64,000 bases of DNA from Rhizodiscina lignyota (Eukaryota; Ascomycota; Dothideomycetes; Aulographales; Rhizodiscinaceae). The translations under genes were made by a program, and so were the position numbers. The DNA lies in NCBI GenBank assembly GCA_010015805.1, contig ML978125.1, positions 434,001-498,000 of the forward strand, read 5' to 3'. Numbering within the stretch: the first letter of the stretch is position 1; the number at the start of each line of letters is the position of its first letter. The notes beneath the pieces were generated by a model. It searched no databases and had not been told where the DNA came from. It was given only the letters and a program-made list of their open reading frames with translations. This document shows, piece by piece, positions 1 to 64,000 of this stretch.

Positions 1-1172
1 GTCTCATTTCGACTTTGATTTTGAAGTCGATTTCTACGCTAATTGAGTCCAATGGTCGAACTATTAGCACCACCAGGATCCAGAGTGTGCCAACCACCAT
101 AATACAGTACAACACGGTCACCCAACAGATTACGGTCCCCGCATACGAAACTGTCGTTATTACCCGGGAAGGAACTACCACGTTGATCCAGGGAGGTACA
201 TTAACCGTCTATCAGGGCGGCGGAACAGTTACTCAAACCGTCCATGAGGGAGGGACCGTCACCCTTGGCGGCTCAGTTCTTACAGTGACGACGACACAGC
301 CTTCCGGAAGCACAGCAACTCCAAACTGCCCGAACGAGCCACCAGGGCGCGTTTTCGATTGCCCATATGGAGGCCAATATGCAATCTATTGCAATACTAA
401 CTATCTAGATGCGAATGTGGCGAGTCTACAGCTTAACTCCATGGCAGATTGTGCAATGGCTTGCGATGCGTACAATATTCAGCATTTCTACGACACCACG
501 ACTTGCTTGGGCATTTCCTTCTACGGAAACTTGTCCACGCCGAATTGCCTCTTGAAGCAAAATGTTACGCTTCCCCAGCCTGATCCCGGATGCGACAGCG
601 GCGCGTTGATCAATCCATACAAGGGCGGCTCGACGATGTTCTTTACAACTACCCAAGCGGGTTCCATGGGCAATGGGAATGGACCTGGAACTGGCCTTGG
701 GACCGGAGTATCGACCCAAACGGTCCTACAGACTCTCACGACCACTTTCGATCAAACAGTTTCCATAACTTTGACGAGCACGGCCTCTTCCGTCCTGACA
801 ATCAGTGGCCAGCCGACAACGCAAGTCAGCACACAAACCGTGGTTTCTACTCAAACAGCGCCGACCACCACGCAATTCATTACCACGTCTACGATTCAAT
901 ACGTGACGGTCATCCAAGGAGGAGGGAGTGGAGGCGGCGGTGGCGAAACGGTAACTGTAACGTACGTGCCGCCAAGCTCGGGCAGCAGCACCGGCTTCAG
1001 CTGTATGACGAGTCCGACAAACTACTTGAATGCGGGATTGGGGGGGATTAAGATCCGAAGAAACGCCCACATATTCCCGGAGAGGGCTGCGCAGTTGGCT
1101 GGAAGGATGGTGCAGAGGGATGTGAAGGGAGAGCTGGCAGAGGTGAATCCGTATGAGATGTGGATTGTCTGA
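1..1172 (+). CDS. Secreted Ser/Thr-rich protein with PAN/Apple-like domain (5' partial)
   Basis: The reading frame is open to the left edge of the window and has no in-frame ATG near it, so the 5' end is missing. The visible ~385 residues start with a Thr/Val/Gly-rich stretch. A cysteine-rich segment follows (about residues 103-195: CPNEPPGRVFDCPYGG, then Cys-spaced motifs ending CLLKQNV), which resembles a PAN/Apple-type fold. A second long Thr/Ser-rich region and a short basic tail ending EMWIV close the protein. This layout is common in fungal cell-surface or secreted proteins, where the Thr/Ser tracts are O-mannosylated. No GPI signal is seen at the C-terminus. The PAN assignment rests on cysteine pattern only, and the function is unknown. 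Confidence 0.6.
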   Translation, partial: LISTLILKSISTLIESNGRTISTTRIQSVPTTIIQYNTVTQQITVPAYETVVITREGTTTLIQGGTLTVYQGGGTVTQTVHEGGTVTLGGSVLTVTTTQPSGSTATPNCPNEPPGRVFDCPYGGQYAIYCNTNYLDANVASLQLNSMADCAMACDAYNIQHFYDTTTCLGISFYGNLSTPNCLLKQNVTLPQPDPGCDSGALINPYKGGSTMFFTTTQAGSMGNGNGPGTGLGTGVSTQTVLQTLTTTFDQTVSITLTSTASSVLTISGQPTTQVSTQTVVSTQTAPTTTQFITTSTIQYVTVIQGGGSGGGGGETVTVTYVPPSSGSSTGFSCMTSPTNYLNAGLGGIKIRRNAHIFPERAAQLAGRMVQRDVKGELAEVNPYEMWIV

Positions 1173-3964
1173 AGTAATAGACTGAGAGGTTTGGTTAGCA
1201 ATGATGTTATGTGCAAAATTTGTTGCATTAGCTTCATCATAAGACCTGGGAACTTCGTAATACATGTCTCCAAAGCACTCACTGCAAATTGTAAAGTGTG
1301 TATTCGCGGGGCATCGCACTCCGCTCGGAGCTCAGAATTGCTAGAGCCAGGAGGTCTCTTTCGCAGCAGCTTGCTTCTTACGCACAAACGCTTCAACGTA
1401 GGTCGGGTAAGGTTTGGAGGGCCTGCTTCAGGCCGAACTCTCTCAGAATGATAAGCCCGTTCGTGAGGCGAGACCAAAAGTACGAATTTCGCGATGGAGG
1501 CGAGAGGACTTGTTGTTTGGTGCTGACAAAATTGGTATGATAGGGGCTGTCCAATGACTCCTGAGGTCGCTAAAGCTTCCAAAGGACTCATCCAACGGCA
1601 CCAATCCCGCGTTGCAAGCTGGTCCCTGCATGCGCGTCTTTTGACAGTTTCGATTATGGAATTATGCAGCCATGTATGTGTGGTGAGCACTGTTCGATTT
1701 CTATCACCGGGCATCAGAGATTGTCACGGGCAGTAATGCCTTGGAAACTCGGGCATCGAACTAATTTCCATGGAATTAAGAATAGCTATTATTTGTCAGC
1801 AACAGAAAATGAATGGAAAGAGTTACGGCTGAATTGCTCCTTCTGCTCGGAGCAGGTAGAACAATTACGGCAGGGGTTTTGTCAGTCACTTGCTACCTTC
1901 TTTTGAACCCGTCAATTCGGAGCCGACTTCAGAAAGAACGGCGCGGCGCTGTCAGTGGCCACGATAGGACCCACTAACATCGGCGACATGAAGAAATGCC
2001 ATACCTGGTCAGTGAACGACCCTCTTACTGCCGTATATGGGTGAGAAAAGGCTAGACAGCACGAATTAATGACGACTTTCGATTAGTCAATGAAAGACCA
2101 TGCCGATTCTCCCGGAAAAGCGACCCAAGCAGATGATAAGGATCTACAATATAATGGCTGGACTATCCCACGCGGCGTAAGACATAATGTGAATCAGTGA
2201 ATGAGGCAAAATAGCATGCTGACAAAGCGGTAGACGGCAGCGATGCAGTCTTTGTCTTTCATGCATAGCAATCCAGATGTGCGGTCGGAGCCCTACAAGT
2301 TCGACCCACATAGATGGATCGTGGCTGGAGATCTCTGATGTCAAGGGCTCACGAGACATCCCGCTCCGTTCGATAAAGGGTTCCCGAAAGTGTATTGGAC
2401 AACAGTATCTACGATCCAGGTTGTTCATTGTTTCACTGATGCTAGCAGCTCTCTCTAGTTTGGCGATGGCAGAGCTGTATATGATGATCGCTCGGCTGTT
2501 CCGATGTTGCAATCTTGAACTGCATAACGCTACGGAAGGGCGAGATGTGCTCAGTACGATCCCGTTATCAGCGTGAGCAATAACTCATGCGGCCCGAGTG
2601 AAAGTTGTAGGCGGGCAGAAGGATTGGCTCCAATGTACGTTTGTGAAGCGATAGTGATCCTGCTCAAATACGAGTCGTGTCTCGGTCTTACACTCCGTAC
2701 ATTCAGCAGAGAATGTTTAGCCGCACCGCACTTGTCATTTGTAAGCGATGCTCTTTCGTAGTAACAATGATACCAGCATTCCGCTCCACTCTAGTTATGC
2801 AGAGGCGTTGAAGCTGGCACTGTCAGAGGCGCCTGCAGCATTTCAGCATATGGTCTGGTGTCCATCGTGGTCGTGACTCGTGAGGAACGTGGAACTCGGC
2901 CAGTGGCTTCTGTAAAGACTGAAAACCTTGCCTGAGCTGAGATAATACAGGCTTATCTTTTCCCAGCCGTACTTGTGGAGATTCGAGAGGTGAGTACCTA
3001 TTACCATGTACGGGTATGAAGACGTGACATGGTGCTTTCTGGCTATTTGCACGTATTTTAGTGCAATCACTCATCCTGTGCAAGGCGAAGTATACAGGCC
3101 TCAATGAATCAAAGACTCTAACAAAACTGGACTGAAGCTTTTAAGATATATTCAATAGTGGGAAGGAAAATACAAGACTGAGGTTAGGGTTAAGCAATTT
3201 GGCTCGGGGGACTAACCTAAATAGGATAAGCTTCCAGGGTGGGTCTTTTACACACCGTTCCCTCTCTGGCCTCCTGAGGCTCACACGAAGTTGAATAGAT
3301 TCCCCTGGACCGCAGTTCCATCCAATCATTCTAAAGCAGAAATATTAGGAATCTTCCTTCAGCCAGATTGACGACTATCTTTTCTGGTGAGGCTCCACAT
3401 CCAAGTATGCGTCCGTTCTCTCGACTCCAGCGGGAGGGTTGGTGGATTCAGCTGAATTCGCCGCCAACCTCGTGCCTGTAGGATGTACAGCTGCGGTGGA
3501 GCGTCAGCCAAGGAGCATCGCCCCAAAGTCAGTGCAAGACGTCATTTTCGACCGAACTGCGCCTTCGACGGTCAAGCTTTTCATTCGCGATCTCAGCTTC
3601 AAGATCGCTTACATGCCTCACAAGCGGCTTAGCGCGCTATCGTGGCTTACGTAAATTGGCATGTCCTATCGTGACAGCGGTTAGCTTGCAGTTACTAATC
3701 GAGCAGCCCAAGCATACGGCCAGCGAGTTTAGCGAGCATTGCATAGGAACAAAATACGAGATCGTGCGACGTTTCGATGCTAGGCGTTTTCAGAATGTAT
3801 TTCATCAAATACTTCGCCCTCGTTTCAGATAGCAAGCGGGGACGGATAAAATAAAAACAATGAAGGAGCATGTGTTTTCGTTTGCACCGGAGAAGAGAGC
3901 TTCAGTTCTTGAGCGTGGCTTGTGCGTGACGAAGACCACGCGAGGAGGTGTCGACATTCTAAGC
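1173..3964. other. Gene-free interval, 2.8 kb
   Basis: Only short, overlapping open frames on both strands are present, with no recognisable protein motif and no convincing exon chain. A short telomere-like string (GGTTAGGGTTAAG) lies at 3182-3194. The last part holds the promoter and 5' leader of the zinc-cluster gene. Confidence 0.6.
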
Positions 3965-5468
3965 ATGTCTGGTCCAGTTGTGAACCCCATCGTTCGAAGA
4001 AGCCATACCAAGTCGAAAAATGGATGCCAAAACTGCAAGAGCCGGCGTGTCAAATGCGACGAGATGCAACCCGATTGGTGAGTGCGTTCCTAAAGTTTCC
4101 AAAGACACCAATGGGGAAGGGATGTTGATGTTTAAAAGTCGGAACTGTGTCCGGTCTGGGCGGACCTGCAAGTATGACACGAAACATATAGCAGGCGACG
4201 AAATCGCCGGTCCTACAGCGGCTTGGCCAGAAGCTACCATGAAAGCTGTGAAGGAGTGGAGAGAGTCTGGTCAACCGCCGTTCCCACACTTGCGGATACC
4301 AGAATCTCCCAATTGGCATGGACTTTCCGAAGAAGAGTTGCGCTATGTGCATTACTTCTCCGTCATTGCATCGATGCTCGAAGTTAGCGGCACAAGATCG
4401 TTTTGCCTCTGGTGGAGCGAGTTCCCGATGTGGGTTGCAGCGCACAACGCTCGGATATTTTCTAAACTTGACTGCTAACATGACATTTTAGGTCCCTCCA
4501 ACTTGCGCTGCATCACAAGTTCGCAGCGTATGCTATGCTCGCACAAAGCGCGGATCGGTATGCCAGTATCACGAAGTCGTCAGAGGCCTTTGCACATGCC
4601 GTTAAATATAAAAACCTGGCAATTCAGGGAGCCAATCAGGCATTGTCTGAATTTTCCAGACATAATGCAGACGCAATACTGTTCTCTTCAATTTGCTTCT
4701 CAAGTTGTGAGACTGATTGGTAAGGAATTTGTCAAAACGTAAAGTTCCTCGTCTAACATTGTCAGGCGGGCGTGGAAAGCAATCATGGAGGGCATCATCG
4801 CTGTACGTCTGATATCAAATGGGTTATGGCAACTAAAACTAATTCGGCTTTAGGTCGTAGGCAGAATGCAGTCCTGGATACCGGATTCGGGGTTTGGCAT
4901 GCACCTCAAGATGCGGCAGCACTGTACTCGAATCTTGGGCTTCGCAGTTCCCGATGACGATGCCCGTCAACTAATTAGGGCACTTTTCGTCAAGGGCCTT
5001 AGCTCCTTGAACGCATTGATTCCTTGTCCGAAAGCTTCCCAAGAACTAGCAGCGCTAGTGAGACAACTTCGCGACGTCCTACGGACCGTACACGATCACT
5101 CTTCGAATTGGTCGGCCGACGAACAATATCGGTTAATCCATCCGTTCTCCCAATGGTGCAACAGATGGGACATTCCATACATATCTATTAGCCAGTGCGA
5201 CGTCATCGTTCTTGCGTCCCTTGCACATTTCTTCTCAGTGGTTGTAACGTTGGAGCTAGCATTTACTCTCATAGACCTACCTCTTTTAAGCCCTATTCGT
5301 ATGCGCGGGGTCATCGAGATAAACGATACGTTGCAAAAGGTGCCGGGAATTTTCTGCAGTGCTTGCAAGGAGTTCCATTCTTCTACACAATTGATGGCGT
5401 ACCCCATGCAGACGTTGATGACTTGGAGAAAACTAAGGGGCTGCACACGTTTAGCTTCGAATGCATGA
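3965..5468 (+). CDS. Zn2Cys6 (zinc cluster) transcription factor, five exons
   Basis: Exons by reading are 3965-4077, 4139-4429, 4492-4719, 4766-4802 and 4854-5468, giving 427 aa. The first intron splits a Cys codon (TG|T). Splicing restores a perfect binuclear cluster: Cys21, Cys24, Cys31, Cys38, Cys41 and Cys48, spaced C-x2-C-x6-C-x6-C-x2-C-x6-C. The rest matches the usual fungal layout of a short DNA-binding head and a helical C-terminal regulatory region (Fungal_TF/DUF3468 type, with the DWRAW junction typical of these proteins). An in-frame ATG at 3860 would add 35 residues; I prefer 3965 because it gives the usual short basic head. The gene is convergent with the feruloyl esterase at 5667-7265, which it might regulate, but nothing in the sequence proves that. 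Introns are 46-62 bp. Confidence 0.85.
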
Positions 5469-5666
5469 TTTCGCTAGACTTGTTTGAATTCCATTAGATT
5501 CCTGGAAAGTCTATTCACCTATTTTACTTTTATCTACTCTTACTATATACCAACCACTTTTCCAGAAAACATTTGATTTGGAAGTCAAATTAGACTATCA
5601 TCATCCACCTGCCCGAAAAATAATAATCAAGCTTTCGCAGCCAGGAATAGATCCAATTGCGCGATT

Positions 5667-7265
5667 CTACGCCTCACACTCTTCTACGCAGTCAAAACTC
5701 TCCGCTGAGTCAACCTTACCGTGGCCACGATACTTTTCGACCAACGGATATCGACAAATTTTCCGTGTGAACTGTTCTCGAGCTGTAGCAGGAGTTACTG
5801 CGCTCAAAGCCTCAGGAGCGGTGCCGTTCTCCACCCACGATATCAAAGCTCCAAAGGGGTCGGAAGGAATCGCACCAGGTGTTGTGCCCGCACCACAGTG
5901 GTCAACGCCTGGAGCGAGGAACAGTCGCAAGTAATCGTCAACATTCGAGCTTCTGCCACCATACTTGTCGACTTCTTGGTAGTATCGAGCGCTGTCTTGC
6001 GGAAAGATCAACTGATCTGAGAGACCATGCCACATGAGGAGCTTGCCATTGGACTTCTGAAACCCAGAGAGGTTGGGGTTATCCGATCCGATGAGAGACT
6101 CATACTTTGCTACAGATCTTTGGAAGATGTAATCAAAGTCCTTATAGCCCACTTTGGAGAAATCGAAGTCAGGATCGGCCTCGACGAAGTACCTGATCCA
6201 GCCCTCGGGAACAAAGAAGGTGTTACCAACATGCGTTCCGTGGCTTACAGTCGTGTTGGCGAGACTGTCAAGGGGAGCTCCAAGAGTGAGGCCAGACCAG
6301 CGCGGCAATCCATAAAGACTTCCGGGGCCTTCCCAGATCTTGCGCACGATCTCAGCGACCTCAGTTGAGACCGTTGTTGTTTTCCCATCGCACTTTATCT
6401 TGGATCCTACTGCAGTCGATGGATTGTATTTGCACTTCGAAGGATCGTTGATAATGCCGTCTTTCACACCATCAAGCTCATCGCAAGCATCTATAGCGGT
6501 TTGCGTAAACCACTTCAGCTCGCACTGCGAAGGATACACTTGTGCTTCGTTCATCACAGCTTGAGGCCACAGCTCAGCGACGACATATTCCGGCCAATAG
6601 ATGGCAGGAGCGCCCGCCAGGATGCCGTCAAAGTCATCCGGGTATTTCTGTGCTTCCACGAGCCCTTGTCGGCCACCGGTCGAACACCCGTACCAATACG
6701 AGTGGTTAGCCGCATTCTTGTAATACGAAGCCGTCACAGCCTTGCCGACGACAGCCAAATCATGCACCGAACGGGATGCAAAATTTGTCAGGAGTCCAAT
6801 GTTCACATGCCCGGAAGTATCCAATGCCCAAGCCTGGGGACTCTCGGGGTTGTAGGGCAGACCCGCGTCAGTTGAAGCTACTGCGAATCCTTCGGCGGCG
6901 AAAGGGGCGAGAGCAAGGTCGCCGAGACCGGCAGCCCAGCCTTGACCACCTGTCCCAACGAAGCGGCCATTCCAGGTGCCGATAGGGAGCCATACTTGCA
7001 CCGAAACTTTGTCATTGGCACCTGGATGGGAGAGTGTGACGATGACCTCGCAGATATTTAAGCCGGATACTGTTTCGGGAAGGAAGGGCAGAGTCTCGGG
7101 AACGGTGTGGTTTCGTTTCTCGTCATACTGGACGTCGATTACTTTCGCTCCTGGGATGTGTGGGAGCCTGATATCGGCGCAAGAGAGTGCATGATGTGAT
7201 AGAGGATGAGCGAAGCTCAGGGGAGAGAGTACAAAAGCAGCAACGAAGACCAGAACGGAGAGCAT
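5667..7265 (-). CDS. Feruloyl esterase B / tannase family, secreted
   Basis: This 532-aa protein belongs to the tannase/feruloyl esterase family (PF07519), which hydrolyses ester bonds of hydroxycinnamic or gallic acids in plant material outside the cell. It begins with a clear signal peptide (MLSVLVFVAAFVLSPLSFA). The frame runs open upstream to 7445, but 7265 is chosen because the secretion signal starts there and a TATA box lies 97 bp upstream. The nucleophile motif YGCSTGGRQG puts Cys194-Ser195 at the active site, and GVDHCGAG near residue 456 supplies the His-Cys pair. Together they form the family's CS-D-HC arrangement, in which a disulfide joins the catalytic Ser and His neighbours. 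DQLIFPQDS probably carries the Asp. Length is normal and no intron is needed. Substrate (feruloyl, tannic or other ester) cannot be told by eye. Confidence 0.92.
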   Translation of the reverse strand: MLSVLVFVAAFVLSPLSFAHPLSHHALSCADIRLPHIPGAKVIDVQYDEKRNHTVPETLPFLPETVSGLNICEVIVTLSHPGANDKVSVQVWLPIGTWNGRFVGTGGQGWAAGLGDLALAPFAAEGFAVASTDAGLPYNPESPQAWALDTSGHVNIGLLTNFASRSVHDLAVVGKAVTASYYKNAANHSYWYGCSTGGRQGLVEAQKYPDDFDGILAGAPAIYWPEYVVAELWPQAVMNEAQVYPSQCELKWFTQTAIDACDELDGVKDGIINDPSKCKYNPSTAVGSKIKCDGKTTTVSTEVAEIVRKIWEGPGSLYGLPRWSGLTLGAPLDSLANTTVSHGTHVGNTFFVPEGWIRYFVEADPDFDFSKVGYKDFDYIFQRSVAKYESLIGSDNPNLSGFQKSNGKLLMWHGLSDQLIFPQDSARYYQEVDKYGGRSSNVDDYLRLFLAPGVDHCGAGTTPGAIPSDPFGALISWVENGTAPEALSAVTPATAREQFTRKICRYPLVEKYRGHGKVDSAESFDCVEECEA

Positions 7266-8096
7266 GGTGATAATCAATAAAAGATGCCTCGTGCTCCAAT
7301 TGAAACGCTGAATATCTGGATTACTGTAACTGCCCTGCAGAATGCCATTCCTATGTTTTATACCCCACGCCCATGAGCAGCTTTTGGTCGGCCTCCTAAT
7401 GCCACGCCGTTCATTACGCCGGATTTTGTGCGCTATATGTGCCAAGCTGTCGGCCTACTGCTCTTTCATCCTGAATACGACCGTGGCTGGAGAGCCAAGA
7501 GGTAACTCTCTCGTACAGCAACATTGAAGAAACTCGCAAGATGCATGTTACGAGCATTTTGAAGCTCGAAGCTCGAATTTCGCGGGTTGGTAAGCCAGCG
7601 ACGTCGTTAGGGTGGAGCAAGCCACACTCCACTTTTCCCGGCGAGATGCAGGAACGGCGCTAAAAGATGACACGCCTACCAAAACGGGGGATCTTCGACG
7701 TCACCTGCAGAGCCTCTACACTGCCTTGCTCAATGCTACTTTTACAACTTTAGCTGGAGTATATCTGACAAAGCAAAAGGAGCAATGTGTGTTCATAGCC
7801 CTCAGCTGAAAAGTGTGGTACCGTCAATTTCCTTTGACACATCTTCTCGCGTAAACACAATCACGAAGCTAGATACTACAAGCGCAAATCTTAAGATTAT
7901 GAGATAATGTATCATTTCCATTCTAACTTGATCCTAACTGAATCTAGAGGACTCCAGAAGAGATGGTTCCCTTCTCACCGTTGTGGAACCAAGGATACTT
8001 GATCCGGTTCGAAATATGATCTGAAAATGCCATAGTGCAAAACACTACCAGTGCATCAGCATGCTCAAGTCCCGAGTATACTGTCTGAAATCTCGT
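7266..8096. other. Intergenic interval 7.3-8.1 kb
   Basis: This holds the promoter of the feruloyl esterase gene and the 3' region of the next minus-strand gene. I see no coding signal or repeat here. Confidence 0.5.
7356..7362 (-). promoter_or_regulatory. TATA box of the feruloyl esterase gene
   Basis: On the minus strand the sequence reads GGGGTATAAAACATAG, 91-97 bp before the chosen ATG at 7265. This is a normal TATA-to-ATG distance for a filamentous fungal gene and supports that start over the upstream one. Confidence 0.5.
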
Positions 8097-8966
8097 CTAA
8101 CGTGATTCTTCAGTAGGGTGAGAATCATCGTCCTGGTCACCAGGGTGATCACCAAAGCGTAGGAGCTCAAAGGCCCGAGGACGAACAAGGCTTGGAGGAG
8201 GTCCATGAAAGCTTGAAGGTCCGCCAGTGCCTCGAGATTCACCAGAGCCAGGAGGTATATGAAAAGTTGGAGGTTGGATGAGGCGTACAGCGTTACGTGG
8301 GCCGGGGCGTGGACGGCCGCTCCACTGCTCCTGGCTCAAGCTAAATCCATTATCAGGCATCTCCCGAGAAATGCCGCCAAATGTTGCACCGCCACCCCTA
8401 GCGAGAGCACCACCTCCCCAGCCACCAATTCCACGACTAGAACCGCCAGGGCTGGCTCCGAATCCGTATTCATCCACCCCTGGTCCAGATTCGCTCATAT
8501 GGGCTTCGGGATCTCGTCGGTTAACAGCACGAGCAATCATTTGGTTAACGAGACGTCGATGCACGGCCTCCACCCCCTCTCCAGGAGAATCCAAGTGTGC
8601 AGACAATTCAGTTAACCTATGGTTGTACGACTCTTCTTCCCGCCGCATCTGGAAAATCCTGTCCGTGAAATCGATCTCCCCTCGGATATCGCCACGTTCG
8701 ATTGCCGCTCGAATTTGTTGGACAGCCTCTAGAGGAGGCTCGGGGAACTCGGCCGGAACCCCATCGTGGGTCGAGCCTTCAGCAAGACGCCATTGCGTGA
8801 GGCCCTCTCCATTAGGCATGCGCTCTCCACTAGGTATACGCTCACCGCCGGGTATGCGCTGGGGAAGGCCTTCAATGGTCTGCTCATCGATCCAGCGCGT
8901 AGTGTCTTTGGGGTCCATGACTCCAACCCCTCGGACATACACGAATCCTCCGTGGCAGCGGTACAT
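8097..8966 (-). CDS. Hypothetical Gly/Pro/Arg-rich protein
   Basis: From the first in-frame ATG (8966) the protein is 289 aa. The frame is open to 9152, but only a GTG begins it there. Near the N-terminus three degenerate hexad repeats (RIPGGE, RIPSGE, RMPNGE) follow one another. The middle is charged and helical (EAVQQIRAAIERGDIRGEI and onward), and the C-terminal half is rich in Gly, Pro and Arg and looks disordered. No known domain is recognised. A TATA box at 9257-9263 suits a transcript reading this frame, but a spliced 5' exon cannot be excluded. The opposite strand is also open over the same interval, which weakens the case somewhat. Confidence 0.5.
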   Translation of the reverse strand: MYRCHGGFVYVRGVGVMDPKDTTRWIDEQTIEGLPQRIPGGERIPSGERMPNGEGLTQWRLAEGSTHDGVPAEFPEPPLEAVQQIRAAIERGDIRGEIDFTDRIFQMRREEESYNHRLTELSAHLDSPGEGVEAVHRRLVNQMIARAVNRRDPEAHMSESGPGVDEYGFGASPGGSSRGIGGWGGGALARGGGATFGGISREMPDNGFSLSQEQWSGRPRPGPRNAVRLIQPPTFHIPPGSGESRGTGGPSSFHGPPPSLVRPRAFELLRFGDHPGDQDDDSHPTEESR

Positions 8967-10202
8967 GTTTGCCGAGTTCTTTGATCTGTTGCCGGTGACT
9001 CCTGATGACAGATGCTCACCAAGGTGTTTGATAATAGGTGTTTCGATAATCAAATTCGGCGCAGCGAATCGTGCTTGGAAGGAAGTGTTGCAGTCTTCCA
9101 ATACCGAGGTCCTATTTTTTAAATTGGTTGAAGTGCAAGCATATAATGGCACTGAAAGATGAAGAACTTGTTTCTTCTCGAAATGTGAGACTTTTGAGGG
9201 TTGAGAGGTGGTGTGAGGTTGAAAGTAGAAAGGTATCTTGGAAGCATTGGAAAGCCTTTTATAGTCGGAATGTGTAGTAGATCAACACTCTCTGGTGTTA
9301 AATGTGTCTTCCACGCTGGGTGTCTGAAAGAAATGGAACTGTGTTCAAATTGCCAGACTTCACGCTGAGGCCCGGGTGTGATTTCGACATTCACCTTTTC
9401 ATTAGCTGGGCAAACTCGAGTGCAAGATAGTCCTCCCATAAAGAGCTCTCTATCAAACTTGGAAATGAAAGGCTAGGGCAAAAACTCTTTATCAATGGAA
9501 TATGAGGCACACTTTACCGCTACCCACTGCGATGGGTAGAGTACCCTCCCTGGAGGTTCGACGTTATACACCCTCTTATCGTATGAGGCTGCGTGGGATC
9601 CATAAGCAAAAGGAACACAATCAGAAAAGGTGTCATTGTGTATTGACAATCAGGCTGATCAGATAAACTGAGGAGATGGCATTGTTGAAGTCGAACGAAT
9701 ACCTGAGGCAGAGAGAATGTCGCGGAGTTAAGCATCGCTAATGTCTCCGTGGTCAAAGGGACGATACCTAGATAGGCTAGCATAGGCTTATCAGTAAGGG
9801 TGGCCTCAAGTACGTACTCTGCTAGTTGCGGAGAGCCATTTCCTCTTCACCCCATACAATCCAATCCAACAGTCCATAGTTTCAAAAAGGCCTCCGTTAT
9901 TAGTCAAGAGTGGGGAAAGCATTTGTGCCGGGACAAACTCCGCCTTCATTTGCTGTGCCTGACGCTCCCGATGATCTCATATTCTCGGAAGGTGAGATCA
10001 TAGATAAAGTCGTAACCCATTCCAGTCCTTTCTGCCCTTGGGTAGGCAACTCCCTTTTAACGCGTTTGAAGTATTGACGGCCCAGCGCACGAGTTCTTTT
10101 CGCAAATTTCTTCCGCCAAACTTCCATTTGTCTAAGACATCTTCTCAACGCAAACCAGACATCTCCAATCCGCTCTCATTTTTGGTACCTCCTTGTTGGA
10201 CT
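8967..10202. other. Intergenic interval 9.0-10.2 kb
   Basis: This spans the 5' region of the minus-strand hypothetical gene and the promoter of the divergently transcribed dehydrogenase. No other coding signal was found. Confidence 0.5.
9257..9263 (-). promoter_or_regulatory. TATA box upstream of the hypothetical minus-strand gene
   Basis: Minus-strand CTATAAAAGG is a strong TATA consensus. It lies about 290 bp before the ATG at 8966, so either the 5' leader is long or an upstream exon was missed. Confidence 0.4.
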
Positions 10203-11090
10203 ATGGCTTCAACTCAGCGGTCTTCCGCCGGTTTCGACTTCACCCCAACCATCCACAAGGACACATACCCCTTCATTGATCCCACCAAGCTAGACCTCTC
10301 CTCCAAATCTGTTTTAGTAACCGGCGCGTCCAAGGGCATCGGCCGCAGCATTTCTCTCTCGTTTGCACGTGCTGGGGCCTCTCAAATTGCAATATGCGCT
10401 CGCAGCGACCTCACATCTGTGGTGAATGACCTCACCGTCGCCGCGAAGCACGCAGGACGCCGAGAGCCCAAGATTCTGCCAATTAAGCTCGATGTCACTG
10501 ACGAACAAAGCGTCGAGGCCGCAAGGCAGACTGTAGAGAAGGAGTTCGGCCGGCTCGACATCCTCATCAATAACGCCGGCTACCTCGAGAACTTCGTGCC
10601 AATCACTGAATCCAAAGCCGACGAGTGGTGGTGGAGCATGACGGTTAATCTGAAAGGACCTTACCTCTGCTCAAAAGCATTCATACCTTTACTCCTCAAG
10701 GGTGGCGACAAGACGGTCCTGAATATCTCTTCCGTGGGTGCGCACTTGGTTTCCCCCGGTGCCTCGGCCTACCAGTCGGCAAAGCTCGCGGTTGTTCGTT
10801 TTTCGGAGTTCCTGTGCTCCGACTACAAGAACCAGGGTCTGTTATGCTATTCGCTGCATCCAGGCGGTGTGGAGACGGAATTGGCATTGAATATGCCGAA
10901 GGCTATGCATGCTGTCCTACAGGACAAGCCCGAATTGGCGGGTGATACCATCGCTTGGCTTACCAGCCGGAGAAGGGAATGGCTCCTTGCTAGGTACATC
11001 AGCGTGACTTGGGACATGCCCGAGTTAGAGAAGATGAAAGACGAAATTGAAGAGAAAGATTTGCTGAAAGTTAGAATGGTTGTTCAATAG
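10203..11090 (+). CDS. Short-chain dehydrogenase/reductase
   Basis: This 295-aa classical SDR is an NAD(P)-dependent oxidoreductase with a Rossmann fold. The cofactor loop TGASKGIG is at residues 40-47, NNAG at 123-126, the catalytic Ser in NISSVG near 176-177, and the YxxxK pair in AYQSAK at Tyr190/Lys194. The post-catalytic HPGGVETELA segment is also present. The frame is open upstream to 10038, but that beginning does not look like SDR sequence. The ATG at 10203 gives a ~35-residue leader before the first beta strand, as in many fungal homologues. No intron is needed. The substrate is unknown. The alpha/beta hydrolase follows on the same strand after 594 bp. Confidence 0.9.
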   Translation: MASTQRSSAGFDFTPTIHKDTYPFIDPTKLDLSSKSVLVTGASKGIGRSISLSFARAGASQIAICARSDLTSVVNDLTVAAKHAGRREPKILPIKLDVTDEQSVEAARQTVEKEFGRLDILINNAGYLENFVPITESKADEWWWSMTVNLKGPYLCSKAFIPLLLKGGDKTVLNISSVGAHLVSPGASAYQSAKLAVVRFSEFLCSDYKNQGLLCYSLHPGGVETELALNMPKAMHAVLQDKPELAGDTIAWLTSRRREWLLARYISVTWDMPELEKMKDEIEEKDLLKVRMVVQ

Positions 11091-11684
11091 AAGGCATTGA
11101 TGGGTGAAAGATATCCACATAGATCTCTTTGCAAGCGAATATGAGAGCCTTCTGAAAGTTTACACTCTAGATGTGGTAAAATAGGGACAAACAGACATTC
11201 TTGGTGTGATATCAATGAAAAGGGAAGCCTAACTAGATGAGAAGAAACCAATACCTTATGTATCCAGTTCATGCTGTTCCCTATTCGGTTAGCGCGTCAT
11301 CTCATCAGGACCCATGCAGATGCTAGTGGCTCACCTTTGGTCCTTTCCATCGCCTGCATCAGGATTGTGGAGACTCACGAACTTACTTATTACTGGAAGT
11401 TTTGTGCCCGCCTTATTCGTAATATGGCTGGAGAGTCACTCAAACATCATGCCCAAATGTGGCTATTCAAGACAGCCAAGACCTTGACCGCACGAGAAAT
11501 ATCCGGCGCCCTTACTCCTTTAGAGAACGAGATGACTCCGTGGTACTCGTATCCTACAGACGTGACGCCAACCCTGTGAAACGTCTTTGACGACAGTCAT
11601 ATCTTGTAACATTCGATCAGTATGCTGCTGAGAGATTATTAGCACCTGGTGTGCCCTGAACTTCGACTGGAGCTGCTTCCTATC
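11091..11684. other. Intergenic interval 11.1-11.7 kb
   Basis: This is the 3' region of the dehydrogenase and promoter of the hydrolase. The short open frame at 11271-11579 has no recognisable content. Confidence 0.5.
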
Positions 11685-12680
11685 ATGAATTCACCAACTT
11701 GGTCGCGTGTCACGACGCGATATGCCAGCCAATTAAGCAAGAACAGAGGCGGCAAAGAAGACCAGACTTTCACACTCCAAGACGGTCGCGTCTTAGGTTA
11801 TGCGGAATACGGCCATCCAAATGGCTTTCCGCTCCTATACTTCCACGGGTACCCTTCCTCCCGTCTCGAAGCCTCAGCGGTCGACAACCTGACCAAGCGC
11901 CTCCGTCTCCGAATCCTCTCCCCCGACCGTCCAGGCTTTGGCCTATCTAGCTTCCAACCCAATCGCCGAATCATTGACTACCCGGCCGATATCAAAGCCT
12001 TCGCACAACATCTTCAACTGTCCAAGTTTGCGGTATTAGGTGGGTCAGGTGGAGGGCCGTATGCCCTTGCATGTGCCCATACGTTGCCGCGGGAGATGCT
12101 GTCTGCGGTTGGCGTGATGGCTGGTGCGCCGCCATGGGAGGCAGGACCAGAGAAAATGACACTGGGGCGGCGGTGGTTGAGATGGGCAGCAGTGAATACC
12201 CCCACTGCGTTGCGTATACTGACAGATGGGCTGGTTGGTTTGCTCAGGTGGATTGTGAGCACTGGGCCAATCACGAAGAGAATTGATAAGTGGCTGGAGT
12301 CCACGAGCAAGGGAGAGCAGGAGAAGGAACCGCTTCTGGCTGCCGAAGAGCCTCGCTCCGTAGTAGAGCGAAGAGAGCAACTGCTACGTTTAGCTTTCGA
12401 AGGATTTGCACAAGGCTCCGCAGCTTCTGTCCAGGAAGCACGATTATTATCAGAGCAAGACTGGGGATTCAAGTTCGAGGATATCGACTTTCCGGTCAAA
12501 TTGTGGCATGGAACCAATGATGCAGATGCGCCAGTCGAGATGATACGTTACATGGCAAACCGGTTACCGCACGGTGTGCTTAAGGAGTTCGATGAGACGC
12601 ACTTCACTCTGGCGAATCATCTAGAGGAGATTTTGGCTGAATTTAACCCCGACACTTCCTCAAACCCTAAAGAAGCGTAG
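11685..12680 (+). CDS. Alpha/beta hydrolase fold protein
   Basis: This is a 331-aa serine hydrolase. The oxyanion motif is HGYPSSR (His54-Gly55). The nucleophile elbow GGSGGG places Ser121. A late Asp lies in WHGTNDADAP, and the catalytic His is in DETHFTL near the C-terminus, so the triad looks complete. An in-frame GTG at 11649 opens the frame earlier, but eukaryotic initiation points to the ATG at 11685. There is no signal peptide, so the protein is probably cytosolic or mitochondrial. A basic Ser/Thr leader (RVTTRYASQLSKNRGGK) could be a weak targeting sequence. The substrate is unknown; relatives include epoxide hydrolase-like and esterase-like enzymes. Confidence 0.88.
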   Translation: MNSPTWSRVTTRYASQLSKNRGGKEDQTFTLQDGRVLGYAEYGHPNGFPLLYFHGYPSSRLEASAVDNLTKRLRLRILSPDRPGFGLSSFQPNRRIIDYPADIKAFAQHLQLSKFAVLGGSGGGPYALACAHTLPREMLSAVGVMAGAPPWEAGPEKMTLGRRWLRWAAVNTPTALRILTDGLVGLLRWIVSTGPITKRIDKWLESTSKGEQEKEPLLAAEEPRSVVERREQLLRLAFEGFAQGSAASVQEARLLSEQDWGFKFEDIDFPVKLWHGTNDADAPVEMIRYMANRLPHGVLKEFDETHFTLANHLEEILAEFNPDTSSNPKEA

Positions 12681-13165
12681 AAAGATACCCCCACCTGCGG
12701 ATGCAAGTTCACTCACTCAGCTCATTGTGGGAACATAGCAGCACTCTCCCCTTCATGTAATAAAATAATTACCATGGTCTATTTGGACTCCAACATATCA
12801 TTTTGCCACTGGGCCGACTGAGACGTTTAGCTGCAGCTATTCGATATCACGCTCGTGGTTCTTCAACCTACGTTCAATGGCACTGCTTCACTCAAAGCTC
12901 TTTCAAGACAAGGCGACAATATTATATCCGGGCTTTGGCTGGCGTTCCATTTATGAAGAAGTGAGAAGTTCAGACGATTTTGCAGTAAGATTCCCTCATA
13001 TTTGAATGGTTTCTGTTTCAGGAAATGCGATGAGAGGAATCGAAGAGCGAAAAGAAAACGGTATCTCCAAAGTAGCAATCTCAAGATGCTCTAAATTTCG
13101 ACTTCCTTCAAGAGAAGATCCGTTTAATTTTCCTTATCTTCATAACCAATACCATTCATCCGATG
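12681..13165. other. Intergenic interval 12.7-13.2 kb
   Basis: This is a 3'-to-3' interval between convergent genes. I see no feature in it. Confidence 0.45.
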
Positions 13166-14043
13166 TCAAGAGCGCGGCAACGGCACCCAAGGCGGTTCCT
13201 GGCCGAGCACGGCAGGCTGCTCGGATCCAAATAGGCCCTGATGATATGCCGCATCAAGGTTTGCGCGGAGCTGAAGGTTCTTTCTGCGGAGCTTGCTGTT
13301 TGTTTTGATTTCGTGGTCAAGAAATGTGACCAGCAATGTCAGGCGCATCTGTGCCGCAATGGCAGACTTGCACGACGCTCTGGAGTGCTTCATACTTACC
13401 CGCTTGGTCTCACACTGCCAGGGCTTGTAGTAGACAGGAACGGGAACCTCAGTGGGGATCTGTTGTCTCTCATGGCGTGTACGGAGAGTAATGCCCATAC
13501 TCCGATTCTCATCCGAGATCCTTATGTTCTCTTCTAGGATATCATCAAATTCTCGCTTCGCCACTGCGGTTTCGCACTGAGTTAGGTCTATCTGACTGCA
13601 CGCACCTTCATGTGCTGTCTGATCATGAAAGCAGCAACCGCTCATTGCAGAAAATGAATCGAGCAGGGCCACTGATAGAGATGAACCGGCGTCGAGTGGC
13701 TCTGACAATATCTGTACTGAGAAACGAAAATGTCGAGCACTGCTTTGAAACGGGAAGCGTTATTCCGGATTGCCCAATCCAATTCCACCGCAAACTGACG
13801 GAACTGTTCTGGCGATTCTTCGTCTTCGTACTCTATAGATCGATCATCTTCCAGAGTAGCCGGCCGCTCCACTCCCGCCATAAGCATCGTATCAAATGCT
13901 CGGAGCATGGCTTCTCCTGGCGAACGAATTCCGCGCAATTCATGGCACCAAGCATACTCGTTATTGCGTACGAGATCAAACGCTTTCTGGTCTATAAGCT
14001 TTAGAGGCTCCGTGGAGTTAGCGTAGAGGAGGATATCGAACAT
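13166..14043 (-). CDS. Hypothetical protein in two frames (spliced or frame-broken)
   Basis: Two minus-strand frames abut. The first starts with an ATG at 14043 and is acidic in its middle (LEDDRSIEYEDEESPEQF). The second ends at 13166 and has a charged helical part (KREFDDILEENIRISDENR) followed by a basic one (EIKTNSKLRRKNLQLRANL). They meet around 13640-13715. No clean GT-AG intron joins them: the only phase-matched junction in the overlap would be 14 bp long, and longer options use weak donors such as GTGGAA. So this is either a normal gene whose intron I cannot place or a frame-shifted relic. No family is recognised. An open frame further upstream (14258-14506) could be an earlier exon. 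Confidence 0.35.
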
Positions 14044-14699
14044 TGCTGCGCCAGGAACCTGAATTGTGTCGTTAATTTTAAATTGGTATGTTTAGCGAGT
14101 GGCAGACTAGAGGGACCATGTGAATACCAAGTTGCGCGGAAGAACGAAGCTGGAGATACAGAATGAAACTGCTGCGCATTTTATGCAGTCCAAGGCAAAG
14201 CAGTAGTGTCCGATGTCTTGAATCGTCATGTTTGCCATGTTTGCAATAGATCGATTGTCATTGTTGACAAGATTGGGAGACATCGTCCAAGACATTCAAG
14301 GAAGCAAGCTTTTCGGAAGCTTGTGGTAATCCCATCCCCCTGCGGAAGGATGGAGAGTTTGCTGTGAAGCAGAGACCATATGCAACGACGACATTTTGCT
14401 GACGATTAAAGACCTGGAATCGGTGAAACAACTCAGACTTCTGAACTGTAAGGTCTTTCAGAGCATGTGAGAATGATCGGTACCAATCATTCCCGATTGA
14501 GAGCACGTGAGAGCGCGACGAAATGCAGCTGAGATGAATCGCGGAGCGGGCGCCACTCGTGTCTTTATTGAAGGTAAGCGAAAATGGCGCGTCAGACAGG
14601 ATGAGCCCATTTAAACCTGTTGGATTGCCTCTCTGAACTCATCAAACCCTCGTTGTTGCCATCCAAGCCATCATTCTAGCAATCTCGAACTGTCTCTTC
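14044..14699. other. Intergenic interval 14.0-14.7 kb
   Basis: This is a divergent promoter interval. The minus-strand frame at 14258-14506 has codon-like content (DWYRSFSHALKDLTVQKSEL) but begins without an ATG. It could be an upstream exon of the neighbouring minus-strand gene. Confidence 0.35.
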
Positions 14700-15083
14700 A
14701 TGATGTCGGAAACCATCAACGCCGTCTACATCGTCCTTCGCAAGGACTTCGACCACCACACCGATCGCAAAGGCCGCCTCGCCCTCCCAATCGGAGCGTA
14801 CTCGACAGTCACAGCTGCCAATGACGCTGCCAAAGCACACTGCACCGCCGAAGCGAGGAAAGGGCCAGATTATGGCGACGGTCCCGAGCACGAAATGAAG
14901 GACGGCCTGTACAAAGGGAGCTGCACGACGAGGCAAGATAGGCGAGACAATTTTGAAGTGTGGGTCAAGATGATGAAATTGGGTGATGTGAAAAAAACGA
15001 CGAAGCGGAAGAGTCAAGGAGAAGCGGGAGATGGAGCAGTAGCAAAGAAGGGGAAGGCGGCTGCTCCTTCCACGACGAGTTAG
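14700..15083 (+). CDS. Small conserved hypothetical protein
   Basis: This is a 127-aa single-exon protein. The first ~95 residues look like a compact domain (INAVYIVLRKDFDHHTDRKG, then LPIGAYSTVTAANDAAKAHC and FEVWVKMMKLG). The last ~30 residues are a Lys/Ala-rich basic tail that may bind nucleic acid or be nuclear. I recall similar short proteins in other ascomycetes but no assigned function. A second ATG at 14703 is an alternative start. There is no signal peptide. Confidence 0.6.
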   Translation: MMSETINAVYIVLRKDFDHHTDRKGRLALPIGAYSTVTAANDAAKAHCTAEARKGPDYGDGPEHEMKDGLYKGSCTTRQDRRDNFEVWVKMMKLGDVKKTTKRKSQGEAGDGAVAKKGKAAAPSTTS

Positions 15084-15515
15084 AGGAAGTTAGGATATTG
15101 AGCTGCCACAATTTTCGCTTCTCATTTGGATTGTATTCTTCTTTCGTATGAACAGATTTGGGTGGAATTCGTCTAATACAGCAAGGCAAAAAAGAGATCA
15201 TGGATATTCCAATAATACTGCAATCATAACGGGATCTTATGGATGCACCGAACCCCAGCTACGCGATGATCTCGCGGGGAATGCGCAAGTTTATAAGCGG
15301 CACTTTTCGGATATGCAGATGAAAACATCACATTTGGACACCGGAGAACCGGGGCTCAACTCGAAAGCAGAGGCATATTTGTAGCTCTTAAGCGGGTAAG
15401 TTTGGTTTAAAGCTTTCCTTGATTCCAATGTGTCTCTTATCGTGGCTCTCCGATCTGCTCTATCTATTTCTTCCGTTTTGACGCGTCGTGACGCGTCTAC
15501 ATCCACGTTAGCACC
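15084..15515. other. Intergenic interval 15.1-15.5 kb
   Basis: This is the promoter region of the aminotransferase gene. It contains a paired ACGCGT element close to the start codon, listed separately, and nothing else recognisable. Confidence 0.5.
15481..15496 (+). promoter_or_regulatory. Paired ACGCGT (MCB-like) boxes
   Basis: Two ACGCGT hexamers separated by four bases lie 20-35 bp before the aminotransferase ATG. In yeasts ACGCGT is the MluI cell-cycle box bound by MBF. Here the position is inside the likely 5' leader, so a regulatory role is only a possibility. Confidence 0.25.
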
Positions 15516-16971
15516 ATGATTTCAGCGCGTGGTGCAAGGTATATTCAATCTGGCTATGCTCGAGGAGACAAGAACTTTTATGACAGATATGACAATCCTG
15601 ATGGAATTGTCGACTTTGGAAATGCAGAGAATGTTCGTTTTGCGTCTATTATGTGTGATTTCGTTATCTGAATATGGCAGTTTTTGATGCACAATTTGAT
15701 GACCGAATATATCAACCACCGTGTGAGTAATTTAGTTCTGTTTCAAATGAGAGGCTAATAACGGAAGCAGAGACCTTTTCAATGGAAACTCTGCACTTAC
15801 AACGAAGGTGCCACTGGGAGCACGCGTCTTTGCAGCGCAATGGCTGGCCTGGTCAACGACTACTTTGCACCACTAACTCCAATATCCGCAGATCATATTA
15901 CATTTACAGCCGGCGTTACTGCTCTAAACGAAATGATCACTCAAGTTCTCTGCAACGAAGGCGACACCATCATGCTCGGGAGGCCAAGTTACGGCTCGTT
16001 CAACAAAGACCTGGTGCTCCGGACAGATGTCCAGCTCGAATACGTTGGCTTCAATGGCGCCGATCAGTTCGCTCCTGAAGTCGTTGATGTCTATGCTGAT
16101 GCTTTGAAGCAGGCCAGAGAGCGCGGCTCAAAAGTCAGAGCGCTTCTGGTATGCAATCCGCATAACCCACTTGGACGATGTTATCCCCAAGCAACGCTCG
16201 AGCGACTTGTCGACTTTTGTGTCTCTGAGGATCTGCATTTGATTAGCGACGAAATCTATGCGCTGTCCATTTTCAATCCCACGGCTCAATTCACCTCCGT
16301 TCTTGGCTGCGGCAAAGACACACCCGAGTACCACAACCGTGTGCATGTATTGTACGGAATGTCAAAAGATTTTGCTGGTGCGGGCCTTCGCCTAGGCTGC
16401 CTGATCAGTCGTAGCAAAGTCGTCAATGATGCGATCCGGCCAATCTGCCGCTTTGCTTCACCTTCGGAGATCTCTGGGTTTTTGGCCGCGGAGCTCCTCG
16501 ACGAGAAGGACCTTGTAAAGTCGTTCATAGAGCAAAGCCGAAAGGCACTGTTCCAAAGTCATAGATTTGCAGCTGGCCTTCTCCATGAGGCAGGGATTAA
16601 ATATTATTGGCCTGTGTATGTCTCCTCATAGTCTTCCACATTTCCTTGGTGCTTCGTTGATTCCTGCTCTGCTAATTGTTCGCAGCGATGCCGGATTCTT
16701 CATATTGATGGACCTCTCCTCGTTCCTCCCACTGTTGGAGACCAATGGAGATGCATGGGCTGCAGAAAGATTGCTCTCCAAGTGCTTCATGGACCAAAAG
16801 GTCGACATGTCAAGGGGAGAGGTATATCACGATGAACGACCCGGCCAGTTCCGATTAATACATAGCTTTGATCAAAATATGATAATCGAGGGTGTCAGGA
16901 GGTAAGAATTTGTCTATAGTAAATGATCTTTGTTAAGACATCACAGGATACGGAAGGTGCTTGGCATCTAA
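15516..16971 (+). CDS. ACC-synthase-like class I/II aminotransferase (PLP enzyme)
   Basis: Exons by reading are 15516-15632, 15681-15722, 15771-16615, 16686-16901 and 16947-16971, giving 414 aa. Splicing yields the family's conserved blocks: GNAEN near the N-terminus, YNEG, ITFTAGVTALNEM, CNPHNPLG (about 181-188), SDEIYALSIF, and the PLP-binding Lys near residue 252 in YGMSKDFAGAGLRLG. The last intron uses GTAAGA and gives the usual ending GVRRIRKVLGI; without splicing it would stop at GVRR. Such enzymes bind pyridoxal phosphate and resemble plant 1-aminocyclopropane-1-carboxylate synthase. In fungi many sit in secondary-metabolite clusters and act on amino-acid derived intermediates. The true reaction is unknown. 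A PrpD-family gene follows on the same strand after 308 bp. Confidence 0.88.
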
Positions 16972-17279
16972 CCGAGATGGAAAGAACTGCGAGGTACTCT
17001 CGAGCGACTTAACCTGTGTTTCTAAAAACCGCAAATCAATCGTTGCCATACTTCATTGCACGTAGAGAGCAGCACAACAATACATAATTGCGGGTCTTAG
17101 CTTTCCAGAAGAGGGGTGAGCGGGCAGTGGGCGCGGATGTTCCCCGCCCGGCTCACTATTGTGGGAGGAAATATCAACAACAACTAATCCTAGAAATGAA
17201 GGTATTTCGATTTCCAAAAGCTGTTCATATCATCATATTTGTTTCCCAGTGAAGATTTTCATTTTCATTTCCGTCGAAA
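16972..17279. other. Intergenic interval 17.0-17.3 kb
   Basis: This is a short spacer between two co-oriented genes with an A/T-rich leader before 17280. No feature is seen. Confidence 0.45.
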
Positions 17280-18719
17280 ATGTCGCAAGATCTATCAGTC
17301 TCTTCTGATCGAGACCGTACGCTCGATCTAGCAACATACCTCTCAAAGCTCACTTACGACGATATTCCAAATGATGTTGTGCACATAGCAAAGGCATCTA
17401 TTCTAAACTCCGTTGGCTGCGGTCTCTCTTCCGCGATGCTTGAGCCAGCCAAGAAATTGTTCGCCGCTCTCGATGTAACTGGAAAAAAACCTCGCCCAGT
17501 CACGGTCCTTGCTCGACCAGAACATGCAACTGTTGATGATGCAGCACTTCTCAATGGACTGTCTATGACTGCGCGATTCTTCGACGATACGCATTTGGGC
17601 ACAGTCATCCACCCATCTGGACCTCCGCTTGCTGCAATCTTGGCGTATGCCGAAGCCCACCACATGAGTGGGAAGGATGTTATAGTGGCATTCTTGGTCG
17701 GTGTAGAAACTTTGCTGGCTGTCGGGTACGCTCTTGGGCTGGGACCGTACAGGAAAGGGTGGCATCTTACCAGCATCACCGGTACATTCGGAGCTACAGC
17801 TGCTATTGCAAAGCTAATGAACCTTCCTCCTGAGAAGTTTGCTATTGCGTTCGGTCACGCGTCGAGCATGGCGGCGGGCTCCAGAGGTGTCTTCGCGACC
17901 GACACATTGATAATGCATGCGGGACGTGCCGCGCAAAATGGGCTCTTAGCTGCCCGCATTGCTCGAGAGGGGTTTGGGAGTACTACGCACGCCCTGGAGA
18001 AATGGGTACAGCTCATTTCGGTCGGAGACAGCAATCCATCTCTAGTCAGCGCACCGGCTGATGCGAAGCCGAATGAGCGGAAGTGGGAGATACTTGAAAA
18101 CGCATTCAAGCCTTATCCGTGTGGCATTGTGATTCATCCCATCATCGATGCGGGAGTGGAAGGGCATCAATACTTTTTCAAGAGCGACGACAGCCCGATT
18201 AAGGGAAAGTCGCCGCGGGATGCCTTGGATATCTTTCCGGAGATCGAAGTATTGGTGACGCCTCTGACTTTACGGCTATGCAGTGTCAAGCACCCAGAGA
18301 ACTTCCCGCAGGTCATGTTCAGTACCTACCATGGGCTTGCTGTTGGATTGGTGTATGGTAACGGCGGGATAAAGGAATTCTCGGGAGAAGTGGCCAATGA
18401 TCCTGTCATTAAGGCATTAAGGGACCGGACTACTCTCAAGACAGACGATTCGTTGGGAGATGACCAAGCTTCTGTCACCTTCACATACAGCTCTTCCACG
18501 GGCCGTGGAGAAAAGAAGGTCTTCATTGAGCATGCGACAGGATCCTTGCTAAATCCGATGACAGACAAACAATTAGACACCAAATTCTTGGACCAAGCGA
18601 TAGCAGGAAATGTAGACAAAGGAAGTGCCTCGGAAGCATTAAAGGAACTTTGGGATTTAGAAAAGGTGGACGATATTGGCTCTGTAATGAAGAAGCTTGT
18701 ATCGGCCTCGGTGCCGTAG
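17280..18719 (+). CDS. MmgE/PrpD family protein (2-methylcitrate dehydratase / cis-aconitate decarboxylase superfamily)
   Basis: This is a 479-aa single-exon protein. The N-terminal helical domain carries the superfamily's blocks: ILNSVGCGLSSA, DDAALLNGLSMTARFFDDTH (active-site Asp and His region, about residues 83-102), HPSGPPLAAILAYAEA and GWHLTSITGTFGATAAIAKL. GHASSMAAGSRGVFATD and HAGRAAQNG follow, then a C-terminal lid domain. Characterised members dehydrate 2-methylcitrate or decarboxylate cis-aconitate to itaconate. Several fungal members act in secondary metabolism instead. No mitochondrial presequence is evident (it begins MSQDLSVSSDRDRTLDLATY), which argues against a housekeeping methylcitrate role. 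Substrate is not determinable by eye. Confidence 0.88.
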   Translation: MSQDLSVSSDRDRTLDLATYLSKLTYDDIPNDVVHIAKASILNSVGCGLSSAMLEPAKKLFAALDVTGKKPRPVTVLARPEHATVDDAALLNGLSMTARFFDDTHLGTVIHPSGPPLAAILAYAEAHHMSGKDVIVAFLVGVETLLAVGYALGLGPYRKGWHLTSITGTFGATAAIAKLMNLPPEKFAIAFGHASSMAAGSRGVFATDTLIMHAGRAAQNGLLAARIAREGFGSTTHALEKWVQLISVGDSNPSLVSAPADAKPNERKWEILENAFKPYPCGIVIHPIIDAGVEGHQYFFKSDDSPIKGKSPRDALDIFPEIEVLVTPLTLRLCSVKHPENFPQVMFSTYHGLAVGLVYGNGGIKEFSGEVANDPVIKALRDRTTLKTDDSLGDDQASVTFTYSSSTGRGEKKVFIEHATGSLLNPMTDKQLDTKFLDQAIAGNVDKGSASEALKELWDLEKVDDIGSVMKKLVSASVP

Positions 18720-20105
18720 GCATCGTCGAATCAAAACGTTTCCATCGTTTCCGTCATGTACAAGGCCAGCCGGCCGATTCCAGTGAATGCCTCTTCTGCA
18801 ATTAGCCTTTGTCAGCCACCAAAATTGGGAAGTTGGCTTAGTACGCAATTCTACATACCATAGGGCTGGTCCAAGCGTGCTTTATGAATCGATCTACTTA
18901 AAGCTGGGGAATGTCCATCTCCGTCTCACTTGAGACTGTCTGTGCGTATGGAAGTCAAGCATATGGACTGGTTTGTATAGCTGTATAGTCGGGAAGTCGG
19001 TCTTTTCAGTTCTTCTCTCTTTTTCATGTCCTCGTCTTTCACAGTTTGTTTGTTACCTCATCAGATGTGTCAGGCACTCCTTTCTCCTTCCTCTGCCAAC
19101 CTTTTCTCCCGCCCCCAGCGACTCAATGGCAGTCAATTGCGTCAACACGGGGACTGAGTTCCTGTATTGGCTAGCTATATGAAGCCGTCTCCGATCTACT
19201 CGGTCGCTCCGTTCGCGAAATTCGAGGCCCACGACGATTACAATGCCCCCACAGGATGAGTAAGGCCGCAGATCTGCAACACAGCTCGGGCGAGGAAGAT
19301 GGGCCAATCACGCCGAGATTCGTTGCAGCGGGGTATGCTGTCAAAGCACATGCAGCGATCAACACATTCGACTGATCCAGGCCCCACTCGGGACGTTGCG
19401 ATGTGGTGAGACAGAGCTGAATTTAAGCATATCGGACACTCCACTTTTGTAGCCGCAGGGTCGGCGGCTTGGGGCCGACGTCAATTTCAGGGCACGCAAA
19501 GCTTGAAGCCTTCGTCCCTTCGCTCTCCACCTTCTTTTGACTGCGAGGCATTTCAACCTTCACGATGCTCTCGTCGATCTTCGTTGAGGAATCCTTTTAT
19601 TCGACAGTCGCCTTCGCCGCCGTCGCGCAATACGTTCCCCAGCTGCATGCTAGGCCTGCTCAGTAAGCCCAGTAAGCCGCAAGCGATGCAAACCCCACCC
19701 CGGTCCATGGGCGGCGTCTCTCTTCGCAGAAAGAGAGCCGAATCGCACAACGGTAGATCCATATTCCTTGCACTTGTCATGGCCTAAAGGCTTCTAGTAG
19801 ACGCGGCAGGGCTGGGCAAGTTACTATTTGGGGTCGTAATCTTGATTTCCGCTTTGCGTTTATGCTTACTTATAGATACTCATTCCGCAATCTGAAATCC
19901 TTTGCGAATTCTTCTCCCAAAAAGATTCAAATGTACATCTCACTCCCCTGCCACTTCAAGCCACACCCTCCGCACAGACGTGTTCTTGAGTAATCGTACA
20001 GATTCAGGGCCCACTTTTCCTGACTCTCTTTAAGCTTGGCTCTCATCTATACTCCATACACTCTTTGAATATGCTGCTGGAAAGAGCGGCGGTTGGCGGC
20101 CCTAC
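18720..20105. other. Intergenic interval 18.7-20.1 kb
   Basis: This 1.4 kb stretch has only short open frames with biased Arg/Ser/Pro content and no recognisable motif. It must contain the promoter of the membrane-protein gene that starts at 20106. Confidence 0.5.
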
Positions 20106-21216
20106 ATGGTCGACGCCGGCGGCCCATGGGTGAGGTCTTTCAACTTCATAATAGATGCCAAGTCCACTGTAGCTCACTGAACCAAGTGTCTTCATCGCCT
20201 TCAGCGCCGTTGCGATATGGTCGAGCGTCCCCTTGACGCTCCGAGTATTCACAACGCTTAAACGCCGCCGAGGACCATACTTCTGGTCTCTTCTCATCAC
20301 ATCTTGGGGCCTCTGCATTCGCCAGATCGGATACACGCTCAGCTTCCTCGCACCATGGGTCTCGTGGATCGCCAGTAACATCCTTGCCCAAGCCGGCTGG
20401 GTTGCGATGGTGACGGGTTTCTCGGTCGTGCTCTACTCGCGTCTGAACCTGATCGTGGAAAGTCGAAAAGTGCGCCGATGGGCCCTCGTCATGATCGTCG
20501 CTGACGGCCTCATATTCCATCCGGCCATGATCACGCTCTCGATAGGCCAAATCGCACTACGCCATGAGGGAAAATTGCATGCGGTGGCACAGTGGCAGAG
20601 CGTATTCAAGCCGCTAGAACGAATCCAGATCTTGGTCTTTTCTGCTCAAGAGACCATCATCTCGTTTTTCTACGTGTGGGCTGCGTACCAATATCTCCGA
20701 AGCCGGTTCGAGCAGGGTGGGAAAACTCGGAGCGCCATGATACTCCTCCTGGTCGTCCAGCTTGTAATTGTGGCCGTGGATATTGCCCTCATCGCCATCG
20801 ACTTCGCTGGCCTTTTGGAGCTCAAGCTCTTCATCCACTCGTTTGTATACGCCGCGAAACTGGAGCTCGAATTCGTTGTGCTGAATCAACTCGTTGAGCT
20901 TTCAAAGCTGGGCGTACCTGGCCTTCCATCATCAACCAAAGGTCTAACGCATGGCTCGCAGAAAGTCGACGACGAGGCGAAAGTTGGCGACTCACCTGGG
21001 CCAGAATTCATGACAGCGAAAGCTATGGAATGGACACCACCACAGTCGCCGGACTCTCAATCCATAAGCGGAACTCGTTTCGCGGGACCCTCTCAAAAAG
21101 AGAAGAGAGATACTATGTTCAAAAACGCATCGCCAATAGGACCAACAGCAGAGATGCATGAAATAGACATTGATGTTTTGGGACTAAAGAAGACCATCAC
21201 CAATCCAGATGGATGA
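20106..21216 (+). CDS. Fungal multi-pass integral membrane protein (DUF7703-like)
   Basis: A small first exon (20106-20129, MVDAGGPW) joins 20173-21216 across a 43-bp intron, giving 355 aa. The upstream frame of exon 2 ends in the TAG of the acceptor, so this splice is needed to obtain an ATG. About six to seven hydrophobic helices occupy residues 10-235, including VFIAFSAVAIWSSV, YFWSLLITSWGLCI, ILAQAGWVAMVTGFSVVLYS, IISFFYVWAAYQYL and MILLLVVQLVIVAVDIALIA. They are followed by a ~110-residue soluble, Ser/Pro-rich cytosolic tail. The pattern matches a large ascomycete family of unknown function with rhodopsin-like topology. Its position next to a UstYa-family gene suggests possible co-regulation but does not show it. 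Confidence 0.72.
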
Positions 21217-22084
21217 ATATTCACACCGTTTGCTTCACCACTTAATCCGGATTCTATTCAACGAGCCAGAGTGCCGCAGCAGCTACATTGGATCAACAGA
21301 AAGAGATTCATGACAGAAGACTCTCAATAGGTATGATTTTCACAAGATCGGCTTCGGATAGAACGTTGGCTGAGTTTTATCATCAGTTACCGAAGCTGCC
21401 TTCGTCCGACCCATCCAAATTGCAGGTATTCTGGCAAACCTACTGCGATTGCGACGAGCGAATATTTGCGAGCATGACTTTGGATTGTCCGAGAACAACG
21501 GACTGCCTCGAGAAAGAAGCAGTCAGTTCGGCATCACGCGAAAGGGGCAATTCTGCAACCATACGCTACAGCTGCACTTCCAAGCTATCACTTACCAGAA
21601 ACGGCACCGCGTTGCGACAAGGGCCGATCTAGCATATGCAGAAGCTGGCGCCGTTTCATGCACGCAGGTCAGCATGGTCGGCAACGGAACCACTGTTCCG
21701 GGATATCTCCAAAAAGCTTGGTTCACGCCCTGCGTAAAGGGAAAGACATACACTATTGTTAACCAAATAGTTGCCGACATATGGTTCACAGATTAATGTT
21801 GAATCCTTCGAAGCCGATCTTCCGTACGTGTCAAGCCCAATCGCATTCCGACATGCCACTTCACACACGTGTCCGGCTCCATCTTCACAGTCTCCCGTGG
21901 ATTCATGCTCTGCTTGACTGACAGACATGTGCCACCACAAAGCCAATTAGCTAGCAACATTATGGTTCACAAATCGATGTTGAATCCCAGAAGCCGCTTT
22001 TCCGTACATGGCAAGCTCATCTGCTTCGTGACGCGTCTCTCACCACATATCCCCATCTATCTTCTCTCCTTTCCATCCTCGGCT
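21217..22084. other. Interval 21.2-22.1 kb with a possible short open frame
   Basis: A plus-strand frame at 21449-21796 encodes ~115 residues with scattered Cys and a Gly/Val-rich part (AEAGAVSCTQVSMVGNG), but it has no ATG near its start and I could not connect it to an upstream exon. The frame ends inside the first copy of a duplicated ~62 bp segment. I do not call a gene here. Confidence 0.3.
21780..22021. repeat. Imperfect direct repeat, two ~62-bp copies
   Basis: Copy one is 21780-21842 and copy two 21961-22021. Both begin TATGGTTCACA and share TGTTGAATCC, AGAAGCCG or CGAAGCCG, and TTCCGTAC followed by GGCAAGC or GTCAAGC. They run in the same orientation ~180 bp apart and sit just beyond the 3' end of the UstYa-family gene. 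The origin is unknown; slippage or recombination is likely. Confidence 0.7.
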
Positions 22085-23038
22085 CTACTCCATCATCGCC
22101 TCCCGCTGCCTCTCCTGCTCCTCCCTAATCCTCGTCCACTGCCACGGCTCGTCAACCTCCCTCTCCCCTCCCTCCCTCCGCCACACTGCAATCGTCCTCA
22201 TCGGATCAACTTCATTCGCATCCATCCACCCCTTTAGTCCATCCCAGTCTCTGCACACTGCATTATACGTGAAATCTGGCTGCGGGATATCGACGTCCCG
22301 CATCCAATTATATGTGATTAGTTCCGTGGGCGCTGCGCACTGCAGCGCTTCTCGCACGACGTCGAGACAGTGCAATAGATGATCTTCGTGTAAAGGTGAG
22401 AGCATAGATGCGTCGGGATAGTAGTACTCCCGGAAGAGATTCTTCCTGATGCCGTTGAGGCAGTGGAGTTGGTGCGTTACAAGTGGCATCATGAGATGCG
22501 CGTCAGGGTTATCTGGCGCATGGACTGTGAGAGAGGGGTCTTTGCCTATGTGGGTGACGTCGGCGGCGGTGATGTATGTGAGGCCGAGACGTGTGAGTTG
22601 TTTCCATGCCTCGTCGACTTGAAGACCAGGTGGTTGGGCGTAGACGGAGCGGTTGTAGAGCGTGTCGTTGATGGATTTGGTTTTGAGCGGAACGGAGACG
22701 CGATCGAGGAGCGGTGCTGCGAGCACGGTCAGACGGATTGAACCACCATGAGAAGCCCAATACGTACAGTAGTATGATGTTTGTTTCAGGAGGGGGTTAA
22801 GGTCAGTGGCGTAGCCGTCTGTGGAGGGGTTGTTGCTACGAAATGTACGAAAAGCCACATCGGCAAATGTCACGAGAAACATTGTACAATTCAAAACGAC
22901 AAGAATGAATGTCCACTTGTAATTGAGCTTCCTCGATGCGCCTCCGTCGATAGGTAATTGGACGCCCTGCTCTTCATCTTTCTCAAGCATTGGTAGTCTT
23001 TCTTCCGCTGAGTACCCATCTTGCTTGAGATTCGCCAT
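22085..23038 (-). CDS. UstYa-family (DUF3328) oxidase
   Basis: Exons are 23038-22768 and 22716-22085 with a 51-bp intron at 22717-22767. The intron is in frame, so the unspliced frame is also open. Splicing gives YYSPLLDRVSV, which fits the family, and a 300-aa protein. A single membrane anchor lies at about residues 41-60 (WTFILVVLNCTMFLVTFADV). Both hallmark HxxHC motifs are present: HQLHC at 172-176 and HLLHC at 203-207, the latter in DHLLHCLDVVREALQC. In ustiloxin, phomopsin, asperipin and related pathways, proteins of this family oxidatively cyclise ribosomal peptides, often through a Tyr ether; other members act in non-ribosomal pathways. The gene is divergent from the repeat precursor at 24401-24836, which makes a peptide substrate plausible. 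Confidence 0.88.
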   Translation of the reverse strand: MANLKQDGYSAEERLPMLEKDEEQGVQLPIDGGASRKLNYKWTFILVVLNCTMFLVTFADVAFRTFRSNNPSTDGYATDLNPLLKQTSYYCTYWASHGGSIRLTVLAAPLLDRVSVPLKTKSINDTLYNRSVYAQPPGLQVDEAWKQLTRLGLTYITAADVTHIGKDPSLTVHAPDNPDAHLMMPLVTHQLHCLNGIRKNLFREYYYPDASMLSPLHEDHLLHCLDVVREALQCAAPTELITYNWMRDVDIPQPDFTYNAVCRDWDGLKGWMDANEVDPMRTIAVWRREGGEREVDEPWQWTRIREEQERQREAMME

Positions 23039-24400
23039 TTTCTTTAGAGCCAGTGAAACATCTGAGAGAACTTTGGAGAATGAATGAGCGACTGAGGAGA
23101 TAGTGGAGATAGAAAAAGATCATTATTCTAAATTCCAGAAACGGTACCATCGCCGGTATGATTTATCGTTCCCTTGAGTGGTGACATGTAACCTCGAAGC
23201 ATTTGCAAGACTGCGACGGATTTGGCAGGCGCTTTGCTCAGATAAGCTCGATCGCTACGTTGATTTAAGCTAGATAGTGGAATACGAGCCGACCCGTGGT
23301 GCTGACGCCAAGGATCACCAACCACATCCCCCAAGTTTGTGCTAAGGACACAATGGCGTAGTCCTTGCGAAAGAAACCAATGGGCGGTTGATGTTATACA
23401 GGAAATATCCAGGTTCCGCGCCGAGTGGTGGGATCATTTGCGGCCGAGGCGACGATCCGTTCGAGCATTAACTAAACGTTGATATCCACAAGGTAACCTT
23501 GGTTTCGCCGATGGTGCTCGAAGTCCTAAAAATTCAAGTGCTGTCGGAATTGTTCAAGCATTTCCGCGGGGATTACCGAGCTTCCTGATCTTGCTATTGC
23601 CCTTCCTTGACAGATATTCAGAGATTATGCTGAGGGATTAAGCCGTGGAAAGCCGCCAGTGGTGTCTGGCAAAGCTTTGATACCACTTGTTAGTGTTGAT
23701 TCGCTAATGTTAACTCGCTTGGACGTTCTAGTTAGCGACTGATGTATACGCGACTATGCCACCTTCTGTTTTCTGCCAAGATCGCGATATCTTCCAATGG
23801 GAGCCAAACACTAATACAATCTTCGATCTCTCGCACTCCCACCAGAAGCTCTTTGGAGTCATCAACTCCGGGAGCGTCAGCGAGCTCCACAAAGTCGTCA
23901 TCAGGATGCAGTGTGTAAAGCGGAATGCGACATTTTCAACAGGTGCTGGCAATCGAAGGATTCGATTGTCTTTGATCCCTTGCCCTTCATACCGAAAGAT
24001 GCTTGGAGGCATGGATTACGAAAGCGACAGTTAGATCCATATTCAAGAGCAAGGACTGCACGGTTACCGAGAATAACCGCCAAGCAGCTAGAAGGTGCAA
24101 AGTGAGGTCATACTCCAAGATGTCTGTTGAATGAACCGGAAACAAATACTGCAAATAGCAGGAGATTAAATGTACTCAATCGGAGCACGAGGATAAAGGT
24201 GCAGAAGAAAGTCGGCCTACTGGAGGTGTCGACGTAAACTTGCAGATTTGGCTGAAGAGTTAAGGAATTGAGAAAGGATGAATGTAAGCGACAGGTTCTC
24301 AGTGGTATAAATGGGAAGGAAATTCGTCGATATTGAAAGTATCAGAACCATCCTGCAGGGCAGATCAGCAGCAGATCAACATCTCTAGAACAAAATCAAT
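23039..24400. promoter_or_regulatory. Divergent promoter interval between the UstYa-family gene and the repeat precursor
   Basis: This 1.36 kb region separates two start codons that point away from each other. Short frames near 23756-24105 (for example one encoding CKAECDIFNRCW) overlap on both strands and show no family signal, so I do not call them. A TATA box lies at 24306-24312. Confidence 0.45.
24306..24312 (+). promoter_or_regulatory. TATA box of the repeat-precursor gene
   Basis: TATAAAT lies 89-95 bp before the ATG at 24401, an ordinary spacing for a highly expressed fungal gene. It supports the start choice. Confidence 0.5.
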
Positions 24401-24836
24401 ATGCGTTTCACCGGCTTCATCTCGGTTGCCGTGCTGGGCCAGTTGGCGATGTCATTGCCAGTTTGTAAGTTGTATGATTCGGCGTATCTTTTCTAAACTG
24501 ACAAAGTTAGCTCCGTCTGCTGCAAGCCTTCAGCAGAGGAATCCTGCACCACCACCAAAGTATATGCCACTGGTCGACGTTGAAATTGGAAAACGGGCTC
24601 CCCCTCCAAAGTATATGCCACTTGTTGACGTCGAGGAAAGGGCACCGCCGCCAAAATACATGCCCCTCGTTGATGTTGAAGTTGGAAAGCGCGCTCCTCC
24701 TCCAAAGTATATGCCACTGGTCGATGTCGAAGAGCCTGCTCCTCCACCAAAGTACATGCCCCTCGTTGATGTGGAGGAGAGGGCACCGCCGCCAAAATAC
24801 ATGCCTCTCGTCGATGTCGAGGTGCTTCCAAAATAA
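24401..24836 (+). CDS. Secreted repeat precursor peptide, candidate dikaritin-type RiPP precursor
   Basis: Exons are 24401-24464 and 24511-24836 with a 46-bp intron, giving 129 aa. A signal peptide (MRFTGFISVAVLGQLAMS) is followed by a short spacer and six copies of APPPKYMPLVDVE at 24546-24821. The linkers after successive copies are IGKR, ER, VGKR, EP, ER and a final VLPK. The two GKR linkers are dibasic sites for a kexin-type Golgi protease; the ER linkers are monobasic. Each unit has one Tyr, one downstream Pro and one Asp. Fungal RiPP precursors of the dikaritin class have exactly this architecture (secretion signal, repeated cores, kexin sites) and lie beside UstYa-family genes, as here. 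Alternatives are a secreted proline-rich structural protein or a kexin-processed repeat protein without cyclisation. The first intron interrupts the end of the signal-peptide region. The product and its activity are unknown. Confidence 0.75.
24546..24821 (+). repeat. Six tandem 39-bp coding units with 6- or 12-bp linkers
   Basis: Units start at 24546, 24597, 24642, 24693, 24738 and 24783, so the period alternates between 51 and 45 bp before ending on two 45-bp steps. All six encode the same 13 residues while third codon positions differ among copies (for example GAC/GAT and GTC/GTT). That indicates selection on the peptide rather than a very recent expansion. Confidence 0.9.
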
Positions 24837-25941
24837 GCTACAAACGACTGAGATACACTACGTCATACGGACCAAGGTTGGAAGGGGTCCACTACGGCGT
24901 ATGGGTCCAAAGGGCGGCACCTAACGTTAGAGTCCCAGAGAATTGTGAAAACGTGGGGAAAAGGTTGAAGTGGAGATCGTTGCGGTGAGAATCAAAAGAA
25001 AGCAGCTCAAAATGTACATAGTCATTCTCTCAGAAATGCAATTCAAACGCACTTCAGTTGTCTCTCCTTTGTTTCCGTGCACTGAAGGGTTCTCGTTGCC
25101 ACTCAAACCCCTGAACTGACACGGGATGGCGGGGAGAAGCACTGGAGGGCCCAGCTTGTGACGGGAACAAGCACAAGACGAGATGAGGACTCGACGAGAA
25201 ATGAAGTCATTCATGCGAAATCGATGATTCGGCCGGGATCCAGGAGGTCCTTTTGGACAAGCCTATGATGTATTGTGAAACAAAGCCTGTGCGATGCACG
25301 GGCTGTGAGATTCCGGATCGCATTCGCCGCTGAACAAGCGAGTGTCACGAGCGGAAAGGCATTGCAATTGGAAGGGTTCAGGCAGTGACGGGCAGCAAGT
25401 GAGCAATGCAACAAATCAATTCCGGCGGCAAAATTGCGATGGGTTCATGACAATTCCTTGGATCGAGGGTGTTGGGCGAACGAAACGCGCTCCGACGCGT
25501 GGTTTGACGTCGTTTTTCTTCGTTTTTTCTTCGCTCGAGCTGCGCCCCCTGCTGAATCCCGGCGAGCCGTAGCTGCTAGCACCAAGCGGGCAAGGCGCAT
25601 CGATCATCTCGAGCGCTTGGCCAACCACATGCCGCGACCCCCTGAGCAATAATTTCCACCTTGGGCAGTCATGAGCGAGTGCGCGCTGAGCCGAAACAGT
25701 GCGACGGGCGCATCGCGCTTCCCCAGATTCCAATATTATCCCATGTCCCCCAGCGCTGCTCTTTTCTCTTTCTTCTCTTCCCTCCCTTGTCGCTCGCTCA
25801 CTCACTGCGTCGTCATAGCCCTCTTGCGCTGCTGTTCATAGTTGTGCCCATCGGCTGCCATTCGCTTCTCGCTGCTCATTCCTCACAAGTAAACAAACTT
25901 ACCCCTTATTCAATTGTAATTCAGCAGCAACAACAGCCAAA
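24837..25941. other. Intergenic interval 24.8-25.9 kb
   Basis: No credible gene is seen. A pyrimidine-rich stretch (about 25748-25800) and a CAA-rich leader lie just before the GPI-protein start and look like promoter and 5' leader sequence of a strongly expressed gene. Confidence 0.5.
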
Positions 25942-26645
25942 ATGCGCTTCTCCGTCCTCATCGCATCTGCCTTTGCGGCGATCGCCACCGCGCAATCGAC
26001 CACTGAATCGGCCTCAGGCACTTCGACCAAGGCTGCCACTTCCACCGCCCCTCTCACGCCTGTCCAGTCTTGCCTAAACACGTGCAAGTCCGGCGACGTC
26101 TACTGCCAGGCTGCCTGCGTCGGCGTGCCATACCCCGGCTCTGTGCAGACAAACCAGACGACCGAGTGCGTCGCGAACTGCGACCAAGGCGATGGCACCG
26201 CGGCCGCAAACTCTGCGTACGCGGCGTGCCGTAATAAGTGTATCAGTAGCTATATCCTGACCTCTACTCTCGGTACTGCCGATGAAGCAACAGCTACGGC
26301 AGGAGGAGGATTCGCGGGAATTACTAGCTCTGGATCTCCAGCTTCGAGCGAGGCGACACCCTCGGGATCTTCTGCCAACTCTCAGGCTTCCGGCTCTGCT
26401 TCTGGTACGTAAATTGCTTTTGCGACGCGTCTTGACGCGCCAGGAACATCATTAACAATGTTATAGGCTCTTCCTCTCCAAGCGGCTCATCTGGCTCGTC
26501 TTCCGAGTCAGCGTCAGGCTCAGGCTCAGGTTCATCCGGTTCAGCAGCCGCTGCCGCATCGACAGGCGCAGCAGTCAGCAACTTGCAGGCTGCCGGCTCC
26601 GTTGGTGGTGTAGCAGGCCTCATCATGGCAATTCTCGCTCTGTAA
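25942..26645 (+). CDS. GPI-anchored Cys-rich cell-surface protein
   Basis: Exons are 25942-26404 and 26467-26645 with a 62-bp intron, giving 213 aa. The signal peptide is MRFSVLIASAFAAIATA. Eight cysteines follow in four C-x3-C pairs (CLNTC, CQAAC, CVANC, CRNKC) within residues ~35-105. A Ser/Gly-rich stalk leads to a hydrophobic C-terminus (GVAGLIMAILAL) preceded by small residues, typical of a GPI attachment signal. Without the splice the frame ends after SGT and lacks the anchor. The CxxxC pattern is common in ascomycete wall proteins of unknown function. A role in the cell wall or surface is inferred. Confidence 0.82.
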
Positions 26646-26982
26646 TTTCGTGGATTTAGGGAAAGGGTGATATCTTAATGTGGTGTGTGGAGAGTTGCAT
26701 ATGGTTAGCATTGATACGAGGCCGTTCTAGCATCGAGGAGGGCTGATTGTCCAGAGAGCTTTTCTTAAAAGTATCTGCTCAATTGAGGATTGGAGCGAGC
26801 TTGCTCCTCCTGTCTGTCCAAAGGTCATCGTAGCCTACGAACTCTTCTATACAGCGTGCTTGAATATGAATGTTCACATAGCTTTTTGTTCCTCTTCAGA
26901 CTCCTGCATGTACGCGATATAACCGACGATTGCGTGTCCACACTGAAGAATACGCCATGCAAGATGCTTGTTGAATTCCTTT
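26646..26982. other. Convergent 3' interval
   Basis: This holds 3' untranslated sequence of two convergent genes. No other feature is visible. Confidence 0.45.
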
Positions 26983-27926
26983 TCAGCCTCTGTTCGTCAT
27001 GTTGCTGATCATCTCTCTTTGAGTTTCCCGGTCTCTGTTCGTCTCGCTCAAGGGTTGAAGGCCTAGTAAGAGCATCAGCACACGTTCACACGTAAGTAGA
27101 CATAACCAGTGTAGGCTCACTCCTCAGATCCCCAACCACATCCTTTGCCTTCCCAAAGTACACCTCCTGCAACTGGTTCCTCATCTTAATCTCCATATCC
27201 TCCACCATGCGCCCAATATTCGCAACATGACTCCCATCATGTTCAACAGCCGCATCCTGCTCCACCTGCCTCACCAAATTGCCCGCCAAGTCCATCTTCC
27301 CCAATGCGTCCGCCTTCATCCCCAAATTCAATATGATCGTGCTGGTGAGCTTGTAGTGCGCCGCCCGTGGCCGATCCAGTGCCTCAAACACATGAATCGA
27401 GTCCCACGCACCACTCCCGCTCTTGACAGACGGCGCCACAGTCTTCTTTAATAAGACGCAGCCCGCGAAACCGTCGTCTACGTCCCATAGGTAGACGCTG
27501 CTGATCCCGCCCTCGTAGTACAGCTCGCGGTACGTGTCGAATGCCTCGTTCGCCGCGACCTCGATCTTCCTAACTCTTTCAGACGGTACAACACCTTCGC
27601 CGTCCTCAACTGGAGGTTCAAATTGGTTCGACCACGGGGAGCGCCAGCTATCGCCATCACGGTTGTAGTCGCAGCACAGGAACTCGCGGCCAGTTCTACT
27701 ACACTTCTTCACTGCCAGAGGGACATCGACGGACTCGAGCAAGTCTTCGGTCAGACTGGGATTGAGGGCGCAGATAGCTTCGACGTTCTTCGCGGTGTCG
27801 GCGGGGTTGAGGCGGCGGAGAAGGTCGCTGGTGGTTCTGTGTTGGCTTGGAATTCATAATACAGTGTATGTAACTGGAAGAGAATGGAGCTTACAGTGCA
27901 GAATCAAAGGGATCTTCTGAGGCCAT
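26983..27926 (-). CDS. CAP2: F-actin-capping protein subunit beta
   Basis: Exons are 27926-27895, 27836-27121 and 27062-26983 (introns of 58 and 58 bp), giving 275 aa. The signature block KKCSRTGREFLCCDYNRDGD with SPWSNQF and PSERVRK is unmistakable for the beta subunit. YYEGGISSVYLWDVDDGFAG and WDSIHVFEA follow. The last exon gives SLQPLSETNRDRETQREMI, matching the conserved C-terminal helix of the family; reading through the second intron would end falsely at MSTYV. With the alpha subunit this protein binds barbed ends of actin filaments at cortical patches. Length is normal. It is divergent from MPH1 with 380 bp between start codons. Confidence 0.95.
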
Positions 27927-28306
27927 GGTTCTAGACGGAAGCTCTGGGAGCTACCAGAGCCACCTGAAAGCGGGTGCTGCAGAGCTGTCGAAGCTGGTTG
28001 TTGATGTGGGGTCAAAGTCGGCGAACTGGTAGGTTGACGTAGGCTGCCTCAGCCCGTAAATTCCCGACTGTTTAGCGGTGAGGGAAAGTGGTCTATCAAA
28101 GAGTTTCAGGTGACTGTATAATTCCCCTCTATTTCTTGCTCGTTTCTGTGCTTGTGTGCTTCCATATCATCCTAGCTCCAGGCGGTGGCCCGCATTTTGA
28201 GGTCCGTGCCCGACACGTGATATCGCGACGCCAGCGCGCTCTAGCTTCGTCGCGCCTCTTGATTCAAAGCCCAAGACCTTCAAAACTTCTCTGACATCCG
28301 TTCACG
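27927..28306. promoter_or_regulatory. Divergent promoter of CAP2 and MPH1
   Basis: This 380-bp interval lies between two start codons on opposite strands. No clear TATA box is seen, as is usual for housekeeping genes. Confidence 0.4.
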
Positions 28307-31300
28307 ATGTCTGATGACTTCGGAGACAGCGATGATGAAGCTCTGATCTTCGCTGCGACCCAAATCGAGCCCACTCAGTCCTTCCAGAGTGCTTTCTCCG
28401 GGTCGCCACGACCAGCCAAACGAAGACGAGTTTCACCTATTTCAGAGGCGTCTGACGACGAAGAAGCATTTGCACCTGCTCCTTTACCGACCTCCACCAA
28501 ACAGAGAGCGCGAGTGAATCACCCTGCAGACATTCCAACGCTCAATTTCTCCAAATCAGTACCCAGGCAGCAACTCGACGGGCCAAGCTCTCCAGCTAAC
28601 TCCGATGTGGAAAATGACATAATTGAGACTCTCGACGATCAACTGGAACGAGAAGCTGCAGAACGAGAAAAGTCCGGCAGAAAATCACGACATCTCATTC
28701 ATATTCCTCAGCATGAAGGCGAAATCCAGGACCAGTTCTACACACAACCGCCTCCAGGTCCGACGCAGCCTCACCTTATTCGAGGACCCATTTGGAGGAA
28801 GCCTGGCAAAATCATGAATGAGCGATTTGAAGTGGAAGATGATTCTGGGATTGGATTTGACGAACAGGAACTTGCAGCAAAACGTGCACTGCAACGTGCT
28901 CAGCTCCGAAATGTACCTTCAGGCAACACATCACTAAAGGATGTGATTGCTCGATCGAATGCAAGGTAAGAAATTATGAGACTGAACTAGATACATTTAT
29001 TTATGTTATCCAGTTTCACGAGCAATGCCGATATGCAAAAGGAACTCGAAAATCTCCCCTCTGATGCGTTCGATTCGTCATCTCCTGCGAGAGGTCCCGA
29101 CTCGAATGCTCCACGTCAGGTGCAGCGTCTGGGGGCACCGCTGAATGGACTGCGCCAGACTACACTATTTGGTCGTGACGCAGCGAATGTGCCAGCCTCG
29201 CAAGCCAACAAGCGCTTCAATTGGCCTTTAGCGCAGAAAGATGAACCTCCAACGCACCACAAGCTCGACGCAGAAGGCATCAAGACATGGGTCTATCCAA
29301 CTAATCTAGGTACAATCCGAGACTATCAGTTCAACATCGTAGCTCGAGGCCTATTTCACAATACACTCGTTGCACTACCAACAGGCTTAGGGAAGACATT
29401 CATTGCCGCAACAATTATGTTCAACTGGTTCCGCTGGACTAAAGACGCACAAATTGTGTTTGCCGCTCCAACAAGACCGCTCGTTGCGCAACAAATCGAA
29501 GCTTGCTTCAACATCGTCGGCATACCGCGTTCGCAGACGTCTATGCTTACAGGAGGGATATCGCAGGGTCTCCGAGCAGAAGAATGGGCGACGAAACGCG
29601 TCTTTTTCTGCACACCGCAGACGCTTCTCAACGATCTGAAGCTTGGCACCTGCGATCCAAAACGCATCGTCCTCTTCGTTGCGGATGAGGCCCATCGAGC
29701 AACGGGAGCATATGCTTACGTCGAAGTCGTCAAATTCCTGCGGCGCTTCAACGAGAGCGTTCGTGTGCTTGGGTTGACCGCAACGCCTGGCGGAGATGTT
29801 GAAGGTGTGCAGAAAGTGATAGACGGCCTGAAAATCTCTCGTGTGGAAATTCGAACGGAGCAATCGCTCGATATTCGTAGCTACGTGCACAAACGAAAGA
29901 TTGAAAAGGTCGTCTTCGACAACTCTGAGGAGATGGTCATGTTGATGGACCTCTACTCTAAAGCTGTCCAACCAGTTCTCAATGTTCTAACTGGACAGAA
30001 TGCTTACTGGCAGAAAGACCCCATAGCACTGACTCCCTTTGGACTCACAAAGGCCAAGCAAGCTTGGTTTGCCTCCGATGCAGGAAAACATGCAAACGTG
30101 GGTGTGAAGGGAATGGTTTCCTCCATTTTCGCGATTCTTGCTGGATTGGCTCATGGGATGGAATTGCTTAAATATCACGGAATTACACCCTTCTTTCACT
30201 CGCTCCAGGCGTTCAGAACCCAGTTGGATGAGGGCAGCAAGTCCAAATACAAAAAGCAGATAAACGAGTCGCCGCACTTTGAGAAAATGATGGTCAGACT
30301 TCGAGCCTGGGTCGGAGATCCCGAATTCGTTGGACATCCAAAGCTCTCGCATCTACGCCAAGAGGTGTTGAACCATCTCATGGATGCCGGAGAGGGCACG
30401 AGGATCATGGTCTTTGCCCATTTCAGAGATGCTGCTGAAGAGATTGTGAATGTGCTGAACAGAGACAAGCCGATGGTGAAGGCACATGTATTTGTCGGTC
30501 AGGCGGGAAGCAAGCATAGTGAGGGAATGACGCAGAAGAAGCAAGAGGAGATCGTTCAGAAGTTTAAGAATGGCGAGTACAACACACTCGTCGCGACATC
30601 GATCGGCGAGGAAGGTCTCGACATCGGTGAGGTCGACCTTATTATCTGCTACGACTCGAAGGCTTCTCCGATCCGCATGCTACAGCGCATGGGTCGTACC
30701 GGACGCAAGCGCGAGGGAAAGATCGTGCTGTTCCAGATGAGAGGCAAAGAGGAGAACGATGCAGAGAAGGCGAAAGACAGCTATGAGAAGATGCAGGAGA
30801 TGATTGCGGACGGTGGACGATTCAATTTTCACGATGACCTGTCTCGGAGGATCTTGCCCAAGGAAGTACAGCCAATTGTGGACAAACGGGTCATTGAGAT
30901 TCCACTTGAGAATTCACAGGCTGGTCTTCCCACGCCGACCAGGAAGAGGAAGGTCAAGAGGCCACAGAAGAAGTTTCATATGCCGGATGGTGTGGCTACT
31001 GGATTCGTCACAGTTTCAAGCATGAACGGTGGAGGGGCTGGCGGGGGCACATCTCGGTCCAAACAAAAGAAGCAGAAAGTTGTGGTTGAACAGCCTATTC
31101 CAATCCCTGGACTTGGTGAAGTTGTCCTCAACGAAGCCGATGAAAAGGCTTGGGAACGTCAGTATCGATATGTGGTCGACGAGGAGGATGCCTTTGTCTC
31201 AGCACCAAGACTAGACGCCTACCCTGAACATCAACGAAATCCATCTAAGACAAGATTTGTCGGACATCAACCAAGGACTGTGGCACTGTGCAAACGCCTT

Positions 31301-31927
31301 CACGATCCTCAATTCGAACAAAGGCCAACCAGACCGGATTATATGGCATTTTCGCCAACTCCAGACATCTTGGTCGATGACGACGATGGGGCTGAAATAT
31401 CCGCTGAAGCACCGTCTCCACCTCGTCAAGCAGCTCAGCGCAAACGCAAAGCACCTGCAAACCCTCGAAGACGCGGCTCCGGTGAAGCTATGGAAGCCGG
31501 CATCAGCAGTCCGCCTCGCACCGATCCCCGAATGAGACTCCCGTCACAAGGCATTTGGCTCGGTTCCGAAGACACGGTAATCGACGGCACCGCTGTGGCG
31601 GAAGATCTACCAGACTCTGAATTAGCAGAGTTTGTAGTTGATGATGACCAACCAATTAGTGAAGTTGATTCCTCGCTGCCTACGCTTTCACAGACGCAGA
31701 GAGAGGTTATGCAGAAAAAGACTGCGACGACTAGCGCGCGGCGGAATGTTGTGGAAATTGAAGATGAAAGCGAGGAATATGAAGAGAGCGATGGGGAATT
31801 GCCTGACGTGGACGCTCTGATCGCGACAGGGCAAGTCGCGAAGTGGGCAGCTCCTCAGGACAAGGAGAATACGCCAAAAGCCAAAAGGAGGAAGCGCGTT
31901 GTTGCAGACAGCAGTGATGAGGAATAA
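28307..31927 (+). CDS. MPH1: ATP-dependent DNA helicase of the FANCM/Mph1 family
   Basis: Exons are 28307-28965 and 29014-31927 (48-bp intron; the split Ser codon AG|T continues as FTSNADMQK), giving 1190 aa. Helicase motifs are in order: [10 protein letters not shown] (Walker A, about residue 345), [20 protein letters not shown] (DEAH, ~444), GLTATPG, then in the second RecA domain [21 protein letters not shown] and [10 protein letters not shown] (motif VI, ~775). An insert with conserved [13 protein letters not shown]-like text lies between the RecA domains, as in Mph1. The N- and C-terminal ends are acidic and disordered, ending DSSDEE. Mph1 unwinds D-loops and reverses replication forks in error-free repair. 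The length suits filamentous ascomycetes. Confidence 0.96.
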
Positions 31928-32286
31928 TCATAAGCGCCTCATGTTCAGCAAGAACAGCTTCAAATGTATGAATACACTGGAGCTAGCTACATTGTGCCGT
32001 TGTGGCTTCTGCTCTTATGCATGATATGTCATATTCGCGTGCATGAAGCAGCTTAAATTGGTTATCGAGGACTGGGGCCCTTGTTTCAGGCGCGCTGAGT
32101 GGTCCACGCAATTCAAGCATTTGCTGACATCACGCTCGCTGAAGCTCTGAGCTCCAGTTTCGAACATCCCACCTTGCCCCACATCCGCAGCTTCGCGTTT
32201 ATATATTTTGTTTGTGCCGCCAATTGAGGTCAACTTTCTTCACTTCTTTCTCTTCTGTTGAAATTGAAGCTTCACTTATCCTCAAA
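31928..32286. other. Intergenic interval 31.9-32.3 kb
   Basis: This is the promoter of the DsbA-like gene, including a TATATA stretch near 32200. Nothing else is recognised. Confidence 0.45.
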
Positions 32287-33045
32287 ATGTCCGTTGCACC
32301 GAAGTTTGTCGGCCAGAAGTTCGCGGGCTTCACGCCCAAAGCTGTGCACACCTTGGAAATCTGTAAGGCCTCCGCTCATATCCTCAAGCATAACAGCTGC
32401 TAATGCTTTGAATTCAAAACAGATCTCGACTATGTCTGCCCAGTATGTTCTCCTCTCAATCTTAACTCAGTTCCCTACCAATCCTCAGAACCCTGTCTCT
32501 GATAATCCATATAGTACTCCAAGAAGATGTTCAACACCCTCTACACCTCCGTCTTCGACACCATCCGCTCTAAATATTCCGATAACTTGCAAATCATCTT
32601 CCGCCAGCAGATCCAACCCTGGCACCCCTCCAGCACACTCACGCACGAAGCCGGCGCCGCCGTCCTGCGCCTCGCACCCGACAAGTTCTACGACTTCAGC
32701 CAGGCGCTGTTCGCTGCACAAGACGACTTCTTCGACGTCAACGTCGTCAACGAGACGCGTAACAATACCTACAAGAGGCTCGCCAAGGTTGCTGCAGCAA
32801 GCACTGGACTGAAGGAGAGCGAGGTGTATGGGCTGCTGGAGATCCCAGACAAGCCGAGTCCTGAGGGCTGGTTGAACTTGGGTAATAAGGTGACGGATGA
32901 TGTGAAGGTGATGGTGAAGACGAACCGCATGACGGGCGTCCATGTCACGCCGACGGTGGTGTTCAATGGAGTTGTGGAGAATAGCATTTCGAGCAGCTTC
33001 TCGAAGGAGCAGTGGGAGGAGTGGTTGGCTAAGAACATCGTTTGA
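32287..33045 (+). CDS. DsbA-like thioredoxin-fold protein
   Basis: Exons are 32287-32362, a 20-nt microexon at 32423-32442, and 32515-33045, giving 208 aa. Splicing produces LEIYLDYVCPYSKKMFNTLY, the expected first strand, active-site loop and helix of DSBA-like/2-hydroxychromene-2-carboxylate isomerase-type proteins. The active site is Cys-Pro-Tyr-Ser, so it has one Cys rather than the CxxC redox pair. A typical thioredoxin cis-Pro region is in GVHVTPTVVFNGVV. No signal peptide is present, so it is likely cytosolic or mitochondrial. A monothiol oxidoreductase or glutathione-linked transferase is possible. Similar proteins are widespread in ascomycetes without a defined role. Confidence 0.82.
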
Positions 33046-34574
33046 CTCGGTGACGGAGGGGCAGACGACGAGACATCAAAATGTACATCACCTGGGTTAG
33101 GGGACAAGAGTAGGCTTTAGAGATTAAATGACAAGCTGTCGATGATCTCCGCCGAAATCTGCGATGACGGCTTTGTTTCGATTAATGATTCCCTCTTGCC
33201 TACATTGCCAAGTCGAGCAGGAGACTCCGGTGCAGTTTGAACGCTCGTGCAACGACACCTTTAACATCTTTCGAAGCCTACGTAACTACTTCAAGACTTT
33301 CTGATGTTACGGCAATGTACTCCTCGGTGGATCACGCTGCTGCCTTTGAGAAGAATGTACTGCCTTCTTCAGTCGGGTGTCCGCAGGCAAAATATACGTT
33401 ACCAGATCACTGGTTCTTCGATCCAGTGGCGTCCATATTAGGGTAGGTAGTGTCAATTTCGTCCCTGGCTATTGAAGCGAGCTTACGACAGCTTCCATTT
33501 TATACTCTATACGCTCCTTTGGTCACAATGCACCGGTAGGTGCAAGAGGCGACTCGCGAGTTCAGAAGACGGTATACAAGGCTACTCAGCGCAGGGTGGA
33601 TGTGAGTTCGACACGGCGTACCAGCAGTATTGGCCACGAGAGGAATGCTGTTCCGTTGCTCTGATAGTCATTCCCCGAAGACAGCTCGCGTGAGCTCTGC
33701 GACGAACTCTAGTCAAAAAAGTTGAAGTGATGATCGAGAGAGCATTACCGAGCCTTAAAAGAAGAGATACACGGAGTCCCCTGAGTCGAGATATCACCAT
33801 CGACTAGCTTCTGGGCATAATCGAAATAAAAGCGGACATTAGGTGTCATGCTTGACACCTAAATATAAGTTATCCGCTCCCGCGCTGATCACGAAGAGTA
33901 CTCTTCAGCCTTGCGACATGTTTCCAGCACCCGCATAAGGTGGAACGCAATCGCATGGTACGTGGAACCCTGCAGACACCGGGACTTCAGTCGTCGCGAA
34001 ATCCTAGCAGCTCTCCACAACCTTCAATAAGCCAGACGAGGAGGCGACTGCGCTCTTCCACGGAACTAACGGCTTTGCAATCCATCGTCACGTCCTCAAT
34101 GGTTGGTATTCCGGAATTATCGTATGCAGCCTCTCGTGGCCAAAGATTGGAGTAGACGTTTGGCTGCAACCAGAAGAGGATGAGGATTAGCAAGTTGTAC
34201 GAGGTGGTGAGAAACGATCATGGCTAAGTCGGTGGGACGGTAGAAGCCAGTGCGCAAAACGTTTAAAAACACTCCATGTCAGGTCAAACGTGTGCTTGGG
34301 CAACCGCTCGAAAGAAACAGAAGAAAGAAATGGTGACTTGGGCTTCGGAACAGAGATCTTCGTCCACTACGTCTTATCTTATGTCGGATCTTACAATGTA
34401 TAGAGAGAGGACTTGAGCAATGATCAATCGCAGAATTCAGTGTCGTAACAAGGGACAAGTTTGGTTTCCATGTCATTATTCGACTTCCCATGAAGAATCA
34501 TTGCTCATTATTGATAACTTGAGCAGAGTATCAAAACACAACGGTTCGGTCCACTAGGCTCTCTTGCAACAAGT
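33046..34574. other. Intergenic interval 33.0-34.6 kb
   Basis: No coding signal or RNA gene is recognised. The one clear element is a perfect hairpin at 33839-33862, listed separately. Confidence 0.5.
33839..33862. repeat. Perfect 10-bp inverted repeat with 4-base loop
   Basis: The arms TTAGGTGTCA and TGACACCTAA are exact reverse complements and enclose TGCT. It lies in non-coding sequence away from either neighbouring gene end. It could be a dimeric protein-binding site, a cruciform or a small relic of a mobile element. Confidence 0.6.
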
Positions 34575-35137
34575 CTACTTCTTGCTCCCGCCGAACCAGC
34601 TTCCGATCCAGCTCTGGGTCTTCGCTGAGCCATCCTGTACATTCTTATCAAACTTTTCTACCGCACTTGATAGACTTGCGCCAGTATCCTTTCGGGCCTG
34701 CTCCAGCTTCTTCTCAGCGTCAGCGCGGTATTGTTCGAGCTTCGCGTCGGCTTTCTGAGTCTGTGACTTTACGTCCGAAAACTATACATGTCCAAGTTAG
34801 CTTAGCACTCATGGTCGGAAGCTATCTGTATGAAGTGTCTACATACAGCCTTGTCGACTTGCTGTCCCGCTTGTTGAGCCCTCTGCTCAAAGTTCTTCTG
34901 CAATTCCTTCTCCTTGCCAGGCAGCTGTGCCTTAACTTCGCTGGAAATGCGTGATGCGTCCGCTATAGTGGCATATCAGTTAGCACCACGATATCGTACG
35001 ATAACAAGCCCCGGAATTGAACTCTAACCTTCAACTTTCTTTTGCGCGACCTTGGGGTCTCCACCAGCTTGATAGAGGTAGTAGCCAACGCCACCCGCAG
35101 CAGCTACGCCCGCGAAAGTCCAAATACGGCCAGACAT
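34575..35137 (-). CDS. Calcofluor white hypersensitive (Cwh)-like small membrane protein
   Basis: Three exons, 35137-35029, 34962-34847 and 34781-34575 (introns 66 and 65 bp), give 143 aa. None of them is long enough to stand out alone. The N-terminus MSGRIWTFAGVAAAGGVGYY is a short hydrophobic, Gly/Ala-rich anchor followed by LYQAGGDPKVAQKK. The remainder is a charged amphipathic helix (KELQKNFEQRAQQAGQQVDK, KADAKLEQYRADAEKKLEQA) ending in SWIGSWFGGSKK. This matches a family annotated in ascomycetes as calcofluor white hypersensitive protein. A role in mitochondrial or wall integrity is inferred from the name only. It is divergent from the dysferlin-domain gene. Confidence 0.78.
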
Positions 35138-35625
35138 TGTGATCGTGTGCTCTCAAGTAGAGTTGTTGAGATGTGCAGAAGTGAGTTTGAAGGTCGAATC
35201 GGCCGGAGTGACTTATTACGAGGCGGGGATACGGGCTTGCGGTGAATTGCCATGGCTGGTTGCGGTCGAGGAAGCTGGTTCGTTCGTCTAGATGACGTCG
35301 TTGCATAGAGCTGTCCACAGCGCTGCACGTTCTGCGGGGGAAAGCTCCTGCTGGCTCGCAAGCCGTCTCATGCCACAACGCCCACCCGGCCGAGAAGCTT
35401 CTTCCAACCCAGCCTCGACTTCACGCGACTTGGTTTTACGCGTATTCACGACATCATTGCATAGCGTAGCGTTGCGTCTCCATTTTTGGTGCTTCGCCCT
35501 TTTGCTGTTCTTCAAATGGTCTCGTTGCTCTCAAGTTGCGTATCGTCATCCCAACCTCATCCCTGAAGCCTACCTTGCTTCCCTGTATCGATCCTCCACA
35601 TCGAATTTCAATTTCAATCCTACGA
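35138..35625. promoter_or_regulatory. Divergent promoter interval 35.1-35.6 kb
   Basis: This 488-bp region separates the starts of the Cwh-like gene (minus) and the dysferlin-domain gene (plus). The plus-strand frame is open back to 35536 but without an ATG there. Confidence 0.4.
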
Positions 35626-37431
35626 ATGTCCATCCTCACGCAAAACCTTTCGCTCTTTCACACCGACACCGCAAACCCTGGAGACACGTACGACCATGAG
35701 ATCCAGCTGGTCGATCACACAAAACCGCGCGTGGAGGAGGGTGGGACCGAGCTGAGCCAGGCTCCCACGGCCCAGCCCGAGCCCGAAACTCCAATATCTC
35801 CAACAGAATCTGCTACTAGTCCACTGTCACAAAAATGGACGCGTGGAAGTCTTCATGCGGAGCTCACGAAGCGGAAATACAGGAAGTGGCAGGAGGAGCG
35901 AGTCGTGGAAGCGGCATCACCTACGAAGCCATCCACAGTTAACGTCGAAGAAGAACCTTCTGCTTCTCCCGCCGACTCGCAGCCGGAAACACCACAGCAC
36001 TTACCTTCCAAGCGCGATACCTTCCGTACGACACGCCACGCCGTCAAGGACTCCATCAAAGATGCAATTCGCGGTCCACGATCGAAGCACGTGCATACTC
36101 ACGCTGCCTCCACCTACGACGTCCTCTATGAGAATCAGCGGGGCATGTTCTGCTTTGGCAATCCTAGGTTCTCCTCCAACTCACTCCTCAATTTCGACCC
36201 TCCTGCATGGCAAACCGCCACGTCCCACCCCTCGCCCGTCGATATCACAAATGCACAATTACCGGATCCGAGCTGGGTCTGGGCAGAGGGCTGGAAGAGC
36301 TGGTACGTGGACATGAGCGGCGATGTGGATGAGGAGGGATGGAGGTACAGCTTCGCGTTCGGACAGAGAGGGAGATTCTCCTGGCATGGGACACATCCGT
36401 GGTTCCACTCCTTTGTGCGGAGGAGACGATGGGTGAGGTTGAGGGTCAGGAAGGGCCACCCTCTAAGCGGAGAGAAGGCACCGAAGACGATGCATGAAGC
36501 GCACATGCTGACTGCGGAATACTTCACGATTCACAACGCGGAGAGAGGGCCAAGCCCCGACCGTGATAGCTACACCGTGGACACGAAACGTCAGTCTGTA
36601 GCGACAAGTAAGCGGTGGAGCGCGGTGGGCGGAGAAGACGAGCCGCCGATTGAAGAGGTGGAGATTCGAGACATCTCAACGCTCCTGAAAAGACTGCGCA
36701 AAGCCCCAATTGATCGCGAGAAGGTCACGGATGTGCGAACATTCTTGGAGCAGGGCGGCGAAGAGTTATTTTATTTGGCGGAGAGCATGCACGAGATGAT
36801 GTCGCTACTGGTTTTCCAGAGCAGTCGCCAACAGCTGTTGACCATGCTGCTGAAGAAGTATGAGGACGCGACAGAAGAGCAGAAGAAAGAAAATCGGAAA
36901 AAGAAGAAGGAAAAGGAAAAGGAAATTTCAGCTGGAGACCAGAGCATGATTGAGAAGAACGTGGAGAACCTTAGGCGGGCCGTTGAAGCGGCTAATGAGG
37001 AGTGCAAGCGCCTGGAGTACTGGAGCGACATGCGAGACGTGGTCAGAGATGGCGAAGTGAACGATGCAGCAGATGAACCAGAGGGCTGGGACAAAAGTGG
37101 TGCGGACAGCAGAGATGCGATGAGTCCGTGCGATTCTGATGACGAAGGTGATAACAAATCTCCAGTAGGAAAGACTACCATTTTCGCAGACGACGTCGAC
37201 GATGGCAAAGGAGAAGGGGAGCGGTTCGACGGTTCCTATGTGGACTACATAGCGAGGAAGAATGCGGACACACCGAAAGTGAGCCATGAGGATGAAACGC
37301 CATCTGCGGAAGAGGTCAAGTCTCCAGATGAGGAGCATCCATATGATCCAGCAGTCGCAGACGAGCACCATGAACCGGGAGAAGGTTCTGGTGGCCAAGG
37401 TATGCCTGACTCTGGGGATGGCGTTGATTGA
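35626..37431 (+). CDS. Dysferlin (DysF)-domain protein, Mug65/Spo73-like
   Basis: This is a 601-aa single-exon protein starting MSILTQNLSLFHTDT, followed by a DHEIQLVDHTKP motif. The DysF domain covers about residues 160-280: YDVLYENQRGMFCFG, then WVWAEGWKSWYVDMSGDVDE, GWRYSFAF and HSFVRRRRWVRLRVRK, with the paired Trp/Arg-rich motifs typical of DysFN and DysFC. A helical region with many Lys (EEQKKENRKKKKEKEKE) and an acidic tail follow. Relatives include fission yeast Mug65 (meiotically up-regulated), yeast Spo73 and peroxisomal Pex30-type proteins. Membrane-associated function in spore or organelle membranes is likely, but no transmembrane helix is seen. Confidence 0.86.
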   Translation: MSILTQNLSLFHTDTANPGDTYDHEIQLVDHTKPRVEEGGTELSQAPTAQPEPETPISPTESATSPLSQKWTRGSLHAELTKRKYRKWQEERVVEAASPTKPSTVNVEEEPSASPADSQPETPQHLPSKRDTFRTTRHAVKDSIKDAIRGPRSKHVHTHAASTYDVLYENQRGMFCFGNPRFSSNSLLNFDPPAWQTATSHPSPVDITNAQLPDPSWVWAEGWKSWYVDMSGDVDEEGWRYSFAFGQRGRFSWHGTHPWFHSFVRRRRWVRLRVRKGHPLSGEKAPKTMHEAHMLTAEYFTIHNAERGPSPDRDSYTVDTKRQSVATSKRWSAVGGEDEPPIEEVEIRDISTLLKRLRKAPIDREKVTDVRTFLEQGGEELFYLAESMHEMMSLLVFQSSRQQLLTMLLKKYEDATEEQKKENRKKKKEKEKEISAGDQSMIEKNVENLRRAVEAANEECKRLEYWSDMRDVVRDGEVNDAADEPEGWDKSGADSRDAMSPCDSDDEGDNKSPVGKTTIFADDVDDGKGEGERFDGSYVDYIARKNADTPKVSHEDETPSAEEVKSPDEEHPYDPAVADEHHEPGEGSGGQGMPDSGDGVD

Positions 37432-37580
37432 TTCTTCTTCTTTTTGACCTGCGTTCTATTCTAATGTATTACTACAGAGCTCAGAAAGAGTCAATCAAGA
37501 CCATCTTTGAAATCGGAGTCGCGCACTCTTTCGTGGATTGAACAAGCTTGGGGCTGAAGGGATCGAGATCTTAGCGATAT

Positions 37581-39152
37581 TTATGTACATTGGATGTGAC
37601 AAGCGTTGATTTTCTTTCCACCTTGCTGCAATATGCTGAAGATACCATCTGGATCGTATTTATCTTGTATTTCTTTCAGACGGCACAAGTTCTCGAGTCC
37701 ATAGCCGATGAATGGATCCTGCCATTCCGCTGCATAGTTGAGATATACAAAGCGGTGTAACGAGCCTGTATCCTCCGCTTCCTTTTTCATCGTATTGTGC
37801 ACTTCTTTGGCGAACCTGTGAAAGAACTCGCTCTGTTCATGACGCGTCCAATAAATCTCCAATGACAGAAGCATAAGCGGTCCTGCTGTAGACAATCCTA
37901 GAGCATTGTCGTCGTGTGAGATGTGAGATGCAGTAAGCGGCTGGAACGTCAGATATACGCCTGCCGCGTCTTCGAAAGCAATGGAGCCAGTGAGCGACTC
38001 GAACGTCTTCAGTATTCTTCTCATCAGTTCTCCAACAGGTTGGAATGTCAGAGTGAATTTGAGTTTGCGGTACTGGAAGTCTGAGGTTTGGTCGGCGAGC
38101 AGTACCAAGGTGCTGGTGTTTGCGGTGAGGCGGCTTTCTTGGACAGCTTGCAGGCCATCGAATAGTTTGAATGATGGGGACATCTTCTCTGCAGCTGCAT
38201 TTACAAGGACTAACGTTGATGAAATCGTGCTAGTGGCTGCCGTATACGCGAAGCTCAGAAAGACGCTCGAATCGGGATCGTGGTGCCCTATGTGGGTGAA
38301 TTTCTCGAGGGCAGGGAAGATGCGATTTACTACGGTTAATGGCTGCGAGAAGCTCCGGATGACAATGTAGAGCACTCCCTGCTGGAATGTTGCCATTCTC
38401 ACACCGGTGACGATGCCAAAGTTGTTTCCACCTCCCTTCAGTGCCCAAAATAGGTCTGGATGTTCTGCAGCGGAAGCCATGACGATGCTCCCGTTCGCGA
38501 GTAGTATTTCGTATACGAGCGCTGAGTCGCAGCTCCACCCATAACGATTTGAGTGATAAGATGAGCCACCTCCAAGAACGTAACCGCCTACCCCTACAGA
38601 GCCAGATCTGCCGCCCACAGCTGATAAATTGTGCCGCTCAAGGACGCGATATACATCGAGCCATGTTGCCCCAGGCTGGAGAAACAGAGCTTTCTTATCC
38701 TCTGACAACTCGATCTTATTCAGACCAGAGAGATCAAGCGTGATTCCATCATCAATATTCGATGCTCCAGGAAGGAATGAATGGCCTCCACTTCTGACTG
38801 CGAATGATGCGTTGAATTTCTTTACGGTTTCGATGAATACGCTTACGTCCGAAGCGTCTAAAGCTGCTATGCGGCATCGAGGTTGGTAATCATGTGCTTG
38901 TTCGTACAACCAATATGAATTCTGTTGCCGGTCATACTCTACGCTGTGCTGGAAGAAGACTCTATCTGGGAGTCTTGATTGAAGTTCAGTGCACTAAGTA
39001 AGGCGTTGAGAAATTGTTTTTGGAGCGTAACATTTGAGACTCACTGACAGTGCAACGCCATCCGCCTGTTCTACAGACAGGAAGACTTGAGGGTCATGGC
39101 ACGAGACGAGAGCAACGATGACTGATATTGAAGATAAAGAAAAGATATTCAT
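37581..39152 (-). CDS. Secreted FAD-dependent oxidoreductase, berberine-bridge-enzyme type
   Basis: Exons are 39152-39045 and 38993-37581 (51-bp intron), giving 506 aa. Exon 1 supplies a signal peptide (MNIFSLSSISVIVALVSC), and exon 2 begins CTELQSRLPDRVFF, the usual start of the FAD_binding_4 domain. VRSGGHSF places the His for covalent 8-alpha flavin linkage near residue 107. GGRSGSVGVGGYVLGGGSS and FWALKGGGNNFGIVTGV follow in the expected order. The C-terminal BBE segment reads YDPDGIFSILQQGG. Such enzymes oxidise sugars, alkaloids or secondary-metabolite intermediates outside or within the secretory route. The substrate is unknown. The gene is convergent with the dysferlin-domain gene, with only 149 bp between stops. 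Confidence 0.9.
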
Positions 39153-39538
39153 TTCTCAATATCAATGGTCAAGCTACTCATAGAAGAATAAGTATTCCAA
39201 GGCATGAATCATGTTAATTTCCAACATGACTTAATATTGTACAGTAGAGATTTTGATCAGAATTCGGAGTTCACGAGAGACGACGGATGAACCTTGCAAC
39301 TCATACGTGGTGAGGTGAGGATACGGTTGTGATCGCCGGACGAAGTCAAGAAGCATATGCTAGGGTTAGGGTTAAGGAAAATGCCCCCTGCAGGCGAGGA
39401 ATGCCAAGACTTCCGGCCAGTCGCGACGTCAATTAAACACGCGACGCAACCGTAACTTCATCCATCTCTCACCACCCCGCTACTCACCACCAACTTCCTA
39501 AATTCGCCGATTCACACAGCTGCAGAATCTGCATCAAG
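39153..39538. promoter_or_regulatory. Divergent promoter interval with a telomere-like tract
   Basis: This 386-bp region lies between the flavoenzyme and IEC3 start codons. It includes TAGGGTTAGGGTTAAGG at 39361-39377. Confidence 0.4.
39361..39377 (+). repeat. Short interstitial telomere-like repeat
   Basis: About two and a half TTAGGG units occur in direct orientation. In fungi such short tracts upstream of genes can bind telobox or Tbf1-like factors, and they can also be random or mark old break repair. Confidence 0.4.
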
Positions 39539-40707
39539 ATGCCGACGCTGTCGGAGATGATATATCCCCCGCAGTCGCCAGGGCCGGGATGGCGTCCTGG
39601 AGACCTTCCTCGCGGCGACACTCCTGAGCGATGGAGACATGGGAACCGGCCAACACTGGAGGCGGAGTCGAAGACACCAATACGTTCATGGAGGTATGAC
39701 ACTCAATGAATGAGATAACTTGTCGTTGCTGTATTTGAGCTAACGTTTTGGCAGAAAGAAGTTCCGGAAGATGAAGATGCGCTTCGACCGAGCGATGGAC
39801 GAGAGCAACGCCATGTATCGAGAAGAGCAGAACGCAATGTACCTCGCCAAGCGGTTACAGGAACAGAATGAGTATGTAGCCACTCCAAACTTGATTTCGC
39901 GAGAATTTACGACGAGCCAGTCAACTACTCGACCTGCTTCTGGACATCAACGATGAGCCGCGCATGCCTACCAGTCTCCGCTTCAATCTCCATACTCCTC
40001 CTCCTCCTCTTGGTGCCTCCGATGAACCCTTGCTCGAACCCGATGACGCTCCTAAGCCTCTCTCCGCTCTCGAGACTACCACTCCGCACAGCAAACTCTC
40101 TGAGGAAGCCCTTAAACTTCACCCAGAGCTTACCGTCGACCAACCATTAGGCTACTATGACCCTGCACATGAAGAAGAATACCTCACAGCACTTGACGCA
40201 ATCCTTGCAGATCCTAGCGGCTATCCGCCCGATGAACACACCGGCCGACCGTTCCGTGCCTACGAACGGGCGATGATAACGGACAAGGAAATCTCTCTGA
40301 AGAACCCGATGTCTGTGACAAACTGGCTGCGTCGCAATCAGCCAGACGTGTTCTTGCAAGATAAGTACGAAGAGAGAGCAAGTGCAAAAGCTTCACGACA
40401 AGCAGCTGCTGAAGCTGGTGGAAACACAGGTGGCCACCGGGGCAAGAGGGCGAGCTTGGCGAGCGTGCAGACTCCTACGGCCCCGAAGAATGATCACGAC
40501 ACGTTGGATGATGAGATTGGATTCGTACCCGACGCGCCATTTGGGAGTGGAAGGGGCAAGAGGAACAAAGATGATGAGCCTTACAGGCCGAAGGGTGGCA
40601 GCAGCCGGCCTACGAAGCGGAAGAGGGAGGATGGCGAAAAAGGTGGCAGGAAGAAGTCGAGGACGAGCGTGGCCATGCAGGAAGATGCGGCTCATGACGA
40701 AGCGTAA
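39539..40707 (+). CDS. IEC3: INO80 chromatin-remodelling complex subunit, Iec3-like
   Basis: Exons are 39539-39693, 39755-39871 and 39921-40707 (introns 61 and 49 bp), giving 352 aa. Splicing creates the family's hallmark helix: SWRKKFRKMKMRFDRAMDES, continuing MYREEQNAMYLAKRLQEQND and QLLDLLLDINDEPRMPTSLR. This matches Ino80_Iec3 (PF14612). The middle contains YYDPAHEEEYLTALDAILAD and NWLRRNQPDVFLQDKY, and the C-terminus is basic and rich in Lys/Arg with nuclear-localisation-like clusters. Iec3 is an INO80 subunit known from fission yeast. The protein is likely nuclear. Confidence 0.88.
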
Positions 40708-41108
40708 TGAGTACAGGATGTCGGAGAGATTTCAATGAATGCTCTTGATGGCCAAGAGTTGGCCCCCAGGAGCCTCACGATGTTTTGGGCAATGTTTTCT
40801 TTAGACTTTCAGGCCTCACCGTAGCATCTCAATTGATTGCTACTTTCCTTTCTCTCATGGCGTACATCAGTCTCCTTGCTCTCTTCAAGTGATTGTGCAC
40901 TGCAGCGCTAAGCCACATGCCTCCTGGCTCGATTCTACCCGATCAGTGCGCAATTGCGTCGCAGTAGAGAAGCCCAATATCCTATCTTCGTTCCAATTGT
41001 TTGCAGTGTCTATCTGCAGCGTTGGTATAAGGCTGCGGGAGTCACCCACACTGGTGGGGGACAGTTTGGGAACCCGCTCATTCCGTTCAACAGTTGAGAG
41101 TTTCCAAG
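40708..41108. promoter_or_regulatory. Promoter interval of the first SRPK-like kinase
   Basis: From about 40750 this region resembles the sequence upstream of the second kinase (42590-42911), with shared strings such as TTTGGGCAATGTTT, TTGCTCTCTTCAA and GAAGCCCA. It therefore belongs to the duplicated unit. Confidence 0.55.
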
Positions 41109-42537
41109 ATGTCCAGTTTCGGGATACCAACATCAGGCTTCGAGCCAGCCGAATCTTCAGAGAAACTCGAGGAAGAGAGGCTCTGGGGATCTGAGCCAAG
41201 TGATTATTATCCGGTGAAACTTGGAGATATCTACAACAACAGATACAAAGTTCGTGGAAAACTTGGCTATGGCGGCTCTTCTACCATCTGGCTTGCCAGC
41301 GATATCAAGTATGCCAAAGTTCACAAACCTTTCGGCTCTTGTACTAATTCCGGATAGAGAAAATCGTTTCGTCGTCCTGAAAGTCTTCGCGCTCAGCAGG
41401 AGAGGAGCAAAAAGAGAACCGAATTTCTTCAGTACTCTAGACGAAGTGGAGAAGACTTACAAGATCGAAGGCCCTGGGGGAGTATACATTCGAAGACCCC
41501 TTGATCAATTTTCGATCACCTGGAACGATCCAGGAAAACCTCCCCAGATCGGCACAAGGAAATGGACGCACCCAGTTCTCGTTTTCAAGCCCTTGGGCCC
41601 ATCTATTGGCACGCTATTTCGGCAACGTCTGATCACCGATCAGAGAGGTATGACCCCAGAAGACGTCAAACTCATCATTCGACACACACTCTCCGTATTA
41701 GATTACCTGCACACGGCCAACTTCATCCATGGAGGTTTGTAATGGATACGGTCCCACGCACACGCGCTGACGAGACGTAGAGGTCCATGAGGATAACCTC
41801 CTCCTTCCATTTTCGTACACTGGGATCCCAGGCTTCGTGCTAGACGAAGGTGACAATCCAACCCGCAGCAAGGTGATCGATAAAATTCGAACCGTGTATG
41901 AATCCCATTCTACTCAGATAGCAAGCGACGTTCTCCCGCCAACTCTCTGCGGTTTTAGTAACGCATTGTCCGTGTCAAAGAACGCAAAAATCCCAGCCGT
42001 ACAATTCACTGGCGAGGAGCACTCGTGGTCGCCGCAGGTCATCCTCGGCATACCTTGGGGCAAGAAGAACGATATTTGGCAACTTGGGTGCATGGTGTGC
42101 TTTTCCAATTCCCGTTTCAACAGGATGATGCTCACACATTCCAGACGTGGTATCTTTTCGAAGGGCACCGGCTCTTTCATGAGGGTACAGTTATTGGCTG
42201 GAAACCTTCAGAGCTTTGTTCAAGACAACTAGCATTGATGATAGCGGTATTGGGGAAGCCCTCGATAGAGTATTTGAAGAAAGGCCAACGCACCAAGGAC
42301 TACTTTGACAGCGATTGGAAGTGGACTGGCTATCGGGAAAGTGATGATGGAATGCCAGCGTCTGCCACTAATTCGCATAAAATACCGAAGACCAGCTTGA
42401 AGGCGCAAGCGCGAAGATTGTCAAAGGGCACAAAGAGGAAGGAAGTTTACCTGGATTTCATACAAAAATGTCTGCAATGGGAGGAGAAGGACAGATGGTC
42501 CGCAAAACAGCTTCTTGGCCACCCGTGGCTGGAGTGA
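41109..42537 (+). CDS. SRPK-like protein kinase homologue, likely pseudokinase
   Basis: Exons are 41109-41308, 41358-41734, 41781-42094 and 42145-42537 (introns 46-50 bp), giving 427 aa. It opens with a loose leader, then YYPVKLGDIYNNRYKVRGKL with the Gly-rich loop GKLGYGGSST (50-59) and the VAIK-type Lys in VVLKVF. The catalytic loop reads His-Gly-Glu (HGEVHEDN, 191-198), with Glu193 where the catalytic Asp should be. The Mg-binding DFG is replaced by Gly-Phe-Ser (LCGFSNA, 250-252). The helical lobe is intact (SPQVILG, DIWQLGCM, CLQWEEKDRWSAKQLLGHPW). The fold is that of fungal SRPK-like kinases, but catalytic residues are lost, so a scaffold role or decay is likely. No internal stop is present. 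Confidence 0.82.
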
Positions 42538-42911
42538 GCCGCGTGTATGTGTCAGGTCTCCCCATGATTAAGTTATTGGGGGAGTTAAGACGACTTTCGG
42601 GGTCTCACAATGATTTGGGCAATGTTTCCTTAGACCTTGAGACCTTGCTATAGCGTCCCAGCTAATTGCTACTTTACTTTTTCTCATTTGTTATTGTGTA
42701 CAACTTTCTATGACTCAGTTCAATTGTCTCGTTGCTCTCTTCAAATGATTCGACTTTGTCTGAACAATGCGCATTTGCGTCGGATTGAAGCCCATTGTCC
42801 AACATTTCCTTATAAATATCTACGAACTCTCTTCGATATCGATCGTTATGAGGCCTTAGAAGACTCGTTTAACTCTCCGACAGCTACATATTATCACGGA
42901 TATTCGGCAGC
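42538..42911. promoter_or_regulatory. Promoter interval of the second SRPK-like kinase
   Basis: This 374-bp region resembles the sequence before the first kinase and carries a TATAAATA box at 42811-42818, 94-101 bp before the ATG at 42912. Confidence 0.5.
42811..42818 (+). promoter_or_regulatory. TATA box of the second kinase
   Basis: TATAAATA lies about 95 bp before the start codon. I see no equally good box at the corresponding place before the first kinase. Confidence 0.45.
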
Positions 42912-44341
42912 ATGGCCGATCTTTGGAAGCCGCCAACATCAGGCTTTGAACACATTACCTCTTCTCGGCTAGTCGATGAGGAGCTAAATGAAGCTTATGA
43001 TGCAAGCAACTGGTATCCTGTTAAATTTGGCGAAGTTTTTCATGAGAGATATCAAGTTCGCGCAAAGCTCGGGTGGGGTGGTAGTTCCACGGTGTGGCTT
43101 GCAAAGGATCTCTCTGCGAAGGATTCCAAGTATGACAATTTAGCAATGTTCATGGCCTTGCAGATTTAATGCTAATCCCTTACAGGCAGGACGGCTGGGT
43201 GACGCTCAAAGTCTACGCAGGCGGTATGGAAGCGGATGAAGAAGGCGAAATGGGCAAAAGTCGTGAATTCGCGTTCTACGATGCTGTTAACGAATACAAA
43301 CAACAAGAACACTTAGATACTGGATCTGATGGAGAACTTTCTATCTGCAATTGCCTTGGTCGATTCGTCATCAGCTGGGACAACCCTGGAGGTCCGCCTG
43401 GCTCGAAACCTACGACGCAGACTCATCAAGTGGTTGTACTTGAGCCCTTGGGTTGGACTATTCACACCCTGTTTCTGTCATTTCTGAAGAAAACGGAATT
43501 GATACCGGAGAGTTTGTCCAAGGACATTCTCCGAAGCACACTGCTGGCCCTCGACTTTATGCACACGAAAATCAAGCGCATTCATGCAGGTACGTGCTCG
43601 GCTGGCGAGGAAAGAAATGTACACTGACAGGGAAAAGACGTTGATGAGCAAAATCTTATGCTCACACTCTCGGACCGAGCAGATCTTGATGAATTCGCAG
43701 AGAGAGAAGATGCTCAGCCATGCGCAAGGAAGATCATCGATAGCACTCGGACCGTATATGAAGCTCGCGAGCTCCGGGAACCCAAGGAGTATCTGGCTCC
43801 AATGCTTTGCGATTTCGGCCATTCTACACATATAAAGGAGGACCATGCGTGTATGGGTCTCGCCGGGAAGCCGCATGCGCGTTCTCCACAAATGATGTTT
43901 GATGTGAAATGGACCGAAAAGCTTGATATCTGGCAATTTGGATGCATGGTGAGAAGCTCCGTGCAATTTGCGAAGGAGGTACTGACACGGCCGCAGGCTT
44001 GGTATTTATTTGAAGGAGAACGGCTCTTCAAACTGCCGAATCATCCTTCGAGTGATGCCAGTGTTTATGATGCGCACCTTGAGCAAATGATATCGCTCCT
44101 GGGACATCCTTCTGTTGAGCTTCTGCACCACCCCGACGCAGAAGACGCAAAGGTTTGGTTTGAAAATTTTTGCCAGGGCATTTCCCCCAGAACGCTCGAA
44201 GACAGAGAGGGAAGACTCCTGTCGGAGCCTGCTAAGAGAGAGATCTTCCTGGATTTTATGCACAAATGTGTGCAATGGAAGGAGCAGGACAGATGGTCTG
44301 CAAAGCAGCTTCTCGGGCACCCGTGGTTGCTAGAAAAATGA
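42912..44341 (+). CDS. SRPK-like protein kinase, catalytic residues intact
   Basis: Exons are 42912-43129, 43186-43589, 43638-43948 and 43997-44341, giving 425 aa. The third intron (48 bp, 43949-43996) is in frame, so the unspliced frame also stays open; its position matches the third intron of the neighbouring paralogue. Motifs are AKLGWGGSSTVWLA (Gly-rich loop), VTLKVY (Lys), HADVDEQN (catalytic Asp208) and LCDFGHST (DFG at 266-268). SPQMMFDVKW, DIWQFGCM and the ending CVQWKEQDRWSAKQLLGHPW follow. The second exon shows the WDNPGGPPGSKP-type insert seen in fungal SRPK-like kinases. Fungal genomes often carry lineage-specific expansions of this group; substrates are unknown. Confidence 0.87.
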
Positions 44342-45163
44342 GTATGGGAGCATTAACACTGCTTCCGTGGTCACAGTATGTATTATCTTTCGGCGTGCTT
44401 CTTGTAGAATTGAAGGAATAAACAGAGATATCATTATCACTCACTCATTATGCCCATATACTGTCACAGATGGAAAGCCAGGTAAAGTATTTTTTCTTCC
44501 CTCAGCTTTGTGAGTGAAGATTCTGGATACACTGCGGCAGGCCGAGAACGAACTGCCATTGAGGGGGTTATGTGGTTGCAGTCTCCACAAAGCATGCGAG
44601 ACAATACATACGAAGACGTGCTCAAGGAGACACCGCCGACAGTTGGTGTCGCATTGCGTGTCGTTCTAATTGGTGATCGGAAAACTCAACTCGTCATTTC
44701 ACTGAGTGAAGGTTGTATGTTTAGTCAGACTATCGTACAGATGAATAAAGAAACGATTACGTCTCTATAAAAAAAAAAGGAGTTATTTCAATAGGTCTTG
44801 CAGTATTACTATTGTTGGCAACTCCATAAAAATCTGTACCGGGTCGGAAGAGGAGCCCGCTCGTGTGAGATTCGCCCACAATCCTTCTAGCCTCATCTTA
44901 TGAGCGAGACCCTCATCACAGACATTGAAGCTCATGCCGTATGGAGCAGTCGAGCGAGGAAGCTCCCGCACCCATTGAACAGTATGTTTAGGAGCAGTTC
45001 AATTTCAGAACATACCTCTTTAATGACATCAACCACGACCGTCAAGCTTCAAGACTTGACAGTCTTCTCCTTACTCAACTCAGCCGCGCTGTATCTCAAA
45101 CTTGTCACTATGAATTCTCCCAGATTCTGTTACGATGGCGGCACTCATCACACATTCTCAACC
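44342..45163. other. Intergenic interval 44.3-45.2 kb
   Basis: Open frames occur on both strands, and one minus-strand frame (44783-44971) looks coding-like (VCDEGLAHKMRLEGLWANLT). I cannot find an ATG-bearing exon for it, so no gene is called. Confidence 0.3.
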
Positions 45164-45967
45164 TCAATGTACCAAAATCGTCCCCTTCCCCCTCTCCCAC
45201 GCATCCAAACCCTCCTTAATATTAACCCAATACCTCAGCCGCACAGCCTCCCTCCTCGCAGTCTCCATATCATCCTCCTTAAACGCCTGTTCCAAAACCC
45301 CTACGCTCTCTTCAATCCTGACATCATTCTCGCCCTTCAACTCGTGAATCACATCCTCGCTATCCGCCTCCTCCATCGCCTCGTTGACCTCCATCACCGT
45401 CATCAGCAGCTCGCTGTCCCCACCGGCGTCGCCTCCCAGCTTCGCCGCTTCGTCCTTGTCTGTCTCGATCCCCCGCAGTGCGAGCAGGTACTGTGCGCGT
45501 CTCAGCGGGTCTTGCAGCGTCTTGTACGCCTCGTTGATGAGCGCGCTGGTAGCTTGCGCGCGGGCCTTCAGCGGTTCGGGGTGGAGATCTGGATGCGCTC
45601 TGGCCTGCAGCTGGAGGAATTCGCGGCGCAGAGTGCGCGGGTCGACGTGGAATGGCCCGGAGGGCGGTGGGCCGGACGGAATGGTCGAGGGGAAGAGATC
45701 GTAGTGCGTCTTTGGAGCTTGCGTGGGTAGGGGGGAAGAGTTGGAAGGTTCGTCTGGTTTCGTGCTTTCAGAGGCAGAGGCTGAGGAGGAGTACGCTCGA
45801 GTTGGTTGTCTTGAGGAATGCCACAGCTCTCTTCTCGCCGAACAGAGCGGCTTGGTTATGTAGACTTGAGGATGGGTTCGTGGACGCGTCGCTGGACGAG
45901 CGCCTTGAATGTCGTGTGCCAGCGCGTTGCGCAGGTATCGCAGCGTGGAAGGAGATGCTGCGCGCAT
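45164..45967 (-). CDS. JAC1: Mitochondrial J-type co-chaperone Jac1/HscB
   Basis: This is a 267-aa single-exon protein. The N-terminus is Arg/Ser/Ala-rich without acidic residues (MRAASPSTLRYLRNALAHD), typical of a mitochondrial presequence. The J domain begins THYDLFP near residue 87 and has the diagnostic HPD in RAHPDLHPEPLKARA, followed by SALINEAYKTLQDPLRRAQY. The C-terminal HSCB domain includes ELLMTVMEVNEAMEEA and ARREAVRLRYWVNIKEGLD. Jac1 hands the Isu scaffold to the Hsp70 Ssq1 in iron-sulfur cluster transfer. Length is slightly above yeast Jac1 because of the presequence and a Ser/Pro linker. Confidence 0.93.
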   Translation of the reverse strand: MRAASPSTLRYLRNALAHDIQGARPATRPRTHPQVYITKPLCSARRELWHSSRQPTRAYSSSASASESTKPDEPSNSSPLPTQAPKTHYDLFPSTIPSGPPPSGPFHVDPRTLRREFLQLQARAHPDLHPEPLKARAQATSALINEAYKTLQDPLRRAQYLLALRGIETDKDEAAKLGGDAGGDSELLMTVMEVNEAMEEADSEDVIHELKGENDVRIEESVGVLEQAFKEDDMETARREAVRLRYWVNIKEGLDAWERGKGTILVH

Positions 45968-46530
45968 TGCGGGAAGACTGGAGCTTTGAATAGCTTCTCC
46001 TCTATATTATTTAGAGAGACGAGAGATAGAATCTATTGAAGTTGAAAGAAAAGGGCGTGAAGAAATCAGAATAGCAATGGCGACTTTTTGAAAGAAATCG
46101 TCACGCTCATGCGCGAACGAACGTCATCTGGGCATCCGATGCCGCAGCGCTAACGCCGATGCCGCGGGAGGGCATCGTGCAGGCTTGGCGGTGCGGTACC
46201 CAGCTCTCGGTACCTCTGCTCGCATCATGGGTGCGAGTCATTCTGGACTTTTGATATCAGCGCTTGGCGACGAGACAGTCGGAGTCTACAGAATCAATTA
46301 AAAGTATCTACGTCTGCAATTTGAATGTGCAGAATGGACGAATGGTTTGTACAGAGGCCTTGCTCGAAGTGACCCCAACCGAACGCAGTCCCTCTCCAGC
46401 ACGCAGTATCCACCGGGGTATTTTTAACGCATTCCCAAATCCCAGATCCCATTGTCGGCCGAAAACAATCCCAGGATTAAATAATGTACAGTCCTTTTGT
46501 TCATCAAGCCTCGATTATGTATCCTCGTCT
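45968..46530. other. Intergenic interval 46.0-46.5 kb
   Basis: This is the JAC1 promoter and the 3' region of the next minus-strand gene. No feature is recognised. Confidence 0.45.
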
Positions 46531-49500
46531 TTACTCGTCAGTGGCAGGCGTGTCTGCTACAGCGGACTCGGCGTCCTTCATCTCCGCATCGCCGCTCTTG
46601 TCCGCGTCCGGTGCGACCGCCTTGACGGCCCCACCGTCTTTGTCGTCCACAGGGCTGGCTTGTGTTTCATCAACTTTCATCTCCGTGCCCGCATTATCAT
46701 TCGCCTGTCTTCGGTGGACCTCGATCGTTCCTCCCGGGCTCTCATGGCCGTCATCAGAAGACGGAAAGCCATAGACCCTCTTACGGTGGTCATCCACACC
46801 GTGTGGGAACATTGACTTCATGACCAACTCATGTCTGCTCTGTTCGTCGTTCCTATCGCCTTGAATCTGCGCTTCGGCAGCATCCGGCGTTTCGGGGCTC
46901 TGGCTCTGGGTGTCTCGATCCCTGCTATCTTCCGCAGACACGCTGCGTGAGAGTGTGCTTGTTCCAAGACCACTGTGTTCTCCTATTCCGCCACTCTCCT
47001 TCATACGCTCCTCTTCCTTGCGAGCGTGTACCTTCCGGAGATTCGCCGCGCTGCTCTGCGAGCGCATGTCTGGTCTACCATCCTTTCTTATCAAAACACC
47101 GTCTGCGTTTCTGATAGGCTTCGTCCGACTCTTCTTTGTGTGCGCGTACGGATCGCCAGGTTGTATCATCATTGTCGTCCCTGGCCTTATGGCTGCTGGT
47201 GGAGGAGCCCCACCGGATCCTCGTCGCATTACGTTGCCTCGGCCGCCTCTTGTGCTTGGTGTGATGGGATGGTAGTATCCGTCAGGGCTGATCTGTGAGC
47301 CCGTCCATTCATTTCGCTCCCACTCTGGTGTGCCCATGTTAGCATCAAGCTCATGCTGCGCTGACTTTCGGGGACGCCCACGGCCACCACCTCGTCCTCC
47401 GCGCTTGGGGCTTGCGCTGGCCGATTGTGGGTGTCCGTGATGAGGACGCTGGGACTCGGGACGCCAGCTGTCATCAGGATTAGCATCGTTCGTAGCTTGA
47501 TATGAGCCGTAAGGGGGCTGCGACTGTGAAACAACGGATTCGGGATATGATTCTGTTGAATGAGGGCGGAGGTGAGGTGCTTCGAGCGGTTCTCGCTCGT
47601 GTTCGTACGAGCCTTGCGGTGTGGCATCATAAGTCTGTCGCGGCTCAAGCGGTGCAAGCTTCGGTCGCTTCGGGGATCCGAGTGGCGTTCCTGAAATGTC
47701 GACGCGACCTTCAACACCATTAGGAAGACCACGTTTAGCACTAGTATTTACAGTTGTCCATCCACCCGCACTCGGCTGGGAATCTGGTTCTACCGTACGG
47801 CTTGATGGATCCGATGGGTGAGGTGCTGGCGGGATGGGCACAGCCATAGGGCCATGAGGACCTGGGATCACACGATGTTCGACCATTTGGTGTGGTGATG
47901 GAAGTGATTGTCGCGGCAAGACTTGGACTGGCTGGCCGGGGTGTTGAGATGGGACAGCCGTTTGAGGAGGTGGATGGACAATGGGCTCGCGTGGAGGAAA
48001 TTGACCGTTTACGGTTGCGGGACTCGTTACCTGGCTGATTTCTTCGACACGCGATAATCGCCGTTTGATCAATTCCATCGACATCTTCAAGCTATCGACC
48101 TCGTTCGCTTTTGTTGCGACCTGAGTCAGATTTTGAGTCAACACTTCGAGTGTTCGATCGTCAATACCGACAGCGGGGGCCGCAGGAGGAGCAGGTGGAC
48201 GTGCTCCTAGTTCCCGTTTGACAGCCGCAAGTTCCTCGAAGACAAAGCGCATGCTGTTATCCAGGTGCTTAACCGCGTTTTCAAGATGTGAGATATCCCT
48301 CATTCGCTCATCCAGCACAACGAGAGCGTGGTTCACCTGGGCCTGCAACCGATCCATGGCGTCCATCTGGACTGGAGGATAACCTGGATGTTGGCTGCCA
48401 TTCATCGGCGGGTGGCCATTGATTGGACTTGCGATGGGAACGACATGCTCGCGTCTGTTCGGGGGATATTGCAAATTGTCTTTCATCTCGACTTGCGACT
48501 TTGGTAAAGGGTCGAGCTGCATCGGACGTGCAACCCCGCCATCGTGGGGTGTTTCCACGATAGGCGTATCCGCGGGCTGAAGCAGCTGCTTCGCTGGAGG
48601 AAGTTTCGGCAGCACTGCCGGCGTGATCGAGCGTCCTGCCTCAGTCTCTGTTTCCCGTGCAGACACCATGGCGGTGTCCTGCTGGCTCCCGCGTTCGCCC
48701 TCGAAAATGGGATCGACGACGTAGCCAGTGTTCTCAGAGATCAGCTCGATCTTTGGCAATTTAAACAATTCTCGATCCCTAGCGACGGGCGAATTAGCAT
48801 TACACAATTGGCGGAAGCATTCTCGTTTCTGCGCCTCGTTGCACAAGAAAACAACAGGCAGGCTGTGCGACTTTTGAAAGATGATTTAAGGCAGTCGCGG
48901 GCGGGCCATCCAATGGTCGCGTTATAACAGGCGCCGCATTAATGTGCGCATCATAAACGACTTATCAGGTGGCGAACAGCAAACACTCAATTAAATGTAA
49001 AATGCAGCCATTAAAATGGACAGGGGAGCACTTACGCGTAAGAAGCCTTGGTCTTTGGCGCGCGGACGCACAGTAGGCCCAGGGTCTCGCGGCATCTGCA
49101 GTCCAGAGGCGCGACTTCGCTGCAGCGTGATGGTGCTTAGCCCATGCAACTTCAAATATGCAAAAACCAGCAGAAGCGAAAACGAACAAATGCGGGCAGG
49201 GCGTGTAGGGGTAATAAGGGCAAAAGGAACAGAGTCAGGAGAGAGGAGATTTCGGAAAGAGCTGACGGAACGAACTAGCTGGTTCAGGCGAGCGCAGGCA
49301 GAGTGCAAATGCGACTATTAGATAACGAAATGGATAAGTAGGCAATCTCATTGGACGAGGATAAGGGGATTACGAAGGCAGCGGAGGCAGAATAGCTGGA
49401 CGGCATGCTTTGGAAGGCCTGTCTGGCGCCGACGCCGTCGTGCATCTTGCACCAAGATGACTCTGGCTTTCGGCTGGTGCTGCGTTGGGTGCTTCTGCGC

Positions 49501-50155
49501 ACCAGAAACAGACGAGAATTTGAAATTTGTGCTAGCGCGCCCAGTAGCAGCCCTAGCGCCGCTCAATTAAACTCGATTGCCGTTTGCGTGCGATGTACAG
49601 AGGCGTAGGGTTGGCGAGGATCCAGGGTGCAGCGTGCGAATGGGAGCGCCCATGAGAGGGGGAATTGGAGGAGGCGAGCGAATAGAGAGAGGCAGAAACG
49701 GACGGGGTCCACTCACCAGCCCGCCAGCTCGGAGCGTTCGCTTGCGGCCTTGATCTTTTCGGTTTTAGTGACGCCGTCGATCCGGTAGGATCCAGCCAGC
49801 GCCGGGAGTGCGTATCTGGAATTCGTCGGGTTAGAAGGCTCGTCTAACGCGTAAACGAAGCATGCTATATTATACAGTGCACTGCTGAGCTGAGGCGTGC
49901 GCGGAGTGGAGACGTACGAGTTTGTCACCTGGCAAGAGAATTGCATCAGCTCTGGCCAATGATGCCTGCGCCATTGTGTGGGCGTTGCATACTTACCTTT
50001 ACGAAGCTATTGTAGAACTCGCCCACGTCTCGCCCACACTTCCTGCAGCGCGCCGTGACTGCGCGAATGCTGGTGGCGTCGTCGTCTTCTTCTTCCGAAT
50101 CGCTCACTCTGGGCCGTTCGCGCTCGCGAGCATCGTCGGCAAGAGTGCTCGCCAT
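46531..50155 (-). CDS. Large Mis18/Yippee-like zinc-binding protein with AT-hook tail
   Basis: Exons by reading are 50155-49997, 49928-49918 (11-nt microexon), 49815-49717, 49119-49036 and 48778-46531, giving 866 aa. Together the first four and the start of the fifth build a Mis18/Yippee-type domain: CRKCG (Cys37/40), a linker ending SERSELAGC, then DCRCRETLGLLCV (97-108) and DRELFKLPKIELI. Mis18 proteins share this CxxC...C...LG..(Y)xC and RDxFxL pattern. The second zinc pair reads C-x-C rather than C-x2-C. The long tail holds a coiled coil (about 260-315), an AT-hook-like GRGRPRK near 580 and a conserved basic patch (KPIRNADGVLIRKDGRPDM). Introns 3 and 4 (597 and 257 bp) are far longer than others here, so these junctions are less sure. 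A chromatin or centromere role is inferred. Confidence 0.65.
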
Positions 50156-51338
50156 GTGAATGGCGTGCGCGTCGCGTCGATGGTCTACGGGTCGCTTTGA
50201 GAGCTGAGCGATATCGAAGATCCGGGGTACGCTGGCCACTCGTATCTCTCCGTTGGGCACCCTGCGTTGGCGATTTGGATCGTGTTGGGCAATGCCAGAC
50301 GGAAGATAGGAGAGTGCACAAAGATGGAGATAGAAATTAGCAGTCACTTGACCGACTGAATTGAGGAATGGCGCTGGAATGGGCGAGCTCGCGAGTGGGG
50401 CGCGCCGCGTCTGGCAAAAGTCAACGACGGGTGGAGCTGGATGATAGGCGGAGGCGGGCTGGATTTCAATACGGCGGTGTACTCAGTAATCGCTCTACAG
50501 AAAGGCTCTTTAATAATAGCTGGGTGGCGCTGGCGAGATAGTATGCGGGAGGTGTTTCCAATTAGGCGTGCGGATGGTGCAGCCGGAGCGTCGATAGCAC
50601 CTGCCCTGGTCCCGTCCGACAAGCTCGTCTCACACCATAGCGAGAGCAGATTATAGTGCAACTATCGAGTTACGCAAATAGCCCCCTGCCGTCCATTGGG
50701 CGCATTAATTTGCTGGACGTCGTATTTTCTGCATCCGTCATCGTGCCACTCGCCGGTACATGCGCGCCTCGCATCTTATTCCCTCTGACTCTTAGCTGCG
50801 CGTCGTTTGCGACGCCTCTCCGAACACGCTGAAACATTTGTCTCGTTGCTGTATCCTCCTATTTGTCTCAGTCATGCGCTGCCCCAGGGATTCGCGCAGG
50901 AATAGATGGTCGTCTGACACTGACTCATGTCCTGAAAGCCTCCTAAACTCTCGCTGCCGTGCCAGCTAACTCGCTGAGGCCTAGGCCTCCTTATTCAATG
51001 CCATATCTTGGACGCTCTTAGCTTCTTGGGGCTTACCATTGCCCAAGAAAGGCTGCTTATGGCCACACGGCCGCGAAGATAACGGTCACGGAAGGGGTAC
51101 CCTTAAGAGGATCAATTGCCCACTCAAGAAAGTGTATTATGCTTTGCTTATCCATACTACTTCCTATAGCGATTATGGCATCGAACTGGCCTATAGGCTA
51201 GTGCGCAAGTCGACCGGGATCCGGCATGTCTCAAATTGCGACATTGATCTGGTCTAGCACTGCCTGCTACCATCATAATCAAATGTATGACGGCTCACTT
51301 TCGCACGTTCAGCAACACCTGCTTGCATCCGCGTGTCA
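50156..51338. other. Intergenic interval 50.2-51.3 kb
   Basis: This is the promoter of the Mis18-like gene and 3' region of the exonuclease gene. GC-rich with short frames and no convincing gene. Confidence 0.45.
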
Positions 51339-53495
51339 TTATTTGACAACGACAAATCCTAATCCCGCCCGAGCCTCTCGGACGGCTCTGCGCAACTCCT
51401 GCTCCTCCACGTCGGTCCACTTCACGCTGAGTTCATCCCATTTTTTGATTTGATATTCCTTCCGAAATTGCTGCTGCAATGCCTGCAGCCGACTAGTTTC
51501 CCGAGGATCGCCTGTTCCGGTATATACCACAAAGGCTGTGCACTTAGGTAGGCCTGCGTAAATCGCCTTGATCCTATCAACCGTTCGCGCGACCGCGCTG
51601 GAGAGGTCAGATTTTGACACTTCCTTGGTCGTGTCAACATTCTCATCGTGCGAAGAATTTGCGATGGCATCAGAGCGAAGTTGATCAACGTCTGCGCTCT
51701 TGGAAGTGTTCCACCATCCCCGGATTGCTTCGAGCTCGCGCAATCGTGCCCACACAAAGTCAACTTCCGGGACGTATTTCGCAGGGTCGAAAGGAGCGGG
51801 AGCAGCACGAGCAGTGAAAATAGCTGACTTGACGCCTTCAACGACTTGATCGTCATTTTCGCATCCAATTGAGACCTCTGCAGTCGATCCATGCCCTCTC
51901 TTTGGATCTCCCCAATCAACTACTGCGCCGGTGCGGTATGCTTCAGAAGGGCCTGGTCTCCGCACGCGTCCCAACCTCTTGAATATTGGTTCTCCGCTGG
52001 CTTCACTTGTGCCCCATTTCGGTCCCTTCTCGCACTTTTGTTTGACCAAATCCAAAACAGCTCGAGCATCCTCGACACTGTCGTGGCCAGTAGTCCCATG
52101 GTGTTTCTGAATCCCGCGCGACAGGTATTTCTGGGCCAAGAACTTCAGGGATGACTTGAGCGGCGGGCCACGGGGATGAGGAAAGATGATGGATGTGTCG
52201 ACAATGAAAGGATGTGTCATCTTGAGCGCAGTGAGATCGGAGTTTAGAGAGTGGCCCACAAGAATGGTTCGCGGCGTGATGAGCTTCAAAAGTTGCTCTT
52301 GAATGTCGCGCAATGTTGTCGTGACAGGTTCGAGCATCTCCTTCGTAATGCCCGAATACTGCGTCAAATAGTCAACGATGGGTCTTTCTGGCTTCACAAG
52401 CTCATCCAGAATGACTGATCCGTCCCAGCCAAGAATACTGATTCGCGTGAGCTCCGCCGCTTCGGTATCAGTCTTGCACATCTCGCAGTCCATGGCCAAC
52501 ACCTCTCTACCACCTGTAATGCTTCCATCCTCCTGCTCCGAAAATGGCACCACGCCCTCCTCAAGCTCTTCGATTTTGGTGTCAACCCAGCCATCATCGG
52601 TCGATTGCTTGGCCTTTTGCCTCAGTTCCAATTCCTTGGCGCGTGCTGCGCCTGTTGGGAACAAAGCAGGATGTAACACGTATTCGTTCTCTCGTAGCTC
52701 ATCAGAATTTGCGATGAACTCGGTGATTGAAGTCCTTTGGTTTTGCCATGTTTTCGCTTCCCTCGGCGGTTGAGCACCTTTCATCTTCCTCTCCTCTTTA
52801 GACTTGGGCAAAGGCGCCGTCAGCATCGCCTGTAAAGGTGAAAACAGGCGGGAATACTTGTCATCTCCAGGTGCTTTGATGGGCCAGACATGGGAAAACA
52901 TGTCAGCAAGTGGCTTCAAAACTTCTGGGAGCTTGTCAGCGTCGAGCTTAGTTGGGTAGTAATCGTCCGGAGAAAGCGGAGCCTTCGAAGAGTCATTCTG
53001 CTCCCCGGCAGAGATGGTATTGGTTGCGCCATTGTCGAAAGATTGTTTAGGACTAAGATCGGATTCAAGTTCTGAAGATTTTTTGCCATGTGGCTCCTGA
53101 GAGTCCAAGGATAGCGTGCCATTGAACATTCCTAGTTCGAGTCCTGGTGCCATAAGCACCACGACCTTCTGGATCGCTGAAGCATGCCGCACAGCAACCC
53201 ACTGAGGAGACGGTCCTTGTGCGAAAACGTAAAGAACAAGTGCTTGCAGATCACTGATCTTGACATAACTCTGAAGTCGAGCGCTTGACGAATGGGAGAT
53301 CTCCGGATAGTTGTTATGTCCGTGATCCTTTTTCTTTCGCCTCTTTGTCGCTCTGCTCTCGACTGTTTCCCAGTCATAGTTTGATTCGGAGAAACGCTCG
53401 GGTTGCTGAAGACGCGCGAGGGTCTCACCTATACTGAAGTCTGTTCGAACGACAACCGATCCTTCGTCCTCAATATGTCGCTTCCGACGGCCCAT
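51339..53495 (-). CDS. REX1: RNA 3'-5' exonuclease, Rex1/Rnh70 type
   Basis: This is a 718-aa single-exon protein with a DEDDh exonuclease domain. Motifs are VLAMDCEMCKT (Asp-Glu, exo I), ILVGHSLNSDLTALKM (exo II) and TGHDSVEDARAVLDLV (His and Asp, exo III). RISILGWDGSVILDELVKP and the RGPPLKSSLKFLAQKYL insert are typical of Rex1/Rnh70. The N-terminus has a basic patch (ATKRRKKKDHG) that could be a nuclear signal. Rex1 trims 5S rRNA, 5.8S and tRNA 3' ends in the nucleus. The start codon is 252 bp from that of RPP0 on the other strand, so they share a promoter region. Confidence 0.9.
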   Translation of the reverse strand: MGRRKRHIEDEGSVVVRTDFSIGETLARLQQPERFSESNYDWETVESRATKRRKKKDHGHNNYPEISHSSSARLQSYVKISDLQALVLYVFAQGPSPQWVAVRHASAIQKVVVLMAPGLELGMFNGTLSLDSQEPHGKKSSELESDLSPKQSFDNGATNTISAGEQNDSSKAPLSPDDYYPTKLDADKLPEVLKPLADMFSHVWPIKAPGDDKYSRLFSPLQAMLTAPLPKSKEERKMKGAQPPREAKTWQNQRTSITEFIANSDELRENEYVLHPALFPTGAARAKELELRQKAKQSTDDGWVDTKIEELEEGVVPFSEQEDGSITGGREVLAMDCEMCKTDTEAAELTRISILGWDGSVILDELVKPERPIVDYLTQYSGITKEMLEPVTTTLRDIQEQLLKLITPRTILVGHSLNSDLTALKMTHPFIVDTSIIFPHPRGPPLKSSLKFLAQKYLSRGIQKHHGTTGHDSVEDARAVLDLVKQKCEKGPKWGTSEASGEPIFKRLGRVRRPGPSEAYRTGAVVDWGDPKRGHGSTAEVSIGCENDDQVVEGVKSAIFTARAAPAPFDPAKYVPEVDFVWARLRELEAIRGWWNTSKSADVDQLRSDAIANSSHDENVDTTKEVSKSDLSSAVARTVDRIKAIYAGLPKCTAFVVYTGTGDPRETSRLQALQQQFRKEYQIKKWDELSVKWTDVEEQELRRAVREARAGLGFVVVK

Positions 53496-53747
53496 TTTGC
53501 TGCGCTTTCGAAGCAGGGATGTGTTTGTTGAGTTTTGTATTATTTAGGAATTTCGTGAGGCAGAGGTTTGCATTTGAAGTCGATGCCAAGCCAAAACAAG
53601 TTGCAGGGATTCTGGATCAAAGATTTTCCGCTCCGGCCCACAAGCTCGCTTGAACTTCTTTTCGATGTTCGCAACGTCGAGAGCAGACAACAACGCAGAT
53701 AACATCGAAGACTTGACCTTAAACATCCTATACTCTCATTCGAAGAT

Positions 53748-54769
53748 ATGGGGGGCAAGTCGAACACCAAGGCCGCTTACTTTGATAAGCTTAAGAACCT
53801 CCTCGAGGAGTACAAGTCGATTTTCATCGTCACCGTCGACAATGTCTCCTCGCAGCAGATGCACGAAATCCGCCAGGCCCTGCGCGGCGAGGGCGTTGTC
53901 CTGATGGGCAAGAACACTATGGTATGTGACTCTTAGCGTGCCATGTTTCCAAAATGGAATGGCCAGGGAGCTGATGCAGGCAATTGCAGGTCCGTCGCGC
54001 GATCAAGGGGTTCATGAATGAGAACCCCGAGTACGAGCGCCTCCTTCCGCACGTCAAGGGCAACGTCGGCTTCGTCTTCACCAATACCGACCTCAAGGAG
54101 ACTCGTGAGAAGATCCTCAGCAATCGTGTCGCTGCTCCTGCTCGTGCCGGTGCCGTTGCTCCTCTCGATGTCTTCATTCCCGCCGGAAACACCGGTATGG
54201 AACCTGGCAAGACCTCCTTCTTCCAAGCGCTCGGTGTGCCAACGAAGATTGCCCGTGGTACCATTGAAATCACAACGGAGTTGAAGCTCGTCGAGGCTGG
54301 CACCAAGGTCGGACCGTCCGAAGCGACGCTGCTGAACATGCTGAACATCTCTCCCTTCACGTACGGCATGGGTATCTCGCAGGTCTACGACCAGGGCCAG
54401 ACGTTTGCTTCAGAAGTCCTCGATATCGAGGAGTCTCAGCTTCTCAAGGCTTTCACCACCGCTATCAACACCATTGCCACCATCTCTCTCGCCGTCAGCT
54501 ACCCAACTCTGCCCTCCGTCATGCATTCCATCGTCAACACCTACAAGAAGGTGCTCGCGGTTGCCATCGAGACTGACTACTCCTGGGAGGCTATTGAGGA
54601 ACTCAAGGATCGCATTGCCAACCCCGACAAGTACGCCGGTTCCGCCCCGGCTGGTGGTGCTGGTGGTGCCGCTGCCGCCGATGAGGCTGCTCCAGCAGCT
54701 GAGGAGAAGAAGGAGGAAGAAGAAGAAGAGGCTTCGGACGAGGACATGGGCTTCGGTTTGTTCGACTAG
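53748..54769 (+). CDS. RPP0: 60S acidic ribosomal protein P0
   Basis: Exons are 53748-53921 and 53990-54769 (68-bp intron in phase 0 after GKNTM), giving 317 aa. The sequence is highly conserved: [53 protein letters not shown], and [20 protein letters not shown]. The C-terminus is the P-protein tail [14 protein letters not shown], which recruits elongation factors. P0 anchors P1/P2 dimers on the large subunit stalk. Codon choice is strongly biased to C-ending codons, as expected for a ribosomal protein gene. Confidence 0.98.
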
Positions 54770-55169
54770 AGGATTGGCGTTTCTCTCATGATACGGACTT
54801 CTCTTATGATATCGGACTCGCATTGAATGATAAATTCAGGCCATGGCATTGCATCTAGCGTCACCTCTACTTCTATGTTCACCTTCAGTTGTGACGAAGT
54901 AACTTCGCTGCTGACGTTTTTGGTGAGTCAAATCTCTATGGAAAAGCCCATTCTTCAATGATTACACATTTTTAACCCTGAGTATCCAATGAAGATCTCA
55001 AACGCAACAACACTCTAATTTTTTAATGATCCCGCTCTATAAACTCGGCCTCATCTATAAATATGTGTGAAAGACATATCACTGACGAAGTCAAGCGCAG
55101 ATCCCCTCCCAATTAGCCTCTCCGTTCCCACATGCTTCAAATCGACAACGCCGGATATTCTCCTGAACT
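54770..55169. other. Convergent 3' interval
   Basis: This 400-bp A/T-rich region lies between RPP0 and the GNAT gene stops. No feature is seen. Confidence 0.45.
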
Positions 55170-56270
55170 TCAAGGCAACGCCTTCGCCTTCTCTAAGTTG
55201 ACCCTCACCCAGTAAACTACCCAGCCCGGTCTCCCACCCAAACTCCTTGCCACGCCCGTACTCTCCAAATTATCTAGCGCAACGTCCGAATTGCAAATCC
55301 AGCCTTGTTCACTCTTCCCTTCCTCTTCGTCGAATACCTTCAACTGCTCATTGAGAATCTTGGTTGTGACTTTCTTCGCCAGCCCTCGCCCCCGGTAATT
55401 GGGCTCCACATGTAGACTCGCGAGGCTCCCGTCTGGTCCCAAGAAACCCCACGCTACGGGGCTATCACCGCCGGAATTCTCTTCTCGGAAAATTGCGACG
55501 CTTGGAAGTAAAGCCAGTGTCTTGTCCTTCCGCGGGATGGCCGTTCTGCTCCTGACGAGCTCGAAGTCCTGCGGTCGCACCTGGCCCCAGCGAAGACCGT
55601 CTGGCAATGTCGTATCCACATGTCGTAAGTCGCTAGTGCGGAAGATGAACTTCTGATACGGGATGTCCATGCCAGGTAAGTCTGTGCGGATGAGCCCTTG
55701 AGAGTTTAATATTTCTGCGGGAAACTGCGCTATGGTGCCGACGACCATGACATTCGGGTTCGTGATGTGTCGTGAGTAGTCCAGCGTCGAGACCTGCTTC
55801 GCTGAAGTTTGTCCTGGTGATGGCTGGTCGGAGCGCGATTGCGTAAGAAGCTTCGTGATGTTGTCTTCGCCGTGAACGGAATCGGGAAGTGGTAGGCTGG
55901 GGATGTGCTTGGCGAGTGACAGTATCGCCCTCGTGCAATCCGGACATTGCTGGGGCGTAGATCCTGATCCTGAACTGTTTTCGGTGTTATTTTTGAGCTC
56001 AGGACAGCGGCCTTCGATTTCGCCGCTTGAGAAGAGCCAGCCTTCTGTCTCAGGGCGGCGAGAGCGATCCAGGATGCAGACTGCGAAGCATTGGGGGAGA
56101 GATTCGACTGCCGTTCCTGGCGAAAAGGTTGCGGTGATGTAGAATGAAGGACTTCGGTGAGGAAATTGAGCTCTTCTGAGGAGTGGAAGTGTACGAGGAA
56201 GAAAAGCTTTCAGAACTGGAATGATGGTAAATCCATCGACTGGATGGTGTTGAACTTGAGATGTGCTCAT
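55170..56270 (-). CDS. GNAT-fold (FR47-like) acetyltransferase domain protein
   Basis: This is a 366-aa single-exon protein. The C-terminal third carries the acetyl-CoA binding motif: SLASLHVEPNYRGRGLAKKV (about 288-307), where V-x-P-x-Y-R-G-R-G-L-A is the classic R/Q-x-x-G-x-G/A loop. AWGFLGPDG precedes it, and WVVYWVRVNLEKAK closes the domain. This matches FR47/glycine N-acyltransferase-like GNAT proteins of fungi. The N-terminal half (PRTLPLLRRAQFPHRSPSFY, CFAVCILDRSRRPETEGWLF) is less conserved. The acceptor is unknown. Confidence 0.8.
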   Translation of the reverse strand: MSTSQVQHHPVDGFTIIPVLKAFLPRTLPLLRRAQFPHRSPSFYITATFSPGTAVESLPQCFAVCILDRSRRPETEGWLFSSGEIEGRCPELKNNTENSSGSGSTPQQCPDCTRAILSLAKHIPSLPLPDSVHGEDNITKLLTQSRSDQPSPGQTSAKQVSTLDYSRHITNPNVMVVGTIAQFPAEILNSQGLIRTDLPGMDIPYQKFIFRTSDLRHVDTTLPDGLRWGQVRPQDFELVRSRTAIPRKDKTLALLPSVAIFREENSGGDSPVAWGFLGPDGSLASLHVEPNYRGRGLAKKVTTKILNEQLKVFDEEEGKSEQGWICNSDVALDNLESTGVARSLGGRPGWVVYWVRVNLEKAKALP

Positions 56271-56697
56271 GATTGCTTGAAAAGATCTTTCCGGACAGAC
56301 TGATGCAATTTTGAGCTGAAGAGTTCATGCAATTAGAATTGACGATGCGACATGGGATAGATATGACTCTTTAGGCTCGTTTGTACTACTCTGAACCTTG
56401 ACTCATGCAGGTCTACGCCCTATATCTATCGGCAGAGTGCGGCGCCCCGGCATTGGTTCGTTTACTCGCTACAGTTGTACAATGCCGGTTCAGGTGTCAT
56501 CGAGAAGCTCGAGGCCATGTCACATAGGATTACTAACCCGCGTAAAAACCGCTGTATGCAGCTTCAATTGCATGTAGAGTAAAGCCTTTCCGCACAAACC
56601 TTAGCAATTATGCAGGCCTTACGCGATTTAGCGCGATCATTCTGGTGTCTCGAGCAGACGCGATCAGCACGCTTCTTCGGTGTGATGATCAGTAATT
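56271..56697. other. Intergenic interval 56.3-56.7 kb
   Basis: This is the promoter of the GNAT gene. No other signal is seen. Confidence 0.45.
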
Positions 56698-57177
56698 CTA
56701 TGCCGGTTGGTATGTCAAAGCTATTTGATCGTACTCTGAAGCTCTATGCATCAAACACGAGATCCTCAAAACTTGGAAGTCATATATGAGTCTACAAAGA
56801 GCGTTCCTTCTCGCCTCGGCCATTGGCTTCCCACGGTGTCGGACGATGTCCCATTGACTCCATATGCTCCTCCGCATCTTTGCATACCGAGCCGTAGAAC
56901 AAATTAGGCACCTCCATTGATATGGTTCTTTTCCTTTGCCTTTGTACTTTGTCAGGGTGATCTGCTTGCTGCTCTCCCCCAATATGTTTCTCAAACTCTC
57001 CTCGTAGCCACAGCCCTTGGGACAGGATATCCCCGCTGGAGTATCTTTGGAGGAATCAGGTCGAGGAACCGCTGCCAGGAGGGCTTTGTAGTCCCGCTCC
57101 ACATCCATCAGGTCATAGCGCGGTTCCATCGCTCTCAGATGGGGAAACATTGTCCGGATGATAAGCCACATACCCAT
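56698..57177 (-). CDS. Hypothetical protein with paired Cys motifs, 5' end uncertain
   Basis: From the first in-frame ATG the frame encodes 159 aa; it is open to 57264, where it begins with GTG. Content is MGMWLIIRTMFPHLRAMEPR, then SCPKGCGYEES and, 30 residues on, RCLICSTARYAKMRRSIW. The C-x3-C and C-x2-C pairs could hold one zinc ion. A minus-strand GAGCAG just upstream of 57260 may be an acceptor, so an upstream exon is possible. No family is recognised. Confidence 0.35.
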   Translation of the reverse strand: MGMWLIIRTMFPHLRAMEPRYDLMDVERDYKALLAAVPRPDSSKDTPAGISCPKGCGYEESLRNILGESSKQITLTKYKGKGKEPYQWRCLICSTARYAKMRRSIWSQWDIVRHRGKPMAEARRNALCRLIYDFQVLRISCLMHRASEYDQIALTYQPA

Positions 57178-57803
57178 CTTCAAATCAGTCCATCGAACAT
57201 TAACCGGATGGTCTTTGTGAGAGGAGGTAGTGTGCCATGACGGTGATCTTGTTAAACTGCTCACACGGATGTTGGATGACGACCAGTTGAGTACATATGC
57301 TCTTGCGTTCCTTCACGGATATACCAAGCAGAGGAAGCAACAAAACAGTAAAAGTCCTTGAGGTCGAACGCGTAGAGTAGAGAAGGGATGTGCTCTTCTC
57401 TGCTCACGAGAGCACTTCTGAAGGCTGGACTGTATATGTATTAGCCGATATTTATTGAAAGAAGATTGATTTGATAGACACAACCTGTCATTATCATAGT
57501 GCCTTTGCACTTCAATAAGTATCTGTAGCACGTGCATCCATAGTGAAGGAAGGAGAGTTTTGTCTGAATTGGCTCCACTGTGCTCTCAGAGAGCCTTCTT
57601 TAATATTTAGAAGCTGCTGATTTCCTGGTAGCTTTTAGTTGGATTCTCATTCACTTGCCATGTCATTGCCATGCATCACTTTCTTTCCTTCATTCATGTG
57701 TACATCTCATGCCATCGTATAGTTTTCATTTCTCATACTGCATTTGCTGTTGCAGTGAAGGGGTATCATGAACTATCGTGAAGAAGGGAAGTCGAATAGC
57801 CGT
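57178..57803. other. Intergenic interval 57.2-57.8 kb
   Basis: No gene is evident apart from the possible 5' extension of the hypothetical protein up to 57264. Confidence 0.4.
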
Positions 57804-58384
57804 TCATCCTGCCTTCGCCTTTGCGCTCGCCTGCGCCGCCTCCCTCCTCGCCGCATCCTCCAACAGCGCTGTGTCCACCACCGAACCAGGCAGGTGCACG
57901 TAGCGCACTACGCTGCCTCTGATAAAAACGTTCTTGACCGAGCTCTGTTCGTCGACGACAGTTAGCCCCCACACTTCAAACAGTTCTCCCTCCAGTGTGT
58001 TCTCCAACGGAATGTTCGTCCACTGCTTCTTGCAGGTGCACGGCACCCGCAAATGGCACCTGTCACACTGCACACATATAACAACTCGTCCCTGGGGTAG
58101 GAATGGAAGGCAGGACATACGAGGTGCGGGTACTTCACTTCCTCCACCACCGAGATGTCGTCGAGCTTGATGTTCAGGAACTGGTCGACCGACTTGAGCG
58201 TGCCGCGGATGGAGATGTCATTCTTGAGTTCGACGGTGACTGGGTGGTCGACGAGCGTCTTGAAGAAACTGGATTCGTGGAGTCGAAGTTAGCATGTATT
58301 TTGACAAGCACCACACCTGCAATAACTGGTCTTCGAGGGAAACGGTGAATCTCTGGTGATGGTTTTTTACCTGAAGAATAGCAT
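57804..58384 (-). CDS. LSM2: U6 snRNA-associated Sm-like protein LSm2
   Basis: Exons are 58384-58371 (14 nt, MLFF plus two bases of the next codon), 58268-58121 and 57944-57804 (introns 102 and 176 bp), giving 100 aa. The spliced protein begins MLFFSFFKTLVDHPVTVELK and continues NDISIRGTLKSVDQFLNIKL (Sm1 motif) and DDISVVEEVKYPHL. The last exon gives SSVKNVFIRGSVVRYVHLPG, the Sm2 motif, and a short Ala/Lys tail. Length and text are those of LSm2. It is part of the LSm2-8 ring on U6 snRNA and the LSm1-7 ring in mRNA decapping. Confidence 0.96.
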
Positions 58385-59093
58385 TTCGTAAGAGGAGATT
58401 TGGCGCGCTGTGCGGTTGGGTGAAGACTTGAATTGTATTTGAGAGGACGAATTGAAGTTGCGCGGCGCAGAGAGCAGTGAAGCGTTCGCGCGTACTATTT
58501 ATCGTCGTGCGTCTAGCCTTAACCCCAATTTGGTTAGTCACTTTCCAGAGCGTCCGACGTTGACTTGAGGATAAGAAAACCAAAGTAAAAGCTTGAATCT
58601 TTTTGAATTTATATTCTTCGAATGCAGTCAATGGCTCGTATAATGTTGGCATTGTCTGTTCAGAAGGCTATTTGTGATTCTGTGTATGGGGATGAATTCA
58701 TTGGCCTGAGTTTAGCTAAATCTACAGGGAAGTCAGACTAACACACCCGGAGCAGACACGTCTTGTACACCACCATTCTTGATTTTTTGATATCTACACA
58801 ATGAAATTGTCTGGTTGTAAGGAAAGGTAACCCTGCTGTTCTCAGCTTATCGATATTGGAAGCTTTTGTTCCTTGCTCCAGCCCAGAATCCACGAAAACC
58901 TGTGAGATAGGAAATTGGTCTGCGACGTCCGCGAAGAATCCGCCCTCAAAGTAATTAAGAACCATAAGAGATGATGAACGATAGACGCGAAAGGTTGAAG
59001 AATCGCAAACAAAGAAATTCCTATTTCCTCTTCAAATCATCACTGCCGCCTTCCCTCCTTCTCTATTCGCACACTTAAGCCTCAATCATCAAT
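58385..59093. other. Intergenic interval 58.4-59.1 kb
   Basis: This is the LSM2 promoter and the 3' region of the methyltransferase-domain gene. Short minus-strand frames have no recognisable content. Confidence 0.45.
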
Positions 59094-61517
59094 CTAAGCC
59101 TTCCTCGCCCACCCACTGAGATACCTCCATGCAGCACCACACTCCGCGCCCTCTTCCATCGCGCTCGCTACCTCAGCCAACAACCTCTCCTCATCCTTGC
59201 CCATCTCAACCTGCAGCTTAAGCAACCACCTCTCCCACGCCCACGCACCGATCATACCCGTCAAGCAGCTGGCCTCAGCCGTGCTTCCGCTCTCACCCTC
59301 CTTCCTTGCCATCGGCAGCGCCAACCAAGCACGCTTCATCTGTCCGAAGCCAGCACGCTTGAGGCGCGGCAAGAAGGACTTGGTGGGCTGGGCGTCGTAG
59401 CCGCGCGTCTTGAGATTGAAGCCAAACTCCACGGAGATGGCCTGTGCGTGTGGACCAGCTTTCAGAACGTCAGCGTCGAGAAGAGCGAATTCGAGGAATC
59501 CGCCAGGCTTGAGGCAGCGCATGCACTCCTTCAAGCAGAGGTCGTACTCGTCGTCGGCACGGCCGGCCGGCTTGCTGGTCTTGAGCAGGGCAAAAAGGCT
59601 GCGGGCGGAAATGATATCGAAATGGTTGGATGGGAATGGCAAAGTCCAGAGATTGGGGACAACAGTGTGCTTGTGGTTGGCTGGGCCGGTGAGCTTGCTC
59701 TTTGGTGCCTGGTCGGCGGTGTAGACAGTCTGAACGGTGGTCTTGGGATACTGAAGAGCGACTTCCCAGGCCCAGTCACAAGAGGCATGGCCGCCGAGGT
59801 CGAGAACGCGTGCCTCTGAGGCAGAGAAGAGCGTCTTGCCTGCTGGAGAAGTGAGCAGCGTGCCGCCATTCAGCATCTTTGTTGCCTCAAGGTTCCAGCT
59901 GATGGGCTTGATCTGCTCGAGTGCCTGACGCTCCTTCTGGACGCGGTCAATCATTTCCTTCTTTTCGTCTGCATCCTCGGTGGCGTAGAACTCTGAGACT
60001 GGACGGGAGTTCTTGGGGCGAACGGGGCTCTCGAGTCCAAATTTACCGGCCAGCTGGTCACGGTGAGCGCGGGCGAGGCAGGTGCGGTCGAGGCGAAGAG
60101 CTTCGACGCGGGCACGACGCTGGACCATTGCGTCGGACCTGAGGTGGGTTTCGCGGATGTGCTTGAAGCCTTCGACGAAGGTGTTGTCTCTTGGCGATGG
60201 TGGAAGCTTCTTCTCTGTGACGCTGATGGGGGAGTCGTCGGCAAAGCGGACGGCCTTAGCTGGTGACTTGATCGAAGATGGTGACTTGATCGAAGACGCC
60301 TCGGAGACAATTGAAGGAGAGACGACGGCATCGATGGAGGTGGTCTCGACAATGTTGGAGATGTATGACTCCTGAGCATTAAGCCAGAGGCTAGTGCGGT
60401 CGAGGCTAGCAGCAGCCGTATCCTGCAGGCTTTGGACGTAGCTTTCATCGTAGTCATTTGGAGGGGCCGTCTCTGAGAACTCCGAGTCTTGGCGGCTTTG
60501 CGGAGAGAAAGGCTCAGGGGTCACGGCCTGGATACGGCGGGCAGTTGGAGGCCCGTCAGTTCTGTTATCAGCAGCATCAAGAACTTGCTCGATGGTCTGA
60601 GAGGCCGTGGTGGAAGTAGGTGACTTCCAAGGGACACCATAGAAAGACTCGGCGGTGCTAGTGGTTGGAGCGCTCTCCTCGGGAGTTGAGGACCAGGTGT
60701 TGCGAGTGGCGTCGTCGAGTGATGAGAAAAATCCGCCAGGTGATGGGATTGAGATGGCGGAGATGGGCTCATATTCAACATTGTCGACTGGGGTGATGCA
60801 GATGTCAATTTTCTGGCGGTTGCCAATGGCTTCGGTCATCTCGGTCTTGACGACATCGACGGCAGACGTGGGCTCAAACTCGGCATTGTCGCAAGAGATG
60901 TGGCGGAGGGTCTGCATAGCATCGGCCTTGAGCTGGACACCCCATTGCTGGGTCGTGATCCGCTGACCTTCGATGTCGGGTGTCGACGGGCAGCTCAGGT
61001 TGGAAAGCTCCTCGGAGGTGAGGCTGCCATCGAGAGAAGGTGCCGAGCTGGAAGAGGGAACGCTCAGGCGGGTATTGAGCTTAGAGAGTGAGCGTGGGGT
61101 GGGAGAAACAATTGGCGGCGAGAGCGGGAAGGTTGGTAGTCTGCCTTCCTTCTGGAGTTTCTCTATTGTGGGCCAGGCGGAGGGCGAGGGGATGATGAGC
61201 GAGGGTTCTCGGCTGACGATTGTGCGTTTGACGGAGTTGGAGGCGAAGAGCGGGACATCAGACTCGTCGTCGGTCATGTCGTACAGGTCGTCAAATTCCG
61301 GGCGGTCGTCGGCCACCTTGGTGGTGGTGTATTGTTGGTTCGCTCTTGGGGTCGGGAAGTCCTCGTCGTAGGATGGTGACAGAGCACCACGAGCCGGCGG
61401 GGAGAGCATGCTGTCAGATCGCAACGAGAGGTACCCGTTTGTCGTATTAAGTTCGGTTCTTCGGACCTGCGAATCGCCTGGAGTGTATGTAGTTGGCTGG
61501 AGCATGAGGGTGGTCAT
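59094..61517 (-). CDS. Conserved fungal protein with C-terminal SAM-methyltransferase-like domain
   Basis: The ATG at 61517 gives 807 aa; the frame is open to 61544 but begins there with TTG. The first ~550 residues are Ser/Pro/Thr-rich and mostly disordered, with conserved islands (DDLYDMTDDESDVPLF, WPTIEKLQKEGRLPTFPLSP) and an SIKSPSSIKSPAK repeat. The C-terminal ~250 residues form a class I methyltransferase-like fold: ARVLDLGGHASCDWAWEVAL (motif I with one Gly pair), VYTADQ, LPFPSNHFDIISARSLFALL and CLKPGGFLEFALLDADVL. Motif I (DLGG) is less canonical than GxGxG, so activity is uncertain. Similar long proteins occur in many ascomycetes without assigned function. Confidence 0.78.
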   Translation of the reverse strand: MTTLMLQPTTYTPGDSQVRRTELNTTNGYLSLRSDSMLSPPARGALSPSYDEDFPTPRANQQYTTTKVADDRPEFDDLYDMTDDESDVPLFASNSVKRTIVSREPSLIIPSPSAWPTIEKLQKEGRLPTFPLSPPIVSPTPRSLSKLNTRLSVPSSSSAPSLDGSLTSEELSNLSCPSTPDIEGQRITTQQWGVQLKADAMQTLRHISCDNAEFEPTSAVDVVKTEMTEAIGNRQKIDICITPVDNVEYEPISAISIPSPGGFFSSLDDATRNTWSSTPEESAPTTSTAESFYGVPWKSPTSTTASQTIEQVLDAADNRTDGPPTARRIQAVTPEPFSPQSRQDSEFSETAPPNDYDESYVQSLQDTAAASLDRTSLWLNAQESYISNIVETTSIDAVVSPSIVSEASSIKSPSSIKSPAKAVRFADDSPISVTEKKLPPSPRDNTFVEGFKHIRETHLRSDAMVQRRARVEALRLDRTCLARAHRDQLAGKFGLESPVRPKNSRPVSEFYATEDADEKKEMIDRVQKERQALEQIKPISWNLEATKMLNGGTLLTSPAGKTLFSASEARVLDLGGHASCDWAWEVALQYPKTTVQTVYTADQAPKSKLTGPANHKHTVVPNLWTLPFPSNHFDIISARSLFALLKTSKPAGRADDEYDLCLKECMRCLKPGGFLEFALLDADVLKAGPHAQAISVEFGFNLKTRGYDAQPTKSFLPRLKRAGFGQMKRAWLALPMARKEGESGSTAEASCLTGMIGAWAWERWLLKLQVEMGKDEERLLAEVASAMEEGAECGAAWRYLSGWARKA

Positions 61518-62607
61518 TATTACGGATTTATTATACTGAAGCAATGGAAAACCGGCCGCACAGCAGCGAAAAGACAGAAAACACTCCGCACAGCGGTGAC
61601 TTCAACGACTACGAAACACGTGCGAGGATGAGAGAGTGACAGCGATGAAGGAGAAAGGTACAGCACGGAGCCGCATGATAGTATATAAGAGAGCGGGCAT
61701 ATTCGCGCCCGCCTAGCGACGAGCGGGACACAGGCCATGTGGCTGTATTGGGCACGGGGACTGTCCATGGATTACCAGTTCAAGCTCTTGGGCGCGTGGT
61801 AAGGCACAGCGGAAGAGTGGAGCGGCGAGAAGCAGCGCTGGGAAGCATCAGGATGCCACTAAGGCGTACGCAGCTCCCATAGGCCGGTGCGACGACCCGC
61901 AGTGAATGTGTGTGGACACAGCGGTGCCTCCACTCATTTCACAGAGCGCGCGCGACCAACAGTGGGAACGAGAACGGTTGAAGATGGATTGGCTCCCGAG
62001 ATGTGGGCGGTTAGCTGGCGGTTAGGCGGGCGGCCAATCAACGTGGCAGCTGAGAGGGAGGGATGCATGGCCATTCCCAGCGCACATTCAACTGTGCATG
62101 AACTCGCAGTGAACATATTCGTGGTGGAAGACTCGAGACCGAGTGCAGCTGGAGATTCTCGTCAAGCAGATCGTTATGCATCGTTCTGGAAGATGACGCG
62201 GAGAGGTGCTCGCAGTTATGCCTAGCCTTTGTAGGGAGGTGAGAGGGGACACGAGCCTGTCGTGCACGCCCATCAGCCCGTGTGACGCAGCGCCTGCCGC
62301 AGACTCGGAAGATTCGTTTTCCGGCTATCTTCGATGTTTGATCTGGAGTTTTGAAATATTTGCACGGCCCTTGGAGCTGTGTTGCGATGAATAAGAGAAC
62401 GATAGGATGACTGATGTTGTTTGCAAGAGGATGGCCTGCCAACCACGCGACGCTCCTCTCGCAAAAACTCCCTCCCGCCCGTGGGCAGCCGCCAACTCCA
62501 AAGCTGCCCACCAATGCCTCATCTCGACATCATGCTCCCGTGACCAAAGCCATTGAAACATCATGAAACTCTAGATTGTCGCCTCATTCGATTGGAAGCT
62601 CGCAAAC
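61518..62607. promoter_or_regulatory. Divergent promoter interval 61.5-62.6 kb
   Basis: This 1.1 kb region separates the methyltransferase-domain gene and RPE1. A minus-strand TATATA-like stretch (ATACTATC/TATATAAG at about 61678-61688 on the plus strand) lies ~165 bp from the ATG at 61517. No coding signal is seen. Confidence 0.4.
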
Positions 62608-63789
62608 ATGTCGAAAGAGGCGCCTCCTGCCGTCATTGCGCCGTCCATCCTCTCCGCAGATTTCGGGGTGCTGGCAGACGAGTGCTTGAACACGATGAAG
62701 CATGGCGCCGACTGGCTTCACATCGACATCATGGACGGCCACTTTGTCCCAAACATGACCTTTGGCCCTCCGGTCGTCGCCAAAATACGGGAGAGAATAG
62801 ATAAGCCCCAGGATCCGATGGGAAAGGGGACTTTCGATTGCCATATGATGATATCAGAGGTATGAATTCCACTTGCTTCAATGTAATGTCACAAGTCACA
62901 AATCGATACAATATGGGCTCTTGCATTCATTGTCCTTAATTGCAATTGTTGAAGCACCTCTATTTTATTGCGGCGATTTTATTCACTGTCCCGAGTCTAT
63001 TCGACCGCCTGCTGTGCCACCAAGCATCTCTTTTCCCAGTCACGTTATCTCCAGCAACGCCTCCAACATCCTTCTATACCAGCTCAAAATATCCCTGCCA
63101 CATCCCCACAGCAGCTTCCAAAAGCCATTCAGTGCATACACTAACATCCTACCAGCCGCATAAATGGGTATCCAACTTCCACAAAGCCGGCTGCGACCTG
63201 TACTGCTTCCACTACGAAGCGACAATCGCGCCCGGCAGCGACACCAACAGCAGCGGCTACGGCACCGCCTTCTACCCGACCTCGCCCTCCGAGCTGATTC
63301 GCTTCATCCATTCGTACGACATGAAGGCCGGCATCGCCATCAAGCCCAAGACGCCCGTCGACGTGCTCTGGGATATCCTGGAGCACCCGAACGTCGACGA
63401 CAGACCGGATGTGAGCCTCTCCCTCCCTCTCTTCCAACCCTACCCCAACCCTGTCGCTCCATGCGGTTACGATGTTGGTGAATTCTGGCTGGGAACTGTA
63501 CTGATAGAAATTTTAGATGGTCCTCGTGATGACCGTTGAGCCGGGCTTCGGTGGGCAATCCTTCATGCCGGAGATGATGCCCAAAGTGAAAGCGCTGCGA
63601 GAGCGTTATCCCGGGCTGCCCATCGAAGTGGACGGCGGGCTATCCGAGAAGACGATCGATGTCGCCGCCGACGCTGGCGCGAATGTCATCGTCGCTGGCA
63701 GTGCAGTGTTCGGGGCAAGCGATCCGGCGGCTGTGATCTCGCATTTGAGGGATGCGGTGGACAAGAGGAGGGCGATGCACAGTCAGTAA
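62608..63789 (+). CDS. RPE1: Ribulose-phosphate 3-epimerase
   Basis: Exons are 62608-62859, 63156-63410 and 63517-63789 (introns 296 and 106 bp), giving 259 aa. Motifs are [16 protein letters not shown], the metal-binding [20 protein letters not shown] (His and Asp), FDCHMMISE, then after splicing [20 protein letters not shown]. The third exon gives [40 protein letters not shown] and [12 protein letters not shown]. These are the conserved loops of the TIM-barrel epimerase that interconverts ribulose 5-phosphate and xylulose 5-phosphate in the pentose phosphate pathway. The first intron is unusually long for this window but has good GTATGA and CTACCAG borders. Confidence 0.96.
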
Positions 63790-64000
63790 CTGCGCAGCGA
63801 GATTGACAGGGCAGCCTCGCCGTAAGGGAATGGAATGAGAAATGCTCTAGACGAGATATGCCTGTGCCATAAATATGGCACTGAATTCGATTTCACCCAG
63901 TTTCTACTAGACGCATCTACAAATATGATGCTCTTAAAATGCTCTTCAAAATACTTTTCACAACTCCTGGACCTTAGAAATACCTTCCAAATCACCTCTC

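Follow-up and report, generated by a model that had tools for sequence, protein, structure and literature searches.

A divergent UstYa-family oxidase gene and repeat precursor gene in Rhizodiscina lignyota: a candidate dikaritin-type RiPP locus with a new core

Genes and features of the locus

The DNA analysed here, referred to as the window, is a stretch of 64,000 nucleotides corresponding to positions 434001-498000 of contig ML978125.1 in the genome of the dothideomycete Rhizodiscina lignyota (order Aulographales; 33.4 Mb, 29 contigs). It harbours a UstYa-family gene on the minus strand and a repeat precursor gene on the plus strand, which form a divergent pair with 1362 bp between both ATGs (23039..24400). 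The initial annotation had placed the two genes head to head at a distance of 1.36 kb, and the coordinates agree; the observation of the pair is real and is hereby confirmed, although several details of the initial annotation needed correction. The intergenic region is presumed to contain both promoters, and a putative TATAAA was read by eye in the DNA at 24306-24311, 5' of the precursor ATG.

The UstYa-family oxidase gene (22085..23038, minus strand) contains a 51-bp intron (22717..22767, GTACGT...CTGAC...CAG), the removal of which yields a protein of 300 amino acids that equals the deposited NA57DRAFT_74908 letter for letter. Its earlier assignment to the UstYa family (PF11807, formerly DUF3328), with both HxxHC motifs, holds: the Pfam match has an E-value of 1.8e-37 (score 129.8 bits, cut-off 25), the frame is intact and the match runs nearly to the profile's end. 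The two motifs, HQLHC (22460..22474, minus strand, residues 172-176) and HLLHC (22367..22381, minus strand, residues 203-207), are intact as well, and their histidines and cysteines (H172, H175, C176 and H203, H206, C207) are invariant in an alignment of 14 sequences. A hydrophobic, membrane-anchor-like stretch can be recognised by eye close to the N-terminus. The closest relatives of the protein outside this genome share at most 47% identity with it, and a sequence search of solved structures returned no match.

The precursor gene (24401-24836, plus strand) consists of two exons separated by one intron and encodes 129 amino acids. Exon 1 (24401..24464) codes for a signal-peptide-like sequence, MRFTGFISVAVLGQLAMSLPV, the hydrophobic stretch of which was recognised by a simple count. 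The 46-bp intron (24465..24510) was deduced from the splice signals GTAAGT...CTGAC...TAG, and its removal brings the signal-like exon into frame with the repeats. Exon 2 (24511..24836) comprises a short stretch up to QQR-NP, which places a single Arg upstream of unit 1, then six repeat units, VLPK downstream of unit 6, and the stop codon. Six identical 13-residue units had been proposed earlier, and the spliced translation indeed contains exactly six copies of APPPKYMPLVDVE (24546..24584, 24597..24635, 24642..24680, 24693..24731, 24738..24776 and 24783..24821, all on the plus strand), each with one Tyr; this is the single core type of the precursor. The Pfam scan of the 129-residue product gave no match.

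The initial annotation had also described a signal peptide and Lys-Arg sites. The former stands as a signal-like start, judged by the hydrophobicity count, whereas Lys-Arg is present at only two of the five inter-unit junctions, which read, in order, GKR, ER, GKR, EP and ER. The two candidate Kex2 sites follow unit 1 (24591..24596, plus strand) and unit 3 (24687..24692, plus strand), thereby dividing the six units as 1-2-3, and Ala-Pro-Pro-Pro stands directly after both of them, at the start of the units. The junctions after unit 2 (24636..24641) and unit 5 (24777..24782), on the same strand, are Glu-Arg and hence not dibasic, and the one after unit 4 (24732..24737) is Glu-Pro, devoid of any basic residue.

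The six 39-nt copies of the unit share 74-90% DNA identity and vary at 11 columns, all 11 of them third codon positions, with at least 17 nucleotide changes, none of which alters the peptide. Because every variable column is a third position and the peptide is unchanged, the repeat peptide is under selection. With about 26% of random changes expected to be silent in the unit copies, the rough neutral probability is 1e-10, a value that is indicative only, as some copies were made by duplication of a 96-bp block (96-bp period) and the changes are not fully independent.

The Pfam scan of the gene neighbourhood covered 22 long ORFs (at least 110 aa, overlaps removed) within 10 kb of the locus and, in the whole window, 41 of the 58 long ORFs plus the precursor; genes made up of exons all shorter than 110 aa could escape it. 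The 22 within 10 kb gave no hit to tyrosinase, methyltransferase, S41 peptidase or MFS domains, and tyrosinase, S41 peptidase and MFS transporter were likewise not detected in the 41 scanned across the window. A methyltransferase domain is located 34 kb from the locus (59097-61601), and in the genome-wide UstYa search the window has no UstYa match other than the gene described here. The neighbouring genes code for a DUF7703 protein (20173-21213, Pfam) and, from 25942 onward, for a product that has a signal-like start, contains several Cys and lacks a Pfam match. The locus looks like a two-gene unit. Metabolic genes (tannase, short-chain dehydrogenase, alpha/beta hydrolase, aminotransferase and MmgE/PrpD) are lined up to the left of it, at 5670-18716, and possibly form a separate catabolic cluster.

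The core had been regarded as unfamiliar, and, as far as they reach, the searches bear this out. A protein database search with the precursor, spanning database proteins 0.55 to 1.75 times its length, yielded 359 word-sharing candidates, none of them at an E-value of 10 or better, and the precursor seems to be absent from the deposited proteins searched. When compared with its own genome, the precursor recovered its own gene (E 8.5e-64, in two pieces) and a sole other, weak match (30%, E 1.21), the genomic place of which was scanned and showed no repeat; the genome search gave a single copy of the gene. A literature text search with fragments of the unit, the scope of which took in few subscription papers, returned no paper, and, as far as the available text of the literature naming R. 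lignyota goes, none of it apparently deals with this locus.

UstYa-precursor pairs across the genome

The genome contains 76 UstYa matches, which form 36 clusters when matches at most 10 kb apart are merged. Repeat precursors adjoin UstYa genes in at least nine of the 36 clusters, namely in the window and in eight others (L002, L003/L053, L008, L011, L015, L041, L044 and L046), the number being a lower bound because 12 of the 76 UstYa matches lie outside the scanned stretches; the other 27 clusters have no precursor in the flanks scanned. All 36 clusters were at least partly covered, with flanks of mostly 1.5 kb and about 179 kb in total. The scan sought 5-residue words repeated at least three times; one scan used 4-residue words too and reported only frames with at least two or at least three dibasic sites, depending on the locus set. 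If several reading frames were open across an array, preference was given to that with dibasic sites and an upstream signal-like start, and the remaining frames were dropped.

Signal-like starts were sought up to 600 bp upstream of the array, and a hydrophobic one was present, by a simple count, in all nine precursors; splicing to the repeat was derived only for the window precursor and, by eye, for L053. Eight of the nine precursors form divergent pairs with their nearest UstYa match, and L015 is arranged in tandem; in the case of L046, the nearer of two UstYa genes set the orientation. The distance from repeat array to UstYa match in the divergent pairs is 1.1 to 1.8 kb. The probability of eight divergent pairs out of nine is 1e-4 if the odds of divergence are taken as 1/4, and 1e-3 at 1/3. 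No comparable precursor was present in six arbitrarily chosen 10-kb stretches (60 kb, a small control) or in the other 61 kb of the window. An irregular Arg-rich repeat frame within one control stretch (L051 7598-7924) was judged to be no precursor.

The closest paralogue of the window UstYa protein in this genome (34%, E 1e-30) is divergent from a precursor of its own, which carries a different Tyr-containing unit and follows the same exon plan as in the window, that is, a signal-like exon, a short intron (by eye) and a repeat exon. The cores of the eight other precursors are unrelated in sequence to the window core. The existence of at least nine pairs, eight of them divergent with similar spacing, suggests that the core sequences turn over and the gene layout is retained. 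A similar richness has been reported for Venturia inaequalis, in which nine dikaritin clusters were identified (PMC9632046).

The L046 precursor (4799-5365, minus strand) exhibits two alternating possible cut sites per repeat (KYDIDPDKRNVVLEPRQ), namely KR and a single Arg after Glu-Pro or Glu-Ala. The single-Arg sites may be comparable to the Glu-Arg junctions of the window precursor.

A deposited model from Myriangium duriaei, K461DRAFT_321273 (P0014, 398 aa), reads as a fusion, in which a signal-like start is followed by 13 VIFR-type repeats (nine of them DVIFRR) and then by a UstYa domain (residues 213-365, E 1.5e-21). Its closest relative, P0015, also of M. duriaei, has the UstYa domain without repeats. 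Precursor and enzyme could be genuinely fused in K461DRAFT_321273, or the gene model could have merged two genes.

Proposed biosynthesis and alternative readings

It is likely that the two genes constitute a dikaritin-type RiPP locus, the precursor of which would be cut, trimmed and oxidised by the adjacent UstYa protein. The dikaritin-type reading was already that of the initial annotation, and it is reinforced by the intact UstYa gene, the signal-like repeat precursor, the solely synonymous change among the six unit copies and the pairing at eight other clusters; the genome context is its strongest support. Points against it are that only two of the five junctions are dibasic, that APPP follows both KR sites, that no tailoring gene was seen in the 10-kb neighbourhood, and that 27 of the 36 UstYa clusters have no precursor in the flanks scanned. 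In view of the recurring UstYa-precursor pairs and of the matching layout of the closest paralogue's precursor, the pair is best read as a dikaritin-type locus whose core looks new, the arrangement itself being already known. In the survey of Umemura 2020, a DUF3328 gene was reported among the 15 closest genes for 22% of the genes for Kex2-processed repeat proteins (KEPs), mostly adjacent, and Tyr was commoner in the repeats of KEPs near DUF3328 (65.6% vs 38.2%; PMC7329392).

Both genes would probably be co-expressed from the shared 1.36-kb divergent region. The precursor would enter the secretory pathway and be cut at Lys-Arg, perhaps at single Arg too, into pieces with one or more APPPKYMPLVDVE, which would then be trimmed at both ends. 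The trimmed peptide may serve as the substrate of the neighbouring UstYa protein, which would probably join the phenol oxygen of Tyr to a carbon in the side chain of a residue further downstream, at a guess the Val or Leu of YMPLV. Hence we infer a cyclic product. Although a Tyr ether ring is likely, it is not assured, since other reactions of UstYa enzymes have been reported as well, including residue desaturation and, in other pathways, hydroxylation or chlorination (PMC10512285, PMC12048977). The calculated [M+H]+ values are 1455.755 for APPPKYMPLVDVE (1453.740 after loss of 2H), 1611.845 for APPPKYMPLVDVEVG (1609.829), 1093.560 for KYMPLVDVE (1091.544) and 737.354 for YMPLVD (735.338).

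Alternatively, Kex2 processing of the repeat protein may set free a linear signalling peptide without modification (KYMPLVDVE or similar) upon Ste13-type removal of AP and PP dipeptides, in which case the UstYa neighbour would be coincidental; we consider this reading unlikely. The APPP after both KR sites is in keeping with this, as it constitutes the XP dipeptide signature, which is reported to accompany alpha pheromones as well as other linear peptides and, within the accessible text of that study, to be absent from ustiloxin/phomopsin-type and epichloecyclin precursors (PMC6339444); moreover, 78% of KEPs have no DUF3328 neighbour (PMC7329392). Since APPP fits the XP signature, a pheromone gene was sought in the genome. 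The repeats of ascomycete alpha pheromones are described as either Cys-type or PYG[L/M]P[I/V]G (PMC6339444), and the window unit fits neither motif. The genome pattern search with CxLPGQxC gave no match, and the one with PYGxPxG a single, unrepeated match and no pheromone gene. The wider pattern CxxxGQxC had 198 matches, and among the matches listed was a Cys-type alpha pheromone precursor with five CHLVGQPC copies, which lies on another contig (L055 571-1578). This rules out the window precursor as an alpha pheromone; a linear peptide of non-pheromone function is possible. The coincidence that such a peptide would imply is itself at odds with the chance of about 0.6% that a given gene lies within 3 kb of a UstYa cluster (36 clusters, 33.4 Mb), and with the recurrence of the divergent layout beside other precursors.

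A more elaborate form of the dikaritin-type reading, in which one-, two- and three-core peptides would be released and each unit cyclised by the UstYa protein to give linked multi-ring products, has to be entertained because there are only two dibasic junctions, splitting the array 1-2-3, but it appears rather improbable. Still less credible is an unprocessed, secreted Pro-rich repeat protein of the wall or surface: three of the five junctions are indeed without a dibasic site and the units are Pro-rich, yet the protein is only 129 aa in size and has two clean GKR sites, and conservation is limited to the 13-residue unit whereas the junctions vary. That the Glu-Pro and Glu-Arg junctions mark a former dikaritin locus in decay, with its cleavage sites being lost, is most improbable, given a core intact in six of six copies with synonymous change only and an uninterrupted UstYa frame, the family match of which stops only shortly before the profile end.

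As a dikaritin-type locus, the gene pair would belong to a group, the RiPPs made from KEPs with the help of UstYa-family enzymes, in which few products are known in comparison with the many predicted loci, the dikaritins with a known product having been reported as five as of 2022 (PMC10512285). Because it is minimal, with two genes, one Tyr and one repeated core, the locus would be a convenient test of a lone UstYa enzyme.

Comparison with known systems

The locus resembles those of ustiloxins and phomopsins in its signal peptide (here a signal-like start), tandem cores, UstYa-family enzyme and Tyr in the core. The phomopsin-type likeness suggested in the initial annotation is not supported beyond this, as APPPKYMPLVDVE is without EDYXI, the motif reported for ustiloxins and phomopsins (PMC6339444), and none of the 22 long ORFs up to 10 kb away showed a tyrosinase, methyltransferase or S41 peptidase domain. 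In addition, KR is described as lying by each core in ustiloxin and phomopsin precursors (PMC6514808), unlike in the window precursor.

In lacking EDYXI, and with no tyrosinase detected in any of the long ORFs up to 10 kb away, the locus appears nearer in its gene plan to asperipin-2a than to ustiloxin and phomopsin. The asperipin-2a locus of Aspergillus flavus consists, in the accessible account of it, of four genes (aprA/aprY/aprT/aprR) with a single UstYa-type gene and no tyrosinase (PMC6514808). As far as that account goes, both loci are very small clusters that pair a repeat precursor with one UstYa-type gene and in which no tyrosinase is seen. The present locus differs from it in that no AprT- or AprR-like transporter or reductase domain was seen in the 22 long ORFs up to 10 kb away, and in its core, which is a different one with one Tyr.

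The signal-like start, the tandem repeats and the adjacent DUF3328 gene are features that the window precursor has in common with the KEPs as reported by Umemura 2020. The KEP screen is described as seeking at least three tandem repeats of at least eight residues between dibasic sites (PMC7329392), whereas the KR sites of the window precursor split the six units 1-2-3, and a strict KEP screen may therefore overlook it. With the other eight pairs of its own genome, the locus shares the repeat array near a UstYa match, at a distance of 1.1-1.5 kb in these eight and in a divergent layout in seven of them, and differs from all of them in its core.
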